Source of the DNA: Virgibacillus doumboii
GTDB taxonomy: Bacteria; Bacillota; Bacilli; Bacillales; Amphibacillaceae
Length of the DNA: 64,000 bases
Direction: 5' to 3'
Assembly (NCBI RefSeq): GCF_902806455.1
Contig: NZ_CADCWQ010000001.1
Span: 3,162,001-3,226,000 of the forward strand
Part shown: positions 1 to 64,000 of the stretch, piece by piece
Layout: each line of letters opens with the position of its first letter
How positions within the stretch are numbered: position 1 is the stretch's first letter
The notes under the pieces: generated by a model
What the model was told of the DNA's origin: nothing
Database searches by the model: none
Seen by the model: the letters and a program-made list of their open reading frames with translations, nothing else
Made by a program: the position numbers and the translations under genes

Positions 1-45
1 GATATTTTTTACAGCATTATCGATCCAAGAATCCGATACGATTGA
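1..45 (+). CDS. Peptide ABC transporter permease (OppB/DppB type), C-terminal end only
   Basis: The window opens inside a reading frame that ends DPRIRYD-stop at base 45. DPRIRY or a close variant is the usual C-terminus of the first permease of oligopeptide/dipeptide ABC importers. The next gene is the matching second permease 11 bases later, so both belong to one operon. Only 14 residues are visible; the assignment rests on the tail motif and the neighbour. Confidence 0.7.
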   Translation, partial: DIFYSIIDPRIRYD

Positions 46-56
46 GGTGAAAACAT

Positions 57-980
57 ATGCATTCAAATCTGCAAGAACCATCGTCGCCACAGCCAGAAGG
101 CAACCCGGATGAAAGCCAAGTCAAAAGCAAAAGCCCATTTCAATTGGCATTACGCCGGTTCATGCGAAACAAGTTAGCTGTCATCAGCGTCTTTGTTTTA
201 ATAATGATTACCATCGTATGTGTGATGGCTCCTGTATTTACCGACCAGGATCCGGAGAAAACAAATCTATTACTGATTGAGAAAGGACCGAGCGAGGAAC
301 ATATTCTGGGCACAAACGGACAAGGGCAGGATAACTTTGCACGCTTGTTATATGGCGGACGAATTTCACTAATTGTCGGTTTCAGTGCAATGTTCTTCAC
401 ATTGGTAATCGGAGTTATTCTGGGTTCGGTTGCCGGCTATTACGGCGGCAAGATAGACGGATTAATCATGCGGGCGGCCGATATAATGCTCATGCTCCCG
501 TTCCTGGTACTGGTGCTTACGATAATGGCCATTATTGAGGAAGTGACCATCCAGATATTTGTCACCATTATCGCGATTACATCCTGGCCGAATCTGACGC
601 GGATCATCCGGGGAACGTTCCTATCGCTCCGTGAACAGGAGTTTGTCCTTGGCGCACGAGCAATCGGAGCAACCGATTTTCGGATTATTTTTAAACACTT
701 TATACCAAATGCGATTGGGCCAATTATTGTTAATGCCACATTGATGATGGCTGTATATATTATCATTGAATCAGGTCTCAGCTTTATCGGTTTTGGCATT
801 CCACAACCAACACCAACGTGGGGGAATATGATTTCAGAGGCAATGAACGTCCGGATTCTCCGTGATCATCCGGAAGCCTGGATTCCACCGGGAGTAGCGA
901 TTTTGGTTACTGTGCTGGCGATAAACTTTATTGGTGACGGGTTGCGTGATGCGTTTGATCCGAAGAGTAAGCAGCGGTAG
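57..980 (+). CDS. Peptide/nickel ABC transporter permease, OppC/DppC family
   Basis: A 307-residue inner-membrane permease that would form the channel of a peptide-type ABC importer together with the permease just upstream. The first 40 residues are cytoplasmic and polar. One membrane segment follows (about 40-62), then the OppC N-terminal region and five more segments from about residue 98. The coupling motif region EFVLGARAIGATDFRIIFKH (about 195-214) is the EAA loop that docks on the ATPase. The length is normal for the family. The start is ATG with GAGGTG eight bases upstream. No further transporter gene follows, so this is the last gene of the part of the operon seen here; the ATPases and binding protein must lie upstream. 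The substrate cannot be read from the sequence. Confidence 0.93.
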   Translation: MHSNLQEPSSPQPEGNPDESQVKSKSPFQLALRRFMRNKLAVISVFVLIMITIVCVMAPVFTDQDPEKTNLLLIEKGPSEEHILGTNGQGQDNFARLLYGGRISLIVGFSAMFFTLVIGVILGSVAGYYGGKIDGLIMRAADIMLMLPFLVLVLTIMAIIEEVTIQIFVTIIAITSWPNLTRIIRGTFLSLREQEFVLGARAIGATDFRIIFKHFIPNAIGPIIVNATLMMAVYIIIESGLSFIGFGIPQPTPTWGNMISEAMNVRILRDHPEAWIPPGVAILVTVLAINFIGDGLRDAFDPKSKQR

Positions 981-1115
981 GGGGTGTGAGATAAATACTT
1001 ATAATGAGGAGTCTTCCGTTGTGGGGGCTCTGTTTGTTTTTTATCCAAAAGATATTAGCTGATTTTGGGATAGACAAAGAAGCCGCGCAGCCTTATTTGA
1101 GATTATGCCCTTAAT

Positions 1116-1289
1116 TTAACCTTTTAAAGTCCCATAGGGTATTTGTTTTGCAGTCAAAACAGGCATATATGACAATCCTTTATAAGCATCCAAATGTATC
1201 CGTTCCTTAACTTCTGGTGGATATGCAAGTATATTGCTTAATTCATCAAGGGCAGTTTGTGACCAATAGACATTATAAGTTTTGTTCAC
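1116..1289 (-). pseudogene. Truncated RelE/ParE-type toxin
   Basis: A GTG-started frame of 57 residues overlaps the last 17 bases of the antitoxin-like gene upstream of it, the usual layout of type II toxin-antitoxin pairs. The protein begins NKTYNVYWSQTALDELSNIL, a typical RelE/ParE first strand and helix, and ends YGTLKG-stop. That is where an intact toxin would continue with the strands that carry catalytic or gyrase-binding residues (family length about 90-100). I found no continuation in the other frames downstream, so the 3' half seems deleted rather than frameshifted. It is probably inactive. Confidence 0.6.
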
Positions 1290-1551
1290 TTTCAAACTCC
1301 CTGATTTTATGCTGAAGATACTTTAGTCCCTGCTCTTGATCATAAATACGTCCATTTTCACGATCTTCCCGACTTTTCTGTACCTGCTGGATGAGTTCCT
1401 TATCAATAGAAAAAAGGTCTAAGTCCATTTGATCAATTGCTTCTCTTTCCCGTTTCATATTTAAATAACCAATAAAGTCATATACTTCAGCCCTATCTTC
1501 TTCGTGAATAAAGTCAATCAGCCGTTTTAGTTCTTTACGGTTAACACTCAT
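1273..1551 (-). CDS. Antitoxin-like small protein upstream of a truncated RelE/ParE toxin
   Basis: A 92-residue highly charged helical protein beginning MSVNRKELKRLIDFIHEEDR. An upstream extension to base 1617 is open, but this ATG has AAGG placed upstream and the extra 22 residues look unrelated. The protein would bind a toxin and repress its own operon, as relB/phd-like antitoxins do. That role is inferred from position, because the toxin gene starts inside its last codons. No recognised DNA-binding fold is obvious by eye. If the toxin is dead the antitoxin is an orphan. Confidence 0.6.
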   Translation of the reverse strand: MSVNRKELKRLIDFIHEEDRAEVYDFIGYLNMKREREAIDQMDLDLFSIDKELIQQVQKSREDRENGRIYDQEQGLKYLQHKIREFESEQNL

Positions 1552-1648
1552 TTTAAACACAGCCTTATTATTTACTAACACCATTATAGCTTTGAATGAA
1601 TCATTTCTAGAACCCATCCTTATTTCAATATAAAATTCACTCCAAAAT

Positions 1649-1671
1649 CTTATTCAATAAGCGGGCCCGAT
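1649..1671. repeat. CGGGCGC-type palindromic intergenic element, copy 1
   Basis: Contains CTTATTCAATAAG followed by GCGGGCCCGAT. It shares the CTTATTC arm and the GGGC core with the copies near 2274, 2991, 4211 and 60409. It lies between the antitoxin-like gene and the membrane genes downstream. Confidence 0.45.
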
Positions 1672-1725
1672 AATAGCAAAGTTTATTAATTACCTAGATG
1701 ATTGAATTAGTAAGGACGTGTCTTA

Positions 1726-2007
1726 TTAAGGAGCAAACCCATAAAAAAGTAATATAAATATAAAGGATAATACATATCCAATACCTACTAACAAGGCTAT
1801 CCAAATTATTAACATAGCAATTTTTGACCAAGTTCTTTTAAACGATTCATTAGTAAATTTAAATAATTTGTAACCGACTAAAATAAACAGTGGAATGAGG
1901 TAAAAGTACAAGAAAAAATTCACCCAGTCAAACTGCTTTTGAAAACCACCATCAACAGGATTATCATATAAATGATACGTTGATGAAATATAAATTAGTC
2001 CACTCAT
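1726..2007 (-). CDS. Small membrane protein of unknown function
   Basis: A 93-residue protein with two clear hydrophobic segments (about residues 29-49 and 63-90) separated by a basic loop (KFTNESFKRTWSK). It follows a second small membrane gene on the same strand by 17 bases, so the two are likely cotranscribed. No convincing ribosome site precedes the ATG. I do not recognise a family. It is one of the short units bounded by palindromic elements in 1.6-5.5 kb. Confidence 0.5.
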   Translation of the reverse strand: MSGLIYISSTYHLYDNPVDGGFQKQFDWVNFFLYFYLIPLFILVGYKLFKFTNESFKRTWSKIAMLIIWIALLVGIGYVLSFIFILLFYGFAP

Positions 2008-2024
2008 AAAAACAATAGATAGTT

Positions 2025-2213
2025 TTATAAAAACGATTCTTTTAATGTCTTTGCTATTTCCTTGTTGCCGGTTCCCAGCGTTAACACATTTAATACCCCA
2101 GTAATACCAAGAAATCCAAAAACAATATACCCTTGCATTGAATAATCAGTACTCCAAACACCTATAAAGAATGAGATTAAAATAATCAGAAGTAAACCTG
2201 CTCGTAAAGTCAC
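2025..2213 (-). CDS. Small membrane protein of unknown function
   Basis: About 62 residues from a GTG start, chosen because AAGGGGG lies five bases upstream. A longer TTG-started form to base 2261 lacks such a site. The product has two hydrophobic stretches: ALLLIILISFFIGVW-like near the N-terminus and GYIVFGFLGITGVLNVLTLG in the middle. The tail is charged and ends KTLKESFL. It is probably cotranscribed with the membrane gene downstream. No family is recognised. Confidence 0.5.
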   Translation of the reverse strand: MTLRAGLLLIILISFFIGVWSTDYSMQGYIVFGFLGITGVLNVLTLGTGNKEIAKTLKESFL

Positions 2214-2273
2214 ACTTACCCCCCTTAAATCATTTAATTCGTATCCAACAATCTGGTTCAATTCAGAAACAAT

Positions 2274-2298
2274 GCTTATTCGACAACTGCGCCCGATT
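2274..2298. repeat. CGGGCGC-type palindromic intergenic element, copy 2
   Basis: Plus strand GCTTATTCGACAACTGCG followed by CCCGATT. On the minus strand this reads AATCGGGCGCAGTTGTC then GAATAAGC. It lies between the DinB-fold gene and the small membrane genes. Confidence 0.65.
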
Positions 2299-2331
2299 GG
2301 TGAAGATTATATTTGCGAATAATTATAACGC

Positions 2332-2862
2332 TTACTTTTCGATATTGCTGTTATCATAAACCCTCAATTCCACTCCTTTTTCTTTTAAAAACCCATTAAT
2401 TTGCTGTTTATGGTGATTATCGTGCCATATAAATCCTGCTATGTAATTAAAAATAGAATGCGGGTAACCTGAATATCTGTCGACCTCTTCACCATTCAGT
2501 GTAAATTTAGCAAAGAACTCCTCCTCATCCCTTTTTCTTAACTCGGATATAAGCCTAGTTCTTTCCTCAAGCTTTTGTTGAAACAAAAGTTGTTGGGATA
2601 CGCCAGACAACGCGTATTGTGCTGCTTGCTTATTTAATGTTTCAAAATCAATACTTTTAATCACAGCGTTAAGTTTCATTTGTGGCAACGTTTCCTCTCG
2701 AATGTACCTATCCCAAAATGATATATGACTGATAATCTCCGCTATAGACCATTTGCCTTCTGCAATTGGCTCAAAGAAAAGAGTCTCCTCAATTGTCTTC
2801 AATGAACCGATATAGAGGTTAAAACTTTCAAAATCATTAATTAGGTCTTCTGTTGTGTACAT
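2332..2862 (-). CDS. DinB/YfiT-fold metal-binding protein
   Basis: A 176-residue protein with the four-helix DinB layout. It has GKWSIAEIISHISFWD near residues 37-52 and HDNHHKQQI near 146-154. The three histidines of these two motifs (one in SHISFWD, two in HDNHH) are the usual divalent-metal ligands of the superfamily. Members include thiol transferases of the BstA/YfiT type and many of unknown substrate; the sequence does not tell which. It is a single-gene unit with a palindromic element on each side (2274 and 2991). Confidence 0.8.
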   Translation of the reverse strand: MYTTEDLINDFESFNLYIGSLKTIEETLFFEPIAEGKWSIAEIISHISFWDRYIREETLPQMKLNAVIKSIDFETLNKQAAQYALSGVSQQLLFQQKLEERTRLISELRKRDEEEFFAKFTLNGEEVDRYSGYPHSIFNYIAGFIWHDNHHKQQINGFLKEKGVELRVYDNSNIEK

Positions 2863-2990
2863 TAATATCCCCCATTCGTTTATTATCCTCTGCTTGAATC
2901 ATACCAATATAGCACCCTCAGAGTCTTTATTCTAAAGTAACCTTATATTTAACAAAATGGCCCTTATAAGCGAGAAGAGGGTAGATATTT

Positions 2991-3012
2991 TTCGATTACT
3001 GCGCCCGATCGT
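2991..3012. repeat. CGGGCGC-type palindromic intergenic element, copy 3
   Basis: Plus strand TTCGATTACTGCGCCCGATC. It matches copy 2 in the core TGCGCCCGAT and in spacing. It lies between the 103-residue membrane gene and the DinB gene. Confidence 0.6.
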
Positions 3013-3033
3013 ATTGCGGAACGATTTGAATCG

Positions 3034-3345
3034 TTAAAAATAGTAATTAGCTATGAAAATAATAGCGAGGAATAAAACAAGATAAAAAATTGTCCATAAG
3101 ATTGCTTTTGATGGTATTTTTACTTTTTCCTCTTCTGTTTCCGTTTGTTTATATAAAATACTTCTTGACCACCAAAAGACTGCTGTACCCACCAGAAGGA
3201 TTGTCATTTGCCAACCTAATTTACCAGTAGTGATAAAATCGTAAATAGCCCATATTAATAATGCTGCTGTATAAAACATAAAAGCATTTCTTGCAGCTTT
3301 TATATTATGGTTTTGCTCCATTTCATCTGCCTTACGTAATTTCAT
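3034..3345 (-). CDS. Three-TM membrane protein paired with an XRE regulator
   Basis: A 103-residue protein with a charged N-terminus (MKLRKADEMEQNHNIKAARN) and three hydrophobic segments, near residues 23-38, 45-64 and 82-102. Its start overlaps the stop of the upstream regulator in an ATGA, so translation is probably coupled. Pairs of a short Cro/CI-type repressor and a DEMEQ...AARNAF membrane protein are common in Firmicutes; the membrane partner has no proven job. I infer that the regulator controls this gene and itself. Confidence 0.7.
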   Translation of the reverse strand: MKLRKADEMEQNHNIKAARNAFMFYTAALLIWAIYDFITTGKLGWQMTILLVGTAVFWWSRSILYKQTETEEEKVKIPSKAILWTIFYLVLFLAIIFIANYYF

Positions 3346-3545
3346 TTAGCACCCTCCTCAAAAATAAATAAATTATCCACCGTAGTAGAAAGACTTTTTG
3401 ATAACTTAAACGCTAAGCTTAAGGTAGGATCATATTTATTATTCTCGATTGCATTAATGGTTTGTCTCGTAACATTGCATTTATCCGCTAGCTTTCCTTG
3501 AGACATTTTCATTCCTTTTCTTATGAGTCTGATATTATTTTTCAT
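3342..3545 (-). CDS. Short XRE-family transcriptional regulator
   Basis: A 67-residue protein that is almost only a helix-turn-helix: IRLIRKGMKMSQGKLADKCN then VTRQTINAIENNKYDPTLSL. This matches the compact YvaO/YgzD-like regulators that act as dimers. It heads a two-gene operon with a membrane protein. A strong promoter and two inverted repeats lie directly upstream (3564-3629), which suggests autoregulation. ATG start; upstream bases are AT-rich. Confidence 0.85.
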   Translation of the reverse strand: MKNNIRLIRKGMKMSQGKLADKCNVTRQTINAIENNKYDPTLSLAFKLSKSLSTTVDNLFIFEEGAK

Positions 3546-3563
3546 TTTTCGTACACCCTTTAT

Positions 3564-3581
3564 TGTAAAAACCTTTTTACA
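3564..3581. promoter_or_regulatory. Palindromic operator, downstream of the -10
   Basis: TGTAAAAACCTTTTTACA: perfect 8-bp arms around a CC/GG centre. It lies between the -10 box and the XRE start codon, where a bound repressor would block transcription. Confidence 0.6.
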
Positions 3582-3586
3582 TATTA

Positions 3587-3615
3587 AGTATAAAAAAACT
3601 ACACATTTATGTCAA
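3587..3615 (-). promoter_or_regulatory. Sigma-A promoter of the XRE/membrane operon
   Basis: Minus strand TTGACA (3610-3615), exactly 17 bases, then TATACT (3587-3592). This is near consensus for the housekeeping sigma factor. Confidence 0.75.
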
Positions 3616-3629
3616 ATACTTTTTACATA
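3608..3629. promoter_or_regulatory. Second, imperfect operator overlapping the -35
   Basis: The half site TTTTTACATA (3620-3629) is identical to the conserved arm of the site at 3564-3581. The other arm, TATGTCAAA, is degenerate because it contains the -35 TTGACA on the minus strand. Two sites about 46 bp apart centre to centre bracket the promoter. Confidence 0.45.
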
Positions 3630-3696
3630 ATACGTGTAGCATTATTTGATTTAATGGATTTTATATTCAATATTGACGTTCTTCTTTATTAGTGAT

Positions 3697-3717
3697 AATC
3701 GCCCAACTCTGGAACAT
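3697..3717. repeat. CGGGCGC-type palindromic intergenic element, degenerate copy
   Basis: AATCGCCCAACTCTGGAACAT keeps the layout CGCCC-N3-TCTGGAA of the copy at 60409-60429. It lies between the 132-residue membrane gene and the XRE operon. Confidence 0.4.
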
Positions 3718-3726
3718 ATATAATAT

Positions 3727-4125
3727 TCAATGCTTGGCATATTGCTCTTCTCCAGTTTTAAAAAATGAACTTCTTACATAGAACGTATATGCTAAGACAA
3801 TTATCGACCAAATTAAATTTCCGACAAATGGCTGTTGATGTTGATTTGATATAAGGGTGAGACTTACTAAACCAAAAAACGCAGAATAGGTAATCATCAG
3901 CCAAAACACCCATTTTTTAAGCCGTATATATCCGTAAACCATTCCCATTGAAAATATTGCAACCAATATCCTCATAGGTTGTTCAGGTACACTAGGAACA
4001 CCAAACCTGTCAGCTATGCCAATGGGATCTGCATTAACATCATAAAAAATGACGGTATATAATAAAATAATGGCACCAAAAATATAAAAATAACTTATTA
4101 GAGAAACGCCCAAGGGTCTTTTCAA
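3727..4125 (-). CDS. Multi-TM membrane protein of unknown function
   Basis: About 132 residues from a TTG start, chosen because GAGGGGTG lies at good spacing; a longer frame to 4158 has no such site. The product starts KRPLGVSLISYFYIFGAII. It has four hydrophobic segments and the motif GYIRLKKWVFWLMITYSAFF typical of small DUF-type integral membrane proteins. No catalytic residues are visible. Single-gene unit between palindromic elements. Confidence 0.6.
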   Translation of the reverse strand: MKRPLGVSLISYFYIFGAIILLYTVIFYDVNADPIGIADRFGVPSVPEQPMRILVAIFSMGMVYGYIRLKKWVFWLMITYSAFFGLVSLTLISNQHQQPFVGNLIWSIIVLAYTFYVRSSFFKTGEEQYAKH

Positions 4126-4178
4126 TTTTATACACCCCTCCCTATAACAGCTTCTCATTGATTCAATTTTAACATAAT

Positions 4179-4238
4179 CTTATTCAACAAACTGCCCAAT
4201 TCAGTCATACGCTTATTCAATTACTGCGCCCGTTTGAG
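4179..4238. repeat. CGGGCGC-type palindromic intergenic element, two adjacent copies
   Basis: A degenerate copy (CTTATTCAACAAACTGCCCAA, 4179-4199) is followed by a well-conserved one (GCTTATTCAATTACTGCGCC then CGTTTGAGG, 4211-4238). Two copies in one gap may mark a deleted gene between them. Confidence 0.6.
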
Positions 4239-4328
4239 GAAAATCGTTTCAAAAGACCTTATTAAACTAATGCACCCTTTAGTGAAAGAGTGACTTTATC
4301 CATACAATAAAAATTTATTATAATGTGC

Positions 4329-4730
4329 TTAACTTACTTCACCTTTAATTTCCTTATTTTTTTGCCTTAAGTCATCTAAAGATACTTTAGATAAACTGAT
4401 TTCTTTCAAAACAAATTTGTCAGATTGATGTTTATAGATATAGTGCAAATTGTAGACCTTATCTTTTTCTAACAAATTCCATACATTTTTATCGACCTCA
4501 AAAGTTATATTCTTAGGTATGTGGTTGGTATCAAGGGTTGAGAAGGTTGCCTTAAATTTTTCATTATCATGAGATTCATCGTCCACCTTCTTGTCAATCA
4601 ATTCTCCAGGTTGAGTAACTTCAGATGTCATTTCATTGTTAGAGCAACTAATTATAATGAATGGCAAAGATAGTAATAAAATAGTTTTGCTTAATGATTT
4701 AAACACTTTTAAAGCACTCAAAAGCAACAT
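4329..4730 (-). CDS. Putative small lipoprotein
   Basis: About 133 residues with a hydrophobic signal segment (KTILLLSLPFIIISC) ending in a lipobox-like IISC-S, so the mature chain would be lipid-anchored outside the cell membrane. The rest is polar and has no recognised domain (KATFSTLDTNHIPKNITFEV...). AGGAG lies so close to the first ATG that a TTG one codon in, or a later start, is also possible. Single-gene unit between elements at 4211 and 4807. Confidence 0.55.
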   Translation of the reverse strand: MLLLSALKVFKSLSKTILLLSLPFIIISCSNNEMTSEVTQPGELIDKKVDDESHDNEKFKATFSTLDTNHIPKNITFEVDKNVWNLLEKDKVYNLHYIYKHQSDKFVLKEISLSKVSLDDLRQKNKEIKGEVS

Positions 4731-4806
4731 CACTCCTATTCACCATATTTTACTTTGGACATAAAAATAGATTAGTAAATATTCCTGCGGCGTTAGTACA
4801 AGAAAC

Positions 4807-4838
4807 GACTGTTCTTGTTAAACAGTCGCGCCCGTTTG
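4807..4838. repeat. CGGGCGC-type palindromic intergenic element with its own hairpin
   Basis: GACTGTT-N7-AACAGTC forms a hairpin directly followed by GCGCCCGTTTG, the core of the element. It lies 3' of the amber-interrupted lipoprotein gene and could work as its terminator. Confidence 0.5.
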
Positions 4839-4842
4839 CTTA

Positions 4843-5529
4843 CTAATCCATATTAAGTATTTTAATCAATTCTTCGACCTTTTCGTCATCACCCGGGTCA
4901 ATGGACACTTGTTTGGTATCCTTGATAATTTCTTTGTAAAAGTCTTCACCAGCGGGGTATTTGCCGTCCCAACGCAGAGGAACGTCATACTCATTAATCG
5001 TTCCATCCCCATTACTGCTATAAGTTACAGACCCATCTACTAAGCGAGGACCTGCCAATTGGAAAAAATCTTCCGGATAGTTGGCACTCGTTTTATCGTC
5101 AGGATTAAGTGGCTCACCAGCTGGAATAGGTTCAATATTCAATTCACTTATATCTTGATTCTCTCCAAGCTGTAACCAGACTCGGGCATATTCTATTTCT
5201 TCAGAGGTATACTTGGATAGTGCTTTACCCTACTCTTCGCTTTCAGATTGATCATTTGTACCTTTGCTTTCTTTTTCTTTTGAAGATGTTTTGTCAGAAT
5301 CATCGGTTTCAGGTTCCTCCAATTCCGATTCTGATACAGACTCCGACACATCTTCTTTTTTATCTGTTTGGTCACTTTCTGTATCATCATCTTTTTCAGG
5401 TTGAGAAGCAGAGACGTCCTCTGTTTCTGTTTTATCATTGCTTTCGTTTTGACTTGCATCATCACTACACGCCGCAAGCAATAATGCTGTTGTAAATAAA
5501 ATCGCCATTGATAATAGTATTTTTTTCAT
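4843..5529 (-). pseudogene. Secreted lipoprotein gene split by one in-frame TAG
   Basis: The first 99 codons give a lipoprotein signal (MKKILLSMAILFTTALLLAA-C, lipobox before Cys21) and a Ser/Asp/Glu-rich linker ending SESEE. A TAG stop follows at 5230-5232. The same frame then runs on without a break: GKALSKYTSEEIEYARVWLQ, then LGENQDISELNIEPIPAGEP and on to ILNMD at 4843. Both halves share the frame exactly (29 codons between the TAG and a TTG that could restart). Proteins with EIEYARVWLQLG...PAGEPLNP and SVTYSNGDG...WDGKYPAG domains after an acidic linker are, from memory, common Bacillaceae lipoproteins. The simplest reading is one ancestral gene of 228 codons disabled by a nonsense change. 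Read-through or internal restart cannot be excluded. Confidence 0.75.
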
Positions 5530-5667
5530 AGTTAATGCCTCTTATCCCCTTTGTCAAATCCCCTTTTCATGTATAAGGTACCATATATAGTATCATGTTA
5601 TAATTCGTAAATAACTGTATTACCATCTTAGATGGCACAATTGGTATCTATCCCTAACACTACGCCT

Positions 5668-6420
5668 CTACATATCAATAGCATCTACATTACTGTGAAG
5701 GAACATCAGGGGTAGAATTTTAAAAGACTCTGCATATGTACATTTTTCATCTGCCTTATCCGCTATTTGCATCGCTTTTTTAGTAAAGTAGTTAGTTACA
5801 AATGAAAGGTGTTCACCAGAAAACTGACTATTATGTGCTTGAATTGCCTTAAGTTTGTCTTCCCAAAATCCATCCACATTAATAAACGTATTTGGATGAT
5901 AGGTCATATAATATCCCATTGCTTGAACTCGATGTGGTTCCGTCCCCTTTTCAAGTTGTTCTGGATAAAATCGAAAGTTACCACTTGTTCGCGCTGCATG
6001 AGATACAACTTTTCCCGTAACAATGTGGTCAATATGTGTTTCATAATATAGCCAAGGGTCAACGGTAAAAATAATATCAGGACGCACCTTCCGAATCACG
6101 CCCACTAACTTCTCACGCAACTCTTCATGATCATACAGATGTCCATCGGGCAATTCCAACCAATGAAAGTCCTTTACGCCTAGAATTGCTCCTGCTTCCT
6201 TCTGTTCCTTTTGTCGTATCTCAATAAGCTCTTCATTTGACAGACGTTCGTCGATACCTCCAGAACCACCATCAGTTACCGTAAGATAGTGTACCTCCAC
6301 CCCTTTATCTACTAGTTTTGTAATTGTCGCGCCAGCACCAATATCATTGTCATCAGGGTGCGGTTGAATAAATAGCGCCCGTTTCATATCAAACGGATTT
6401 GGAATCTTGAATGGTATCAT
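5668..6420 (-). CDS. PIG-L/LmbE family N-deacetylase
   Basis: A 250-residue zinc-dependent deacetylase of the family that includes BshB (bacillithiol synthesis) and sugar or chitobiose deacetylases. The signature PHPDD (residues 20-24) provides the zinc His and the catalytic Asp. THIDH around residue 130 provides the second zinc His. The intervening TDGGSGG and LELPDGHL strands fit the family. GAGGT precedes the ATG. The substrate is open; the protein is longer than BshB1, and the TYHPNTFINVD region resembles BshB2-like members. It stands alone, with no bsh neighbour. Confidence 0.85.
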   Translation of the reverse strand: MIPFKIPNPFDMKRALFIQPHPDDNDIGAGATITKLVDKGVEVHYLTVTDGGSGGIDERLSNEELIEIRQKEQKEAGAILGVKDFHWLELPDGHLYDHEELREKLVGVIRKVRPDIIFTVDPWLYYETHIDHIVTGKVVSHAARTSGNFRFYPEQLEKGTEPHRVQAMGYYMTYHPNTFINVDGFWEDKLKAIQAHNSQFSGEHLSFVTNYFTKKAMQIADKADEKCTYAESFKILPLMFLHSNVDAIDM

Positions 6421-6904
6421 AATTTTTACCTCACTTTAGCAACAATAGATTAAATTTGATATTTCATAGTAAAGAACAATAATTTTCTCATCAGTAGTAA
6501 GGGATCTTCTATGAGAAGTTTCCATCATTTCTCACTTATTCCTCAATTTATACAATAGATTCATGTTCCAACCTAATTAAAATTCCACTTCTTTTATGTC
6601 ATCACCTTACTTTGTGATTATTTCAAATTTCTGTTACTTTCACAAGTTGTTATTCCATTAAATGGTCCAATTGCAGTATAACCTTATATTACTTTTACCT
6701 CTAAAGTCCCTTCAGCTCGATTGTGGACTAGCAATGATGAACCCAAAACCTTTGTCACTATTATAATCGAATCTGAGAAGATGTAGGTGGCATGATTTTT
6801 TGAAAAAAATCATGCCACCTTTTTTACATTAGGATACGATTATAGATATGAAGAAGGAATTTTTACTCTAAAAAATATTACCCTTCATGAGGCCAATCTT
6901 CATA
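6421..6904. other. Non-coding stretch, mostly featureless
   Basis: No credible reading frame on either strand. The only structure seen is the strong terminator hairpin listed at 6786-6825. The bases next to 6420 should contain the promoter of the deacetylase, but I see no consensus boxes. Confidence 0.5.
6786..6825 (+). terminator. Rho-independent terminator, plus direction
   Basis: GGTGGCATGATTTTTT pairs perfectly with AAAAAATCATGCCACC across a 2-base loop and is followed by six T. No plus-strand gene is seen before it, so its transcript is unknown. Confidence 0.75.
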
Positions 6905-7087
6905 CTATTCGTTCACTTCTTCCATAATAGCTCTTGTAATAAACACCAGTTGTTGGCCTTTGATTCCTTCTTTCATCAATATACGTTTACCGATTTTTGC
7001 GGTGTTCACTGGTCCAGTCCTGGCTGAGGTTCTTTTTTCTTTGAGCACCTTATGGATTAAGTCTGATTGTCGAAGGATTCCATTCAA
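6905..7087 (-). CDS. Possible small protein of unknown function
   Basis: A 60-residue basic frame 29 bases downstream of the lipoprotein gene on the same strand. Composition and codon use look coding-like (KIGKRILMKEGIKGQQLVF near the middle), but no ribosome site precedes the ATG and no family is recognised. It could be a remnant of a longer gene. Confidence 0.3.
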   Translation of the reverse strand: MNGILRQSDLIHKVLKEKRTSARTGPVNTAKIGKRILMKEGIKGQQLVFITRAIMEEVNE

Positions 7088-7116
7088 AGTAACAGCCGGA
7101 AATTCTAATTTATAAA

Positions 7117-7740
7117 TTATTCCTGTTCCATCTCTTCAAATGCATCAGGGTAAACAACGGTGTCAAAGACCTTGCCAGTCTCTGCATTTTCCATATTAAC
7201 GTTGACTTCATAATCATCCGGGTCTACCCCATCAAATAGTTGATAGTAGAGACCGGACATCGCCAATCCCAATGCTGCAAAACCATCAAAGCTGTTTTCA
7301 AATTTTTGTTGATCGACGACCATGGTGAATTCAGAGAATGAATCATTGGCCTTCACATCTTCAATGGAAGTGTAGTCCTTATTATTTTTAATTTCATTAA
7401 TGGTCTGGTTTACACTGTCTTTTAGTTCATTCATCATTTTCTTATGCGTGGACTTGGACATTGTATATGTTAGTGATTCGTCATCATTCTCTTTCACCTC
7501 AGAAACACCGGCTTCTTTAGCCTCAGCAATAACTTGTTTTTTGTCCTGACCTTCTAATAACGAAGGCGGTATTGTAATTTTCACCCTCAGAAGACTTTCA
7601 TCCACGTCTATAGATTCATCTTGCTTTTCTTGATTATCTTTTTGATTGCTTTTATCTGTATTTTGCGATTCGTTATCCCCATTACTGCAAGCACCTAAGA
7701 CTAAAGTGATGGTAAGTAACATGAATAATAGTTCTTTCAT
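7117..7740 (-). CDS. Lipoprotein of unknown function
   Basis: A 207-residue protein with signal peptide MKELLFMLLTITLVLGAC (lipobox LGAC, Cys18), then an Asn/Asp/Glu/Lys-rich linker (about 19-48). The globular domain begins LLRVKITIPPSLLEGQDKKQ and holds a MSKSTHKKMMNELKDSVNQT helix. It resembles the many Bacillaceae lipoproteins with an IPxSLLEGQD strand; their function is not known. Expected outside the membrane. The small frame downstream may be cotranscribed. Confidence 0.75.
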   Translation of the reverse strand: MKELLFMLLTITLVLGACSNGDNESQNTDKSNQKDNQEKQDESIDVDESLLRVKITIPPSLLEGQDKKQVIAEAKEAGVSEVKENDDESLTYTMSKSTHKKMMNELKDSVNQTINEIKNNKDYTSIEDVKANDSFSEFTMVVDQQKFENSFDGFAALGLAMSGLYYQLFDGVDPDDYEVNVNMENAETGKVFDTVVYPDAFEEMEQE

Positions 7741-7854
7741 TTTGATTCTCCTGTTCGGTTAGTTATTTTAAATACATAATGTGAACCTTTCGATTATTTT
7801 ATGCTAACAGATAGGGTATACAAATATATGCTTATGGTTTTTATCTAAAGAAAA

Positions 7855-7892
7855 GAGATTTCCAGTAAGTCTGTTAACTTACTGGAAATCTC
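7855..7892 (-). terminator. Terminator of the thiolase gene
   Basis: GAGATTTCCAGTAAG and CTTACTGGAAATCTC form a perfect 15-bp stem with an 8-base loop. On the minus strand it is followed by TTTTCTTT, just downstream of the thiolase stop. Confidence 0.8.
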
Positions 7893-7959
7893 TTCCCGGG
7901 CCCATATTTTTTAATTTTCTGTCAGTTTTTAGATAAAATGGAACATATACCTAAGAATA

Positions 7960-9150
7960 TCAACCTTTGTATTGACTTTCAATTAACATCGAAATACCCT
8001 GGCCGCCCCCAATACAAAGGCTTGCTAATCCATACCGCAGCCCCCGCTCTTTTAACTCGTATGCAAGTGTCAAAAGTAGCCTGGATCCACTGGCACCAAC
8101 AGGATGTCCAAGAGCTATTGCCCCACCGTTAACGTTTGTAATTTCTCTGTTTAACTGAAGCTCTTTTTCAACTGCTAAATATTGTGCGGCAAAAGCTTCA
8201 TTAATTTCAACGAGGTCAATATCACTAATGTCCAGTCCTGCACGTTCTAAAGCCATCTTAGAAGCAGGTACCGGACCGATCCCCATGATTGTTGGGTCAA
8301 CACCTGCAATTCCCCAAGAAACAATTTTAGCAAGTGGCTTTTTGCGTTCTCCCTTAACATAATCTTCTCCGGCAATGACCAAAGATGCAGCACCATCATT
8401 AATCCCACTAGCATTCCCGGGTGTCACGGATCCATCATCTTTAAAAGTAGGACGAAGCAGTGCTAATTTTTCCTCGGTAGTATTTGCTTTAACATGTTCA
8501 TCTTGGTCAAATACTTGAACACTTTTGCGTGTTTTGATTTCAACGGGAATAATTTCTTTCTTGAACCTCCCTGACTCTGTGGCACGAGCTGCCCGCTGAT
8601 GACTTTCATATGCATATTCATCCTGATCCTCCCGGGATATACTATATTTATTGGAAAGGTTCTCTGCTGTAATCCCCATACCACATCCACAGTATTGATC
8701 GGTTAAGGTGTTTAACAACATATCTTCAAGTTTAATGTTTCCTAGTTTTTTTCCGGCGAAGCGACTTGTGAAATCGGCGTGGGGTGACATGGACATGTTT
8801 TCTGTTCCACCTACTAAAGCAGTCTTTCCTTCTCCAAGACGAATACCTTGTGCGGCAGATACAACTGCTTGCAGCCCTGAACCACAAAGACGATTAACAA
8901 TCAATGCCGGTGTTTCCTGTGGTACTCCAGCATGCAATCCGATATGCCTTGATAAGTAAGCGGCATTTGTGCTTGTTTGAATAACATTACCGTATACTAT
9001 CTGGTCAATCGCTTCAGGTGAAATATTAGACCTTTTCATTGCTTCAACAGCAGTCAATCTTCCCATTTCCATTGCTGAAATACTTCGAAGTGATTTTCCA
9101 AAACTACCAAATGGTGTTCTAGCCCCATCTAAAATATAAACGTCGTTCAT
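7960..9150 (-). CDS. Acetyl-CoA C-acetyltransferase (thiolase)
   Basis: A 396-residue thiolase that condenses or cleaves acyl-CoA and acetyl-CoA. All three family signatures are present: the acyl-enzyme cysteine in NRLCGSGLQAV (Cys89), the histidine in NGGAIALGHPVGASGSR, and the second cysteine in LCIGGGQG near the C-terminus. The length is standard. AAAGGGG lies upstream of the ATG. It is the last gene of a minus-strand block with an acyl-CoA ligase and an AtoE-like carrier, so it probably finishes the breakdown of the same carbon source to acetyl-CoA. A hairpin between ligase and thiolase (9213-9249) may lower its expression. Confidence 0.95.
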   Translation of the reverse strand: MNDVYILDGARTPFGSFGKSLRSISAMEMGRLTAVEAMKRSNISPEAIDQIVYGNVIQTSTNAAYLSRHIGLHAGVPQETPALIVNRLCGSGLQAVVSAAQGIRLGEGKTALVGGTENMSMSPHADFTSRFAGKKLGNIKLEDMLLNTLTDQYCGCGMGITAENLSNKYSISREDQDEYAYESHQRAARATESGRFKKEIIPVEIKTRKSVQVFDQDEHVKANTTEEKLALLRPTFKDDGSVTPGNASGINDGAASLVIAGEDYVKGERKKPLAKIVSWGIAGVDPTIMGIGPVPASKMALERAGLDISDIDLVEINEAFAAQYLAVEKELQLNREITNVNGGAIALGHPVGASGSRLLLTLAYELKERGLRYGLASLCIGGGQGISMLIESQYKG

Positions 9151-9212
9151 TTTTTATACCCCTTTCATTATTAAATAGACGAAGTTAAGGAGTTACTATT
9201 TCTTTAATTAAC

Positions 9213-9249
9213 ATGGCTGCTAATACCATCACGAACTATTAGCAGCCAT
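9213..9249. terminator. Intergenic hairpin between ligase and thiolase
   Basis: ATGGCTGCTAATA and TATTAGCAGCCAT, 13 perfect base pairs around an 11-base loop. There is no clear T run, so it may attenuate transcription or stabilise mRNA ends rather than fully terminate. Confidence 0.55.
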
Positions 9250-9262
9250 TGTTTCTTCAAAT

Positions 9263-10783
9263 CTATTTGTGTTTTTCCCTAAGTAAATTTTTCTGTATTT
9301 TGCCAATTGACGTTTTAGGGAATTCATCAACAAAGTGATACTCCTCTGGTATCTTAAAGGATGACAACTGCTTTTGACAAAATGCTGTTAACGTTTCTGC
9401 ATCCAAATTTTTATCCTCCGTCTCAATATAGGCAACAACTTTTTCTTCCCTAAGTGTGTCCGGCGCTGCTATAACTGCACAATTTATTACAGATGGATGA
9501 TCAGAGAGAACATTTTCTATCTCTAGTGAAGAAATATTCTCACCTGCCCGCTTAATTACATCCTTGCCACGATCAACAAACCAAATATAACCTTCATCGT
9601 TCATATAACCATTGTCCCCCGTATAGAGCCAGCCATCATTTATTGTTTTGTTCGTCTCAAATTCATTTTTATAATAACCTTTCATTAGTGACGGGCTTTT
9701 AATTATAATTTCACCAACTGTACCGTAAGGACACTCCAAACCTTCCTCATTTACAATTTTCACTTCCTGGCCAAGCCCTGCTTTTCCAATCGAAAATATC
9801 CCCGTTTCAGGATCTTCCTGCATTTCATCATAAAACGGTGTTGTGATATTCGTAGTGATAGATTCAGTCATTCCAAACCATTGATAAAGTGGAATCCCAA
9901 ATCGCTCCTTAAACGCTTCAACATCATTTTTTGTCACAAATAAACCATAGCCGATTTGTCTTATTGAATGTTTCTTTTCATAAGGATGACTTTCCAACTC
10001 CAGCAGGATTTTTATTATGGTGGCTACAAAACTGGAAACAGTAGGTTGATATTTTTCAACGTTGTCCCAAAAACCATTGGCACTGAAACTTTCCAATAGA
10101 ATAATAGAGCCACCGACAACAAGAGTTGACATGGATGTATAGTATTGTGAGTTTACGTGAAATAAAGGTAAAAATATTAAATAGCGGTCCTCCGGTGTCA
10201 ATCCCTGATATAAAACAGAAGAGTGGCCTGCATATAAATAATTTTCATGTGTAATTAATACACCCTTTGGCTTTGCGGTAGTACCCGAAGTATACATAAT
10301 TCCGCATACATCCTGAGAACCAACCTGTTTTTTGTGTGAAGAAGCATCCATTTTTTTGACATTGTTCTCCCACTCCTGATTTTCAGCCTGATGAAAGAGA
10401 AGTGGGACATCTTTAATTACTTCTTCAATTTCTTTTGTCTTAAAGGCTGGATTATAGATAAACCCCTTACTTTCAGAATGCTCAAGAAAATATCTTAATT
10501 CCGAGGCGGTGGATGCTATATTAATAGGAAGCATTATTGCACCCAAGGCACCGCATGCAAACCATATATAATAGAATTCAGGAGAATTTTTAAGCATCAT
10601 GGCCACTGTATCGCCTTTCTTAATGCCCTTTTTCTCTAACCATGCTGCTGTTTTGTTTACTCGGTTAAGCATTTCCTCATATGAAATAATTTCTTCTTCA
10701 AAATATAGAAATGGCTTTTCTTTATATTTTTTTGCTTGTTTTTCAAGATAAGTATAAATGGTCATATCCCCATGTGTCAGCAT
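9263..10783 (-). CDS. Acyl-CoA synthetase (AMP-forming), ANL superfamily
   Basis: About 506 residues from an ATG with AAAGGTGAT just upstream; a GTG three codons earlier falls inside that site. The enzyme activates a carboxylic acid with ATP to the acyl-AMP and then the acyl-CoA. Visible motifs: YTSGTTAKPKGVLITHENY (P-loop, about 165-185), GMTES in the central acid-binding region, the WLYTGDNGYMNDEGYIWFVD hinge region, and the catalytic lysine motif KTSIGKIQKNLLRE at the C-terminus. It resembles crotonobetaine/long-chain CoA ligases; the chain length is not determinable. The upstream AtoE-like gene suggests a short-chain acid. Confidence 0.92.
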   Translation of the reverse strand: MLTHGDMTIYTYLEKQAKKYKEKPFLYFEEEIISYEEMLNRVNKTAAWLEKKGIKKGDTVAMMLKNSPEFYYIWFACGALGAIMLPINIASTASELRYFLEHSESKGFIYNPAFKTKEIEEVIKDVPLLFHQAENQEWENNVKKMDASSHKKQVGSQDVCGIMYTSGTTAKPKGVLITHENYLYAGHSSVLYQGLTPEDRYLIFLPLFHVNSQYYTSMSTLVVGGSIILLESFSANGFWDNVEKYQPTVSSFVATIIKILLELESHPYEKKHSIRQIGYGLFVTKNDVEAFKERFGIPLYQWFGMTESITTNITTPFYDEMQEDPETGIFSIGKAGLGQEVKIVNEEGLECPYGTVGEIIIKSPSLMKGYYKNEFETNKTINDGWLYTGDNGYMNDEGYIWFVDRGKDVIKRAGENISSLEIENVLSDHPSVINCAVIAAPDTLREEKVVAYIETEDKNLDAETLTAFCQKQLSSFKIPEEYHFVDEFPKTSIGKIQKNLLREKHK

Positions 10784-10807
10784 TAAAATCACCTTTCTCT
10801 CAGTATG

Positions 10808-12139
10808 TTAAAATACAATTGGGCCTAATGTAATTATTATGACGGACACGACAAATAACAGAACCATAGAAACCAGACAATAACCCCAGATATCTTTCAA
10901 TCCAAGTCTAGCTAACCCTAATGCCGGTAATACGAAAAATGGCTGTAACAAGTTGGTAGTCATATCACCAATAGAAACTGCAATGACAGCCACAGAAGCT
11001 GGTAAATCAAATTCCTGTAACGCTTCTAACATAATAGGACCTTGAATCTGCCATTGCCCGCCAGCTGATGGAACAAATATATTTACTATAGCCGCGGATA
11101 CATATGAGAATATAGGAAATGTAAATTCATTTGAAAATGATACAATCGATTCGGCAATAATGGTGATCAGTCCTGAGCCAGCCATCATGCCCATAATACC
11201 TGCATAAAAAGGAAACTGAATTAAAATTCCTCCAGATGAAGGCATCCCACTAACAATTGCTTTAAAATAACTGTTGAGGGAACCGTGTAAGGCTAATCCC
11301 AAAATAATAAAAATAAAGTTCAGGATGTTCAATTCCAAATTAAATCCATTTTGGGCAAAGTACATGATAATCCATAATGAACCAAATAGGACAATTGCAT
11401 AGTTAATAATTTTGCTATTATCAACTTTTTCTGCAAATGTGTTACTTATCTTATTCTTGAAATCATCATTTTCACCATTCTCTTCACTATTAAACGGAAC
11501 TACATTTTCTTTTTCCGGCATCATTTTAATATACGCGAAGATAACTACGATTAAACCAATGAACGCTGTTAACAGCATCGTCGGACTAAAGATTGTTTCT
11601 GTCAGCGGAATAAGACCGACCTCTTCTTCCAGTGAGTGACCTGGTGTATTTACCAGAAGCGGTGCCGTTAATGTGATACCCGCTGGCAGTATTGCAACCG
11701 TCGCAGTATACGCTGCTGCAATCAATAAACGAAAATCTGCTTGCGGGACTCGCTTGGCAACCTCGATAGCAAAAAGAGCTCCTAATACAAAACCCAAACC
11801 CCAACTGATATACCCTGCTGCAGCTGCAACAAGCATTGTTGTAATCAAAGCCGACTTTTGTGTTTTTGGCTTTGATGCCACACGTATTAATAACTTTTCT
11901 ACCGGCGGGGCTTTTACCAAAGCATAACCGGTTACAAGGATCAGAATCATCTGCGTTGTAAATGTGAGAAAATCCCAAAACCCGGTGTACCAATGGTTTG
12001 TCATATCCAATATTCCTTCATCAGTTAGCGTTAACCCCATAATTAATGTGATAAAGGTTAGCAAAATAGCAAAGCTAAATGCATTTGGCAAATAGTTTTC
12101 AATGAGCTGCTGAAGCTTTTCTGAAAATGATCTTAACAT
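10808..12139 (-). CDS. AtoE-like short-chain fatty acid transporter
   Basis: About 443 residues, beginning MLRSFSEKLQQLIENYLPNA, with GGGGAGAGA before this ATG; a start five codons earlier overlaps that site. A dozen or so hydrophobic segments and the motif WGLGFVLGALFAIEVAKRVP near residue 118 match the AtoE/TIGR00366 family of short-chain fatty acid carriers. SAGGQWQIQGPIMLEA and GDMTTNLLQPFF near the C-terminus are also family-typical. It would import or export the acid acted on by the ligase downstream. The block continues into the ligase with 24 bases between genes. Confidence 0.88.
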   Translation of the reverse strand: MLRSFSEKLQQLIENYLPNAFSFAILLTFITLIMGLTLTDEGILDMTNHWYTGFWDFLTFTTQMILILVTGYALVKAPPVEKLLIRVASKPKTQKSALITTMLVAAAAGYISWGLGFVLGALFAIEVAKRVPQADFRLLIAAAYTATVAILPAGITLTAPLLVNTPGHSLEEEVGLIPLTETIFSPTMLLTAFIGLIVVIFAYIKMMPEKENVVPFNSEENGENDDFKNKISNTFAEKVDNSKIINYAIVLFGSLWIIMYFAQNGFNLELNILNFIFIILGLALHGSLNSYFKAIVSGMPSSGGILIQFPFYAGIMGMMAGSGLITIIAESIVSFSNEFTFPIFSYVSAAIVNIFVPSAGGQWQIQGPIMLEALQEFDLPASVAVIAVSIGDMTTNLLQPFFVLPALGLARLGLKDIWGYCLVSMVLLFVVSVIIITLGPIVF

Positions 12140-12235
12140 AATCTCTCTCCCCATAATGATATGGCATGTCTTACTAAATTCTATTAAAAAATGATTAAAA
12201 ATATGTGTACAAAAAGGGAGTCGAAATAAAATTGG

Positions 12236-12264
12236 GCAAAAAAAAAGCTTTACAATAGAAGCTT
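12236..12264 (-). terminator. Terminator of the amino-acid ABC transporter block
   Basis: On the minus strand AAGCTT-N8-AAGCTT can pair over 6 bp and is followed by a long run of T. It separates the ATPase gene from the AtoE-like gene, so the block may be two transcripts. Confidence 0.5.
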
Positions 12265-12346
12265 CTCATATTGGGTTGAAAAGCTTATTTCCTAGTAAAG
12301 CAATAGCACTATTGAACACAGCTCTTTCATTATTCTTATGGTAGGA

Positions 12347-13105
12347 TTATATCTCATTACTAACGTCCCTAAGAAACTCTTTTGTACGTTCCTCCTCTGG
12401 GTTATTGAACATTTTATCTGAACTTCCTTCTTCTACAATTAAACCATCATCCATAAAGATAACTCGATCTGCAACATCTTTAGCAAACTCTTTTTCGTGT
12501 GTTACAACAACCATCGTCATTCCTTCTTTAGCCAATTCTTTCATTACTAGAAGTACTTCCCGGACAAGTTCAGGGTCTAATGCTGATGTAGGTTCATCAT
12601 AGAGCATTACCATCGGTTCCATAGAGAGTGCTCTTGCAATAGCAACTCTTTGCTGCTGTCCTCCAGAAAGTTGTGCAGGATAATGTTCCATTTTATCTGC
12701 TAGGCCAACTTTTGTCAGTAGATCTATCGCTTTTTCTTTGGCCCGTTCCCGATCCATTTTTTTAATTACAATCGGTCCTTCCATTACATTCCCCAAGGCA
12801 GTTTTGTGCGGAAATAAATTAAATTGCTGGAAAACAAACCCAGTATTTTGACGAAGCTCCCTTATATCCAATTTTCTCTGTTTATTTTGTGGAAGTCCGG
12901 CAGTTATTTTGTTCTTACCCAGTTCTACTTCACCATGATCCGGCTCTTCCAGAAAGGTTATGCAGCGTAACAATGTTGATTTACCTGAGCCGCTTGGCCC
13001 CATAATGACCACAACTTCACTTTTGTCTACATTTAGATTAATATCTTTGAGAACTACATTATCATCAAAAGACTTCCTGATATTCTTAAGTTCTATAATA
13101 CTCAT
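12347..13105 (-). CDS. Polar amino acid ABC transporter ATP-binding protein (GlnQ type)
   Basis: A 252-residue ABC ATPase that powers import. Walker [12 protein letters not shown] (about 36-46), Q-loop [11 protein letters not shown], signature [15 protein letters not shown] and Walker [12 protein letters not shown] are all intact, followed by the switch histidine in VVVTHE. The FQQFNLFPH loop is typical of polar amino acid importers. It lies 51 bases after the permease gene. Confidence 0.95.
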
Positions 13106-13156
13106 ATCCTTCCTCCCATCATAAAGTGATCATGTATCTGTAGAAGTAGTGGGGCC

Positions 13157-13810
13157 TTAGAAAACATGCCGTGAAGTCCGTTTCTCCATATAATCCAATA
13201 ACACCGTGAAAAATGTGATAACAATCCAATAGAGTAATGCTGCCAGTAAATAAATAGTTAATGGTTGAAAGGTCTTAGCAATTATTAAAGTAGACATCTG
13301 TAGCAGTTCAGTTACAGTAATTACTGAAACCAATGAAGTGTCTTTAATCAATATGATGTATGTATTAGACAAAGTTGGAATTGCAATTCGGATACTCTGA
13401 GGCAAAATTATTCGTCTCATTGCCTGGCCGTATGTCATGCCCATTGAAACTGCGGCTTCTGTCTGACCTTTATCAACTGCTAAAATTGAGGAGCGGAAAG
13501 ATTCAGATAGATATGCACCTGCGTTTAAACTTAAAGCTAAGATTCCTGATGTAATAGGACTTAATGCAATATCTATTTGCGGAAGACCGTAATAGATAAC
13601 AAAAATTTGTACTAAAAGAGGGGTACCCCGAAAAATAGATATATATACTGTGCCAATTGCTATCAACACTTTAATTTTTGAAATTCTTGCGAGTGCTGTA
13701 AAAAACCCCAATATTAATGCAAATACTACTGAAACTACTGCTAATAAAACTGTTATTCCAGTAGCTTTTAATAAAGGAGGTAAAGATTCAATTACTATTA
13801 AGAAATCCAT
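13157..13810 (-). CDS. Polar amino acid ABC transporter permease (HisM/GlnP type)
   Basis: A 217-residue membrane protein with five hydrophobic segments. It has the family motif GAYLSESFRSSILAVDKGQT followed by EAAVSMGMTYGQAMRRIILP (the EAA loop contacting the ATPase) at about 97-136. As the only permease gene here it would act as a homodimer. It lies 24 bases after the saccharopine-dehydrogenase-like gene. Amino acid specificity is set by the binding protein at 15055-15849. Confidence 0.94.
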   Translation of the reverse strand: MDFLIVIESLPPLLKATGITVLLAVVSVVFALILGFFTALARISKIKVLIAIGTVYISIFRGTPLLVQIFVIYYGLPQIDIALSPITSGILALSLNAGAYLSESFRSSILAVDKGQTEAAVSMGMTYGQAMRRIILPQSIRIAIPTLSNTYIILIKDTSLVSVITVTELLQMSTLIIAKTFQPLTIYLLAALLYWIVITFFTVLLDYMEKRTSRHVF

Positions 13811-13834
13811 GCCGTATCCCCTCCATTAATATTA

Positions 13835-14986
13835 TTAATAATTTTCCTCTTGTGCTTTAATGATAATCCCATGATTATTTAATTCATTTAAAAATGGCTC
13901 AAATTGATTACCAATGATAATATTTTCGACCGGTACTACACCCGTTTCTTCAATTTCACCCAACAGAATCCAATTAGCCACTAACATGGCGGGTATTGCT
14001 GTGGTTTTAGCCATTGAAGTAATATTACGTTTATGGTCATAAAAGTCAACCATTTCCCACCTAAAAGCAGTGTTCAACCCTGCCTTTTTTCCCTTCGTAA
14101 CAACACGTAGTACCGTGATATCTTCACTGGATTTGCCACGTAGCTTTGGCTCCAATATCTTTTCTGTTAGTTTTCTAGGACTAATTAAATTTCCATCTAT
14201 TTCAATAGAATCTTCGTCCAGGAATCCAAGCTCGGCAAGAGTAGACATTTTACCCCAGTGGCCGGAGTACCGGACCGTTTTTTCATATAGCTTCTTGACC
14301 TTGTCTTTAAGGGTATATGCAGCGCTGTGTGCATCAGTGACTACCGCTTCACATTCTCCAACGGGATCCGGGAAGTCTATAGACTCCAGTCCTGATAAAG
14401 GAGGCAAACTGATCAGCTCGCCGTTCTCTGCTGCAAGGGCAGGTCTTGTATATAAACCCATCACACTCTCCAGTCGAAAAACAACTTGATACCATAACGG
14501 AGGAAGTGGATGCTTTGGTATCCCACCGCATACCATTACAGCTTCATCTGTTTCATCCAGTAATTCAATTCCTTTGGCAGCTAAAATATTGGTTATTCCT
14601 GGCGCAACCCCACACCCCGGTACTATGAGAACACCAGCATCTTTTGCTTTGGCATCTAATTTCACTTTTTCCTCAAATTTAGAGCCGACTAAATCAACAA
14701 GGTTACATTTGGCATCTATTGCTGCTTTTATTGCTGACATACTTAATGAATGCGGCAAACATGCAATTGCGACTTCAGCATCTTTTAATACTTCAAAAAT
14801 ATCGTTTTCGGTCCTTAAATCTGTTAATTTCCCAACCACTTTTGGGTTATCTGCAGCTTTCAGACATTTATTTATATTCTCCTGAAAACCGTCAACTGCT
14901 GTAACCTTATCTATATTTTGATGTTTTTCAAGTTCACAAACCACGGTAGTCCCTATCATCCCTGTACCTAGAACTACTACATGCAT
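13835..14986 (-). CDS. Saccharopine dehydrogenase-family oxidoreductase
   Basis: A 383-residue NAD(P)-dependent enzyme. The N-terminus HVVVLGTGMIGTTVV (residues 2-16) is a Rossmann dinucleotide site, followed by an acidic residue (AVDGF) after the second strand. The middle has the family motifs SHGLS-like LPHSLSMSAIKAAIDAKCNL and VPGCGVAPGITNILAA. Members act on saccharopine, on 3,5-diaminohexanoate in lysine fermentation, or on related amino acids. Being inside an amino-acid transporter operon with a downstream ligase and thiolase, it may deaminate the imported amino acid; that is inference. Confidence 0.85.
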   Translation of the reverse strand: MHVVVLGTGMIGTTVVCELEKHQNIDKVTAVDGFQENINKCLKAADNPKVVGKLTDLRTENDIFEVLKDAEVAIACLPHSLSMSAIKAAIDAKCNLVDLVGSKFEEKVKLDAKAKDAGVLIVPGCGVAPGITNILAAKGIELLDETDEAVMVCGGIPKHPLPPLWYQVVFRLESVMGLYTRPALAAENGELISLPPLSGLESIDFPDPVGECEAVVTDAHSAAYTLKDKVKKLYEKTVRYSGHWGKMSTLAELGFLDEDSIEIDGNLISPRKLTEKILEPKLRGKSSEDITVLRVVTKGKKAGLNTAFRWEMVDFYDHKRNITSMAKTTAIPAMLVANWILLGEIEETGVVPVENIIIGNQFEPFLNELNNHGIIIKAQEENY

Positions 14987-15054
14987 AGAAATCCGTCTCC
15001 CCTCTATAAGGACAACTACAGCCCAAAATTACAACATCACAATTCGTTCTCTTG

Positions 15055-15849
15055 TTATTTAACCAATGGTTCAGAATCAAACCACTTTTTGTAAATTTCA
15101 TCGTAAGTACCATCTTCAATCATTTCAGCAAGTAGTCCATTTAATTCTGTTACGAATTCATCACTATTATTTTTCACTGCCATACCTATCTCATCTTTAT
15201 TAACAACATCACTTACTATCTCAAGTGGGAGATCTTCATTTTTTATGTTGTAGCTCATTAACAACTGGTCATTAATGATTACATCCAATCGGCCATTAAT
15301 TAAGTCCTGAATATAATCATTCACTGCTTTATATAGAACAACATCAGCCCCGTCAACACTGTTAGCCACCTCTTCAAATGTTGTGCCTCCACCTACTCCT
15401 ACTTTCTTTCCTTTTATGTCCTCTAACTTGGAAATACCACTTGAACCCTCATTTGCGATTAAAACTGAACCCGTAACCACATATGGGTCAGTAAAGTCAA
15501 CACTTTTTTTTCTTTCTTCGGTAACTGTCATTTGGGCAATTATAATATCGAATTTATCTGCTTTGAGCCCTCCAATAAGACTGTCCCATTTAGTAGCGAC
15601 AAATTCTGTTTCAACGCCTAGCCTATCTGCCAAATCATTTGCTATATCAATATCAAATCCAGCATATTCATTGTTATCATTTAAGAAATTAAAAGGCTGG
15701 TATGTTCCTTCTATACCAACCCGCAACACCCCAGATTCCTTCACTCGTTCCAAGACATTTTCTCCTTCACTAGCTCCTTCACCTTCACTGCAGGCTGAAA
15801 CTACTAATACAAGAATCAACATCATGAAAACTTGAATAATTCGTTTCAT
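15055..15849 (-). CDS. Amino acid ABC transporter substrate-binding lipoprotein
   Basis: A 264-residue type II periplasmic-fold binding protein. Signal peptide MKRIIQVFMMLILVLVVSAC with lipobox VSAC (Cys20). The mature part starts ESGVLRVGIEGTYQPFNFLN, then GFDIDIANDLADRLGV, both standard for SBP family 3, with FTDPYVVTG and GGGTTFEEVA later. It captures the substrate outside the membrane for the permease and ATPase encoded downstream. It is the first gene of the block and is divergent from the GntR regulator, with a palindromic operator between them. Confidence 0.94.
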   Translation of the reverse strand: MKRIIQVFMMLILVLVVSACSEGEGASEGENVLERVKESGVLRVGIEGTYQPFNFLNDNNEYAGFDIDIANDLADRLGVETEFVATKWDSLIGGLKADKFDIIIAQMTVTEERKKSVDFTDPYVVTGSVLIANEGSSGISKLEDIKGKKVGVGGGTTFEEVANSVDGADVVLYKAVNDYIQDLINGRLDVIINDQLLMSYNIKNEDLPLEIVSDVVNKDEIGMAVKNNSDEFVTELNGLLAEMIEDGTYDEIYKKWFDSEPLVK

Positions 15850-15940
15850 TTTTATCCCCCTAACTTTTAATTGGCAACGCTTACATTAAATCACTGACCC
15901 TCCTTTCCGTTTTAAGATTATATTTATGCAGTGGTTCAAA

Positions 15941-15953
15941 ATTGTAGTACAAT
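15941..15953. promoter_or_regulatory. GntR (FCD subfamily) operator between divergent genes
   Basis: ATTGTAGTACAAT is a 13-bp palindrome with one central base, and it contains TTGTAGTACAA. This fits TNGTNNNACNA, the half-site pattern known for FadR/FCD-type GntR regulators. It lies between the GntR gene and the binding-protein gene it probably controls. Confidence 0.6.
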
Positions 15954-16020
15954 ATGCATATTTTTTACATTGAAATATTATAAATTAATGAATTGAATTC
16001 AAGACTAGGGGGTAATTACC

Positions 16021-16716
16021 ATAAAAGGGAAGCAGTCCATTAAAAATTTTATTTATAATCATCTGAAAGAAGCAATTTTAACAAGACAACTCCCACCTGG
16101 AAAACAATTAATCGAAAATGCAATTTCTGAAAGATTGAAAGTTAGTCGCACCCCTATCAGAAATGCGATAAATTTATTAGCCGATGAAGGATTGGTAAAA
16201 ATCATACCTAATAAGGGAGCTTTTGTTATAAACCCAACAAAAAGTGAGATACAACAAGCTTATAGCCTTCGAAAAAAACTAGAGATTATGGCAGCTGATT
16301 TATCCATGGAAAATTTAGAAGAAAGTGATTTTACTAAGATGTCCGAGTGTATAATGAAAGAAAGAGATGCATTATTCAATAAGGACTTAATGACCTATTT
16401 AACTCTAAATCAAGAATTTCATATGATTTACGTCAACAAGTGCGGGAATATGTTCTTGATAGATTTTATTACAAAATTGATTAATCAAACATCAATCTAT
16501 CTAATGCTTTTTGACATATTTTTTGAAGACCGATCACCAAAACCATATGGTTATAAAGAGCATTCGGAAATCATTCAGTTATTCAAACAAAAAAATCGTT
16601 CTGAACTAAAACTGTGTTTAACCAAGCATTTTGATAATGCGATTAATAGCCTAAACGTCCATAATGAGTATAAGGATTTGGACGGAATATTTGATAAGAC
16701 TGATTACAAATATTAA
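16021..16716 (+). CDS. GntR-family regulator, FCD subfamily, with apparent ATA start
   Basis: The winged-helix domain begins right after base 16021: KGKQSIKNFIYNHLKEAIL, LPPGKQLIENAISERLKVS, RTPIRNAINLLADEGLVKII, then GAFVINP. The next 130 residues are a helical FCD ligand-binding domain (EFHMIYVNKCGNMFLIDF). The frame has a TAG at 16006-16008 and no ATG, GTG or TTG before a TTG at 16135, which would delete half the HTH. AGGGGG (16007-16012) is spaced 8 bases from an ATA at 16021, so ATA is the best start. Either translation uses this weak near-cognate codon or the gene lost its start. It probably senses an acid or amino acid and regulates the divergent catabolic block. Confidence 0.75.
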   Translation: MKGKQSIKNFIYNHLKEAILTRQLPPGKQLIENAISERLKVSRTPIRNAINLLADEGLVKIIPNKGAFVINPTKSEIQQAYSLRKKLEIMAADLSMENLEESDFTKMSECIMKERDALFNKDLMTYLTLNQEFHMIYVNKCGNMFLIDFITKLINQTSIYLMLFDIFFEDRSPKPYGYKEHSEIIQLFKQKNRSELKLCLTKHFDNAINSLNVHNEYKDLDGIFDKTDYKY

Positions 16717-16792
16717 AACGGGGAACTCAGCATTTTACCCTGACTATGTGTTACCATACTAGTAAATAAATCCAGTTCAAGGAGTGACCACA

Positions 16793-17635
16793 ATGACAAA
16801 CCAAATACCAGAAATCACACTAAATGACGGCATACAAATACCAGCACTCGGCTTTGGCACGTTCAGACTTTGGGGAAATGACGGTGCTGCTTCAATTGCC
16901 AGTGCCATCGATCATGGCTATCGTTTGATTGACTCAGCCTACAATTATGAAAATGAAGGAACTGTCGGAGAGGCAATGAAGCGCACATCCGTACCGCGTG
17001 AGGAGTTACGAATTACTTCGAAGCTTCCCGGCCGTTACCACAGCTATGAAAAAGCAGTGAAAGCTATTCAGGAATCACTCTACCGGGCAGACCTGGACTA
17101 TTATGATTTGTACTTAATCCATTGGCCAAACCCAATACAGGATCAGTATGTTGAAGCATGGCAGGCTTTAATTGATGCAAAAAAATGGGGGTTGATCCGT
17201 TCCATTGGCGTCTGCAATTTCCTTCCTGAGCATCTGGAACGGCTGGAAAAAGAAACAGGTGTATTGCCGAGTATCAATCAGGTGGAACTTCATCCTTTCT
17301 TCAACCAGGAGGAACAGCGCAAATGGCATAAGGAAAACGGTGTTGTTACCGAATCCTGGAGTCCCTTGGCACGCGCCAATGATGTTTTTGGTAATGACAC
17401 GATTAAAGATATTGCAGAAAAGCATGGGAAAACCGTTTCGCAGGTTATTTTGCGCTGGCATTATCAGCATGGCGCTGTGGCAATTCCAAAATCTGCTTCA
17501 CCACAACGGCAGTTGGAGAATATGTCCATTTTTGATTTTGCTTTGAATGATGACGATATGAAGGCGTTGGATGGGCTGACACGTCCGGATGGGCGTATGA
17601 ATGATCAGGATCCTGCTGTTTATGAGGAGTTTTAA
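16793..17635 (+). CDS. Aldo/keto reductase
   Basis: A 280-residue NADPH-dependent reductase. The start is the ATG nine bases after AAGGAG; an upstream GTG overlaps that site. Family motifs are all seen: GFGTFRL, the catalytic Asp and Tyr in LIDSAYNYENE, the Lys in RITSKLPG, the His in YLIHWPNP, and the cofactor segment AIPKSASPQRQLENMSIFDF. It is closest in feel to YvgN/YtbE-type reductases that reduce small aldehydes such as methylglyoxal. It stands alone after the GntR gene. Confidence 0.93.
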   Translation: MTNQIPEITLNDGIQIPALGFGTFRLWGNDGAASIASAIDHGYRLIDSAYNYENEGTVGEAMKRTSVPREELRITSKLPGRYHSYEKAVKAIQESLYRADLDYYDLYLIHWPNPIQDQYVEAWQALIDAKKWGLIRSIGVCNFLPEHLERLEKETGVLPSINQVELHPFFNQEEQRKWHKENGVVTESWSPLARANDVFGNDTIKDIAEKHGKTVSQVILRWHYQHGAVAIPKSASPQRQLENMSIFDFALNDDDMKALDGLTRPDGRMNDQDPAVYEEF

Positions 17636-17884
17636 GTCTGGATAATTGAAATAAGGCTGCCTACTACCGTGAATGCGGATGGGCAACCATATCTGATCGA
17701 AATATATGTAAAGCTTTATGATAATATAATATAATTTCTGTCAAAACTTAATTTAAAGCTTCAGTAAAATTAAAAATATTGATATAATTAAATTGAGCTG
17801 CATAAGCAGGATGGGGCGGTGGAACCTTTGCTGCTCGTCACTTGACATGGGTATGTCAAAACGAGAAGGGAGGTGATGCCGCAG

Positions 17885-17980
17885 ATGATTACTTTATATC
17901 AAGGCATCGTGCTCATGATTAGCTTTGGGTCATTACTCATTGCTGTCATGACGCTTATTGTTTTGATAATAAAAAAGTAA
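17885..17980 (+). CDS. Holin-like type I toxin peptide (Hol_Tox/TxpA-like)
   Basis: A 31-residue peptide, MITLYQGIVLMISFGSLLIA then VMTLIVLIIKK: one membrane helix and a basic tail. LYQGIVLMISFGSLLIA is the hallmark of the putative holin-like toxins found next to TxpA/RatA-type antisense RNAs. AGGGAGGTGATG lies upstream; an ATG three codons earlier is an alternative. The 3' region (17978-18086) is rich in hairpins, as expected for an antisense-controlled toxin. Overexpressed peptides of this class damage the membrane. Confidence 0.75.
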   Translation: MITLYQGIVLMISFGSLLIAVMTLIVLIIKK

Positions 17981-18013
17981 TCCCCTCCTGTATAATTGGT
18001 CGGTAGGGGATTA
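17978..18013. promoter_or_regulatory. Hairpin over the toxin stop codon
   Basis: TAATCCCCT and AGGGGATTA pair perfectly and place the toxin stop codon in the stem. This is the region where an antisense antitoxin RNA would overlap the mRNA. Confidence 0.45.
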
Positions 18014-18052
18014 CTCTCCGATCCACCGCAACTTCTTGCGGCGCTGCTCAGA

Positions 18053-18086
18053 AGAACTCCGGCATCCTACTGTCGGGGTTCTTTTT
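18053..18086 (+). terminator. Terminator of the holin-like toxin transcript
   Basis: AGAACTCCG pairs with CGGGGTTCT (one G-T pair), followed by five T. A second small hairpin, CCGCAA/TTGCGG, precedes it at 18026-18041. Confidence 0.7.
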
Positions 18087-18539
18087 AGTAATATGCTTTC
18101 TTCTTCTATTATATGCCATGAATAATGGTAATGCAAGAAAGCCTTCTTAATAATTTGCTTTTGTATCAGTTTTTCACAGTATTCGTTGCTTTAAACTTGA
18201 CTGTTTTCGCATGAAATCTGACCAGCAATCCGGCTACTTTTTTTCGGATGCAGGTTGATTCGGGATTTGCGCACTGCCCCGCACGTTTTATGGCTTTGCT
18301 CGCACGTTTGGAGCACCCCCTCGCACGTTTATGGGCGATGCTCGCACGTTTCTAGTGCCATAGTTAGCTGTTGGACAATTACCGCAGACCCAATTTATTG
18401 AGAAAACAGCCTTTTCTTAAGGTGAAATTCAGAACAAATCGGCCATAATATTAGGTTCATCAGAATCAAGTTATTTTGTAGACTTTTCAGAGATATACTA
18501 AACTAGTATATAACTAATTACTATAAGGAGATGAAGGGT
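18087..18539. other. Intergenic region with a 21-bp tandem repeat
   Basis: No reading frame is supported here. The only structure is the CGCACGTTT array listed at 18280-18351. The last 60 bases should hold the promoter of the hydrolase; AAGGAG lies nine bases before its start codon. Confidence 0.5.
18280..18351. repeat. CGCACGTTT repeated four times at 21-bp spacing
   Basis: CGCACGTTT occurs at 18280, 18301, 18322 and 18343, exactly 21 bp apart, with variable 12-bp spacers often holding ATGG and GCT. All copies face the same way, two helical turns apart. Confidence 0.8.
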
Positions 18540-19355
18540 ATGTCCGTGTTAAGCGGAAAGTATGTTGAAGTTGATCCTGGAGTAGAGCTGTTTGTGCAAG
18601 ATGTCGGTCAAGGTGATCCAATTGTGTTTATTCCGGGTTTTACATTCACAACAGAGGTATTTTCTAAGCAAGTTGATTATTTTGCGAAAACAAATCGTGT
18701 AATTGTCATTGACCCTAGAAGTCATGGGAGATCCACCATTTCCGTACATGGCAACGATTATGTTACACACGGCACAGATTTGGCTAAGGTATTAAAGCAG
18801 TTAGATGTAAAAAATGCAACACTTGTTGGATGGTCTTTTGGCTGCTTTACGGTCTGGGAGTATTTTAAACAGTATGGGGAAGAGAATATTAAATCAGCAG
18901 TTTTAGTCGATATGCCGCCAAAATCATTATCTGTTCATGAGGATGATTGGGTTGAAGGAACACTGGATGACATCTCTGGAATTTACACTTCAAGCTTGCG
19001 GACCCCACAAGGACAGAGGGAATTCATTACCGCCTATGCTACGCAAGTAATGGTACAACGGGAATTGGAACAGAAAGAACTGAATTGGCTTGTTGAAGAA
19101 TCTTTAAAAACGCCATACTATATTGCGGCAAACCTTTTCGCAGCGGGCATGTTTTCTGATTATCGTAATGAGGCGAAATCTCTAAGCAATTCCGTTCCTG
19201 TTTTAACAGTATTTGCCGAACATTGGGCTGAAACGGCCACAGCTTTTACGAAAAATACTTCGCCTGAATCGAAAATTGAAGTTCTTGGTGGTCATATGAT
19301 GTTCTGGGAGCATGGTGATAAATTCAATGAAATGATGACTCGGTTTTTAAAATAA
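18540..19355 (+). CDS. Alpha/beta-fold hydrolase
   Basis: A 271-residue hydrolase beginning MSVLSGKYVEVDPGVELFVQ. An in-frame ATG three codons earlier sits directly on the AAGGAG site and is unlikely. The nucleophile elbow is GWSFG (Ser99). The oxyanion region is IPGFTFT, the strand motif is VIDPRSHGRS, and the catalytic histidine is in LGGHMMFWEH near the C-terminus. It looks like peroxidase/esterase-type members; the substrate is unknown. Monocistronic, closed by a hairpin at 19370-19400. Confidence 0.88.
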   Translation: MSVLSGKYVEVDPGVELFVQDVGQGDPIVFIPGFTFTTEVFSKQVDYFAKTNRVIVIDPRSHGRSTISVHGNDYVTHGTDLAKVLKQLDVKNATLVGWSFGCFTVWEYFKQYGEENIKSAVLVDMPPKSLSVHEDDWVEGTLDDISGIYTSSLRTPQGQREFITAYATQVMVQRELEQKELNWLVEESLKTPYYIAANLFAAGMFSDYRNEAKSLSNSVPVLTVFAEHWAETATAFTKNTSPESKIEVLGGHMMFWEHGDKFNEMMTRFLK

Positions 19356-19369
19356 AAGCAAGGCTAAAG

Positions 19370-19400
19370 AGAGGTCTTACTAAAAAATCGTAAGACCTCT
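19370..19400. terminator. Hairpin between convergent genes
   Basis: AGAGGTCTTAC and GTAAGACCTCT form an 11-bp stem with a 9-base loop between the convergent hydrolase and CMD genes. The T content is modest on both sides. Confidence 0.65.
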
Positions 19401-19435
19401 AGTTATTAAAATTCTTCTCCAAAAAGGAATCACGT

Positions 19436-20092
19436 TTATGCTTCTCCATAACTCTCAATCATATTAGCCATATGCGCATACGACCCTCCGGCAAGCAATG
19501 CAGCAGCAACCAATACCGCTTCACTCAGTTCTTCTCTTGTTGCCCCCTGTTTCTCGGCATTCTTCGTATGGACATCGATGCAATAAGGACAAAGTGTTGC
19601 ATGACCGACAGCAACCGCCACGATTTCCTTAAACTTCTTACTTAACTTCCCTTCTTTCATAGCTGCTGAATTGAAACCAGAATAGCCCTGGAATGCATCT
19701 TTTGCGTTCTTTCCCAATTGATTGAGATTTTTCAGATTGGAGCGCTGATACAGTGTGTCATCTGCGTCATCTGAAAGTGCATTATGCATATTGGTACTGT
19801 GTGTTACAGCACCACCCGCTTCAACTGCGGACGTTACCATGACAGCCTCCACAAGTTCTTCAAGGGCAGCCCCTTCTTTCTTTGCGTTTTTGGTATGTTT
19901 ATCTATGCAGTACGGGCATTGCGTGACATGTGCAACCGCAACCGCAATGATTTCCTTATCCTTTTTGGCCAAGGCGCCTTCACTTAAAGCACTTGCTCCA
20001 AAGTCCGAAAAAGCCTGGGCCTGATCCGGAGCGAGTTCTTTAAGTTTATTTAAATGTTCTGCATGACTTTTTTCGTAAAAGTTAGTAGCCAT
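19436..20092 (-). CDS. Carboxymuconolactone decarboxylase-family protein with two AhpD-like domains
   Basis: A 218-residue protein made of two tandem copies of the same domain (about 25-95 and 135-205). Each copy has the CPYCIDxHTKNA motif: Cys59, Cys62 and His66 in the first, the equivalents near 168-175 in the second. CxxC...H is the catalytic set of AhpD-type peroxide reductases and related CMD proteins. A role in peroxide or oxidative stress defence is likely but not shown. The gene is divergent from qoxA. Confidence 0.9.
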   Translation of the reverse strand: MATNFYEKSHAEHLNKLKELAPDQAQAFSDFGASALSEGALAKKDKEIIAVAVAHVTQCPYCIDKHTKNAKKEGAALEELVEAVMVTSAVEAGGAVTHSTNMHNALSDDADDTLYQRSNLKNLNQLGKNAKDAFQGYSGFNSAAMKEGKLSKKFKEIVAVAVGHATLCPYCIDVHTKNAEKQGATREELSEAVLVAAALLAGGSYAHMANMIESYGEA

Positions 20093-20264
20093 TGTGAGCC
20101 CTCCTTTATATTATATTTATTTCACTAAAACTGACTGTTAAAACAAGTTTTTAAAATATCACAATTTCATGCCCAATTGATCACATATGATTGATAATCC
20201 CATAAATCGGGAAACCGTCACTACGAACCTGATTATTAATGTTCAAACGCAGGAGTGTCAGTTT

Positions 20265-21200
20265 ATGAAATATATACGAAGGTATCTTGTATTGATACTT
20301 GTTGTCCTTCTTCTGCTGCTCAGCGGATGCAGTGAATTAACAGTCTTGAATCCGAAAGGGCCGGTTGCCGAAAGCCAGAAAGACCTGATTCTGTATGCAC
20401 TGATTTACATGCTGGGGATTGTGGTTGTTGTATTTACCCTTTTCACCATTATGGTCATCAAATATCGTGATAAGCCAAACCGGAAGGCTGCATACAGACC
20501 AGATCTTACCGGTAATAAATTGATTGAAACCATCTGGATTATCATTCCGATTCTGATTGTTACCGCACTGTCAATACCGACGATATCCACTTTGTTTGAC
20601 CTGGAAAATCCGACTTCAAACGAACAGGACCCGCTTGTCATCTATGCAATTACGGCAGACTGGAAGTGGTTTTTCAGTTACCCGGAGCAGGGAATTGAAA
20701 CGGTTAATTATTTGCACATCCCGACAGACCGTGCCATCGAATTCCGTTTGTCTTCTGCTGATTCCATGACTGCCATGTGGATCCCTGCTTTAGGCGGCCA
20801 AAAGTACAACATGGCCGGCATGCAGACCACGCTCTACCTGGAGGCTGATGAAGCCGGTGTTTACCAGGGCCGCAACTCCAACTTTAATGGAGAAGGTTTT
20901 GCTGAGCAGATTTTTAAGGTCCATGCAGAAACGAGCAGTGATTTTCGTAATTGGGTAAACGAAACACAGACTTCAGCACCTGAATTAACCCAGGATAAAT
21001 ATAATTCACTGCTGAAACCGGGATTGACAAAAACGATAGCCTTTTCATCAACCCACCTTCAATGGGTACATCATGGAACAATGAAAGGTGCTGACTATTC
21101 CGTCAAGCGTCACCGGGAGGACTTCAGTAAAGAATTGCATCTTAAGAATGATGCCAACCATGAACATGGACCATCTAATAAAGAAGGTGAACAATCATGA
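20265..21200 (+). CDS. qoxA: Quinol oxidase aa3, subunit II
   Basis: A 311-residue lipoprotein subunit. The start is MKYIRRYLVL with CAGGAGTG eight bases upstream; an upstream extension is not needed. The signal ends at lipobox LSGC. Two membrane helices follow (about 45-65 and 88-108), then an extracytoplasmic cupredoxin domain with WKWFFSYPEQGIETVNYLHI. The copper-A ligand cysteines are absent, as expected for a quinol rather than cytochrome c oxidase. First gene of qoxABCD; its stop overlaps the start of qoxB. Confidence 0.95.
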   Translation: MKYIRRYLVLILVVLLLLLSGCSELTVLNPKGPVAESQKDLILYALIYMLGIVVVVFTLFTIMVIKYRDKPNRKAAYRPDLTGNKLIETIWIIIPILIVTALSIPTISTLFDLENPTSNEQDPLVIYAITADWKWFFSYPEQGIETVNYLHIPTDRAIEFRLSSADSMTAMWIPALGGQKYNMAGMQTTLYLEADEAGVYQGRNSNFNGEGFAEQIFKVHAETSSDFRNWVNETQTSAPELTQDKYNSLLKPGLTKTIAFSSTHLQWVHHGTMKGADYSVKRHREDFSKELHLKNDANHEHGPSNKEGEQS

Positions 21201-23140
21201 AACTTGAACAGCTGTTAGTTACGGGGGAGCCGCTTATTTATGCCGGCATGGTGGCAATTGCTCTCGTGACAGGCGCCACCATCTTTCTCCTAACCTACTT
21301 CAAAAAATGGAAATGGATCTGGCGTGAGTGGCTGACAACCGTTGACCATAAAAAAATCGGCATCATGTACATTCTGAGTGCACTTGCTATGCTGTTCCGG
21401 GCTGGTACGGATGCACTGATGATGCGGACACAACTAGCATTTCCGGAGATGAATTTTTTAGGCGCACAGCATTATAATGAAATTTTTACAACACACGGGA
21501 CAATTATGATTTTCTTTATGGCAATGCCGTTTCTAATTGGTCTGATGAACATTATCGTACCGCTTCAGATCGGCGCTCGGGATTTTGCATTCCCATATCT
21601 GAATGCCTTAAGTTTTTGGTCATTTTTCTTCGGGGCAATGCTATTTAACATTTCATTCGTCATCGGTGGTGCCCCGGATGCCGGCTGGACCAGTTATACG
21701 CCGCTTTCCGGGGATGTCATGAGTCCAGGTCCTGGTCAGAATTTTTACCTGCTCGCCCTGCAATTGTCAGGTATCGGGACATTGGCGACTGGCATTAACC
21801 TAATAACGACGATTGTGAAGATGCGTGCTCCGGGTATGACATTCTTTAAAATGCCGATTTTCACCTGGTCCACATTAATCACGTCGTTCATTATAGTGTT
21901 TGCATTCCCTATTCTGACAATCGCATTGGCACTGCTGACGATTGACAGGATTTTTGGATCGCATTTCTTTACTGTAACCGGTGAAGGTCTGCCGATGATG
22001 TGGGCTAACCTATTCTGGATGTGGGGCCACCCGGAAGTTTATATCGTCATCCTTCCGGCATTCGGCATTTTTTCAGAAGTCATTGCCGTATTTGCAAAAA
22101 AACAACTATTTGGCTACACCGTCATGGTATGGTCACTCATCCTAATCGCCGGACTAAGTTTCCTTGTCTGGGTTCACCACTTCTTTACGATGGGTGCAGG
22201 GGCATTCGTCAATTCTGTTTTTTCGGTTACAACAATGGCGATTGCTGTACCAACGGGGGTGAAGATATTCAACTGGCTGGCAACGCTGTATAAATCCAAA
22301 ATACAGACGAATGTGGCAATGATGTGGGCACTCGCGTTCATCCCCAGCTTTACAATCGGCGGGATAACAGGAGTAATGCTTGGTATGGCCGCTGCAGATT
22401 ACCAGTTCCATAATTCATATTTTCTGATTGCCCACTTCCATTACGTTCTGATTGCAGGTACCGTGTTTGGTTCTTTCGCCGGACTTGTATTCTGGTATCC
22501 GAAAATATTCGGGCACAAACTCAATGAACGGATTGGAAAATGGAGCTTTTGGCTTTTCGTCATTGGTTTTCACATCTGCTTTCTCCCGCAATATTTCCTG
22601 GGCCTCGATGGGATGCCAAGGCGGGTTTTCCATATTGTTCCGGAATGGATGCCATTAAACCCGATTTCAACTGTAGGCGCATTTGCCATGGGAATCGGTT
22701 TTGCTGTCTTTGTTTACAACATTTATTACAGTTACCGGTACAGCGAACGTGAACAAACCGGTGATGCCTGGGATGGCCGGACACTGGAATGGTCGACGCC
22801 GACTCCGGTTCCGTCTTACAATTTCGCCGTCGTACCACATGTTGAAACATATGATGCTTATTGGCGCATCAAACAAAAAGGGCAGACTGTCTTTGACGAA
22901 TCGAAAGTGGAGCCGATTCATATGCCAAACAAATCTGGCCAGCCGTTTATCATGGCTGCAGTTATGGCATTTGCCAGTTTTGCACTTGTATTCGAATGGA
23001 TCTGGCTCGCGGTTGCAGGACTGATTGGCGCACTTGTAATCATGATCATGCGTTCATTTGATTATGATGAAGGTTATCATGTTGATGAGGAAGATATTAA
23101 GCACACAGAACGCACAGCAAGGGGGTTGAACCATGAGTGA
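21197..23140 (+). CDS. qoxB: Quinol oxidase aa3, subunit I
   Basis: A 647-residue heme-copper oxidase core. It reduces oxygen to water with electrons from menaquinol and pumps protons. Metal ligands are visible: TTHGTIMIFFM (heme a His), WMWGHPEVYIVILP (copper-B His with the cross-linked Tyr), VWVHHFF (two copper-B His) and HNSYFLIAHFHYVL (heme a3 and heme a His). The start overlaps qoxA by 4 bases (ATGA). Length and motif set are normal, so it should be active. Confidence 0.97.
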   Translation: MKLEQLLVTGEPLIYAGMVAIALVTGATIFLLTYFKKWKWIWREWLTTVDHKKIGIMYILSALAMLFRAGTDALMMRTQLAFPEMNFLGAQHYNEIFTTHGTIMIFFMAMPFLIGLMNIIVPLQIGARDFAFPYLNALSFWSFFFGAMLFNISFVIGGAPDAGWTSYTPLSGDVMSPGPGQNFYLLALQLSGIGTLATGINLITTIVKMRAPGMTFFKMPIFTWSTLITSFIIVFAFPILTIALALLTIDRIFGSHFFTVTGEGLPMMWANLFWMWGHPEVYIVILPAFGIFSEVIAVFAKKQLFGYTVMVWSLILIAGLSFLVWVHHFFTMGAGAFVNSVFSVTTMAIAVPTGVKIFNWLATLYKSKIQTNVAMMWALAFIPSFTIGGITGVMLGMAAADYQFHNSYFLIAHFHYVLIAGTVFGSFAGLVFWYPKIFGHKLNERIGKWSFWLFVIGFHICFLPQYFLGLDGMPRRVFHIVPEWMPLNPISTVGAFAMGIGFAVFVYNIYYSYRYSEREQTGDAWDGRTLEWSTPTPVPSYNFAVVPHVETYDAYWRIKQKGQTVFDESKVEPIHMPNKSGQPFIMAAVMAFASFALVFEWIWLAVAGLIGALVIMIMRSFDYDEGYHVDEEDIKHTERTARGLNHE

Positions 23141-23738
23141 ACAAGAAGTAAGCACGACACCTCTTGAATACCAGACAGAAGAAGGGCAAAAGAATATTGT
23201 CGGATTCTGGATCTTTCTGGCTGCAGAGCTTTCGCTGTTCGGGACATTATTCGCAACGTATGCTGTACTGTTCGGCCGTACAGCGAATGCACCGCTCCCC
23301 GGGGAATTATTCACCCCGGAAACCACGCTTATCATGACGATCATTCTTTTGACAAGCAGCTTTACATGCGGGGTGGCGGTCCATGAAATGCGGCGCGGTG
23401 CCAAGAAAAGCTTTTTGACCTGGCTGATCATCACCTTAGTTCTTGGGTTAAGCTTTCTGGGATTGGAAATTTACGAATTTCACCATTATGTCAGCCATGG
23501 CGCTTCACTAAAATCCAGCGCATACTGGTCGTCCTTCTTTGTGCTTGCGGGAACACACGGTGTGCATGTCACGTTCGGGATTGGCTGGCTGACCCTCCTA
23601 GTGATTCAAGCGGTCCAACGTGGAATAACTTCCATTACAAGCAGGAAAGTATTCATCATCGGGCTCTACTGGCACTTTCTGGACGTCATCTGGATATTTA
23701 TTTTTACAGGTGTCTACCTGATTGGGATGGTGGTTTAA
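23133..23738 (+). CDS. qoxC: Quinol oxidase aa3, subunit III
   Basis: A 201-residue membrane protein with five hydrophobic segments and the COX3 motif HYVSHGASLKSSAYWSSFFV, then GTHGVHVTFGIGWL and the C-terminal YWHFLDVIWIFIF. It stabilises subunit I. It overlaps the end of qoxB by 8 bases and has AAGGGGG at good distance from its ATG. Confidence 0.96.
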   Translation: MSEQEVSTTPLEYQTEEGQKNIVGFWIFLAAELSLFGTLFATYAVLFGRTANAPLPGELFTPETTLIMTIILLTSSFTCGVAVHEMRRGAKKSFLTWLIITLVLGLSFLGLEIYEFHHYVSHGASLKSSAYWSSFFVLAGTHGVHVTFGIGWLTLLVIQAVQRGITSITSRKVFIIGLYWHFLDVIWIFIFTGVYLIGMVV

Positions 23739-23739
23739 T

Positions 23740-24024
23740 ATGACCAGAAAACTTCCGATTAAACATATTATTGGCTATGTGACCTCCGTTGCCCTGACAT
23801 TTGCGGCAGCTTGGGCCGCACTCGGATCCAATTTATCAGTAACATGGATTTTAATTTCCATTTTTGCACTGGCAATCATCCAAGCAGCAATTCAACTGTT
23901 TCTGTTCATGCATCTGACAGAAAGCGGAATCGGTAATACTCCGTGGAATATGATGTTCCATGGCGCTGTTATAGCAGCAATCCTTGTTGCGGGCTCACTG
24001 TTTGTGATGTCGTTTGGGTTTTAG
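23740..24024 (+). CDS. qoxD: Quinol oxidase aa3, subunit IV
   Basis: A 94-residue protein beginning MTRKLPIKHIIGYVTSVALT with three membrane helices. It holds IQLFLFMHLTESGIGNTPWN, the usual CyoD/QoxD signature. The ATG lies one base after the qoxC stop with GGATGGTGG upstream; an open extension to 23722 overlaps qoxC and is unlikely. Last gene of the operon, followed by a strong terminator. Confidence 0.94.
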   Translation: MTRKLPIKHIIGYVTSVALTFAAAWAALGSNLSVTWILISIFALAIIQAAIQLFLFMHLTESGIGNTPWNMMFHGAVIAAILVAGSLFVMSFGF

Positions 24025-24042
24025 GATTTGAATTAGATGAGC

Positions 24043-24076
24043 AAAAACCTCTTTTCTTATTGGAAAAGAGGTTTTT
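24043..24076. terminator. Bidirectional terminator between qoxD and a convergent gene
   Basis: AAAAACCTCTTTTC and GAAAAGAGGTTTTT pair over 14 bp with a 6-base loop. T runs are on both strands, so it can end both transcripts. Confidence 0.85.
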
Positions 24077-24365
24077 AATACCCGCGCACTTCTTTTTTCG
24101 CAAGCTTTTTATATTCTTCTGAATGGTTAACCATGTCGATGATGAACATGACCCAGCTGATTGCAGATACGAACAAGCTCAGGTAAAACATCACCCATGT
24201 TATGGAAAATACAGCCGGGACAGTACCGAACATGACCTGGAAAAAGTATAACCACATTCCTGACAACAGAACTGTCTGCACTGCAGCAAGGGTTTTCTTA
24301 TTCAAATAAAAGAAAATGATTGGTGTAACGCTTGCCAGAATTAAAAACATTAACGTAATACCCAT
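24075..24365 (-). CDS. Small integral membrane protein, unknown
   Basis: About 96 residues beginning MGITLMFLILASVTPIIFFY. The start is chosen because GGGAG is nine bases upstream, whereas the ATG three codons earlier touches it. Three or four membrane helices and a short basic C-terminus (EEYKKLAKKEVRGY). Convergent to qoxABCD and sharing its terminator. No function is known to me. Confidence 0.65.
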   Translation of the reverse strand: MGITLMFLILASVTPIIFFYLNKKTLAAVQTVLLSGMWLYFFQVMFGTVPAVFSITWVMFYLSLFVSAISWVMFIIDMVNHSEEYKKLAKKEVRGY

Positions 24366-24596
24366 CAATATCATCTCCCGTTATAAGTGTAAACGGTTTC
24401 TTACTTAATAGTGTATCAAATAATCCGGTGTATTGTCACATAACGTTCATATTTTGGCTTGGGGGAATTATGGTGATTTATTGTTATTTCTAAATCAGCA
24501 TCCTTGCTGTCTTCTGCATATGTGATGGTCTAAAAAGACTTCGCTCAAATAAATAGCATGCCTCTAAATGAATGCTATTCCGGTTAACAGAACAAA

Positions 24597-24636
24597 AGAG
24601 GCTTCCAAAAAGTTCAATAACCTAATGGAAACCTCT
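24597..24636 (-). terminator. Minus-strand terminator, probably the original groEL terminator
   Basis: AGAGGTTTCCA and TGGAAGCCTCT pair on the minus strand (one mismatch), followed by TTTTGTT. It lies about 95 bases downstream of the groEL 3' copy and has no other gene to serve. Confidence 0.6.
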
Positions 24637-24732
24637 CTAAGAACTCAGAAACTAATATCGGTCACTATTTCAGACACTAAAATTATTTGAAATGGTTATG
24701 AACGTAGATGTAATAAGGAGTAGAGACCTATA

Positions 24733-24750
24733 TTACATCATGCCGCCCAT
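24733..24750 (-). other. 18-bp groEL 3'-end copy: probable attachment site scar
   Basis: On the minus strand ATGGGCGGCATGATGTAA encodes MGGMM-stop, the usual end of bacterial GroEL. No groEL precedes it: the bases upstream encode nothing GroEL-like. Such a stub followed by a terminator is what remains at the far end of an element that integrated into the 3' end of groEL. The intact gene is predicted at the other end, to the right of this window. Confidence 0.6.
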
Positions 24751-24866
24751 AATGTTTTATGGTGTAACATCTTTTATAAGGTGTCAATAAAATGTGGCAT
24801 ATCAGTATTCTTCCATTTTAATACTGTAACATCTTTAACATAAAGTAATGTTTTTTACTTCATTGC

Positions 24867-24895
24867 GTTAGCAAAATGTTAGCATTTTGTTAGCA
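24867..24895. repeat. GTTAGCA repeated three times at 11-bp spacing
   Basis: GTTAGCA at 24867, 24878 and 24889, with spacers AAAT, TTTT. Helically phased 11-bp direct repeats next to an attachment site look like arm-type integrase or excisionase sites. Confidence 0.6.
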
Positions 24896-25045
24896 TAAAT
24901 TTCATATAGGGTCAGCTTTTATTCACGGAACGAACATCGAAAAGCTATGCTATTTTTGGCACAGGTTTGGTTTGTTGTTTAACAATCCAGAAAAAACACC
25001 ATTCTTATTCACATAATGATAATTATGTTATGATGGAGCATTAGT

Positions 25046-25063
25046 GATAACAGATCTGTTATC
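25046..25063. repeat. Perfect 18-bp palindrome
   Basis: GATAACAGATCTGTTATC is its own reverse complement over all 18 bases. Candidate operator or recombinase site inside the left end of the island. Confidence 0.6.
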
Positions 25064-25082
25064 AAAATATTATCAAACAAGA

Positions 25083-25121
25083 AAAATCACCCTAAGCTGT
25101 TAAAAGGGCAAGGGTGATTTT
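25083..25121 (-). terminator. Terminator of the ABC-3C operon
   Basis: AAAATCACCCT and AGGGTGATTTT pair around a 17-base loop; on the minus strand T residues follow. It lies 16 bases past the ATPase stop codon. Confidence 0.8.
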
Positions 25122-25136
25122 CAAGTCTAATATTAT

Positions 25137-26903
25137 TTAATACTTGAAGCCAAATAAAGCACCTGAACCATCTTCAGTTTGTTCAAGTTCACATACAATA
25201 TCTTTGCTATTTAACTTATCTTTGGAGACGTCTGAATCTATTAAACTGATGATATATTGCACATCATTTTCATTGCAAAATTCTTCAATGAATTCGAGAT
25301 AGGATCCTTTACGGTTCTCATGCAATGCTTCAAAAGGTCCATCATGATACAGAAATTTAAAGAAACTTTTATTAGAATAATAGCTTAAAATAGCTAAATC
25401 AAAACACATACACAGCATTTTTCTATATGAAAAACCTTCATCTTCATGTGTCAAGGCACCACTATCTGTAATGATACCAGCATTAAACTCAACATTCGAT
25501 GTGGTATTAGTTGAAATATCAATTATTCCGTTCTTACTTGTTATAGCTTCAAAGTAGGTCTTAAATAGATACCTAATATCATTTAAAACTTTATTTCCAT
25601 ATTCTATTTTCGAGTCTATTGTTTCATTAATTTTTTCTAGTTCCTTCTTCTTTTCATTTAATTCTTTTATATCTGTTCTTGTTTGTAAAATTATATCTTT
25701 TTGTGTCTCGAGACTTTGGATGTTCTTTTCTTTTTCAATTAAATTAGCCCGCAAATTTTTGTACTTATTAATAACATCAGTATCTTGCAATACATTTAAA
25801 ATACCTGATCGTTGTTTTCCTAAGTCTTTTAGCTTTTCATCAACTACCTTAAGCTCTGCTTTTTTATCAATAAGCAGCTTTGATAAGTGAAACCTTCTAT
25901 CTTCAAGTAAAGACTTATTAAAACTAATTAAATCTTCATATGATTTTTGAAGTTGATCACTAAAATAAATTTCGACTTCTTCAAAAAGCTCTTTTATGTA
26001 GTCAAAGTCAAGAAACTCTTTCGTCGCTAATGAGTTTTCAATAAGATCGATGTCAGACCTTAAATTATAGGCTTTATTTTGTAAGGAAATCGACTTACTT
26101 TCAATCTCTTTAATTAATTCCTTGCTAATTTGTTTTTCATTTAAATAGAAGTTAAATGAGTCGAGATCCTGTTCCAATATTTCTTTTTCCCTAGTCAGAA
26201 TATCTATTTGTCCATTGATTCTATCTATATCTGAAGCATTATAATAGTCTTCCATATTTTTTATTTTAGTTTTCAAGGCTTCAATTTCATTATTTAATTC
26301 ATATTTTTTTAAGAGCAGATCACTATCAAATCCTAGTAATTCATATACAAAGGGTTTCCATACTTGGTCTGTAGAACTTGAGAACTTTGTTAATTGAAAA
26401 ACATCACTATAATCATTTTGAGTTCTTATAAAATAGCCTACTAGTTTACGATAATCATAATCTCCTAATATATCAAAGTTTAATTTTTCATTTAAAATTG
26501 TTGTTGCTGGGACGACATTTTCACTCGTAGTATTTAGAACTAAGTTTGTGTAATCCCATTCTTCACATTCCAACAATTCTGTTGAATAATCAAGTATTTT
26601 TATGTCTACTCTTGTAACGTTGCTAAAAGATCTTCTAATTGTTAAATAATCACCATTATTTAATTTTAATTCCAGATAAAACGTATGATCCTTAAAAATC
26701 TTTTTCTTGTTATAAAAATAGTTTCCCTTTTTTACTTCCTTAAGTAGCATGAAATCTATCAGTTGAACAAGAGCACTTTTCCCAAGGTTGTGTGGATCGT
26801 TTACATTTTTATCGTGGACATAACCAAAGATGATATTTAATCCATTTTTAAATTCAATATCTTTAAACCTTGAATCATCGCTATACAACCTTGATAATTT
26901 CAT
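25137..26903 (-). CDS. ABC-three-component system ATPase (DUF2326-type)
   Basis: A 588-residue ABC/SMC-like ATPase. The N-terminus MKLSRLYSDDSRFKDIEF then GLNIIFGYVHDKNVN leads into a short P-loop, DPHNLGKSALVQLIDF (GKS at 41-43). Long coiled coil fills about 195-440. The C-terminal lobe has FSYRKMLCMCFDLAIL and the Walker B-like FLYHDGPFEAL, then a region of HENRKGSYLEFIEEF. This arrangement is that of the DUF2326 ATPase of ABC-3C conflict systems. It is the last of four overlapping genes and its start overlaps the middle component by 4 bases. It would act as the sensor or motor; the trigger is unknown. Confidence 0.82.
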   Translation of the reverse strand: MKLSRLYSDDSRFKDIEFKNGLNIIFGYVHDKNVNDPHNLGKSALVQLIDFMLLKEVKKGNYFYNKKKIFKDHTFYLELKLNNGDYLTIRRSFSNVTRVDIKILDYSTELLECEEWDYTNLVLNTTSENVVPATTILNEKLNFDILGDYDYRKLVGYFIRTQNDYSDVFQLTKFSSSTDQVWKPFVYELLGFDSDLLLKKYELNNEIEALKTKIKNMEDYYNASDIDRINGQIDILTREKEILEQDLDSFNFYLNEKQISKELIKEIESKSISLQNKAYNLRSDIDLIENSLATKEFLDFDYIKELFEEVEIYFSDQLQKSYEDLISFNKSLLEDRRFHLSKLLIDKKAELKVVDEKLKDLGKQRSGILNVLQDTDVINKYKNLRANLIEKEKNIQSLETQKDIILQTRTDIKELNEKKKELEKINETIDSKIEYGNKVLNDIRYLFKTYFEAITSKNGIIDISTNTTSNVEFNAGIITDSGALTHEDEGFSYRKMLCMCFDLAILSYYSNKSFFKFLYHDGPFEALHENRKGSYLEFIEEFCNENDVQYIISLIDSDVSKDKLNSKDIVCELEQTEDGSGALFGFKY

Positions 26904-27145
26904 ATTTTCATCTCCAAGACGTCAGATTCGATATCGTAGTTGATCCTACCTAGTAAAAATAAAAAATCAATTCCCGGTAAAAACAAATATAACGCATCGT
27001 CACCAATTTGCTTTTCTAGGTCATTATACAGTTTGCCATAACTACACTTGTAATCATTTTCTTTAAATAGCTTAATTAATATTGCAACTACATAGATTAA
27101 ACTTCTATTTAACTCTGTAAATTTATCCGGTCTCAGCAATGTCAT
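26900..27145 (-). CDS. ABC-three-component system middle component
   Basis: About 81 residues beginning MTLLRPDKFTELNRSLIYVV, with GGAG nine bases upstream; a TTG start five codons earlier is also open. The sequence LLRPDKFTELNRSLIYVVAI is like the MxLPxKHIxLxxSLLxLGAx start of the small middle components that bridge ATPase and effector in ABC-3C systems. It overlaps the effector gene by 23 bases and the ATPase gene by 4. Confidence 0.75.
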   Translation of the reverse strand: MTLLRPDKFTELNRSLIYVVAILIKLFKENDYKCSYGKLYNDLEKQIGDDALYLFLPGIDFLFLLGRINYDIESDVLEMKI

Positions 27146-27692
27146 CACCGTTTTCTCCAATGTGACATATGTAATACATAAAATGTATTACCACAGTCAC
27201 CATTTCCTCATTCTCTAAGACCTCTATATCATTAGAGTTTAAAAATCTATCAATAATATCATTTATTACTTCGCTAAAAAATTCCTTTTCTCTTTTTATT
27301 TCAGGTATTTTTCTATTGATGGTCTTCTTAATATTATTGTATGATTTCTTTAACTTTTTATTACGAGGGTCAGCCAATATATCCTTAATAGCCTTAAAAA
27401 AAATACTGCTTTCAATTATGACTTTGTTGTAGTCATTACAGCCTTTTTCTTCTAAATTATTAATGGTATTTTTCGCTACAATGTTTATCCTCTTTAATCC
27501 ATCGTCTTCAACACCTTGATTAGGCTCCGAGTCATCTTCAAGCTCTAACTCCAAAAAGTCTATTACCTTTTTTAGGTTATATGGATTAATAACGTCACTT
27601 CTCTTATGTATAACGTTTTGGTTATATACATTGCCATCATTGTTATAAACTGGGCTATAATCACCTTTTGTAGTATTTTTACTTCCTGTCAT
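27123..27692 (-). CDS. ABC-3C-associated variable protein, probable effector component
   Basis: A 189-residue helical, charged protein. Its N-terminus GDYSPVYNNDGNVYNQNVIH carries a motif shared with the membrane peptide upstream. The rest (about 40-189) has no fold I recognise; it contains a helix-rich segment KKSYNNIKKTINRKIPEIKR. In ABC-3C operons this position is held by the component that carries the effector or target-recognition part. Function is inferred from operon position only. Start overlaps the upstream gene (ATGA). Confidence 0.55.
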   Translation of the reverse strand: MTGSKNTTKGDYSPVYNNDGNVYNQNVIHKRSDVINPYNLKKVIDFLELELEDDSEPNQGVEDDGLKRINIVAKNTINNLEEKGCNDYNKVIIESSIFFKAIKDILADPRNKKLKKSYNNIKKTINRKIPEIKREKEFFSEVINDIIDRFLNSNDIEVLENEEMVTVVIHFMYYICHIGENGDDIAETG

Positions 27693-27871
27693 CTTCCATC
27701 ACCAAAACTTCCTTTTACATCACCATCGTTATTATAAATAGGACTATTTTTTCCTTTTGTTTTATTAGTGCTTTTTTGAGTTATCCTTATAGATTTAAGA
27801 ACAAAGCCCCCTGTAGCTCCGAGTATAAGGGTAAGCAGATGGGTTATAACAGTTGTCCAATCAATAGTCAT
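27689..27871 (-). CDS. Membrane-anchored small protein heading the ABC-3C operon
   Basis: 60 residues: one membrane helix (about 8-27, THLLTLILGATGGFVLKSI), then a basic stretch and SPIYNNDGDVKGSFGDGR. The SP(V/I)YNNDG(N/D)V motif recurs at the start of the next protein, so both may bind the same ligand or the longer one may be the soluble paralogue. GAAGGTGATT lies upstream of the ATG. First gene of the operon. Confidence 0.6.
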   Translation of the reverse strand: MTIDWTTVITHLLTLILGATGGFVLKSIRITQKSTNKTKGKNSPIYNNDGDVKGSFGDGR

Positions 27872-28025
27872 TTACAATCACCTTCTTCTTAGTTTAATAA
27901 GTTTTATGTAATTTCCTTAATAGTTTAAAGCTATTATTTCAAATTATGAATTTTTTTACAATACCCATGTATTTTCTACAGTAAGTCTAAAATATTAGAA
28001 TATAGATCCAGGTTCACGTAAAATA

Positions 28026-28076
28026 AATGAAGCAATCCCCCAGTGGACACGGAACAGGTAGGACGATTGCTTCATT
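28026..28076 (-). terminator. Hairpin after the hsdR remnant
   Basis: AATGAAGCAATC and GATTGCTTCATT, 12 bp with a 27-base loop, followed on the minus strand by TATTTT. The original terminator of the decayed hsdR, two bases after its stop. Confidence 0.65.
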
Positions 28077-28077
28077 T

Positions 28078-28496
28078 TTATGATGCCTCTTGCTGATATA
28101 AAGCTTTTTGGAAAGATGTAAATGTTTCTTGAATCTTGCTAACACCACCGAGGACTTCTACAGCATCTGTAATTGAATGGTATTTATGCTCTAGTAATCG
28201 CGGTAATTTTTCTTGGTCAAGCTCTTCATAGCCAGTTTCAACGTACTTAGAAAGAACAAAATCAAGAAATTCTCCTTCTTTGTCGTCCAAATTCTTAAAG
28301 ATACTAGTCTTAGCTTTGGCTAAGCGCTCTTCTCTTGAAATAGGCTTTAATTTATTAAACTTTGCAATACAGATAGTTCATCTTTTCCATATCCCTCATT
28401 AGCGAGACTTTCTAATAATGCTTTACGAGTCTTAGGATTTGCCCAAATTTAACGCAATTCGTCTTTAATTTTAAAAAAGTCAGGCAACGTCCCATA
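28078..28496 (-). pseudogene. Type I restriction subunit HsdR, decayed C-terminal end
   Basis: Pieces of one HsdR tail in shifting frames. YGTLPDFFKIKDELR is followed by a TAA, then IWANPKTRKALLESLANEGY and GKDELSVLQSLIN to another TAA. A frameshift leads to PISREERLAKAKTSIFKNLD and the final open part EGEFLDFVLSKYVETGYEEL ... FQKALYQQEAS. The order and motifs are those of the EcoR124/EcoEI-type R subunit C-terminus. At least two stops and one frameshift make it inactive. No hsdM or hsdS is nearby. It continues directly from the chimeric gene at 28497-29036. Confidence 0.8.
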
Positions 28497-29036
28497 TTAG
28501 TTTTCTAAAAACTCTTCAGCCGAAATAGGTTTTCCATCAGCAGTCCAAAAGCTAGTAGCAACAGTATGCTGGATTTCTCGTTCTTTCCCGTCTCTTAATT
28601 TTATCCTTATTGTTTTCTTAGGTTCTCTCGGTTCGTCTGGATCTCCAGGTTTATCAGGATTGCCTGGGTTTCTAGGGCCTCTTGAAAAGGCCGCCACAAC
28701 TGCACCTAAAATACTAATATAGACAAACATCTTTATCCCATTACCATTTGCAATTCTGGCCATATGCAGTGCTGCCCATTCAAACAGACCAATTTCATCT
28801 AATATTAGTGAAATAAGTATAATAGCGACAAATGCCAGGGTTGCATTCCACACAATTTCTGTTACTTCCCAAACATCGCTGAACCCAATTACACCTGCCA
28901 ATAAAGCAACAACAGCACCACCAATAGCAGACCAACCAATATTCAGCCCTTTAGGCTGCCAAATAACCAAAATAAGTGTAACTAAAAAGATTATAATCGC
29001 TAGTATAAGCGTTGATGACAAAACGTGAACCCCCAA
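28497..29036 (-). pseudogene. Chimera: ArsB N-terminus fused in frame to an HsdR fragment
   Basis: Residues 1-114 are the first three membrane helices of an arsenite efflux pump ([60 protein letters not shown]). After VVAAFS the sequence switches to [20 protein letters not shown], then [20 protein letters not shown] and [17 protein letters not shown]. That is the proline-rich linker and following domain of HsdR, whose remaining tail lies downstream. The frame is intact across the join and ends at a TAA that interrupts the HsdR part. Probably a deletion between an ars operon and an hsd locus; no function is expected. Confidence 0.75.
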
Positions 29037-29178
29037 TTAACAACATTACCGTGGTTAAACGCGTTTTATCACCCAACAATTTTAAATCATTGCAGCTTTA
29101 TCCATTTCAATTGCAGCATATATACACCGCCTCCCTTATACTCAAATCATCCTTTTGTCCCAGCCTCCTGGTACAGTA

Positions 29179-32169
29179 TTAATTATTCTCACTGTTATTA
29201 CTTAGCATGTCGTTAATGATATCTCGAATGTTATCATTATTGGTCTGCTTGTAATACTTGACTTCAAACCCTTGTTGTTTGAATAACTCAAAGATTTGAT
29301 ACGGTGTTTCTATTTTATCTGACTCGCTACCTCTTAAGGTTCTCTCGCTATCAACACCCTTACTTTCAATAACAGCTTTTATGGTTGGGTTGCCCTCATT
29401 ATCTTTAACCACATACATAAAGTCAGGGCTGTAGGTACTGCCATCGATAAATGGAATCTGAATGCTACGTTTTGGAATCTTACCAAAGACCTCGATGCTG
29501 TCGTGTTGAGCTTTGATGTTCTTATCTTCTATATCGGAGTCATATAGGATAGTGTCATATAAATAGGCTTTCATTGGGGTGCCCTTAGTATGCTTTGTCC
29601 CTAAATATGCTGAGGTCTTCACGTGCTCCCTTGGATTACCATCAGCTTCTGTTAATTGAGTTGGATGAACTCTGGTATTGGATAACTTTTTGTAGGAATA
29701 CACTTTTAATAGTTCATCATATAACCGTTCCTTAAAATAAAATGTTAAATTTCTAACCGTGTCAAAAGTGAAAAATGAGTCTTCTAAGGTCTTCTCCTGC
29801 GATGCCTTAGATATACCCCTATGAACCAGAGGAATGGCTACATTGGTACTTTGAGCTAACCTCTTTAAAAATTTACCATATGGAATGGTGTCATAAAAAG
29901 TATCCACCGAATCGGTTACTTGAGTGAAAACAAATTCTTCCTGAACCATTTCTAATATATCTCTAGTGGTACTTCTAGCAGTACGATCAATTAACTTATC
30001 TGTGATAACCTCAGAGATGATATTAACTAACACTTCATCTTCTACCTGGTCGAAATATAAATAATACTTTTCATTGAGTTTTTCCCATAATTCTTTGACC
30101 TTCCAATAATTCTCCTGTCGGATCTTAACTTTTCTGTCTTTATCACGATTTCGATCCGTAACCTTATCATCATCTAACTTATTAAAGACTTCTGGATACT
30201 CATTTAAGAACTCGGTGAGCTTGTCCTGTTTAACTTGTCGATTTATGTCGATATACCCCTTAGTTAAGAGCTCAACAACTACTTGCTCTTGAGTCATATC
30301 CTTATCCGTAGCTAACTTTTCTACCTGTTCCTTTGAAAGTTCCTTTTTATCAAAAGAGGTTTCTCCATAGATTTCTTTTTCTAGTTTTTTGATAAAATCT
30401 TCCTCTGTAAAATCGACTATATAGTTAAGCATGAAAGACTCATTTTCAACTCGATTTCCAGATTGATCTACAGGTAACCTTAAACCACGACCAATCTCCT
30501 GTAGTTTACTATTGTCACTACCACTTGAACGTAGCTTGGCAATGGTAAAGATGTTAGGGTTATCCCACCCCTCTTTTAAAGTCCACTTTGAGAAGATAAA
30601 CCTCTTAGTGTTATAGTTACCATCCTCATCTGTTAAACTTAATAACTCTTCTTTATCAAACAAAATCGTATTTACCTGCTGTTCAACCTCGGCTTCAGTT
30701 GATGTATTATCTTGCGAGAAATATCCCATATGAGAGGCTTTAATATTCCGCAATGTCTCCTGAAGATACTGCTTATACTCCTCCTCATTGGCACTACAAG
30801 CTGCTATCTCATGTTCTAACTGTTTTTTCAACTCTTCTTCAAATGCAATATGCAAGTAAGGCTCCTTACCCGTTTTCTTATCATTTCGATATGAATAAAT
30901 ATCATCAATGAAAAATAAGGCTAAGGTCTTAATCTTAAACTTACGCTTGAAGTTATCTCTCTCAGACTCAAAATGACGCTTTAGAGCTAATTGAATTGAC
31001 TGCCTCACATAAGATGTGGCTAAAACATCAGAATAGAAAACATCACCTGTATACTTTTCTTCTCCGTTACTCAATAAAACTTTTGTAGCCATGATCCCGT
31101 CAATCGTTATACCCCTGAAACTATTAGACAGGCGATTTAAGGAATCAGTGAGCTTTAGATCCTTGGTTTCCTTTACCGTTTTACCACTCTCATTTACAGA
31201 AGTCTTCTGAAAACGGACATAATCACCTTTTACCATATTAATAATCTTGAATACTTCCTTCTTATTATTAGGGCTTGCTACATGCTCCTTGGCTACGCCC
31301 TTAATAAGATTATCCTTAAAAGACTTATGGATGTTGAGATCATAAATCAGATTCTGGTAGTCCTTGACCTTCATCTTATTTTTACCCCTACCTACCTGTT
31401 TTTCAGGGAAGGTGGCTCCATAACGCACAATCATTTGAGGGCGAACCCTTTTCTCAATAAAGTTATAAGTGGTCTGTTCACGACTAAAACGATGCGGTTC
31501 GTCAATAATCATAATAGGTCGAGTGGCCGCAATCCCATCTATCGGCCTGTTATAACCTCCTACCGATGAATCATAATCATTACGGACTAAGACACCACTC
31601 TTGTTATCCTTTAAATGTTGCATGTTTACTAATAAAACCTCTATCACATTTTGATGGCTAGATGTTTTATTAACAAAGTTAGTGATACTATTTGGGATGT
31701 AGTTCTTTTTATTCTTTTTTCGCTTTACCCCTTCAACCACTTCAAGGCTAATTTCACCCTTATAACCACAATTATTTCTAAAATGCTTAGCTACACTTTG
31801 GTTCTTAATAAACCTCTCGACACCTGCTTTAATAGCAAGGGAAGGTACTGCTATGATGAATTTTCTGAAACCATATAACTTATGTAACTCATAAATGGTT
31901 CTCGTGTAAACATAGGTTTTCCCGGTCCCTGTCTCCATTTTGATATCAAGATGCAACATATCTTCATTTCGAGAAATACCCCTCATAGAAGAAGGCAACG
32001 GATTTTGTAGGTTACTTATGTTTTGATATAAATATTCATCATTGATATCTATAATTGGATTCTCTATATTTCTTATCGGTCTTGAGATATCTACATTTTG
32101 AAATACTGAAGAAAGCTTCTTGATAGGCTTAACCTGATGTATTAGATTTTTCTTTAAAATTAATTCCAA
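29179..32169 (-). CDS. res: Type III restriction endonuclease, Res subunit
   Basis: A 996-residue SF2 helicase-nuclease. It starts at TTG with GGAGGTGA eight bases upstream. Motif I is MKMETGTGKTYVYTRTIYEL-like near residue 77, motif II is DEPHRF, and motif VI is QEIGRGLRLPVD. The C-terminal nuclease has SPDFMYVVKDNEGNPTIKAV then IESKG, the PD-(D/E)xK core. With the Mod subunit it cuts DNA between two unmethylated head-to-head sites using ATP. It lies 24 bases after mod. Length and motifs are complete, so it is likely active. Confidence 0.95.
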   Translation of the reverse strand: MELILKKNLIHQVKPIKKLSSVFQNVDISRPIRNIENPIIDINDEYLYQNISNLQNPLPSSMRGISRNEDMLHLDIKMETGTGKTYVYTRTIYELHKLYGFRKFIIAVPSLAIKAGVERFIKNQSVAKHFRNNCGYKGEISLEVVEGVKRKKNKKNYIPNSITNFVNKTSSHQNVIEVLLVNMQHLKDNKSGVLVRNDYDSSVGGYNRPIDGIAATRPIMIIDEPHRFSREQTTYNFIEKRVRPQMIVRYGATFPEKQVGRGKNKMKVKDYQNLIYDLNIHKSFKDNLIKGVAKEHVASPNNKKEVFKIINMVKGDYVRFQKTSVNESGKTVKETKDLKLTDSLNRLSNSFRGITIDGIMATKVLLSNGEEKYTGDVFYSDVLATSYVRQSIQLALKRHFESERDNFKRKFKIKTLALFFIDDIYSYRNDKKTGKEPYLHIAFEEELKKQLEHEIAACSANEEEYKQYLQETLRNIKASHMGYFSQDNTSTEAEVEQQVNTILFDKEELLSLTDEDGNYNTKRFIFSKWTLKEGWDNPNIFTIAKLRSSGSDNSKLQEIGRGLRLPVDQSGNRVENESFMLNYIVDFTEEDFIKKLEKEIYGETSFDKKELSKEQVEKLATDKDMTQEQVVVELLTKGYIDINRQVKQDKLTEFLNEYPEVFNKLDDDKVTDRNRDKDRKVKIRQENYWKVKELWEKLNEKYYLYFDQVEDEVLVNIISEVITDKLIDRTARSTTRDILEMVQEEFVFTQVTDSVDTFYDTIPYGKFLKRLAQSTNVAIPLVHRGISKASQEKTLEDSFFTFDTVRNLTFYFKERLYDELLKVYSYKKLSNTRVHPTQLTEADGNPREHVKTSAYLGTKHTKGTPMKAYLYDTILYDSDIEDKNIKAQHDSIEVFGKIPKRSIQIPFIDGSTYSPDFMYVVKDNEGNPTIKAVIESKGVDSERTLRGSESDKIETPYQIFELFKQQGFEVKYYKQTNNDNIRDIINDMLSNNSENN

Positions 32170-32193
32170 ATCTATTCACCTCCTAACTGTCTG

Positions 32194-34083
32194 TTAATAC
32201 CTTTTAATTAATGAAACTTCGATACTCTTATCTTCATTTCTTAACTGTTTTAAATTCGTTTCTAACTGCGTTAATACACTAAAATCTTTAAAGTTATATC
32301 CGTAGACTACTATACTTGTAGGGTTAAAATCGCCATCCTCGATTATTTTAGATAATAAGGCATCAATATGTTGAGATGCTAATCCCTCATCTAATAAGTA
32401 TAAGTAATCTTTTACTAAATAGGCTGTGTACCCCTTTAAATCTAGCTCATTTACATCTGGGGTTAAGCCATGACTATCCTGATTTAACCAAGTGGTGAGA
32501 ATCGTAGGTTTATCAAACTTGATTTCAAAGTCCGCCAGATTGAAGTTCGGGTCGAACTCCTTTAAATTATCTAACGTGTTTTCTGAAAGCACCTTGGCAA
32601 AGTAATGCTTGAATCCGTAATCGATATCGACTTTCTTCTCTTCTTGGATTTTTCGACTTGCACGAACAATCCGCTCTCTTCCAATTTCATCAATAGTTTT
32701 GTAACCTTGCTTTTCGGCTACTGAACCTTTTTTGACCGGTTCACCTATCTGCACTTGTATAAACTTCCTGTTTTTTCTGCCTTTATCAACTGCATTTTGT
32801 TCTAATACTGCATGAGCTGTAGTTGCTGAACCAGAAAAGAAATCTAATACTATGTCATCAGTATCTGTGGTAAGTTGTATCATGACTCTAACTAAATCCA
32901 CTGGTTTCGGTGTTTCAAAAACTGAATAGCCATCAAAAAGTTCCTTAAGGCCATTTTTAGCTATCTCATTCGTAGCTATATCCTCAGAAAACCATATAGA
33001 TTCTGGGGTTAACCCTCTATCTTTAGCATTTAGATAAGTTTTGAGACGAGGAACAGCGTTACCATCTTTACCAAACCATATTCTATTATCTTCGATCGCT
33101 TCCCTCATAGCCTTTTCTGTGTATACCCAACATCTACCACTAGGTAAATGATGTTCTTTACCATTTGGTGCTTTCAGAACATAAAATTGATCCTTGGTCC
33201 CATGACCTGCTTGGGCTGTTGCAGGGTCAGATTTCCACAACCCCCTAGGATCATCATCAGGATTTTTATAGTTCGATAAAGCCTTTTCTGACATTGGTAG
33301 TTTACCAATTGCTTTTTCCACATAATCAGTCTGCTTACAATAACACAACACAATATCATGCCTAGAAGATACTACTTTCCTGTTTTCACGATTAGTTCTT
33401 TTTTCTCGAGCAAAACTTGCTACAAAATTACTTTCACCGAATATATCATCACATAGTAATTTTAACTGCGAGCCTTCATTATCATCTATAGAGATAAATA
33501 TTACCCCTTTATCATTTAGTAATTCACGTGCTAAAAATAATCTTGGATACATAAAAGTTAACCAAGCACTATGGGAAGATGAGTTAGAAGAAGTCATGTT
33601 TAAAATTCTTTCAGCTTCCTCTTCCTCAACCCCTAAAATATTTGTTAATTCATCTACAGTAAATTTATAACTATCTTTATAAACAAAATCGTCCTCACCT
33701 GTATTGTACGGTGGGTCAATATAAATCATCTTGATTTGCTCGGTGTAAGACCTTCTTAAATGCTTTAATACATCTAGGTTATCCCCTGTAATATAAATGT
33801 TTTTGGAATTCTTATTCTCAGGCTTCTCGTTTTTATCCTGATTTGGTTCTAATACCGTCTCTGTCTCAAGAGAATCAGCTATATACTTAGCGTAATTCTT
33901 GCCAAGGAAATCCATATGATACCCCTCAAACGAGAAATCAAGCTCATCAGATGTCTCCTTCTTAAACTTGTCAATCAAAAACTTACCATTCTCGAAACAG
34001 TTCGGAAAATATTTTTGTAAAATATCTAATCTCTTACTGTTAAAGCGACCTTCACCATTATCATCTAAAATATTCTTAATCAC
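32194..34083 (-). CDS. mod: Type III DNA N6-adenine methyltransferase, Mod subunit
   Basis: A 629-residue beta-class methyltransferase. The catalytic DPPYNTG is at about 123-129 and the AdoMet motif DFFSGSATTAHAVL near 400, with the variable recognition domain between; this order defines the beta class. It methylates adenine in an asymmetric site and gives Res its specificity. GTG start with GGAGAGGTG upstream. Mod-res form a two-gene operon; the recognition sequence cannot be read. Confidence 0.95.
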   Translation of the reverse strand: MIKNILDDNGEGRFNSKRLDILQKYFPNCFENGKFLIDKFKKETSDELDFSFEGYHMDFLGKNYAKYIADSLETETVLEPNQDKNEKPENKNSKNIYITGDNLDVLKHLRRSYTEQIKMIYIDPPYNTGEDDFVYKDSYKFTVDELTNILGVEEEEAERILNMTSSNSSSHSAWLTFMYPRLFLARELLNDKGVIFISIDDNEGSQLKLLCDDIFGESNFVASFAREKRTNRENRKVVSSRHDIVLCYCKQTDYVEKAIGKLPMSEKALSNYKNPDDDPRGLWKSDPATAQAGHGTKDQFYVLKAPNGKEHHLPSGRCWVYTEKAMREAIEDNRIWFGKDGNAVPRLKTYLNAKDRGLTPESIWFSEDIATNEIAKNGLKELFDGYSVFETPKPVDLVRVMIQLTTDTDDIVLDFFSGSATTAHAVLEQNAVDKGRKNRKFIQVQIGEPVKKGSVAEKQGYKTIDEIGRERIVRASRKIQEEKKVDIDYGFKHYFAKVLSENTLDNLKEFDPNFNLADFEIKFDKPTILTTWLNQDSHGLTPDVNELDLKGYTAYLVKDYLYLLDEGLASQHIDALLSKIIEDGDFNPTSIVVYGYNFKDFSVLTQLETNLKQLRNEDKSIEVSLIKRY

Positions 34084-34381
34084 CCTTTACACCTCTCCTT
34101 TATCATAGTAAAAATTACTTTTATGTATCTAAACCTTAATGAAATTTCGTATTCACACTAATAACTGGACTTTTTCATAAAATATCTGTAACAACAGTAA
34201 CAATTTTACTATAAATACTAATTTACGTATAGAGTCGAAACACCTTCCTTTGTGAAGTCTATTAAAGCCTTTTCTTGTAATTTTATATCCTATACTTTTA
34301 TAGACTAATATGAACACAAGCTTGGATAGTTTTGACGAGTTCCTACTATATAATTATGTGAGTTAAAAAGGGCAAAAAGAA

Positions 34382-34402
34382 AAGGACTTCGTAAAAGTCC
34401 TT
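34382..34402 (-). terminator. Rho-independent terminator, minus direction
   Basis: AAGGACTT and AAGTCCTT with a short loop; on the minus strand TTTTCTTTTTG follows. It could close the transcript of the gene at 34721-34930. Confidence 0.65.
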
Positions 34403-34486
34403 CACCATCCCAAACTACACTATTCCAATAAAGCACCCTTAAAGTATATTTTTTCACAATCTTAGTACAAATAGATGTTGTCTGAA

Positions 34487-34510
34487 TGCGCAGTATCGTT
34501 GTACTGCGCA
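34487..34510. repeat. Perfect inverted repeat, 9-bp arms
   Basis: TGCGCAGTA-TCGTTG-TACTGCGCA. GC-rich stem in AT-rich DNA upstream of the terminator at 34382. Confidence 0.55.
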
Positions 34511-34720
34511 GCAATAACCATATAGCTAATACAACAGCTAGCCTTCCAGTTACGGCTTTAAAGACTACTTTTTCCCTTACACTTAATTATAAAAAATTAT
34601 GTTCCGTTAGGTTCAAGTAATTATAAACTCTTATACTTCTCTCTTCCCTTGAAGTAACTGATCTCCGTGTTATACAGCAAAGTTAATTATCACTCATAGT
34701 CTACTCCTTACATATATTGG

Positions 34721-34930
34721 CTAACTTAAATAATAACAATCAGAATTTAAATCTAAGAGATTCATAAACTGTTCCATTTCCATTTGGCTTCTACAACCTA
34801 TTTTAAAGGTGTTTCTATTTGAGTAATATACATCTAAATGCATTAAAGGGTGATATTCACCATCTTCATTCTCTTTATCCACTGTAAAGAAAACCCTGCT
34901 CATTTTATCTACTTTCATGAGGAACTGCAC
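34721..34930 (-). CDS. Small protein of unknown function
   Basis: 69 residues from a GTG with AAAGG close upstream, or 65 from an inner ATG (MKVDKMSRVFFTVDKENEDG). Beta-strand-rich (HLDVYYSNRNTFKIGCRSQM) and ending in NSDCYYLS. Codon use looks coding. No family recognised; no operon partner. Confidence 0.45.
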   Translation of the reverse strand: MQFLMKVDKMSRVFFTVDKENEDGEYHPLMHLDVYYSNRNTFKIGCRSQMEMEQFMNLLDLNSDCYYLS

Positions 34931-34964
34931 ATAACCTTTAAGTTATGACACCTAAAAATTATAG

Positions 34965-35269
34965 TTATTCCGCATCTTGTTGCTTTTTCTCTTTCCATCT
35001 TTCAAGCAGTGTATTCTTATTATCTCCGTCACCTTTGATAATTAACTCTTTTTTGTATTGGTTCAAGTTCAGCATAATTCAATAATTTTGCATCAGCGTT
35101 TACTGTTGCATTTTCATTCTTACCGGTTTCAGTAAACGTCCATTAATGAACTCAACAGATCATTAACCTTACTTCTGACATACTTTCTGGATTCCTTCAC
35201 CTTTAAATCTAACGCTTCATCATATAACTTATTAAATTCTTTGCCGGGATTAGTATTGTTTTTCTCCAT
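34965..35269 (-). pseudogene. Frameshifted small gene of unknown, possibly phage, origin
   Basis: Three adjoining frames read as one ancestral protein. MEKNNTNPGKEFNKLYDEAL continues to SLMDVY and a TGA. Then TGKNENATVNADAKLLNYAE in another frame, then KKELIIKGDGDNKNTLLERW and KEKKQQDAE to a TAA in the third. Charged, helical, about 100 residues when joined. Small phage packaging or plasmid proteins look like this, but I cannot assign a family. Confidence 0.5.
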
Positions 35270-35533
35270 TCGTAATATGTAGAAAATTGGTACATCAGCT
35301 TTTTTACATGCAACTTTAAGATTATATTCCCCTTACACCAACAATTCTACTAAATTAATTTGTCTACTGTCTTGCATTTCCTAGTGTCTTGTGTAGTCCG
35401 TAATACCCTCATATATTCGATATCGTAGATAGTAACAGGGCTATGGAAATGGATGTGCTACACCGTTTATATAGGGTTGCTTAGTATCCATAAGTTTGAT
35501 TGTATCCCCCCTCCCCTTTAATTTTGCCAAAAT

Positions 35534-35561
35534 AAAAACACTACGCTATATTAGTGTTTTT
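35534..35561 (-). terminator. Terminator of the 260-residue orphan gene
   Basis: AAAAACACTA and TAGTGTTTTT, 10 bp, 8-base loop. A T run lies inside the stem end on the minus strand. It begins two bases after the stop codon. Confidence 0.75.
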
Positions 35562-35562
35562 A

Positions 35563-36345
35563 TTAGGTCTCGTAATCATTAGGATTCATTTTTAATCCAA
35601 ACACATCTATTAACTTCCCACCAAACCCTGTTATGTGATAATTAATTGAATCTTCGACAACACTCTTTCTAATACTTTGAGCCATTTCTAACCCTCCGTA
35701 GATGTTTTCTTTAATTTCTCCTTCGATGAATCTTAACAATTCATTATTTTGCTCTTCTCTGTCGTATCCAATCAACCCTTTAGATTCTAATTTATAATCA
35801 ATGTGTTGACGATAACTTTCCTGTTCATAAAATAGTTTATCATCTGAGTGCTTTAATTCTCTTCGTTTATTTTCAACGTTGTGCTTCATATGAATCAAAA
35901 ATTCTGTATCATATTCCAGCAATCTTTTTATATCCTCTACCCTTAAAACTCTTAGAGTATCATAATAAGATATAATATACGCCTCATCGTTTATTTCTTC
36001 ATCAACTACATAATTGAATCCATTAATAATATAATTAACCTTCTTCTCTTGGTGCTCTTCAATCAAATCATCTAAAATATAAGGGAAAATTGTATGTTGT
36101 ATCATTGCTTTAAAAGACTTATCTTCTAATAAATTTATCTTATTTCCAATTATAGATAATTGCTTTTCGTGTAAATCCAATCTCTTCTTGAATCTCTGCA
36201 TCTTATACGCATTATAAGCACCTGAGATATATGGAGTAGCACTCATTGCATTATCTATAAGCAAATCAATAGTTGATCCGTCTTCTATACCTAATAAACT
36301 CTTTATTGTTTCATCCAAACTATTATCCATGGACTCATCCCCCAC
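35563..36345 (-). CDS. Orphan protein of unknown function
   Basis: 260 residues. The N-terminus has an acidic helix and a weakly hydrophobic, glycine-containing segment (SATPYISGAYNAYKMQRFKK, about 31-50) like proteins that associate with membranes in abortive-infection systems. The rest is helical and charged (LDLHEKQLSIIGNKINLLED), with a C-terminal YHITGFGGKLIDVFGLKMNP. No catalytic motif seen. A single gene with its own terminator inside a defence-rich region; a defence role is only a guess. Confidence 0.55.
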   Translation of the reverse strand: MGDESMDNSLDETIKSLLGIEDGSTIDLLIDNAMSATPYISGAYNAYKMQRFKKRLDLHEKQLSIIGNKINLLEDKSFKAMIQHTIFPYILDDLIEEHQEKKVNYIINGFNYVVDEEINDEAYIISYYDTLRVLRVEDIKRLLEYDTEFLIHMKHNVENKRRELKHSDDKLFYEQESYRQHIDYKLESKGLIGYDREEQNNELLRFIEGEIKENIYGGLEMAQSIRKSVVEDSINYHITGFGGKLIDVFGLKMNPNDYET

Positions 36346-36440
36346 TTTAGAACTTTCATTAATATTCTAGCATAAGGCGGAAAATTGTGGAATATTGGAG
36401 GGGAAGAGAATCCCTCTAAAATATCCATACAAAATAAAAA

Positions 36441-36459
36441 ACACTACATCCAGTAGTGT
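36441..36459 (-). terminator. Terminator of the DUF2441-like pair
   Basis: ACACTAC-ATCCA-GTAGTGT followed on the minus strand by TTTTTTATTTTG. It touches the stop codon. Confidence 0.7.
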
Positions 36460-37001
36460 CAAATGGGCTTTATTGTAATTTTCATTATGTTTCTTACAGT
36501 CGCCTTTCCTTCAAACAGGTATTCTATTTTATTTTCATCCACAATCTCTTGATTCCAATACCTTCGAGCATTTTCTCTTACAGTGTTTAGACTTCTTGGC
36601 TTACCGTTAACAAAAGTTGAATCACATTTAAAAAGATTCCCTTCTAAATTTAGCTCTAATATTTGATGAGTGCTTGGATTAAAACCCATTTCAAGTATCC
36701 AATTATCTATGTTGGAGTTTCCACTTAACCATAAGCACCTTTGTCTGGAGGGATATTCAGAATAATCTTGTTTCCTAACATCTTCAAATGCTGTTTCCCT
36801 TGCAAAATGCCAATAATATGTTAATCCTTGTGTTACTGCTGCTGGATTACTCAGTGCTGACATATCCTGAACATCGTAATCACCAAAAAACTTATTATAG
36901 CCCTCTTCTGATGTTTCTAACACATCCCCCACAGCATACCCTTTAGGATTAGGTTTTCTTGTTATATGATAAAGTTGTTTATCTGTTACGTTTTCTATCA
37001 T
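36459..37001 (-). CDS. DUF2441-like protein, possible ADP-ribosyltransferase fold
   Basis: 180 residues. LYHITRKPN at the start, then HFARETAFEDVRKQDYSEYP and SRQRCLWLSG, and a late GKATVRNIMKITIKPI. A Tyr-His near the N-terminus and the E-V/D-R...PSRxxxLWL block are typical of DUF2441 and related proteins thought to share the ART/RES fold. The family has no settled activity. It starts two bases after its partner's stop, so the pair is one operon. Toxin-like use is conjecture. Confidence 0.55.
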   Translation of the reverse strand: MIENVTDKQLYHITRKPNPKGYAVGDVLETSEEGYNKFFGDYDVQDMSALSNPAAVTQGLTYYWHFARETAFEDVRKQDYSEYPSRQRCLWLSGNSNIDNWILEMGFNPSTHQILELNLEGNLFKCDSTFVNGKPRSLNTVRENARRYWNQEIVDENKIEYLFEGKATVRNIMKITIKPI

Positions 37002-37003
37002 AA

Positions 37004-37426
37004 TTATTTATCCTTATTACGGGTTTTATAATGTGTAATATCCCAGAAACTAACTTCTGTACCATTTTCAATAAGATTCTGAACAGTAAAAATTGTCCTA
37101 TCTTCTATTTCTAACTCTTTAATATGCCCATTCATTCTATCTAATAACAACTCCCCTAAATGGCTATATCTGTATTCTCTTTGTGTGTCGTCTATAAAAA
37201 CCGTACTAAATGCTTCATCATATAATACATGAACCAATGTCACTTCGGTTAACTTGCCTTCCCTATGACTTATTTTATAAGGTGTATAGTAATTACCAAA
37301 GTCATCTGTAATAAAGTCAATGATTCCTTTTATGTTATTAATATCATCATTAGGTTCCCATCTTAGACGATTCACCCTTAGAAATTTCGGGTTAGGATTA
37401 TCTGTCATTTTATTAAACACTCCCAT
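37004..37426 (-). CDS. Unknown protein cotranscribed with the DUF2441-like gene
   Basis: 140 residues, beta-rich: RVNRLRWEPNDDINNIKGII, FGNYYTPYKISHREGKLTEV, FTVQNLIENGTEVSFWDITH. It begins MGVFNKMTDNPNPKF; the inner ATG seven codons in could also be the start. The partner follows after two bases. No family recognised. If the partner is a toxin this would be its antitoxin; no evidence beyond position. Confidence 0.5.
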   Translation of the reverse strand: MGVFNKMTDNPNPKFLRVNRLRWEPNDDINNIKGIIDFITDDFGNYYTPYKISHREGKLTEVTLVHVLYDEAFSTVFIDDTQREYRYSHLGELLLDRMNGHIKELEIEDRTIFTVQNLIENGTEVSFWDITHYKTRNKDK

Positions 37427-37888
37427 TTAACACAATTTTCTTAATTATATCATAATATATGGGATAATCCGACTAAGTTTACTAAATTATATGACGGAAT
37501 GTATCAGATTTGCACTAATATCCAAACAACTAGCCATTCCATAAAAATGAGAATAAATATTCTTCAAGAGTCCTAAACCACTACATAACTTGTCTCTTTA
37601 TATGCTAGAATAATCAGGTTTTTCACCGTTATACCTATTAATACCTCAATTTTCTTATTCATATCTTCCCCTCTGAAAGGAGCCTGTTCCAATGGATGTT
37701 TCTACATGCCCATCAAATATATAAACCCCCATCTCTTACGCCAACGTTGTACGATTCCTTTTTTGACTTCGTATTAGTCCTATCCATTTTTTTTGGCTAA
37801 ATAGCTTTCCAGCTCTCGGCATGCCCGACATTGGTCTCCAAGGGCTTTATACCCATTCCTATATCACCCTTGCTTTATCCAATAATTT
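37427..37888. other. Non-coding stretch, no recognised feature
   Basis: AT-rich at the left; the right half (37.68-37.86 kb) is more GC-rich, with phrases such as CTCTTACGCCAACGTTG that faintly recall the intron-like DNA near 60.05 kb (CTCACGCCATCGTTGG). This may be a decayed mobile fragment, but the likeness is short. Confidence 0.3.
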
Positions 37889-38080
37889 TTATCTCTTTAT
37901 GTCATCAAAAAAATCATACTTCTCCGCTACTTTTTTGAAGGATCCATAATCCTTTAGAGCAAATCCCAAGTGATAACACTCTTTATGTGTAATCGTATTT
38001 AAGATATCTAAAACAATATTTTCATGACCCTTCACAATTTTTTTACATTTTGGACAATACAACCGCTTATTGTTATTCAT
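37889..38080 (-). CDS. Small zinc-ribbon-like protein
   Basis: 63 residues: RLYCPKCKKIVKGHEN with CPKC, then THKECYHLGF with a second Cys and His, so a zinc site is possible though irregular. The C-terminus is charged. It lies just downstream of the 3' stump of the IS-interrupted membrane gene. Function unknown. Confidence 0.45.
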   Translation of the reverse strand: MNNNKRLYCPKCKKIVKGHENIVLDILNTITHKECYHLGFALKDYGSFKKVAEKYDFFDDIKR

Positions 38081-38104
38081 ACATTTACCCCCATTAAAAC
38101 GTAT

Positions 38105-38188
38105 TTAATCATTCCAATTATATAAAGTTGGCAATTTTAGCTTTTCTCTCAAAAGCTTTATTTCATCAGTTATTAAATCCGTAATCTC
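38105..38188 (-). pseudogene. 3' stump of the membrane gene interrupted by the IS1634-type element
   Basis: The minus-strand frame right after the 7-bp target duplication reads EITDLITDEIKLLREKLK then LPTLYNWND and a TAA at 38105-38107. Removing the element and one copy of the duplication joins it in frame to the gene at 39953-40474, giving an original protein of about 201 residues. Confidence 0.8.
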
Positions 38189-38195
38189 ATAATAA

Positions 38196-39952
38196 TCCTG
38201 GATTCCCGCCATTACATAACGATGAACCAGGTAAAAACGTGAAAACGCTGGGCTTTATGCCCTTTTTTTATTGTTTTTATACTCGTTATGTGTTATTATA
38301 TACATAACGAGGAGGCGATAAAAATGGCTGCTATTATCTTTCAGAAGGATAAGCGTTCAGGGATCACCTATGCCTATGAGTCCGTTTCCTATTGGGACAA
38401 GGATAAGCAACAATCCCGGTCTAAGAGAACCTTAATCGGACGGGTGGACAGTAAAACTGGGGAAATTGTTCCCACAGACGGAAGGGGACGCAAAAAGAAA
38501 GAGGGGTACGCCGTGACAAAGAAAGGTCCTGTCCCCTCTGAACAAACCGCGCGTTATTTTTATGGTGCCACGTATCTGCTAGATGAGATCGGTGCGAGCA
38601 CCGGGATTACAGAAGTCCTGAAAGCGTGTTTTCCCGACACGTACCGTCAGATTCTATCCATTGCATACTATCTAATCTTAGAGGACAGCGCTCCCCTTTA
38701 TCGTTTTGAAAAATGGAGTCACTTACATAAACATCCTTACGGTGAAAACATTACGTCCCAGCGAAGCAGCGATCTGTTCGCATCCATCACCGAAGATGCA
38801 AAATATCAGTTCTTCCAGCTGCAGGGAAAAAGGCGAACGGAAAAGGAATTTTGGGCCTATGATATCACCACCATATCCAGCCAGTCTGAACTTCTAAGAC
38901 AGGTGCAATACGGCTGGAATAAAGAAAACGATCCACTGCCCCAGCTAAACCTGGCGCTGGTATTCGGCGAAACGTCCAACCTGCCGTTTTATTACCGCAA
39001 ACTGGCTGGTAATATCCCGGATTCCAAAACCGTCGCGAACCTGCTTGCCGATTTGGATGTTCTCGGTTTCTCCAAAGTGAAGCTGGTCATGGACAGAGGT
39101 TTTTACAGTAAAGAAAATATCAACGCATTATTGAAAAACCACGTGAAGTTCTTGGTCGCCGTCAAAGTATCGCTTGTTTTCATCCGGAAAGAACTGGATG
39201 CCATCTATGACGATTTTCGATCGTTTGAACATTACAGTGAGAAATACGAGTTATATGCCCGTACGGTTCGGACGACGTGGGATTATACGCAACACCGTCC
39301 GTATAAAGGAGACACCCTGACACAGTCCAAGCGTATGTATATTCATTTTTATTACAATATTGACAGAGCTGCGGAGGACGAAAAAGCGTTTGACCGCAAG
39401 TTAATCGCCCTGCGTCAGGAATTGGAATTAGGGAAAAGGAAGCAGGAACATGAAAAGCTATATCAAAAGTACTTTGAGACAAAAACCACACCGAAACGAG
39501 GGACAAAAGTTACCGTCAACACAGAGGCTGTCAACAAGGCCAAACGCTATTTTGGATTCTTTGCGCTGATGACCAATGAGACCATGGACGCCATCACTGC
39601 GTTGGAGCTTTATCGTAATAAGGATGTCGTTGAGAAAGCGTTTGGGAATCTAAAGGAACGACTGAACATGCGCCGAACATTGGTATCATCAGAAAAGAGT
39701 CTTGACGGGAAGCTTTTTGTGGAGTTTATCGCGCTAATCTATCTTTCTTATATCAAAAAGCAAATGCAAGATACGGATTTATTTAAAAAATATACGTTAC
39801 AAGGCGTGCTGGATCAACTGGATGTGATTGAATGCTTTGAGTCAACCGGAAAAAAACTGCGTATTGGCGAGATTCTCAGCAAGCAAAAGGAAATTTATGA
39901 AAGCTTGGGTGTTATCCCGCCTACCTCGTTATGAGTACTCGGGAATCCAGGA
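38196..39952 (+). mobile_element. IS1634-type insertion sequence, complete
   Basis: 1757 bp. The ends are inverted repeats, TCCTGGATTCCCG at the left and CGGGAATCCAGGA at the right. The 7-bp direct repeat ATAATAA flanks both ends (38189-38195 and 39953-39959), a target-site duplication. It carries one transposase gene. A second inverted similarity, ATAACGA near 38217 and CGTTATG near 39926, lies just inside the ends. It has split a membrane protein gene. Confidence 0.88.
38324..39934 (+). CDS. IS1634-family transposase (IS4 superfamily DDE)
   Basis: 536 residues from MAAIIFQKDKRSG, with GAGGCGAT upstream; an open extension to 38288 is unnecessary. DDE residues sit in FWAYDITTISS, VKLVMDRGFYSKENI and the C-terminal LYRNKDVVEKAFGNLKERLN (YREK-like block). 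The N-terminus WDKDKQQSRSKRTLIGRVD is typical of this family. The gene is intact, so the element could be mobile. Confidence 0.92.
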   Translation: MAAIIFQKDKRSGITYAYESVSYWDKDKQQSRSKRTLIGRVDSKTGEIVPTDGRGRKKKEGYAVTKKGPVPSEQTARYFYGATYLLDEIGASTGITEVLKACFPDTYRQILSIAYYLILEDSAPLYRFEKWSHLHKHPYGENITSQRSSDLFASITEDAKYQFFQLQGKRRTEKEFWAYDITTISSQSELLRQVQYGWNKENDPLPQLNLALVFGETSNLPFYYRKLAGNIPDSKTVANLLADLDVLGFSKVKLVMDRGFYSKENINALLKNHVKFLVAVKVSLVFIRKELDAIYDDFRSFEHYSEKYELYARTVRTTWDYTQHRPYKGDTLTQSKRMYIHFYYNIDRAAEDEKAFDRKLIALRQELELGKRKQEHEKLYQKYFETKTTPKRGTKVTVNTEAVNKAKRYFGFFALMTNETMDAITALELYRNKDVVEKAFGNLKERLNMRRTLVSSEKSLDGKLFVEFIALIYLSYIKKQMQDTDLFKKYTLQGVLDQLDVIECFESTGKKLRIGEILSKQKEIYESLGVIPPTSL

Positions 39953-40474
39953 ATAATAATTATTTACTTTCTCTTCATCTTTCTCTTTTGATGCCCATTT
40001 TAGTTCTATAAACTTATTATACATGACTGAATCAGCATAAATAACGTTGTTGTTCATAAGCGATAAAAAATCGTTTTGTTGTTGTTCATTTAAGTCAGTA
40101 AATTTATGAGCACCGTATTGGTATATAAATTCAGAATGTAAAGCTTCAACAGGATGATAAAAATTAAATAACCTTTCCTTTGATGTTTGTAAGAATAAGT
40201 CCCGCTCCCTAATTTGTCTTTGTTCATTTAATGTTTTGTTTATGCCCTCAGTCGATGCCCTAATAGTTAGGTTCACCCCCAAAAGGGTTAAAGCACCTGA
40301 AATCACACCACCTATAATAGCCCCCCAGAATGTGCTTAATGAACTAATCCAGCTATTTACATCACCAGAAACCGGAAAAATATTAATAAACATTAAAATA
40401 TTTATTAATATCGGAAATATAGCCAATATCAATCCTATGTAGAATATAAATTTCTTTGTTGTTTTTTTATCCAT
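39929..40474 (-). pseudogene. Membrane protein gene, 5' part, cut by the IS1634-type element
   Basis: Two N-terminal membrane helices (about 10-30 and 48-68), then a cytoplasmic helical domain: TIRASTEGINKTLNEQRQIR, FYHPVEALHSEFIYQYGAHK. The last native residues are KVNNYY; SWIPEYS at the end is encoded by the inverted repeat of the element. Proteins with this layout (SLSTFWGAIIGGVISGALTL plus a phage-related helical domain) occur in defence regions but have no assigned job. The truncated product lacks about 27 residues. Confidence 0.75.
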
Positions 40475-40989
40475 TTATAGTTGCCCCTTCTCAGTTAATT
40501 ACTTCGACAACAAGAGACAGTTTTCCTGCAAAAAAGACCGCATTTTTTCCTATAACCTTATGATCTATCCACTCTCAGTGAATGGCATAGAGTCCTTCCT
40601 TAATCCTAGTTCTATGAATATAAAAAGGGTATCCCATAATCTGTATTGCAATAATGAAGCTAAGAGATTCTCCTATTTTACACGAAGGTTTTTTTACTGA
40701 ATTTAATTAAAGGAAGCATTTAAAAGTCTTATAGAAAAGGGATACTAAAAAAAAGGTTTATAGGACTTTTATAATACATTGGTGGATTAAATTTTGACCT
40801 CTCTCTATATTAACTATCAGTAATTAAAATATAAAGACGAAAATAGAATCGATATGTGAAAATTGTCGATTGAAGCATGTAACCTTTTTGGCATTTTTGA
40901 ACTTACCTTTTGCTTTATATTTAGTTTAATTAATCAGGAATAGCTGAAAAGGGGAAAACTAATAATAGAGTTAGAAGGGGATGAAATCA
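40475..40989. other. Non-coding stretch
   Basis: AT-rich, no gene supported. Its right end carries AGAAGGGG in front of the small frame at 40990. Confidence 0.4.
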
Positions 40990-41115
40990 ATGAAGCAACT
41001 GCCTGAGATTATATGGGTAATCATTGTTTTAGCACTAATACTCTATTTTGTGGTAAGGGTGGACGGAGGTATGGGTATCAAAAATTTAGCGGCTTACGGT
41101 ACCCATACTTTCTAA
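40990..41115 (+). CDS. Possible 41-residue membrane peptide
   Basis: MKQLPEIIWVIIVLALILYF then VVRVDGGMGIKNLAAYGTHT: one membrane helix and a polar tail. AAGGGG is nine bases upstream. Its end runs up to the target duplication of the ISLre2-type element (41159), so an original longer gene may have been cut. Too short for a firm call. Confidence 0.35.
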   Translation: MKQLPEIIWVIIVLALILYFVVRVDGGMGIKNLAAYGTHTF

Positions 41116-41167
41116 ACTGAAAGTATACCATGAAACAGCATTTTTATATTATGTATATTAGACTCTT

Positions 41168-41221
41168 GATTGTGTCAAGTACTTGTGGGAGAATGATTGT
41201 GTCAAGTACTTGTGGGAGAAT
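41168..41221. repeat. Tandem duplication of the left terminal repeat
   Basis: Two identical 27-bp units (41168-41194, 41195-41221), each starting GATTGTGTCAAGTACTTG and ending GGGAGAAT. Confidence 0.85.
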
Positions 41222-41312
41222 TTTAAAGTCCCTTATTTTGTATTGTTTTAGCTCCAATTTTGATAGCGTTTTCACGCCTATGTCTTTGCGCATGTTGATG
41301 CTATTTTGCTTT

Positions 41313-42662
41313 TTAAATTCCTCTCAATCCTTTTAAGGCATCTGTAACTGGTTTTCCTAAAGCCTGTTTTAAATAACCCATGTTGTTACGCGTTGCTTCT
41401 GCAGCACTGTCTCTTAGCCTCTCTACAAAGTGTTTAGGCGGCTTTTCTTTTTTGTTTTCCTGTGTTAATTCCTCTGTCTGCTCAAGTATCCCTTGTAGCG
41501 TTTTAATCTCCAGTTTATCTTTCAAAGCAACCATAATATCAATGAATTTATCAAGTCCTTTATCACTCCAGCTACGCCCGTTTTTAAGCCGTTTAGCGAA
41601 AACGCTCATTGTTCCTTCCGCGCTCCCCATTGGACGAAATCCTGTTGTGTCTATGCCCTTTTCTTTTAATTTTTTGCGATAATCTCCCAGCGCTTCCGGA
41701 TATTGAGAAAGCTGTGCTATTAGCTCTTCCAGCCGTTCTTCCTTCTTTTCATTATCAAGCGTTCCTACAGCGCTATTTAACTCCACCATGAAACCTTCCC
41801 AGTCATATTTTGCTAGTTTCTTCCGAATGGAACGATATCTTGAATGATCCCGAAATATACGTTGCACATCCCGGGCAACATGAAAACGATCAATGACAAA
41901 AGTCGCATTATGACGGAAATAATCTCGGCAGGATGTGATCCACTTTGCTCCATCTCCATTGATAACGAGATGATGTTTGGTAGGATCGTACTCGTAAGTC
42001 GTCATTAAATACTGTTCGAATTCCTCCCAAAACGGCTGTTTCCCTTCATGAATAAAATGTCGCTTTTCCATTAGTTTTGCCCGTTTACCATTCATTTCCC
42101 AACCCTGGTGTACACTGGCTATCTTAATTTCTCTGCCTTTTTTATTTTTCTCCTGACTTTTCGTATAAAGCCCGTCAACCTCCACAAATACAACATCATT
42201 CACAAGTGATACGGATTCTTCCGGAACTACCTCCGTATTCAAAAGCTGTTGACGTATGCCTTCATGACTAATCACAGGATATCCCAAAAGCTTCTCCATC
42301 GCCTTACCAGCCTGTCGATAGGAAACGCCTGTCACAGCCAGTTCAATAGCCAAATCCTGCACCATTGGACTCATTCCTTTTGTACCGTCAAAGGATAAAT
42401 ATTGATCCAATAAATAGACGTAGGCTCCGGTTTCCCTATCCTGATAATAATTTCTTTTCAGTTCCACTTGTCCAAAGACTGATTGAAACTTTAATGTTCT
42501 TTTATCCTTGTAATAAAATCGTTGTTTATCCCTTCCCTTAGCAATTGCCTCATCTAATTCCTTAAGGGTCTTTGCCATCTCCTGGGAAAAGCTTTCCTGC
42601 AAAGCACGATATGTAATTTTTTCTAATTCTTTCATAGTTAGCGTAGATATGATATCTTTCAT
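41313..42662 (-). CDS. ISLre2-family transposase
   Basis: 449 residues from MKDIISTLTMKELEKITYRA, with AGAGGTCC upstream; the open extension to 42731 lies in the IS end. Motifs: VFVEVDGLYTKSQ, the second acidic block HHLVINGDGAKWI and FVIDRFHVARDVQRIF, then FRPMGSAEGTMSVFAKRLKN. This is the UPF0236/ISLre2 pattern. Full length, so potentially active. Confidence 0.9.
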   Translation of the reverse strand: MKDIISTLTMKELEKITYRALQESFSQEMAKTLKELDEAIAKGRDKQRFYYKDKRTLKFQSVFGQVELKRNYYQDRETGAYVYLLDQYLSFDGTKGMSPMVQDLAIELAVTGVSYRQAGKAMEKLLGYPVISHEGIRQQLLNTEVVPEESVSLVNDVVFVEVDGLYTKSQEKNKKGREIKIASVHQGWEMNGKRAKLMEKRHFIHEGKQPFWEEFEQYLMTTYEYDPTKHHLVINGDGAKWITSCRDYFRHNATFVIDRFHVARDVQRIFRDHSRYRSIRKKLAKYDWEGFMVELNSAVGTLDNEKKEERLEELIAQLSQYPEALGDYRKKLKEKGIDTTGFRPMGSAEGTMSVFAKRLKNGRSWSDKGLDKFIDIMVALKDKLEIKTLQGILEQTEELTQENKKEKPPKHFVERLRDSAAEATRNNMGYLKQALGKPVTDALKGLRGI

Positions 42663-42771
42663 TTGAGGACCTCTTTCTATAGTTGTTGTTGTAGGAAACT
42701 TAACTATACAAAAGAAGGTCCTTTTTTTCATTAAAAATGTCTTAAAAGACTACCGCGCTCCGCTTGCTGGC

Positions 42772-42817
42772 CTCATTTTTGGTGTTGAAGTCTTACGACT
42801 TCAACACCAAAAATGAG
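42772..42817. terminator. Perfect 21-bp hairpin inside the ISLre2 end
   Basis: CTCATTTTTGGTGTTGAAGTC and its exact complement, 4-base loop TTAC. It would block transcription entering the transposase gene from outside. Confidence 0.75.
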
Positions 42818-42850
42818 GTATATGTTCTCCCATAAACATTTTACTCTAAC

Positions 42851-43115
42851 TAGACTCTTTCATCTACTTTACAAGCTATTGCAAGTAACGCTATTCTTAA
42901 TCTGCTTTTCAATTCCTATCTATGAAGTTATGAATTTATTTGGTTACTTCAAAAACCGATTCGCTCGTTTCATTTTTAAAAAAACTAAAATCCTTGCTTC
43001 CATAACAGAGAATTGCATTTTTAGCCGAAAATCTCTTGGTGCGTAAAATACAGATCTGGTCCGCTAACTTGATATGAACGTAACCCATTAGTCGGATCTT
43101 TTTTTTGATTCTGCT
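42851..43115. other. Short region between the ISLre2 element and the recombinase trio
   Basis: No gene is supported; a frame of 62-77 codons on either strand has no ribosome site or family likeness. The right edge carries the candidate terminal repeat of the RIT element. Confidence 0.4.
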
Positions 43116-43236
43116 AATCGCCAAATATATTGATAATTCAAAGAAAAAATGCCAATACTAGGGCCCTATCTCAAACAAACGAAGTCCTTTTTGAATAGAG
43201 ATCGAGATATGATTGATAAAATTTATTCAGTTAGAT

Positions 43237-44199
43237 TTAATTCATCTTTCTTATATGTTTATAAATTTCTTTATTCACTTGTAATTCCATGCCATTATTC
43301 CTAATATAGTTTGGGTTTATATATGTACTAGTGGAATGGATTTTTTTATGCCCTAGTAGCTGCTGAATCACCATTATTTCCGCACCACTTTCGGCCATTA
43401 TTGTTGCAAAAGAATGTCTTAGTTTGTGGAGGGTGAAAATAGGTAAATTTGCCTTTTCTAAAAAGGAGGCAAACAGATCTTGCAACTCTTGAATACTCAT
43501 TTGACTTCCTCGGTGATTAATTAGAAAGTCATCTTTTTTCAAATCACATTTGTTGATGTACCTTTGAATGATTGCTCCATAACCATCTCTTAGAACGATA
43601 AATTTACTCGATTTATTTTTTGTTTTCTTCCGGTAGATGGTTTCACCTAAAACATCAATATCTTCAACCTTCGTGTTAATAATTTCTGAAGGACGACTTC
43701 CAGTAGAAATTAACAATAGAAAGAATAAAACGTCCCTTTCTAAATTGGAGCTATTATGTAATAAGCTCTGTAAAAACTTTAGTAAATCGTGCCTTGTTGG
43801 AACATACTTATCCTTTCTTCGTGGTTTCTGTTTATGTTCATCAATGTTAACACTCATTTGATCTGTTAGGATTGGAAAATCATATTTTCTGTATAAATAT
43901 AAAAAAAAGTTTTGAAGAGCACGCCTTGAACTATGCAGCCACGAATAGCTTTTATGAAGATGTTCAACAAAATACTGATCCAGGAGTTTTGTATCTAGAC
44001 TTGAAAAATATAGCGATTCACCTGATATACTGACTGTTTCATAAATTTTTTCAAGATGCACGTCTTCTATGGAGGTACATGTCACATCGGCCAAATAATT
44101 TAAGAATTCATCCAATCTTCGTTTGATTATCATTTTATAATTCTCAGAGTACCTAGATTGTAAATGATAAACATCTATCTCTTCTTTAAAATGTTTCAT
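43237..44199 (-). CDS. Tyrosine recombinase, third of the trio
   Basis: 320 residues. Catalytic set: Arg in STGSRPSEIINTKVEDID, Lys region KKTKNKSSKFIVL, HxxR in FTLHKLRHSFATIMAE, HxxH/W as GHKKIHSTSTYIN with nucleophile Tyr in TYINPNYI. An N-terminal core-binding domain covers about 1-125. Complete, so probably active. It follows the second recombinase by 13 bases. RitC position. Confidence 0.88.
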   Translation of the reverse strand: MKHFKEEIDVYHLQSRYSENYKMIIKRRLDEFLNYLADVTCTSIEDVHLEKIYETVSISGESLYFSSLDTKLLDQYFVEHLHKSYSWLHSSRRALQNFFLYLYRKYDFPILTDQMSVNIDEHKQKPRRKDKYVPTRHDLLKFLQSLLHNSSNLERDVLFFLLLISTGSRPSEIINTKVEDIDVLGETIYRKKTKNKSSKFIVLRDGYGAIIQRYINKCDLKKDDFLINHRGSQMSIQELQDLFASFLEKANLPIFTLHKLRHSFATIMAESGAEIMVIQQLLGHKKIHSTSTYINPNYIRNNGMELQVNKEIYKHIRKMN

Positions 44200-44212
44200 T
44201 TAAAACCCTCCA

Positions 44213-45289
44213 CTAAATTAATTCATCAAGAAGATCTTCAAACGGAAATGGATAAAACTTCATTACTTCTTCCTTTAGATCCTTAGGAAGAAGTTTGGTA
44301 TAAACAGATGTTGTTTTAGGATCTTCATGACCAAGCATCTGCATTAAAAAAGGCTCTTCTATTCCGGATTTCAAACAATTAACAGCAAAGGTATGACGTA
44401 AAGAATGAACAGTATAATCCCTTCCCAAACCGATTTCATCAAACAGCCCTCGTACTAAATATTGGACACTTCGATCCAGCACCTTTTTTTCTCGGGAAAG
44501 TCCTTCATCTTGTGAAAACAAATACCCTTCTATGTCTTGTCTCCATTCGGACACACCACTGATTTTCAGATATTTTAAGATTGACATTTTAACTTCCTCA
44601 AATATAGGAATATATCGTTCCTTATTCCCTTTTCCTTTACGAATAAAAATTAAATCCTCATCGACGTTAAAATCTTTTATCTTCAAGTTTGTCATCTCAC
44701 TCACTCTACACCCGGTACCCAGCATAAATCTAATCATCGCTTTCTTTCGGTATCCATATGTTTTTTGAATAGCTCCGTTTAGCACTTGCTCAACTTGCAC
44801 ATCATTTAAATACCTGGGTAGGGTTGGCGAACTGTGCAACGGTAGCTTGTATCGTACATCTTTTTCCGTATAACCTCTTTCAAACGCAAAACCTAATAAG
44901 CTTCTCATAATTGCCATATATTTATTGATTGTATTCGTTGCCAACTTTTCATTTTTTCTGGGAATACTTTTCTTTAACATTTCAAAAACCATGCTCTCAT
45001 TAACTTCTCCAATCTTTAGTTGAGGATAGGTTGCATCAATAAAGGTCTTTACTCTTTCCAGGAAATTAAGATACGTTGTCAGTGTATTATCACTTCTGCG
45101 GTTAAATTCCCTCAATTTTGTCAGGTTTTCACTATACGCATCTATAACCTGATTAAGAAAATACGTTTTAGCTGGTTCAGATTTATGCTTGTCTTTATTT
45201 TTTACTAACTCGATTAGTTCATCAATCGTGACACCTAATTCCTTGCATAGTGCTTCATAGTCAACGTTCGTTTGTCTTTGTATTGGCAT
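44213..45289 (-). CDS. Tyrosine recombinase, second of the trio
   Basis: About 358 residues from MPIQRQTNVDYEALCKELGV, with GGAGGAAAGG upstream; a start five codons earlier is possible. Catalytic Arg in LGTGCRVSEMTNLKIKDFNV, Lys in RKGKGNKERYIPI, HxxR in TVHSLRHTFAVNCLKS, and LGHEDPKTTSVYTKL with the Tyr nucleophile. Complete XerC/D-like protein. Its start lies within the end of the first recombinase gene, so translation is coupled. RitB position. Confidence 0.88.
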   Translation of the reverse strand: MPIQRQTNVDYEALCKELGVTIDELIELVKNKDKHKSEPAKTYFLNQVIDAYSENLTKLREFNRRSDNTLTTYLNFLERVKTFIDATYPQLKIGEVNESMVFEMLKKSIPRKNEKLATNTINKYMAIMRSLLGFAFERGYTEKDVRYKLPLHSSPTLPRYLNDVQVEQVLNGAIQKTYGYRKKAMIRFMLGTGCRVSEMTNLKIKDFNVDEDLIFIRKGKGNKERYIPIFEEVKMSILKYLKISGVSEWRQDIEGYLFSQDEGLSREKKVLDRSVQYLVRGLFDEIGLGRDYTVHSLRHTFAVNCLKSGIEEPFLMQMLGHEDPKTTSVYTKLLPKDLKEEVMKFYPFPFEDLLDELI

Positions 45290-46613
45290 GAACCTTTCCT
45301 CCATTCTCCTTCAGTGGACTCTTATCCAACGTATTTGCTAATAACCGCTGATTGGAACGATGATAGTAATAGTAAGTTGACTTCCAATCCTTGTGGCCAA
45401 TCGTCTCCGCAACCCTTCTGAAACTGTACTCTTGTAATGCGTTGGTTATGTAGGTATGCCGAAACGCTTTGGCCGGATACCTTGATTCACCAAATGCTTG
45501 TTTATTGGTATGATAAAAAATCGAATTGATCCTACTTGGAGTTATCGGGTGTCCGCTGCAAGTTACAAATAATTTTTGTGTTTCCGGATGATACTGTTCA
45601 CGAACCTCTAGATAATCCTTTATGACTTGGACTACCTTCGTGCTAATTTTTATCGTTCTCTTTGCTGTCTTCTTACACGCAAGAGAAAGTGTTTTTTGAA
45701 CGTTATCAAAATCTCCTATGGATAAATTGGAAACCTCTATTGGTCTGCATCCTGTATCAACGATGATTAAAAAGATGGCCAAATCACGAAAAACATGCTT
45801 TGAGTAATCGTAAATCGTGTCCATCAGTTCAATAATGCTTTCTTTTGGCACGTATTCATTAGCACGTTTTGAGCGGCCTCGCAAATGAAGAGGGATTGTA
45901 TATTTTTGATTAACCAAGTTTTGACTAGTTAGAAATTTTACAAACAATTGAACCGTTCGAAGATATACCGTCGCTGAAGATCTCAGAATTTCCTCCTTTG
46001 TTACGCGGTCGGATAAGGTCCACTCGTAGCCTTTGATTTTTTCAAATAAAAGCTTTTCTTTGTTTTTCTCGCGAAACACATTTATATTTATACCTTCCCT
46101 TTCTAAATACCGCTGGAAGAATACGATTATTTTCTTATTTTCAACCACTCGGTTATCATTTATTTTCAGAAAGTGGAGAAAATCCTCAATAATCACCGGA
46201 AACCGATTGACAGTTTTTGATCTTTTTATGATCCTTTTCCGGTTCCGAGTTCGTTGAACAATAGGGTGCTGTTCAACTAAAGCAAATAATTCGGATTGAA
46301 CAACCCTCCTTTTGTGCAAAAAGGATAGGTATTGCAAAATAACATTGACTTTTTTCTTTAACACCCGCTCAGTATAGTTTTTGTAGCTAGAAATTCGTGC
46401 AAGATATTCTAAATAATCCTGGCATTCAGTAATATCCAGTTCATGCCACTCTTTACCATGGTGCAAGTAGAAATCAACCAAAATGTTTTTAACATGCTGC
46501 TTCATTTCTTTGTTGTTGTTTTGTTTTTCATGAAGAAATTCATTGATAAGGGTATTATTCGCAATAGCTTCTAATGGTAAATCCTCTTGTTGGAACTTAT
46601 TTGCCTGTTCCAA
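45261..46613 (-). CDS. Tyrosine recombinase, first of the trio
   Basis: About 450 residues from a TTG preceded by GGAGGTGA; an open extension to 46673 has no such site. Large N-terminal region (about 1-260), then catalytic Arg in VDTGCRPIEVSNLSIGDFDN, Lys in CKKTAKRTIKIS, RHT in AKAFRHTYITNALQEY, and GHKDWKSTYYYYH with the Tyr. RitA position. The HxxR His is replaced by Ala-Phe-Arg-His (KAFRHTY), an unusual but known spacing among large recombinases. Confidence 0.85.
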   Translation of the reverse strand: MEQANKFQQEDLPLEAIANNTLINEFLHEKQNNNKEMKQHVKNILVDFYLHHGKEWHELDITECQDYLEYLARISSYKNYTERVLKKKVNVILQYLSFLHKRRVVQSELFALVEQHPIVQRTRNRKRIIKRSKTVNRFPVIIEDFLHFLKINDNRVVENKKIIVFFQRYLEREGININVFREKNKEKLLFEKIKGYEWTLSDRVTKEEILRSSATVYLRTVQLFVKFLTSQNLVNQKYTIPLHLRGRSKRANEYVPKESIIELMDTIYDYSKHVFRDLAIFLIIVDTGCRPIEVSNLSIGDFDNVQKTLSLACKKTAKRTIKISTKVVQVIKDYLEVREQYHPETQKLFVTCSGHPITPSRINSIFYHTNKQAFGESRYPAKAFRHTYITNALQEYSFRRVAETIGHKDWKSTYYYYHRSNQRLLANTLDKSPLKENGGKVHANTKTNER

Positions 46614-46673
46614 TTCCTTCACCTCCAAATTTGTTAAATTCTTCGGGTCATATTTATGATAAAATGAAATCAA

Positions 46674-47051
46674 AACTTTGAGTGGAAAAAATAAACATTG
46701 GAAGGCAATAAAAAAATGCCTGGCATTATTTTGCCAAGCATTTCCAGATTTATTCGTGGATTCCCTTTTCTACGAATATTTACTTTATCATGCTAAAGTG
46801 AGTTAAACTTTCTCATTTTTTTGGTTATGAAATCTTAACTGAAAGGAGTGTCGCCAATGGAAATGACAAAACTATTCAATTATTTCAATTTTTATAATAA
46901 CATAAATACTTGGCGATTTCTATATTTTTTTTCAAATATTTTATTTAGTCATATCATAACCTTAATAATGAAAAAACATATGGTTGGACTCCACGGGGTT
47001 TAACCAAGAGATAATGCTTAATGCATTGTATGATTTTCCTTGGTGATAAGT
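46674..47051. other. Right end of the recombinase trio and following gap
   Basis: Contains a hairpin AATGCCTGGCA/TGCCAAGCATT at 46709-46741 and the right candidate terminal repeat (46906-46918). A possible 48-codon frame is listed separately. Otherwise AT-rich and empty. Confidence 0.4.
46857..47003 (+). CDS. Possible 48-residue peptide
   Basis: ATG preceded by GAAAGGAGTG at good spacing. The product, MEMTKLFNYFNFYNNINTWR then hydrophobic FLYFFSNILFSHIITLIM, could cross the membrane once. It overlaps the candidate end of the RIT element. No homology known to me; the ribosome site is the only support. Confidence 0.25.
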   Translation: MEMTKLFNYFNFYNNINTWRFLYFFSNILFSHIITLIMKKHMVGLHGV

Positions 47052-47903
47052 ATGGAAGAGCCAAGGTCTGAAATCGACATGGTTTTAAGCGTAATAAACC
47101 AACAGATGAAAGAAGAAGACTTTTTTAATAAGATCTCAGATGCCGATGGAAGATTAATTGTTGATTCAATGGCGTTACAGTACCTCAAGCAAAAACCTTC
47201 TTTATTAAAAAAGTTCTTACTTTCGTTATCTGTTGAAGGACGTATAAAAATACTTTTCTTAAAAGAAATGTTAGGAATGACACAAAGTGATTTTATTGCG
47301 AGATATGGTGTTACTTCCAAATATATTCAGTTCCTGAAAGGGCAGGACCAATATACTGAAAAGAAACCTAAAGCAAGCATACGAGACGTTACAAAAGCGA
47401 ATGAACCACGAGATGATATACTTGCGACGATAGCCACTTTTACAAGAGTCCCTTTAACCTTACTAAAAAATGGAAAGCCTTTGCTAAATGATTGGCACTT
47501 TGACCATTTTAAACTACTACCTGATGCTCAGCTTACATTAGAAGAGCTCATTGACTATTTAAAATCAACTGAAGAAAACGCACAATTCTTTAATAATAAA
47601 AAACGTCATACACGCCCCCATTTTGATTATATCTATGACGTAAGAGGAATCATTTTACACCATTCCTCTACAAGTATTTATATACGAGCCTCTGTTTGGG
47701 AGCGTGGTGGATTTGTTGTAGAATTTTTTGGTAAATATAATCAATTAAATGATTTTGTTAAGGTCAAATCATCGTTAGAGGGATTTGAACCTCTCGAAGT
47801 CGGATATTGTCGAACGGTTATAGAGAATCACGCTCATATGATGGTTGTTGCCAAAAGCCATGCAAATCAATTTACTTATCCGATAGAATTTAAACGATTC
47901 TAA
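47052..47903 (+). CDS. Protein of unknown function with an internal helix-turn-helix
   Basis: About 283 residues from an ATG with TTGGTGAT upstream. Around residue 75-100 it has LKEMLGMTQSDFIARYGVTS then KYIQFLKG, which fits a helix-turn-helix. The rest is mixed (HFDYIYDVRGIILHHSSTSI, RASVWERGGFVVEFFGKYNQ) and has no family I know. It is followed by a strong terminator and lies in an array of recombination-related genes after the RIT element; a regulator or target-site protein is possible. Confidence 0.6.
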   Translation: MEEPRSEIDMVLSVINQQMKEEDFFNKISDADGRLIVDSMALQYLKQKPSLLKKFLLSLSVEGRIKILFLKEMLGMTQSDFIARYGVTSKYIQFLKGQDQYTEKKPKASIRDVTKANEPRDDILATIATFTRVPLTLLKNGKPLLNDWHFDHFKLLPDAQLTLEELIDYLKSTEENAQFFNNKKRHTRPHFDYIYDVRGIILHHSSTSIYIRASVWERGGFVVEFFGKYNQLNDFVKVKSSLEGFEPLEVGYCRTVIENHAHMMVVAKSHANQFTYPIEFKRF

Positions 47904-47909
47904 CCAAAA

Positions 47910-47941
47910 AAAGGGTTGAACTCAGAGGAGTTCAACCCTTT
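47910..47941 (+). terminator. Rho-independent terminator
   Basis: AAAGGGTTGAACTC-AGAG-GAGTTCAACCCTTT, a perfect 14-bp stem, immediately after the stop of the preceding gene. Confidence 0.85.
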
Positions 47942-47987
47942 GATTATTAATTTTTCTGCCAATCCTCTAATTATGAGGAGGGTTACT

Positions 47988-48128
47988 ATGAGTGAAAAGG
48001 TAAAATTAAATAAAGTAAGTGAACTTGAGAAAAGAAAGAAAGCTATAGGGATATTGGAAACGTGGTTAAGAGAACACGGGGAATCGGATAATTATATATC
48101 GTATTGTAAAGAAAGGAAAAGTCGATAA
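47988..48128 (+). CDS. Small charged protein
   Basis: 46 residues, MSEKVKLNKVSELEKRKKAI then GILETWLREHGESDN, with GAGGAGGG seven bases upstream. Helical and basic. It lies 53 bases before an excisionase-like gene and probably shares its transcript. Unknown function. Confidence 0.55.
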   Translation: MSEKVKLNKVSELEKRKKAIGILETWLREHGESDNYISYCKERKSR

Positions 48129-48181
48129 AATTTACAGCCTAATACTATTTTTTTCAAAAATTATTAAGGAGGTTTATTATC

Positions 48182-48418
48182 ATGAAAAGTACCAAAAAAC
48201 AAAAGTATACCACTTGGGAGTCATTACCCGAAACCTTAACAGCCCTGGATATATCACAATTCCTCCGGATTTCAAGAAGAAGAGTTTACGAATTGTTTCA
48301 AATACATGTTGATAACGGTGGCATTCCAAACTTTGAGATAGGTGCCTCTAAAAGAGTAGATAAGAACGATTTTAAAAATTGGATTTCACAGAAAAAAGAT
48401 ACATCTAAGCAAACTTAG
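48182..48418 (+). CDS. Excisionase-like helix-turn-helix protein
   Basis: 78 residues. TALDISQFLRISRRRVYELF, then GGIPNFEIGASKRVDKNDFK and NWISQKK. This is the HTH_17/Xis layout: a winged helix with the I/F-P-x-x-x-x-G-x-x-x-R-V-x-x-x-D-F wing. AAGGAGG upstream. Such proteins bind att-site repeats and steer integrases toward excision. It may act with the RIT recombinases or with an integrase of the larger island outside the window. Confidence 0.8.
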   Translation: MKSTKKQKYTTWESLPETLTALDISQFLRISRRRVYELFQIHVDNGGIPNFEIGASKRVDKNDFKNWISQKKDTSKQT

Positions 48419-48481
48419 TTTTTTACAAATCCAAAACTCGTTAGATACTTTCATAATAAGGATAAACTTTGATTTTATTGT

Positions 48482-48526
48482 TAAAAGCGACGTTGTGCTC
48501 AATCGTAAATAAAAACGTCGCTTTTA
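48482..48526. terminator. Terminator hairpin
   Basis: TAAAAGCGACGTT and AACGTCGCTTTTA, 13 bp with a 19-base loop, followed by TTTT. Confidence 0.75.
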
Positions 48527-48651
48527 TTTTAAAGTACAATTTCAATATCAAATTGGGAACTACCATCAAATATTGTTTATACATATAAAATGTTATATTT
48601 TCTGGATTATTGCTAATAATACCTTAAAAAGTCAAAAAAAGAGGTATTAAG

Positions 48652-49044
48652 ATGATTAAAGGCATTAAATTAGGGTTATCGTACAATCAAAAATCGATTC
48701 AGTCTATTGAACAAAATATAGAACAGGCGAATCAGGTTGAAAGATATTGCAAATCAAATAATATTAAACTTATAAGAAGGTATAGTGATTATGGGTCTCC
48801 AACACTTAATTTAATGAGACCAGGATTAAATGAATTATTGAAGTTCCTTGCAAATACAGACAATACAATTGATATTGTTATATTTAATTCCGTGGACCGT
48901 TTAGAAAGGGATTTTAGAAGAATAAATACAGTATTACCAAAAATAAATAAGTATGCCAATGAGGTAATTATTATAAAAAAGCACCCGAGTAAAACTCAAT
49001 TTAGTAAATCTAATATTTTTTACGAGAAACCTTACTCTAACTAA
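48652..49044 (+). CDS. Short serine-recombinase catalytic-domain protein
   Basis: 130 residues matching only the resolvase catalytic domain: QVERYCKSNNIKLIRRYSDY, MRPGLNELLKFLA, DIVIFNSVDRLERDFRRIN. The RPGL and DRLxRD arginine motifs are kept. The N-terminal YxRxS is altered to LGLSYNQKS: Ser10 may be the nucleophile but the first catalytic Arg is Gly8. No DNA-binding domain follows. Either a regulatory or dead truncated recombinase. A GGTATTAAG region lies before the ATG. Confidence 0.65.
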   Translation: MIKGIKLGLSYNQKSIQSIEQNIEQANQVERYCKSNNIKLIRRYSDYGSPTLNLMRPGLNELLKFLANTDNTIDIVIFNSVDRLERDFRRINTVLPKINKYANEVIIIKKHPSKTQFSKSNIFYEKPYSN

Positions 49045-49586
49045 CTAATTGATGAAGTTGAATAATTACTATAAACATTCGAAAAAATCATCACCTTCTA
49101 GTTATTCTTTCCATTGTATTCTCTCCTATTATTCATATAAACATATCCTATAACAAGACTTAGAAAATTGCTTCGATGTACAGCTAATATTGAACAAGTG
49201 TGATTACAATCATTAACAGCATTCACCAGTAGGATTTATAAAAGTTCGATCAATGCCTCATAACAACATATATTGCGGACATAGTCAGAACCCATTTTAA
49301 GAAAAGGATTGATCAAAATGGTTCCATTTTAATTTTGAGTCGCCTTGCAAAAGGATAATAGAGCTTTGACCTTGCTTATTACATCAATAAAATTCAGTAC
49401 TATCGTTTTAAATATCCCTTAATATTTTATTCTTTTCACCGATAATAAGTAAGGAATTAACATAGTTCAATATGAACGAAATTCGAAATAAGTAACCCAA
49501 CTAAATAGTGAAAGCTATTTGGTGTGGTAAATGCTCTGGAAAAACTAAATAATACCGACTAAACTCTTAACTCAGATTGGAATGAG
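49045..49586. other. Non-coding stretch
   Basis: 540 bp, AT-rich. I see no gene, repeat or strong hairpin. Confidence 0.4.
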
Positions 49587-49808
49587 ATGATAATGACAAA
49601 ATATGGATCTTGTACATACTGTGGAAAAATTGAAGAATTAATCAATGGTATTTGTAATGAATGTTACGATGAAGAAATTAATCATTTAAAAGTAGTAAAA
49701 AACTATTTATTAAATAATCCTCATTCAAACGCGATGGAAATCTCATTATCAACAGATATACCCATCGATAAAATTACTCGCTTGATTAAAAAAGGTACAA
49801 TAATGTAA
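49587..49808 (+). CDS. Small zinc-ribbon plus HTH protein resembling the YvyF N-terminus
   Basis: 73 residues (71 from the second ATG). CTYCGKIEELINGICNECYD has two CxxC pairs for zinc. Then VVKNYLLNNPHSNAMEISLS, TDIPIDKITRLIKKGTIM forms a small HTH-like region. This order is that of the TIGR03826/YvyF flagellar-operon family, but the long C-terminal part is missing. It stands alone with a terminator 200 bases downstream. Confidence 0.6.
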   Translation: MIMTKYGSCTYCGKIEELINGICNECYDEEINHLKVVKNYLLNNPHSNAMEISLSTDIPIDKITRLIKKGTIM

Positions 49809-50400
49809 ATCGATAAATTCTTTTTAAAACACATAAATATCCAACTCTTATTATTGTTAAAAAGCTAGTTACTAGTTATACTAAGGAAACAAACCTAACT
49901 AATAGCACTAACTACAGACTACGTCATTTTTAGCATATTGTAATAACCACTGCATATAAAGCACAGAATGCGGGTATGCTAAAGAAGGATCCCCCTCTTA
50001 CCATAAATGTTGGGACTTTCGCTTGCTAGTAAAGTGAAAGTCTTTTTTCTTTTTAATCTGTTTAATTTTTTTATCTTCATATTCTCCAAATCAATCTTTT
50101 GGTAAATTAATGGAATTAATCAGAGACATATGAGAATAGTTATTCTCAAAATCATGTAAAGAGTAATAGAGTCTTTAATTGTTTCAGCTCTTTCCAAGGG
50201 TTAATGTGGTCACTATGGAAATCACATCCATAATTAACTTGTAGCGGAACCATAGCTAGCTATTAATTGTCGCTTACATTTTGTTAGTTAAGTAAAAGAT
50301 GAGTAAGTTATTTTCTTTATCAAGTACTGTCATTTTTAGTTTATTAAGATTGCACAACAAACCCCCACCCTTTTATGATGGGAGCTTGTTCTGATACTTT
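49809..50400. other. Non-coding stretch with one terminator
   Basis: No gene supported. A plus-strand terminator is at 50014-50048. The right end (50360-50400) holds CAAGCTCCC and GGGGGTTTG on the minus strand, able to pair, followed by TTGTTG; this is probably the HU gene terminator. Confidence 0.45.
50014..50048 (+). terminator. Rho-independent terminator, plus direction
   Basis: GACTTTC and GAAAGTC around a 15-base loop, then TTTTTTC. Confidence 0.6.
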
Positions 50401-50673
50401 TTAATTTACTAATTCTTTCAATGCTTTCCCAGGTTTAAATGCAGGAGCATTTGTTGCAGCAATTTGAATTTCTTTCCCAGTTTGTGGATTTCGTCCTTTT
50501 CTTGCAGAGCGTTCTCGAATTTCAAAATTCCCAAATCCAATAAGCTGCACTTTATCTTTGTTTTTAAGTGCCTCAGTAATAGATTCAAATACTGCATCTA
50601 CCGCTTTAGCTGAATCTTTTTTTGTAAGTTCTGTCGAGGCTGAAACAGCTTTAACTAATTCTGTTTTATTCAT
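50401..50673 (-). CDS. hup: HU-family DNA-binding protein
   Basis: 90 residues beginning [20 protein letters not shown] with AAGGAAGGTG upstream; an open extension to 50727 is not needed. [20 protein letters not shown] and [26 protein letters not shown] arm and the GKALKELVN end are diagnostic. It bends DNA as a dimer. Being in an accessory region it is probably an additional HU copy; HU can also assist integrase and excisionase complexes. Confidence 0.95.
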
Positions 50674-51308
50674 CGTTAAACACCTTCCTTTTTTAAGAAC
50701 TTGCTTAAATAATACTATATTTGCCAAAAGATGACAAAAGTTTATATTAACGTGGAGTGGAAATATATTTCGAATTAAATCATAAACCCTTAATTGGATT
50801 TTGTATATCCTATACCTTTAGGGAAACCTGGATAATTCTGTTGCCTATTAATGTCTATTGTAATTAGTGTTTTTTCTACCTGTAACAATTTGTCTTTCTT
50901 TTTGTTCAGGATATGTTACTCAATGTCCGCTTCGACAAAATAAAAACTTATCTGATAGTATCGTGATTAAAAACTGGTTCCGGATTTTTCATAGGTTTTG
51001 TTCCTAATTGTTGTTTCTCAATCATTGCAATTGTCCAATTAATTCCTTTACAATCATTTTGTCAACCGACTTAACAAAGACGCATTATTATTTCTCCCGT
51101 TTGTTCGTTTAATAAAGTGTTCATATGGTCCTCCACTTGTTCTGAGTAAACCAATATTCCCTTTCAAATAGAAAACCCCAAAATAAGCACGAAGACAGCA
51201 ATCTTCATGTTATTTTGAGGTTATGCCCTTGCAATTTATTTTTCTAATTAGATTATACTTCATGGTTATAAAAAATAGTAATTCCTAGAATTCTAACACC
51301 ATATATTC
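50674..51308. other. Non-coding stretch with a long hairpin
   Basis: No gene supported. Fragments on the minus strand (MNTLLNEQTGEIIMRL) end quickly in stops and may be gene debris. A long imperfect hairpin at 51174-51222 is listed separately. Confidence 0.4.
51174..51222 (-). terminator. Long imperfect hairpin
   Basis: AACCCCAAAATAAGCACGAAGA pairs with TCTTCATGTTATTTTGAGGTT-type arm around CAGCAA, three mismatches in about 22 bp; TTTTC follows on the minus strand. It lies downstream of the zinc-motif gene. Confidence 0.6.
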
Positions 51309-51581
51309 TTATCTAGTAACAATATCTTCATTAGCAGCTTCTTGGTATTGCTGAACGATGTAAATAAACAAAACTTCATGAGATTCAATCGTTTTCAACA
51401 CGTAATCCTCTATAATAAGACCATTCCTATACGGAATTTCGTCACCGCAATATTGACAACGGTGATATGGAATTCTTTTAACTATAATCACATGACCTTT
51501 AGGATTAATGTATTTCTTTGTTTTGAATACCTGGAATATTTCTGTTTTACATATACTGCAAAATCCATCCGCGTTTTCCAT
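51309..51581 (-). CDS. Small zinc-motif protein (YgiT/MqsA N-terminus-like)
   Basis: 90 residues from MENADGFCSICKTEIFQVFK, with GGAGGG upstream; a longer frame to 51614 lacks a site. CSIC and CQYC form two CxxC pairs 33 residues apart, as in YgiT-type zinc-finger antitoxins. A helical C-terminus (IIEDYVLKTIESHEVLFIYI) follows, not the MqsA HTH. No toxin gene is adjacent. Function open. Confidence 0.55.
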   Translation of the reverse strand: MENADGFCSICKTEIFQVFKTKKYINPKGHVIIVKRIPYHRCQYCGDEIPYRNGLIIEDYVLKTIESHEVLFIYIVQQYQEAANEDIVTR

Positions 51582-51981
51582 TGTAGTGTACCCTCCAGGA
51601 TGACTATATAACATGAAATGTGAAATCGCAATTAAAAGTGTTCTGAATATAATAAAGATGGGAAAAAGGATGTTGTTCTTTAAAAGTGGGCAAATTTGCT
51701 TCTTGTGAAGAGTATTTTTGGAAAGGTAAATCTGGCTGATTGTTGAACAAAAGGATCATTTTCACAAAACATTTTATCAAACTTTAATATATCTATTGTT
51801 CTTTATTTCTAACAATCAATCTTCATTAAAAATTATTAAACTTTATTTCAATGTCACAGCTGTTTCATTTTATTGTCACAATTCTATTAATCAATATGGT
51901 ATTAAAACCGCTATAATTGTTTTAAAGTATTCAAAGTAGTATATTAGTTTTTAAGATTTCATGAAAGATAAGGAGCCTTAT
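51582..51981. other. Non-coding stretch upstream of the Spo0E-like gene
   Basis: 400 bp without a gene. TATAAT occurs about 70 bases before the Spo0E-like start (near 51912) but I see no good -35. Confidence 0.4.
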
Positions 51982-52149
51982 ATGTCACAGTCAGCCAACA
52001 ATAAGGTGAATTTAACACACCTTATTGAACAAAAAAGAGAGCAAATGTTTAAAACAGCAGCTACTCATGGTATGAATCATCAATTAACCCTAAAGTGTAG
52101 CCAAGAACTTGATAAGTTAATTCTTGAATATCAAAAACTATCAATTTAA
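51982..52149 (+). CDS. Spo0E-like aspartyl-phosphate phosphatase
   Basis: 55 residues from MSQSANNKVNLTHLIEQKRE with AAGGAGCC upstream. The pattern LIEQKREQMFKTAATHGMNH, then SQELDKLILEYQK contains the SxELD signature of the Spo0E family. These two-helix proteins dephosphorylate Spo0A~P and so delay sporulation. The length is normal. It supports an endospore-forming host. Confidence 0.88.
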   Translation: MSQSANNKVNLTHLIEQKREQMFKTAATHGMNHQLTLKCSQELDKLILEYQKLSI

Positions 52150-52713
52150 TAATAGGTTTTTGGACATCCATTTTATACAAGAGCCATAATAGTTTTTATC
52201 ATCCAAGATTCCCATTATTCTCTTAGGGTAACCGTCTGATTTCCATTTTGTCTACGTGGTTAAAATTATTTTTTTGTATTCATCGATGGCTTTATTCCTT
52301 CAACTGTTAAAACATCACCAAGTGTTGTTACATCCAGATTCAAAACACGTCCTGCCTTTTTCAATATTTCCTAAATAAGTTGAGGTCAGACTAATGGGGG
52401 TCGGCTACCATCTTTATAAATGTGGTTTAATATTTCCTAAGACAACTGAATTATCAAACGTTCTATTGTTTTCAAATCAAACCGAATATATGGAAACAGT
52501 ACTTATGTAATTCCATGAAATGCATATCATAAATTATTAGTTTTATTTGTTTCAGCGCCTCCATTTTATCAATTCAAATACTAATTTATAAATCTAAAAT
52601 AATCTTGGTGACAACCATCGACAATAATCTCTAAAGTCCCATTCCAAATCCGGGACTTTTGTATTACAATGTCCTTAATTACATTGTAAAATAACTAATA
52701 ATGGGGTGATTTT
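52150..52713. other. Non-coding stretch with one gene remnant
   Basis: Apart from the minus-strand fragment at 52273-52376 nothing is recognisable. GAGGTGATTTT-like bases (GGGGTGATTTT) immediately precede the c-di-GMP gene and serve as its ribosome site. Confidence 0.4.
52273..52376 (-). pseudogene. Fragment of an unknown gene
   Basis: The minus strand reads EILKKAGRVLNLDVTTLGDV then LTVEGIKPSMNTKK and a stop. It is coding-like but has no start, and is preceded by stops in all frames. Too short to name. Confidence 0.35.
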
Positions 52714-55692
52714 ATGGTTAATCAGCGAAAGCAACCAAATATTTTATCAAAGTTGTTCAACAGGGATACTAAAAACATGAATAAAGACAATTTAGACAGG
52801 AATGACATACTGGATTATTATGCTTCATTAGCTATGCATCACCCGGACTTAATCGTTATTATTTCACCCGAGGGGAAGGTGATTTCTCAAAACAAGGGCA
52901 GTATGAATGAATTTTTGGGGTATTCCCCTGATGAAACAATTGACCATAAAGAATATTTACCGAAAAAATCCTATCATAATCTCAAGTATGCTTTTTACGA
53001 AGCAATGAAAGGCAATACAAGTAGACATGAGATTACTTTATTAAATAAATATGAACAAATCATCCACGCAGTCGTTTCCGCTATCCCGATAAAAAAGGCA
53101 GATGGCGATGTGAAAGGTGTATATTTCATTGTCCGTGATAACACGGAACATAAACAAACTATGGAGTTGTTGGAATTACATAAAAGTCACTTGGAACATG
53201 CGCAACAAATTTCCAAAATTGGCAGCTGGGAATATTTAATTGATGAAGATCATTTAACTTGTTCCGATTATTTCTATGATATATTCGGATATACCCAAGA
53301 TGAATCCGACACAATGGCTAAGCTATTTGAATTTGTTTACCCGGATGATTATGACAATGCCTATAATGTGGTCACAAAGGCCATTGAAAAAGGCGTAAGT
53401 TATGTTTGCGACTTTCGCATTCGCCACGGAGAAACCGGTGAGTTGCGTTATTTAAAATCACAGGCTGAGGCTGTTTGGAAAAATAATAAACCTTATAAAC
53501 TTGTAGGAGTAGTAAAAGATTACACAACCCAACAACTTTTGGAAAATAAAATGGAAGAAACCAAACAAAATACAAAACTATTATTGGATAATTTGACTGT
53601 TGGTTTTTGGATGAGAAACCTATCCACTGGAGAAATGGATTATATTTCTAATGGGGCTGAAGAGTTACTTGGATATCCATTACAAGAACTATACGACATG
53701 CCTGATCTATGGGAAAAGTTGATCCATCCAAAAGATAAAGAGATTACACTGAATAGACGAGAGTTAATGATGAATGGCGAAATAGTTCGGGATTATTACA
53801 GGATTTTATGTGGTGATGGAACTACGAAATGGGTTGCTGACCAAACCATACCATGGACAAATGATAGTAGCAAAGTAACACATTCATTCGGAATGCTTAT
53901 TGATATTACAGCTGAAATGGAGATGCAGCACCAACTAGAATACTTTTCCACACACGACCAGCTAACCGCCCTGCCGAATCAGCGCAGTCTATATAGTAAA
54001 ATAGATGAATTATGTAAAAGTGAATCAGGTAGGAATTTTGCATTGTTGTATCTGGATTTAGATCGGTTTCAACTTATTAACGATTCACTTGGCTATCAAA
54101 TAGGTGATGAAGTTTTAAAGAAAGTAGCAAACGGATTATTGTCAGCAATTGCGGAGGGGGCATACCTAGCACGTATTAGTAGTAATGATTTTATTGTGGT
54201 GGTTGAAGACTATTCCACACAGGAATTCATTTTTCAAATGGCTGAACGGATTATCGAATCCATTGAAAAGACAATTACTGTTGATGAATATGAGCTCCAT
54301 GTGACAACAAGTATTGGTATCAGTTTTTTCCCGGAAGACGGTAATGATAAGCTATCGTTAATTGAAAGTGCCCATGCTGCCTTATACCGGGCAAAACAAT
54401 TAGGAAAAAACAATTATCAGTTGTATTCTTCTTCTAAAGATATCACATCATTTAAGAAGTTTGTGCTTGAACGGGATATGCGTAAAGCAATTGATAATGA
54501 AGAATTTGAAATATACTACCAGCCACAGGTAGAAACGGATACCGGAGTTATAACAGGCGCAGAAGCATTAATTCGTTGGAACCATGCCGATTGGGGTCTT
54601 GTATCACCGGGTGAATTTATTCCGTTGGCCGAAGAAAACCATCTTGTCCATCAAATTGGTGAATGGGTTATCGAGAATGTGTGCAGACAAATACGAATGT
54701 GGAAAGATCAGGGATATAATATCCGCCCCATTTCAGTCAATTTGTCTCCCATTCAGTTTATGAAAAAAGGGCTTGTTGAATTTGTAGCTGAACAGCTATC
54801 GCGCAATGATTTACCGGCAAAGTACCTGGAACTGGAAATCACCGAGGGGTCATTACTGAAAAACGAAAAGGTAGTATTAAACACTATGGAAGGATTAAGA
54901 GGATTGGGTATTAAAGTTGCCGTCGATGACTTTGGTACCGGCTATGCATCAATGGTCTATTTACGGGAATTTAATGCTGATACGATTAAAATTGACCAAA
55001 TTTTTATCCAAAATATAGCAAATGAAAATGATAAAGATAGGGCAATCATTTCGTCAGTTTTGCATTTGGCAAAAGGTCTGGGAATGAAAGTTATCGCCGA
55101 GGGTGTTGAGGAGTATGACCAACTTGAATTTTTAAAACAAAAAGAATGTGACTTAATCCAAGGCTACTTATTTTCTAAACCTGTTCCATTGGAAACACTT
55201 GAACAAATGCTCCAAACTGGATATCTGAAGCCAACGAAAAGAAAAATAGAAAAAGCGCCTGAAGAGGAACGTAGAAACTATTATCGTCTTGAGTTCCCTT
55301 CACCGGTACTTGGTGAAATGACCATTATAGAGATAAATAAACGTAAAGTAAGTCTAGGATCAGCTGACGTACTTATTGAGGACATTGGCCTTGGCGGTCT
55401 GAAAATTGTTTCCTCATTGAAACTTCCTGTTAACTCAGAAATTAAACTTAATTTCAAAGTTGAATTGATAGGCGAGGAATTTCAACTGAATGGCCATTTG
55501 GCATGGAAAAATGAAGCAAAGGGCGATACATTCTTTTATGGCATCGAATTTAACATAACTGAATCGGAAGAAGATCGTTTAGCTGCTGTTATTAATAAGA
55601 TGAGTGTCCTATTAAGGGCGAACAACGACATCCCAGACACAAACTTTATTAATCAAAATCCATATGCGTATATTAGGAAAAACCATACGTAA
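52714..55692 (+). CDS. PAS-PAS-PAS-GGDEF-EAL-PilZ cyclic-di-GMP phosphodiesterase
   Basis: 992 residues, no membrane segment. Three PAS domains (about 35-145, 165-275, 285-405) sense signals. The GGDEF domain (about 410-570) has a degenerate active site, RISSNDFIV where GGDEF is expected, so it should not make c-di-GMP. The EAL domain (about 590-840) keeps EALIRW, ELEITEGSL, VDDFGTGYASMVYL, KIDQIFI and VIAEGVEEYDQ, so phosphodiesterase activity is likely. A C-terminal PilZ-like domain has RNYYR (RxxxR) and DIGLGG. The protein would degrade c-di-GMP while binding it at its own C-terminus. Own terminator; no partner genes. Confidence 0.92.
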   Translation: MVNQRKQPNILSKLFNRDTKNMNKDNLDRNDILDYYASLAMHHPDLIVIISPEGKVISQNKGSMNEFLGYSPDETIDHKEYLPKKSYHNLKYAFYEAMKGNTSRHEITLLNKYEQIIHAVVSAIPIKKADGDVKGVYFIVRDNTEHKQTMELLELHKSHLEHAQQISKIGSWEYLIDEDHLTCSDYFYDIFGYTQDESDTMAKLFEFVYPDDYDNAYNVVTKAIEKGVSYVCDFRIRHGETGELRYLKSQAEAVWKNNKPYKLVGVVKDYTTQQLLENKMEETKQNTKLLLDNLTVGFWMRNLSTGEMDYISNGAEELLGYPLQELYDMPDLWEKLIHPKDKEITLNRRELMMNGEIVRDYYRILCGDGTTKWVADQTIPWTNDSSKVTHSFGMLIDITAEMEMQHQLEYFSTHDQLTALPNQRSLYSKIDELCKSESGRNFALLYLDLDRFQLINDSLGYQIGDEVLKKVANGLLSAIAEGAYLARISSNDFIVVVEDYSTQEFIFQMAERIIESIEKTITVDEYELHVTTSIGISFFPEDGNDKLSLIESAHAALYRAKQLGKNNYQLYSSSKDITSFKKFVLERDMRKAIDNEEFEIYYQPQVETDTGVITGAEALIRWNHADWGLVSPGEFIPLAEENHLVHQIGEWVIENVCRQIRMWKDQGYNIRPISVNLSPIQFMKKGLVEFVAEQLSRNDLPAKYLELEITEGSLLKNEKVVLNTMEGLRGLGIKVAVDDFGTGYASMVYLREFNADTIKIDQIFIQNIANENDKDRAIISSVLHLAKGLGMKVIAEGVEEYDQLEFLKQKECDLIQGYLFSKPVPLETLEQMLQTGYLKPTKRKIEKAPEEERRNYYRLEFPSPVLGEMTIIEINKRKVSLGSADVLIEDIGLGGLKIVSSLKLPVNSEIKLNFKVELIGEEFQLNGHLAWKNEAKGDTFFYGIEFNITESEEDRLAAVINKMSVLLRANNDIPDTNFINQNPYAYIRKNHT

Positions 55693-55696
55693 TTTG

Positions 55697-55728
55697 AAAG
55701 CTGTCACCTGAAAGGAGACAGCTTTTTT
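55697..55728 (+). terminator. Terminator of the EAL gene
   Basis: AAAGCTGTC and GACAGCTTT around ACCTGAAAGGA, then TTTT. Confidence 0.8.
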
Positions 55729-55992
55729 GGCTTTTCTTACCAAGGCAATTTTACTGAAATTATTTAATAAAGTATAAAACTTAAATGACTAAAAAATAAT
55801 AAATAGAAACTAGACTAATGATTACGGTAACTACAATGTACCACCTCTACCATGTTTTTTACCAGCAGTTGCCACAAAATTTACCACTTGCTGTAAATGC
55901 GTTTACCAATAGGATAACTTCAATGGTTTTGAAGTGAAAAAGCCCTAAACTCTCCTTTTTTTTACTAAGGAATTAGGCTTATGGTCTTCTGC

Positions 55993-56012
55993 AATCGCCC
56001 CTATTGTGGAAA
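55993..56012. repeat. Palindromic intergenic element, half copy
   Basis: AATCGCCCCTATTGTGGAAA. Same CCCTATTGTGGAA block as at 56628-56643. It lies 3' of the GNAT gene. Confidence 0.45.
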
Positions 56013-56040
56013 GTAAACTGTACAGAATAACCTGACAAAA

Positions 56041-56532
56041 TTATTCAATATCTAATAGTGAGGATGTGTGAAATTCTTGGATAGACCTTCTCTCGTTATC
56101 ATATCGTTCAGTTACAGAACCGTTAGTTAGCTTATAAACAAGGCTCCTCCAAAATACCTGAGCAGGATAATTTGCTTCAATTTGAGTGATAATCCAATTA
56201 CCCGGAAACATACGTATAAGTTCTGTTGCAGCCTTTTTCCCATAACCTTTGCCACTATATTTTGCAATGATAAAGAATTCGTGAAAGGTATTGGGAAAGG
56301 ATTTTGATTCACTTTCTACAAGTGCAAAGCCAACATATTCATCTTTTAGCTTAATAAAAAATGCGTGAAAATTAGGGTTTTCCCAGTATCTATTCAAGTT
56401 AAATGGTTTAAATGCACCATCTTGTTCTAATTTAATTTCAGTAATAAACTTACTAAATTCATAGATATAGAATTGCATAAGGTTATGTAAAATGCTTTCC
56501 TTACCTTTTGTCGCTTTTTCTAAACTAAGCAA
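56041..56532 (-). CDS. GNAT-family N-acetyltransferase
   Basis: 163 residues. The acetyl-CoA site is KYSGKGYGKKAATELIRMFP (motif A, R/QxxGxG/A pattern) at about 92-111, preceded by the strand EFFIIA. VGFALVESES is the preceding strand and NYPAQVFWRSLVYKLTNGSV the C-terminal one. The acceptor is unknown. A single-gene unit flanked by palindromic elements at 55993 and 56576. Confidence 0.85.
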   Translation of the reverse strand: MLSLEKATKGKESILHNLMQFYIYEFSKFITEIKLEQDGAFKPFNLNRYWENPNFHAFFIKLKDEYVGFALVESESKSFPNTFHEFFIIAKYSGKGYGKKAATELIRMFPGNWIITQIEANYPAQVFWRSLVYKLTNGSVTERYDNERRSIQEFHTSSLLDIE

Positions 56533-56575
56533 TTCTTATGACCTCCTGCTTTATACACGAATTTCCGCGTGAGCA

Positions 56576-56643
56576 CTTATTCCATAACCAAGCCGGATTC
56601 AGAAGGAAGCCCTGTTCGGCAAGCTTACCCTATTGTGGAATAA
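56576..56643. repeat. Palindromic intergenic element with both arms
   Basis: CTTATTCCA at the left and TGGAATAA at the right, with the CCCTATTG block before the right arm. About 50 bp lie between the arms, which is longer than in the other copies. Confidence 0.5.
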
Positions 56644-56700
56644 CCATTTGCTAAAACAATACCACATTTCTCTCAATTTCTCTCGTAAGCACCTAAATTC

Positions 56701-59277
56701 TTAATCAACTAGCTGAGCCAATTCTTTTCTAGTAAAATTATCTAAGATGTGTTCGGATGTTAAATGTTTCTCATAAAGGCCACTTATGAGTAAATATCTT
56801 AAATTTGATTTAACTCCGTATTTTAACTCATTTAACCCACTACGAAGTACACCCTCTAATTTAGTAGCTAATTCTATAATGTCTTCTGTACTAACTAAGT
56901 AAATACCTTCTGCAGCATGTTGTGATGTATCCTTGATCTTATATTTAGGGCATACCATAACAAGTGTAACCTTCTCTTCATTCTCCAAATTATATTTCTC
57001 TTTCACCCATTTCTTATGCACAAACACTTGTCTTATATCCTCTAATGGAATATAGGCATCTTCATCTTCAATATTTGTCTTAGCTTCTAAAGATATCCAT
57101 GTGTTATTAATGTTCCACACTCCATCTGGTACTCCTTCTTCATTAGGAGGTTTTTCTGCATAAAAACCTAGTATAGTACCTAAAGATTTAAGTGCAGGTT
57201 CATAAAATTGAGCTTCTTTGTTTCGCAATCCATTTATTATCTTTGCCCAATCTTTATCAAATTTTTTCTCCCTATCACCAAATGATTTTAAGTAATTACT
57301 TATTCGCTCAATTTGAAGCTCTAAACTTTCTGAGTAAATCTCATCCTGAATTTCATCACTAAAACTTATATCCCTTTTGTCTAACCATACTTTATTATCA
57401 GATGCATTTAAGCTATTGGTTAGATATTTTCTAGTCTTGTCTTCATCACGTTGCAGTGTAGATACACATGCTATAAGGTAATTCCACCACGCTCTATAAC
57501 CTTTTAAGGTTTCATTTCTCCCTAGTTTTGTAAGTGTTTCATTAGCAGAATTGTGAGCTTTTGAATAATCTCCATTCCACAAGTTATATATAAATTCAAT
57601 CTCATGGTTAGTAGAATTATATAATTGGACAGCATTTTTATTCGAAGAATCCATTTGTTTTTCTTCCATCAGCTTACTTTCTTGTCTTTCAAGGTAATTT
57701 TCAACCTTTTTCCAACTTTCCGTTTCATTAATAAATTCTTCTATTGAAGTATGCCATGATTCAATATCTTTAATAAAATCAATCTGATTAAAACCGAGGT
57801 TCATTTCAGCGTGAACATCAGCAGGTAGCAGGTTTATAAATTCATCTTTATACAAGTAATCGCCTACGTATTTCCCGGTAAATAAAACTACCGAAGAGTC
57901 ATTCTTACTTCTAGTACATCTACCTAAACCTTGTATAATCCTTGTGGATAATTTACTATTTAATAGTTCCGTGGCATTAAGTCGGTCTTGAAGAAACTTT
58001 TCTTCAATACTAATAGCAACAGGTAAGTCATGAATGATTTCTAACTTACATTCATCGCCTTTTAAATCAATGCCTTCATATCTACCTGTCAGAGCTAATA
58101 TTGCATTATCTTCTTCGGTAAATTTAGTTAAATCATCTTCAATATCACTATTCTCGAAAAGAGTAAATTCAGGTAATAATTTTTCTTTTGTCTCCTTTAC
58201 TTTTCTCATGCTTTTTCTTGAAGGAGTCAATATGAGAGCTCTGTTGCTTTTAATAGCAGTTTCTTTTAATACTCTTTCCAATTCCTCTCCCTCAAAATGA
58301 TCCTCAGGAAACATTATGAGTCTTCTGCCGGATACTTTATTTGAATGATTAGAAAATTTATTAATGTAATGAATATCCTGAACACCAAACATTCTTTCTA
58401 GTTCTCCAGATTTACCAATAGTGGCTGACATGTATATTCTTTCTTGAGGATTAACAAATGCTTGATGTACTTTATTTGGTGGTATTATAGGTTTAATAAC
58501 TATATTTGAATGATTAACGAATATTTGGCATGAATGAAGACTGTTTCTGATTCTACTCCATGGATAATAAAGCTTGGTATCATCGGTGCGTGAATCTAAC
58601 AAACTTCTAATAGAATCTGATTTTTTATACCATTGTGGAAAAGAAACAATATCTACTCCATCAGTCATAGGGTCATATGTACCGTGTATTAGTTTGTCAT
58701 ACACATTGGGTGAAAGACTATCTCCTAATGTTGAAACAAGAGCTTCAAAAATATCACTATATTCATGCCTATTAATATCAACTGACCAAAAATCATTTAT
58801 TGCATACTCAGTTGCATGTGCATCATCAAAGATTATTAAATTTGAGTCATTAAACTTTGGATTAATATTGAAAATGTGCCCATAAGTTGTCACACATATT
58901 GCTTCTGACCTCTGGTACTTACCCAAATCAATTTGTGAGAAATTATCTCCCTTTCCAGTTAAAAGGACAGAAGAAATACCATATAAATCAAGTAATTGGT
59001 GAGTTTGATTAGCTAACTGCCTAGTAGCACATGCATAAACTACCCTCCAGTTATTATTTATTCGATTGTATTCAGATATAAGTCCACCAACAAGAGTCTT
59101 ACCATGTCCAGATGGCATTTCAATTGCAAAGTCTGTTTTATTATCTCTATTAAGTTCATATTCTTTTAATGATTCACCTTGTTCATGAGAAAGTCTTTCC
59201 AGCTTGCCTAACTTATTAAATAAATCGATTGTATCATTATACTTACTCTCATCTTCATCAGGTATAAAAAACGGCAC
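56701..59277 (-). CDS. SF2 helicase fused to a PD-(D/E)xK nuclease domain
   Basis: 858 residues. Helicase core: Walker A EMPSGHGKT (53-61), DEAH-like DDAH (151-154), motif III SATIG, motif VI IIQGLGRCTRS. The DDAH/GRCTRS combination is XPD/DinG- or Ski2-like rather than RecQ-like. A helical middle (about 530-680) is followed by a nuclease-like core: PDGVWNINNTWISLEAKTN, with Asp718 and EAK 731-733 in PD-(D/E)xK spacing. A single gene with palindromic elements on both sides. Helicase-nuclease fusions of this size are common in anti-phage systems, but I cannot match it to a named one. Confidence 0.8.
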   Translation of the reverse strand: MPFFIPDEDESKYNDTIDLFNKLGKLERLSHEQGESLKEYELNRDNKTDFAIEMPSGHGKTLVGGLISEYNRINNNWRVVYACATRQLANQTHQLLDLYGISSVLLTGKGDNFSQIDLGKYQRSEAICVTTYGHIFNINPKFNDSNLIIFDDAHATEYAINDFWSVDINRHEYSDIFEALVSTLGDSLSPNVYDKLIHGTYDPMTDGVDIVSFPQWYKKSDSIRSLLDSRTDDTKLYYPWSRIRNSLHSCQIFVNHSNIVIKPIIPPNKVHQAFVNPQERIYMSATIGKSGELERMFGVQDIHYINKFSNHSNKVSGRRLIMFPEDHFEGEELERVLKETAIKSNRALILTPSRKSMRKVKETKEKLLPEFTLFENSDIEDDLTKFTEEDNAILALTGRYEGIDLKGDECKLEIIHDLPVAISIEEKFLQDRLNATELLNSKLSTRIIQGLGRCTRSKNDSSVVLFTGKYVGDYLYKDEFINLLPADVHAEMNLGFNQIDFIKDIESWHTSIEEFINETESWKKVENYLERQESKLMEEKQMDSSNKNAVQLYNSTNHEIEFIYNLWNGDYSKAHNSANETLTKLGRNETLKGYRAWWNYLIACVSTLQRDEDKTRKYLTNSLNASDNKVWLDKRDISFSDEIQDEIYSESLELQIERISNYLKSFGDREKKFDKDWAKIINGLRNKEAQFYEPALKSLGTILGFYAEKPPNEEGVPDGVWNINNTWISLEAKTNIEDEDAYIPLEDIRQVFVHKKWVKEKYNLENEEKVTLVMVCPKYKIKDTSQHAAEGIYLVSTEDIIELATKLEGVLRSGLNELKYGVKSNLRYLLISGLYEKHLTSEHILDNFTRKELAQLVD

Positions 59278-59541
59278 AGGATTTACCCCTTTCTTTTTAA
59301 ATTCAAGAGTATTATAACATTATATGACTCTATAAATACATTTTTACTCTATGCTGAATAAGCATATAGACCAATAGAGCTTGAACTTGAAACTAAAATG
59401 TGACTATGGTCATATCCAAAACTAGGCAATGATATGAACCAGATCCCGTATATGAAAATCTTAAGGATAGGACTTCAAAATTACTTTAGTGATTTTTTGA
59501 TTTATACTCCTTTATTTGATAAACCCATAAAGTCTGTGTTT

Positions 59542-59555
59542 GCTTATTCAATTCT
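59542..59555. repeat. Left half of a palindromic element split by the intron
   Basis: GCTTATTCAATTCT; on the minus strand AGAATTGAATAAGC, the 3' half of the CGGGCGC element (compare AGTAATTGAATAAGC at 4211). Confidence 0.55.
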
Positions 59556-60408
59556 TGTTAGCAATAGGTAAGCCTTTGAGATTATCTCCAGCTTTTCCCC
59601 TGCTCCACACGAAGCATGCAGGTTTCCCCGCACTCCGCGCTCCATCTAACGATATGTACTGGATGATAAGTTCCTCGTTACTTTCAAGTAGGAAAGGGCT
59701 ACCGAACCTAACCTGAAAGCTCGCACTGTGTAAAATCACACATTCCTACCCGATCGGTGCGATGCACGCTTGGAAAACCACCGTTCCATTCGCTAGACTT
59801 GGGGCTGTTCCTCCACTTCCATTACAGAAGATTCTTTGGTCATACCCCTACCCTCACAAGGATAAATACCTTTCAGCATATGCCTTATAGCAAACGTTTC
59901 GAGTGACAGCTCTGTTCCAACGTTCCTTGCTTTCCAAGTCCCTTACAACGTAGCTATCGATACTAGACTTAGGTGCTTCCTATAAGCCTGTGAGCTGGAT
60001 ACCGCCGTTGTCCGGTATAGCCTATTTCAGAGGGCGCATTTTTACTCTACACCACTCACGCCATCGTTGGATGACACATAAGTTTCCCTATGTTCAATCT
60101 TTAGACCCGTACATTCGGAAGTTTGTCAGTTCCCTTTCGTGAGAACATTCTCACCATATCCAGTTTTTCAGCCGTGCGGCATATCCGTCGGCATACCTTC
60201 TCTGAGGAGTGGCTCCAGCCTTCGTTCTGCCGAATCACCTGTGCTTCATACCCCAAGGCCTGTCAGCCTTGACGCATGCAGGATTTGTTGACGGGATGGT
60301 TTCAGGAAACTTGGTTCCATTATTCCCACCCTCCGTTGTAAAGTTGAAATTCATTAAAATTCCCCGCATGTTCACGCTTCAATGCGTTTATAGCGGAACT
60401 TGTCGCGC
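59556..60408 (-). ncRNA. Compact group II intron without reading frame
   Basis: About 850 nt of structured, GC-rich, non-coding DNA in AT-rich surroundings. It starts on the minus strand with GCGCGACAAG, close to the GUGYG intron start. Near the 3' end, in the right order, is a domain V-like hairpin (59608-59643: GCGGAG, TGCGGG, a GAAA tetraloop, CCTGCA, a 2-base TG bulge, CTTCGT). Then a domain VI-like hairpin (59570-59594: AAGC..GAGAT/ATCTC..GCTT with an unpaired A in AAAG). No reverse transcriptase gene is present, so mobility or splicing would need a helper. The 3' boundary is uncertain by about 15 bases. Small frames inside are not genes. Confidence 0.65.
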
Positions 60409-60429
60409 GCGCCCGATTCTGGAATAAGC
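60409..60429. repeat. Right half of the palindromic element split by the intron
   Basis: GCGCCCGATTCTGGAATAAGC; on the minus strand CTTATTCCAGAATCGGGCGC leads directly into the intron 5' end. Confidence 0.65.
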
Positions 60430-60457
60430 AAAACATTCGTGAACATGGGTTTTCCCA

Positions 60458-61027
60458 CTAACTATTGGCTTTATTACGCCTATATTCGGCTTCCATTTCA
60501 TCTTTAATTTCGCACTCTAATGTCCAAGCATTTTTTAAAAAAATCCGCTTGTAACCGCATTTAGGACATTTATACCTATATCTCCCAAAGTATGTTCTAG
60601 ATACCTTCATTTCTCTGTAATCAACCTTGCAATATGGTCCATCTACCATACCAACGCTAATATCTAAGATCTCATTCGAGAGGGAGTCCTTACGCCTAAC
60701 GTCAGCGTGAACTCTCCAATTAAATCCATAACCTCCTACCTCACCTTCTAAATCATAATTATCTCCTATACTCACAACCATTGGGTAAGGTGTTTGCAAC
60801 TGCTCAATCTTTTTTCTAACAAGCTGGCGTATCAGGATAAAAGCGATTAATAACAATCCCCAATATATGATAAATTTATAGTTAATTATTGCGTTTGAAA
60901 ATTCCTTTAGATTAAGATCCTTACCAAACTGTAAAAATTGAAAAGCATATGTAGTTATAAACGAAGCGAACAAAGAAGCCAATACACCAATAGTAAAATC
61001 CTTGAGACTAGAAATTGTAAACGGCAC
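60458..61027 (-). CDS. Two-TM protein with C-terminal zinc ribbon
   Basis: 189 residues. Two membrane helices (about 12-32 and 52-70), then a cytoplasmic domain with VSIGDNYDLEGEVGGYGFNW and a C-terminal YRYKCPKCGYKRIFLKNAWT then LECEIKDE, giving CPKC and one later Cys. No family recognised. A single-gene unit between elements at 60409 and 61076. Confidence 0.55.
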   Translation of the reverse strand: MPFTISSLKDFTIGVLASLFASFITTYAFQFLQFGKDLNLKEFSNAIINYKFIIYWGLLLIAFILIRQLVRKKIEQLQTPYPMVVSIGDNYDLEGEVGGYGFNWRVHADVRRKDSLSNEILDISVGMVDGPYCKVDYREMKVSRTYFGRYRYKCPKCGYKRIFLKNAWTLECEIKDEMEAEYRRNKANS

Positions 61028-61075
61028 CCCTTTCTCTGTTAAATAAATTGGCCGACAAGGGAAAGTTATACGTCA

Positions 61076-61095
61076 AAGCGCCCTATTGTTGCACT
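61076..61095. repeat. Palindromic intergenic element, half copy
   Basis: AAAGCGCCCTATTGTTGCAC, sharing GCGCCCTATTGT(T/G)G with the copies at 55993 and 56628. Confidence 0.45.
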
Positions 61096-61123
61096 ATCAT
61101 TCATGGCTTTATATGCACTGCTC

Positions 61124-62128
61124 TTATTTAATTTGCTTAAGGTATCTTGTAAAAGTCCAACCTTCTATAACTTCCTTATTTTCATAATCAGAATAAAGTA
61201 CATAAGACCAATTCTTTTTCTTTTCAAGAATTTGTACCACATATCCAGTAGCTAATTTTCCAGCTATTCTTGAATCCTTTCGTTTCCCTTCACGTACTAT
61301 AAGGCTTTCTTTAGTAACTATTCTAAAATTGTTTACAATTTGACGTGAAGCGTCCTTTTTCAATTCATCATTTACCCACTTTATACCAGCTCTTTCAGAA
61401 TGAAAAGTGCCTTCTTGTTCATTATGTATATATGATTGCATTACTGGAATCACTCTATCTTCCGTAAATTCTACTACCTGTGCAAAAGCAGCAAGAAACA
61501 TTATTAGGTGGTAAATAAAAATTAAAACACTCTTAATAGGTTTGCTTATTTTATTAGGATCCTTATTTTCACTAAGCTCTTCATTTAATATTTCCTCTGC
61601 ATTTTCATTTTCCAATATATCATGTGCTTGCTCTAAATCTTTATTAGTTAACTTATAATTTGTCCAATCTATTTCCGCTATTTTATCGGAAAATGTAGCT
61701 AATGTTTCTCCCAATGATGTAATTTTGTCCACACCTAGCAAAGTTCTTTTATTTATTGCTTCTACAGCACTTACCATTTTGTTTATATCAGGTAAAGCTG
61801 CCTTGTTTATTGCTTCTACGGCGTTTGTCATTTTGCTTATGTCAGGTAAAGTTGCTTTATTTATTGCTTCTACGGCACTTGCCATTTTGCTTATATTAGG
61901 TAAAGTTGCCTTGTTTATTGCTTCTACGGCACTTGCCATTTTGTTTATATTAGGTAAAGTTGCCTTATTTATCGCTTCTACAGCACTTGCCATTTTGCTT
62001 ATGTCAGGTAAAGTTGCCTTATTTATCGCTTCTACAGCACTTGCCATTTTGTTTATATCAGGTAAAGTTGTTTTATTTATCACTTCTATGACATTCTTCA
62101 TTTTATCCCCAGTATTATAATTTGCCAT
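61124..62128 (-). CDS. Protein with 18-residue tandem repeats, one TM and an SH3-like domain
   Basis: 334 residues. About 17-138 is six and a half near-identical 18-residue repeats of INKATLPDISKMASAVEA with N/S and D/N alternating. Eighteen residues are exactly five alpha-helical turns, so the same face recurs. One membrane helix (about 198-220, SVLIFIYHLIMFLAAFAQVV) and an extracytoplasmic SH3b-like end (about 270-332: KESLIVREGKRKDSRIAGKL, TGYVVQILEKKKNWSYVLYS, GWTFTRYLKQI). A protein linking cytoplasmic helices to the cell wall is suggested. The start is uncertain: ATG at 62128 or eight codons later, where GGGGAT precedes. Confidence 0.7.
   Translation of the reverse strand: MANYNTGDKMKNVIEVINKTTLPDINKMASAVEAINKATLPDISKMASAVEAINKATLPNINKMASAVEAINKATLPNISKMASAVEAINKATLPDISKMTNAVEAINKAALPDINKMVSAVEAINKRTLLGVDKITSLGETLATFSDKIAEIDWTNYKLTNKDLEQAHDILENENAEEILNEELSENKDPNKISKPIKSVLIFIYHLIMFLAAFAQVVEFTEDRVIPVMQSYIHNEQEGTFHSERAGIKWVNDELKKDASRQIVNNFRIVTKESLIVREGKRKDSRIAGKLATGYVVQILEKKKNWSYVLYSDYENKEVIEGWTFTRYLKQIK
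61715..62080. repeat. 54-bp tandem repeats coding the 18-residue units
   Basis: Six to seven units, nearly identical at the DNA level (most differ at 1-5 positions), so recent expansion is likely. Confidence 0.85.
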
Positions 62129-62239
62129 TCTTATGCCTGCCTTTACACATCGTTTTTAAAATTAGATTATCACAACGCCTCTTAAATTTATCAGATTTTA
62201 CTGTCCATCTGCAGAAAATCAAACCAACTTAATATTTAT

Positions 62240-62980
62240 TTAATGAACCATTAACTCCCTTTCATTCTTGCTTTTGTAATCAACAAAATTAAAGCTTGTA
62301 CCATACTTATTATCTTGGCTATCAGTTACCTCCAGAAACCAGTTGTTTTTCGGAATATCTTCATATCCATCTGGGAATCTAAACCCCACAAATCTATCTA
62401 TTAGTGAAATACTAATACTTTGACCCTCTTCTATAGATAGATTAAAGAGGTTAACGTACCTTTTATTTGTATTTAACTCATTTAACTTACTTTCAAAACT
62501 ATCTAGATCATTATATTTATCCAAAAAATTGTAATTCCAGTAATCATATGACTTTCTAAAGGTTTGGTGTTTATAACCCGCTCCCATCGAACCAAATACA
62601 GCATTTCTTCCAGAGTGAATCATTTCAACCTTTTTAATTGTATTTTTTCCATCTACTGCACGAATTGTAGCATTGAGCTGAATATCCACATTCCACTTAT
62701 TACCTTCTAAATCTCTGATTAGTGCTTCATCACATTTCACTTCAAAGCTAGGTTCTTTTTCCTTTTTAAAGAACTCTTTATACACTAAAATACTTGTATT
62801 AGTTAAACCCAAAAGAAAACCAGCAATAGCAATACATATTGTAATGTAATCTTTTGTAGTCCAACCACTTATTGCATTTTGGTTTTGGTTAACTACTTCT
62901 GCGCTAACATTAGAAAGTGAAAGTAGTAAGGCTATAGCTGAAACTAGCAATACATTTAATAACATTTTTAGAATTTGCAT
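62240..62980 (-). CDS. Membrane-anchored protein of unknown function
   Basis: About 246 residues from MQILKMLLNVLLVSAIALLL, with GTGGGGA upstream; an earlier GTG start is possible. A signal-like first helix, a second helix (about 45-65, YITICIAIAGFLLGLTNTSI), then a soluble beta-rich domain (EPSFEVKCDEALIRDLEGNK, SGRNAVFGSMGAGYKHQTFR). Unknown family. It lies upstream of the repeat protein on the same strand and may be coexpressed. Confidence 0.6.
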   Translation of the reverse strand: MQILKMLLNVLLVSAIALLLSLSNVSAEVVNQNQNAISGWTTKDYITICIAIAGFLLGLTNTSILVYKEFFKKEKEPSFEVKCDEALIRDLEGNKWNVDIQLNATIRAVDGKNTIKKVEMIHSGRNAVFGSMGAGYKHQTFRKSYDYWNYNFLDKYNDLDSFESKLNELNTNKRYVNLFNLSIEEGQSISISLIDRFVGFRFPDGYEDIPKNNWFLEVTDSQDNKYGTSFNFVDYKSKNERELMVH

Positions 62981-63290
62981 CTGAGTTTTCCCCACTTATT
63001 CTTTTTTAATATAATTATTTCAAACCCCTGACATTTTCACAATATGTTATGAAACAATCTGGCCCGATTCTGGAATAGTTAATTCCTGTTTACCAATATA
63101 AATTATTAGACTTTATTTAAAATGATTCAATCTATAATATAAATTATCAAACTTTATTTCAGAGCCACACACCTGCACACTTTTAATTTTTCGATGTATT
63201 TGGCATTTACTTTTTTGTAGGAAATGGCAATCGACATTATAAGTATGGCAGTTTATATTCATATCCAAGATAACTTGACATGGAGCCTTT
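62981..63290. other. Non-coding stretch with an element copy
   Basis: Contains GGCCCGATTCTGGAATAG (63061-63078), a copy of the palindromic element in the same orientation as 60409. No gene supported. Confidence 0.4.
63061..63078. repeat. Palindromic intergenic element, half copy
   Basis: GGCCCGATTCTGGAATAG matches CGCCCGATTCTGGAATAAG of 60409-60429 at all but three positions. Confidence 0.5.
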
Positions 63291-63357
63291 GTGGTGAAGG
63301 TGAAAGGCAATACAGCAAGCGTTGGTCTTGCTTGGCAAATCAGCCTACCATCACCAC
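63291..63357. ncRNA. Long structured hairpin, possible small RNA
   Basis: Outer stem GTGGTGA-A-GGT-GAAA-GGC with GCC-T-ACC-A-TCACCAC (13 pairs, three bulges), inner hairpin AGCAAG/CTTGCT. GC content well above its AT-rich surroundings. No gene here. It could be a small RNA, a recombination site or a leader; strand unknown. Confidence 0.4.
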
Positions 63358-63672
63358 TTCTCCATGTAAAGTTTTAGGATTTATTGCATATGCCTGATTG
63401 CCAAAAGGTACATTTATTAATTGCCATTAACATTTTCGATTGTCTTTTCAAATTTACATTATCAAGTTCTTCTTTCATATCGAAAACCTTTATTCCATAT
63501 ACAAGAAAAAAATTATATAATATAGTTTTTTGTTGTGTTTTTTTACATATTAGCAATCTTATTTCATATCCACTGCTTAATAATGCTACTTTACAAGTCG
63601 ATATTAGTGCTAGAAAATATTAAATAAATTTTCATACTGAAAGGTTAAATATGAAGAAGGGGAAGTGTTAAT
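63358..63672. other. Non-coding stretch
   Basis: AT-rich; short open frames on both strands have no ribosome sites. The last bases carry GAAGGGGAAG before the small gene at 63673. Confidence 0.4.
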
Positions 63673-63804
63673 TTGGAAGTAAATGTTAAAGAAGAAATAA
63701 AAAAAGAATTATTAAACCTTGGAATACCGGAAAACGAACTTAACTTATTGTCGGATGATGAACTTAAACAAAAACTAGCCATTATAAATATTTTGTTGAA
63801 TTAG
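63673..63804 (+). CDS. Small acidic protein
   Basis: 43 residues from TTG with GAAGGGGAAG upstream: MEVNVKEEIKKELLNLGIPE then NELNLLSDDELKQKLAIINI. Amphipathic helices, no Cys or TM. It precedes another small frame by 92 bases. Unknown function. Confidence 0.5.
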   Translation: MEVNVKEEIKKELLNLGIPENELNLLSDDELKQKLAIINILLN

Positions 63805-63896
63805 AAGCCGTGAATGGCAGAGCTTTAGTCTTTAACAATTGGTTACAATATACTGGTTCAGATTAATATTATCATTTAATAATATGGGGGGTAAAA

Positions 63897-64000
63897 ATGG
63901 ATGAAAATATGCTTCCTTTTAGCATATTTTCAATAGCAAATGTTAATTCATTAGATTCCATCCCATTAAAGAAATACCTATTTAATCCCTTTTCAAATAA
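63897..64000 (+). CDS. Unknown protein, N-terminal part (window ends inside)
   Basis: ATG with GGGGGG eight bases upstream; MDENMLPFSIFSIANVNSLD then SIPLKKYLFNPFSN. The frame is open at the window edge. Only 34 residues are visible, not assignable. Probably cotranscribed with the small acidic protein. Confidence 0.5.
   Translation, partial: MDENMLPFSIFSIANVNSLDSIPLKKYLFNPFSN

Follow-up and report, generated by a model that had tools for sequence, protein, structure and literature searches.

A 46-kb island at the 3′ end of groEL in Virgibacillus doumboii and a candidate groEL terminator in the tail of its integrase gene

Results and discussion

In a 64,000-bp stretch of the Virgibacillus doumboii genome (the window, C1:3162001-3226000; genome 3.9 Mb, 99.99% complete) we identified one end of what is most likely (probability roughly 0.8) an integrative island of 46,370 bp that has inserted at the groEL end, in which a hairpin in the tail of the integrase gene, int, substitutes for the displaced groEL terminator. 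Sequence comparison shows both att copies, an integrase gene, arm-like repeats and a flank resembling that found 3′ of groEL, and the tail hairpin is conserved across site-adjacent integrases beyond the needs of the protein. The hairpin would end groEL transcription, and may have been selected to protect groEL, int or both. The island itself probably was, or still is, able to excise.

The island and its two borders

The features that define the borders are as follows, with extended coordinates continuing the window numbering past its right end.

24732..24750, minus strand: distal att copy (scar), a 19-bp direct repeat that matches the groEL 3′ end exactly
24751..64000: in-window part of the island, which runs on to extended coordinate 71102
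24867..24889, plus strand: arm-like repeat GTTAGCAAAATGTTAGCATTTTG at the left island end, with an identical 23 bp at 71032-71054 (extended)
69810-71021 (extended, outside the window), plus strand: integrase gene int, encoding a 403-aa tyrosine integrase (Pfam)
70978-71014 (extended), minus strand: hairpin in the last codons of int, placed from its offset of 89-125 after the groEL stop codon
71103-72743 (extended, outside the window), minus strand: groEL (PF00118 match)
72792-73076 (extended, outside the window), minus strand: groES, behind groEL

The original prediction started from an isolated groEL-end 18-mer on the minus strand with no groEL attached. This 18-mer, ATGGGCGGCATGATGTAA, is indeed present at 24733-24750 (minus strand) and is the sole match in the window when up to three mismatches are allowed (0.03 expected). 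Genome-wide, at up to one mismatch, there is one further copy, which is exact (C1:3233103-3233120) and forms the 3′ end of the genome's single groEL, the only PF00118 match. The groEL sharing at least 18 bp at its 3′ end that had been called for is thus in the genome, and the contrary case, an 18-mer found in no groEL of the genome, did not arise. After extension the exact direct repeat is 19 bp long (24732-24750 and 71102-71120, extended), its two copies lie 46,370 bp apart, and the groEL copy is to the right, outside the window. An island of more than 39 kb with groESL at its right end, beyond the window, had been foreseen, and both its size and the position of groEL and groES agree with that expectation.

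The target gene is intact: groEL is open over 546 aa, is present in a single copy and ends in GGMGGMGGMM. Upstream of groES is an inverted repeat that we take to be CIRCE-like. The int gene is convergent with groEL, with its stop codon 81 bp from the core, and its product contains the domains Arm-DNA-bind_4, Phage_int_SAM_3 and Phage_integrase (Pfam). The presence of this gene at the groEL end supports the earlier view of the scar as the remnant of an element inserted in the groEL 3′ end. The right copy of the 23-bp repeat GTTAGCAAAATGTTAGCATTTTG sits between int and the groEL end, both copies lie inside the island ends, and a similar motif is found between int and the core in many related elements; we consider these repeats putative arm sites.

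The GC content of the island is 33.9%, compared with 38.6% for the left flank and 41.9% for the right flank. The predicted turn to accessory composition right of the scar holds in that the island has the lower value; as a boundary marker composition is weak, because several 4-kb pieces of the left flank have only 35-37% GC.

Island content

The main recognised cargo within the window consists of the following genes.

25137..27692, minus strand: ABC-three-component-like (ABC-3C) set of a DUF2326 protein, a middle component and a CTD12 protein (Pfam)
29179..34083, minus strand: type III restriction-modification, restriction and methylation subunits (Pfam; PADLOC REase_III, MTase_III)
43237..46673, minus strand: three adjacent tyrosine recombinases (320, 363 and 470 aa), each with a Phage_integrase domain
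52714..55692, plus strand: PAS-GGDEF-EAL-PilZ protein (Pfam)
56701..59277, minus strand: DinG-like helicase (Pfam; PADLOC PDC-S28)

Within the ABC-3C-like set, 25137-26903 matches PDC-M68B and LmuB in PADLOC, and the row of recombinases at 43237-46673 presumably resembles a recombinase-in-trio element. Further cargo in the window comprises a transposase, a UPF0236 protein and a resolvase-domain protein. The ArsB arsenical pump gene is a fragment (28497-29036; 106 of 423 profile positions matched), and two minus-strand matches to Rfam group II introns are present, one of D1-D4-5 at 60165-60348 and one of the domain 5-6 type at 59558-59642. Motility-related cargo occupies the right end of the island beyond the window (L003:1631-4632: an Hpt-domain fragment, CheX, MotB, MotA and an EAL fragment), accompanying the PAS-GGDEF-EAL-PilZ protein at 52714-55692. 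Among 30 scanned ORFs (24 in the window and six beyond, a subset of all ORFs), Pfam recognised neither conjugation or relaxase genes nor packaging, capsid-interference or replication genes of the type found in phage-inducible chromosomal islands (PICIs).

A probable displaced groEL flank left of the scar

Two features lie on the outer side of the scar.

24586..24731: apparent former groEL 3′ flank, also resembling the end of an older groEL-site element (identity to G050)
24596..24637, minus strand: orphan terminator-like hairpin on the groEL strand (-22.4 kcal/mol), 96-137 nt after the scar stop codon

Flank and core together (160 bp) are 83% identical to the DNA immediately 3′ of groEL in the same-genus genome G050, and the outer flank therefore looks like former groEL 3′ DNA. 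The hairpin begins 96 nt past the scar stop codon, which bears out the 95 bp originally noted between scar and terminator. On the plus strand the hairpin stretch reads in frame as an integrase-tail-like sequence, KEASKKFNNLMETSL, and over 55 bp it is 87.5% identical to the 3′ end of a groEL-adjacent integrase gene in the same-genus genome G052. Because of this reading frame and this match, the displaced terminator resembles the tail of, and probably descends from, an older integrase of the groEL site. Parts of the unit on the left side of the scar, which is approximately 160 bp long (hairpin, CTAATATCGGTCACT motif and sometimes a core-like end), also occur away from groEL in G045, G046, G047 and G050 (loci L043, L046, L048, L049, L050 and L051), possibly as leftover element ends at other sites.

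A terminal-oxidase cluster (20187-24374) lies beside the scar. The cluster is conserved in the genus, but no relative was found to have it next to groEL, and the DNA left of the island may therefore have undergone a rearrangement of its own. An orthologue of the oxidase subunit gene is present in eight same-genus genomes (78-89% identity). Its distance to groEL is about 330 kb in G043, and in G052 it is more than 400 kb from groEL and its scars; in the other six, which are draft genomes, no core-pattern match was found within 280 kb on the oxidase contig. Searches via the left flank (12 same-genus genomes) and via the oxidase subunit I protein (12 genomes) found no empty oxidase-groEL junction, and the anticipated strain in which qoxD is closely followed by groEL did not turn up among the same-genus genomes compared. 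The case for an empty junction therefore depends on the 146 bp next to the scar, whose counterpart comes directly after groEL in G050.

These borders suggest the following course of events. The tyrosine integrase would have recombined attP with the last 19 bp of groEL, thereby inserting the island, and groEL would have stayed whole, since the element carries these 19 bp as well. The original groEL end with its terminator would have been moved 46 kb away, to the far end of the island, where it would now form the scar. With its own terminator displaced, groEL would run unterminated into the convergent int 81 bp on. The last int codons, read on the groEL strand, may supply a replacement in the form of a hairpin and T-run, which would properly end the groEL mRNA and would also shield int from antisense transcription off the strong heat-shock promoter.

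groEL 3′ ends in related genomes

The core pattern is present in 134 of 159 family genomes. The DNA 3′ of groEL was readable in 112 family genomes, the rest having no pattern or no readable groEL end in the fetched stretches; two of these 112, G003 and G021, were included solely on account of the integrase search. A complete or partial integrase lies within 1.5 kb of the groEL 3′ end in 44 of the 112 flanks, and a profile of the tail adds ten, which gives 21 near-full-length integrases, 23 fragments, ten tails and 58 flanks without a detected integrase. A hairpin with T-run on the groEL strand is found within 350 nt past groEL in 109 of the 112. At the level of the order, 25 of 29 fetched integrase loci adjoin groEL, compared with none of 18 for distant integrases. 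Genome G052 has stacked cores at 3660391, 3749590 and 3802911 (the last with one mismatch), each with its own integrase.

A gene conserved downstream of groEL was considered as an anchor and rejected, the commonest neighbour occurring in only 8 of 68 genomes without an integrase match. Several independent origins of the hairpin were likewise considered and dropped: in an integrase tree of 73 rows (rows shorter than 330 aa excluded), all 41 groEL-site rows fall in one supported clade of 55 rows, within which several changes of the groEL-site label are still required. In at least eight genomes (G094, G162, G175, G201, G237, G273, G279 and G299; example L007:1-1041) a second related integrase, 49-60% identical to that of the window, lies upstream of the groEL-site integrase, on the same strand and no more than about 1.5 kb away. 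The second integrases included in the tree (L007, L201 and L205) form their own clade.

Fragmented loci bear on the fate of the tails. In a set of named genomes, which overlaps the earlier set in part (L244 is G094), 79 loci were fetched, of which 59 with a readable integrase C-terminus were kept and 20 dropped. The hairpin is present in all 50 site-adjacent loci, that is in 23 of 23 integrases beside groEL or the core that reach the N-terminal region (in L247 groEL is 1.7 kb away) and in 27 of 27 C-terminal fragments, and in 4 of 9 integrases located elsewhere or at an unknown place. The preservation of tails after loss of the protein fits their retention as groEL terminators. In the loci of the named genomes solitary C-terminal integrase fragments are common and N-terminal ones rare; this contrast is a lead and not a measure, because the tail contains one of the six peptides used in the search.

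On balance we favour the wider reading that groEL-site elements encode a spare groEL terminator in the C-terminal codons of their integrases, which is kept when the element decays, and that in many Bacillales the working groEL terminator would be a domesticated integrase tail, renewed with each integration. Possible, though in our view doubtful, is the reverse direction of transfer: the island would be as described, but a groEL terminator of the host would have been taken up into the 3′ codons of the integrases, and the orphan terminator would be native host DNA. Such capture would agree with the terminator still found in most of the 58 flanks without a detected integrase, some of them with the same stem type. 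It agrees less well with the integrase-like codons that some integrase-less flanks keep outside the stem, with the antisense matches to the tail profile in 53 of the 112 flanks (none in reversed sequence), or with the occurrence of the protein motif KKEASxKF in site-adjacent integrases of different stem types as well.

Strand asymmetry of the tail hairpin

The last codons of the window int (KKEASHKFGKLMRRLQ) form, on the groEL strand, a hairpin followed by a T-run. A DNA-level role for this structure, as an inverted repeat bound by the integrase or as a folded recombination site in an otherwise identical island, is suggested by its position, since the hairpin adjoins the att core and the arm-like repeats and is tied to the site. 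We judge this reading unlikely, because the T-run is one-sided: among 50 site-adjacent integrases a hairpin with T-run is found on the groEL strand in 48 and on the int strand in three.

The pairing pattern also speaks for an RNA on the groEL strand. We paired 41 distinct hairpins outward from their centres (excluding L014 and L025, which are shorter and in another register). The number of cells changed on both sides of the stem was 68, compared with 27.1 in shuffles (maximum 39) and 7-25 when the alignment was slid, although relatedness among the genes means that these cells are not independent. Counted by pairs, 11 have at least one two-sided change, which does not exceed the shuffles (mean 8.6, maximum 11). 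On the groEL strand G-U pairs outnumber A-C pairs by 114 to 18, a ratio above that of the slid controls (about 1.5:1 to 3.3:1); base composition clearly contributes to this excess, because G-U exceeds A-C in the slid controls too (90:27 to 144:90). Of 48 hairpins, 44 fold better as groEL-strand RNA than as the complement, though they were picked by that energy.

Conservation of the hairpin beyond the protein sequence

A terminator on the groEL strand in the spacer before int is found in only 2 of the 50 site-adjacent integrases. We recoded the last 36 codons of each gene synonymously 300 times, with codon frequencies pooled from the same genes. Of the 50 site-adjacent tails, 48 reach -10 kcal/mol, and for 48 no more than 6 of 300 recodings do as well; 35 are better than all 300, with a mean of -20.1 compared with -4.4 for the recoded tails. 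The failures are L017 (a broken gene) and L215. For an inner control segment located 50 codons deeper in the gene, one gene of 50 passes and 5 of 50 reach -10.

For integrases without a core nearby, the tail passes in 6 of 35 and the inner segment in 2 of 35. The passing tails include groEL-related ones, from L013 (beside groEL with a diverged core), L012 (groEL-type tail) and L021 (from a groEL-linked element, with int displaced), and others without a known groEL link, L234 and the second integrase of L205. Three integrases of the displaced type (L019, L023 and L128) fail the test. Under a stricter rule (gap of at most 1 nt, 150 recodings) the contrast between site-adjacent and core-less integrases persists: -10 is reached by 47/50 versus 6/35, and 45/50 versus 4/35 are better than all recodings.

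The window's own int has a weaker hairpin: its energy is -16.5, a gap of 2 nt separates it from the T-run, and 4 of 300 recodings do equally well; under the stricter rule it scores zero. For this gene taken alone, the structure could possibly be a by-product of the protein motif KKEASxKFxxLM and low-G+C codons: lysine codons yield a T-run on the opposite strand, and chance recodings sometimes give strong hairpins (minimum -20.3, own int). As a general explanation we consider this very unlikely, since for the group it is contradicted by the recoding result and by the retention of the hairpin in every one of the site-adjacent integrase fragments.

Chance resemblance or mere duplication of the groEL end as the origin of the scar, which the repeated GGM codons in which groEL ends are rich might suggest, can practically be dismissed in view of the 19 exact bp in only two genome copies, the low expectation even at three mismatches, and the presence of an integrase gene and paired arm repeats at the island borders.

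Relation to known systems and implications

The int domains presumably represent a Tn916-like layout, and the island's integrase shares with integrases of this layout the domain order arm-binding, core-binding, catalytic. Among such integrases a groEL-strand tail hairpin occurs in 48/50 site-adjacent members and in 6/35 of the others tested. Convergent genes may share a terminator or end within the coding sequence of their neighbour. The arrangement described here is similar in that the terminator overlaps the opposite coding sequence, but here the gene on the other strand is part of a mobile element, and each integration would bring the terminator along.

According to excerpts of a published account, staphylococcal islands (SeCI-SE48 and other PICIs) insert at the groEL 3′ end; the terminal 18 bp of the gene serve as att, groEL is unaltered and the integrase gene adjoins it (PMC8125051). 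Judged by these excerpts, the present island is like them in its groEL 3′-end insertion, groEL-end att, intact groEL and adjoining integrase gene, and thus is of a kind already known, here in another bacterial group. The PICIs, as portrayed there, are phage-induced, carry packaging-related genes and reside in staphylococci, whereas the present island is 46 kb long and carries defence and motility cargo, with no packaging gene in the scanned ORFs. The excerpts mention no terminator in int of the staphylococcal islands (PMC8125051). ICESt1 and ICESt3, in the portions of their description consulted, insert in the 3′ end of fda (PMC3234194); they resemble the present island in having a tyrosine integrase and inserting in the 3′ end of a housekeeping gene, and differ in their conjugation modules, of which none was recognised here in the scanned ORFs. 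The terminators described in those portions lie in the regulation module of the element and not in int (PMC3234194). A terminator inside an integrase gene, or its survival as a remnant, was not found in the literature searched, in which subscription journals are thinly covered, and on this basis the integrase-encoded groEL terminator and its persistence as a remnant appear to be the new part.

If the proposed reading is correct, it would explain how large insertions can occur repeatedly behind an essential, strongly induced heat-shock gene without loss of termination. The integrase tail would illustrate cleanly how a single sequence can be doubly constrained, encoding a protein on one strand and an RNA terminator on the other. 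It would also provide a practical mark for finding and bounding groEL islands, including stacked ones, in unannotated genomes, and integrase tails would be a source of new host terminators.
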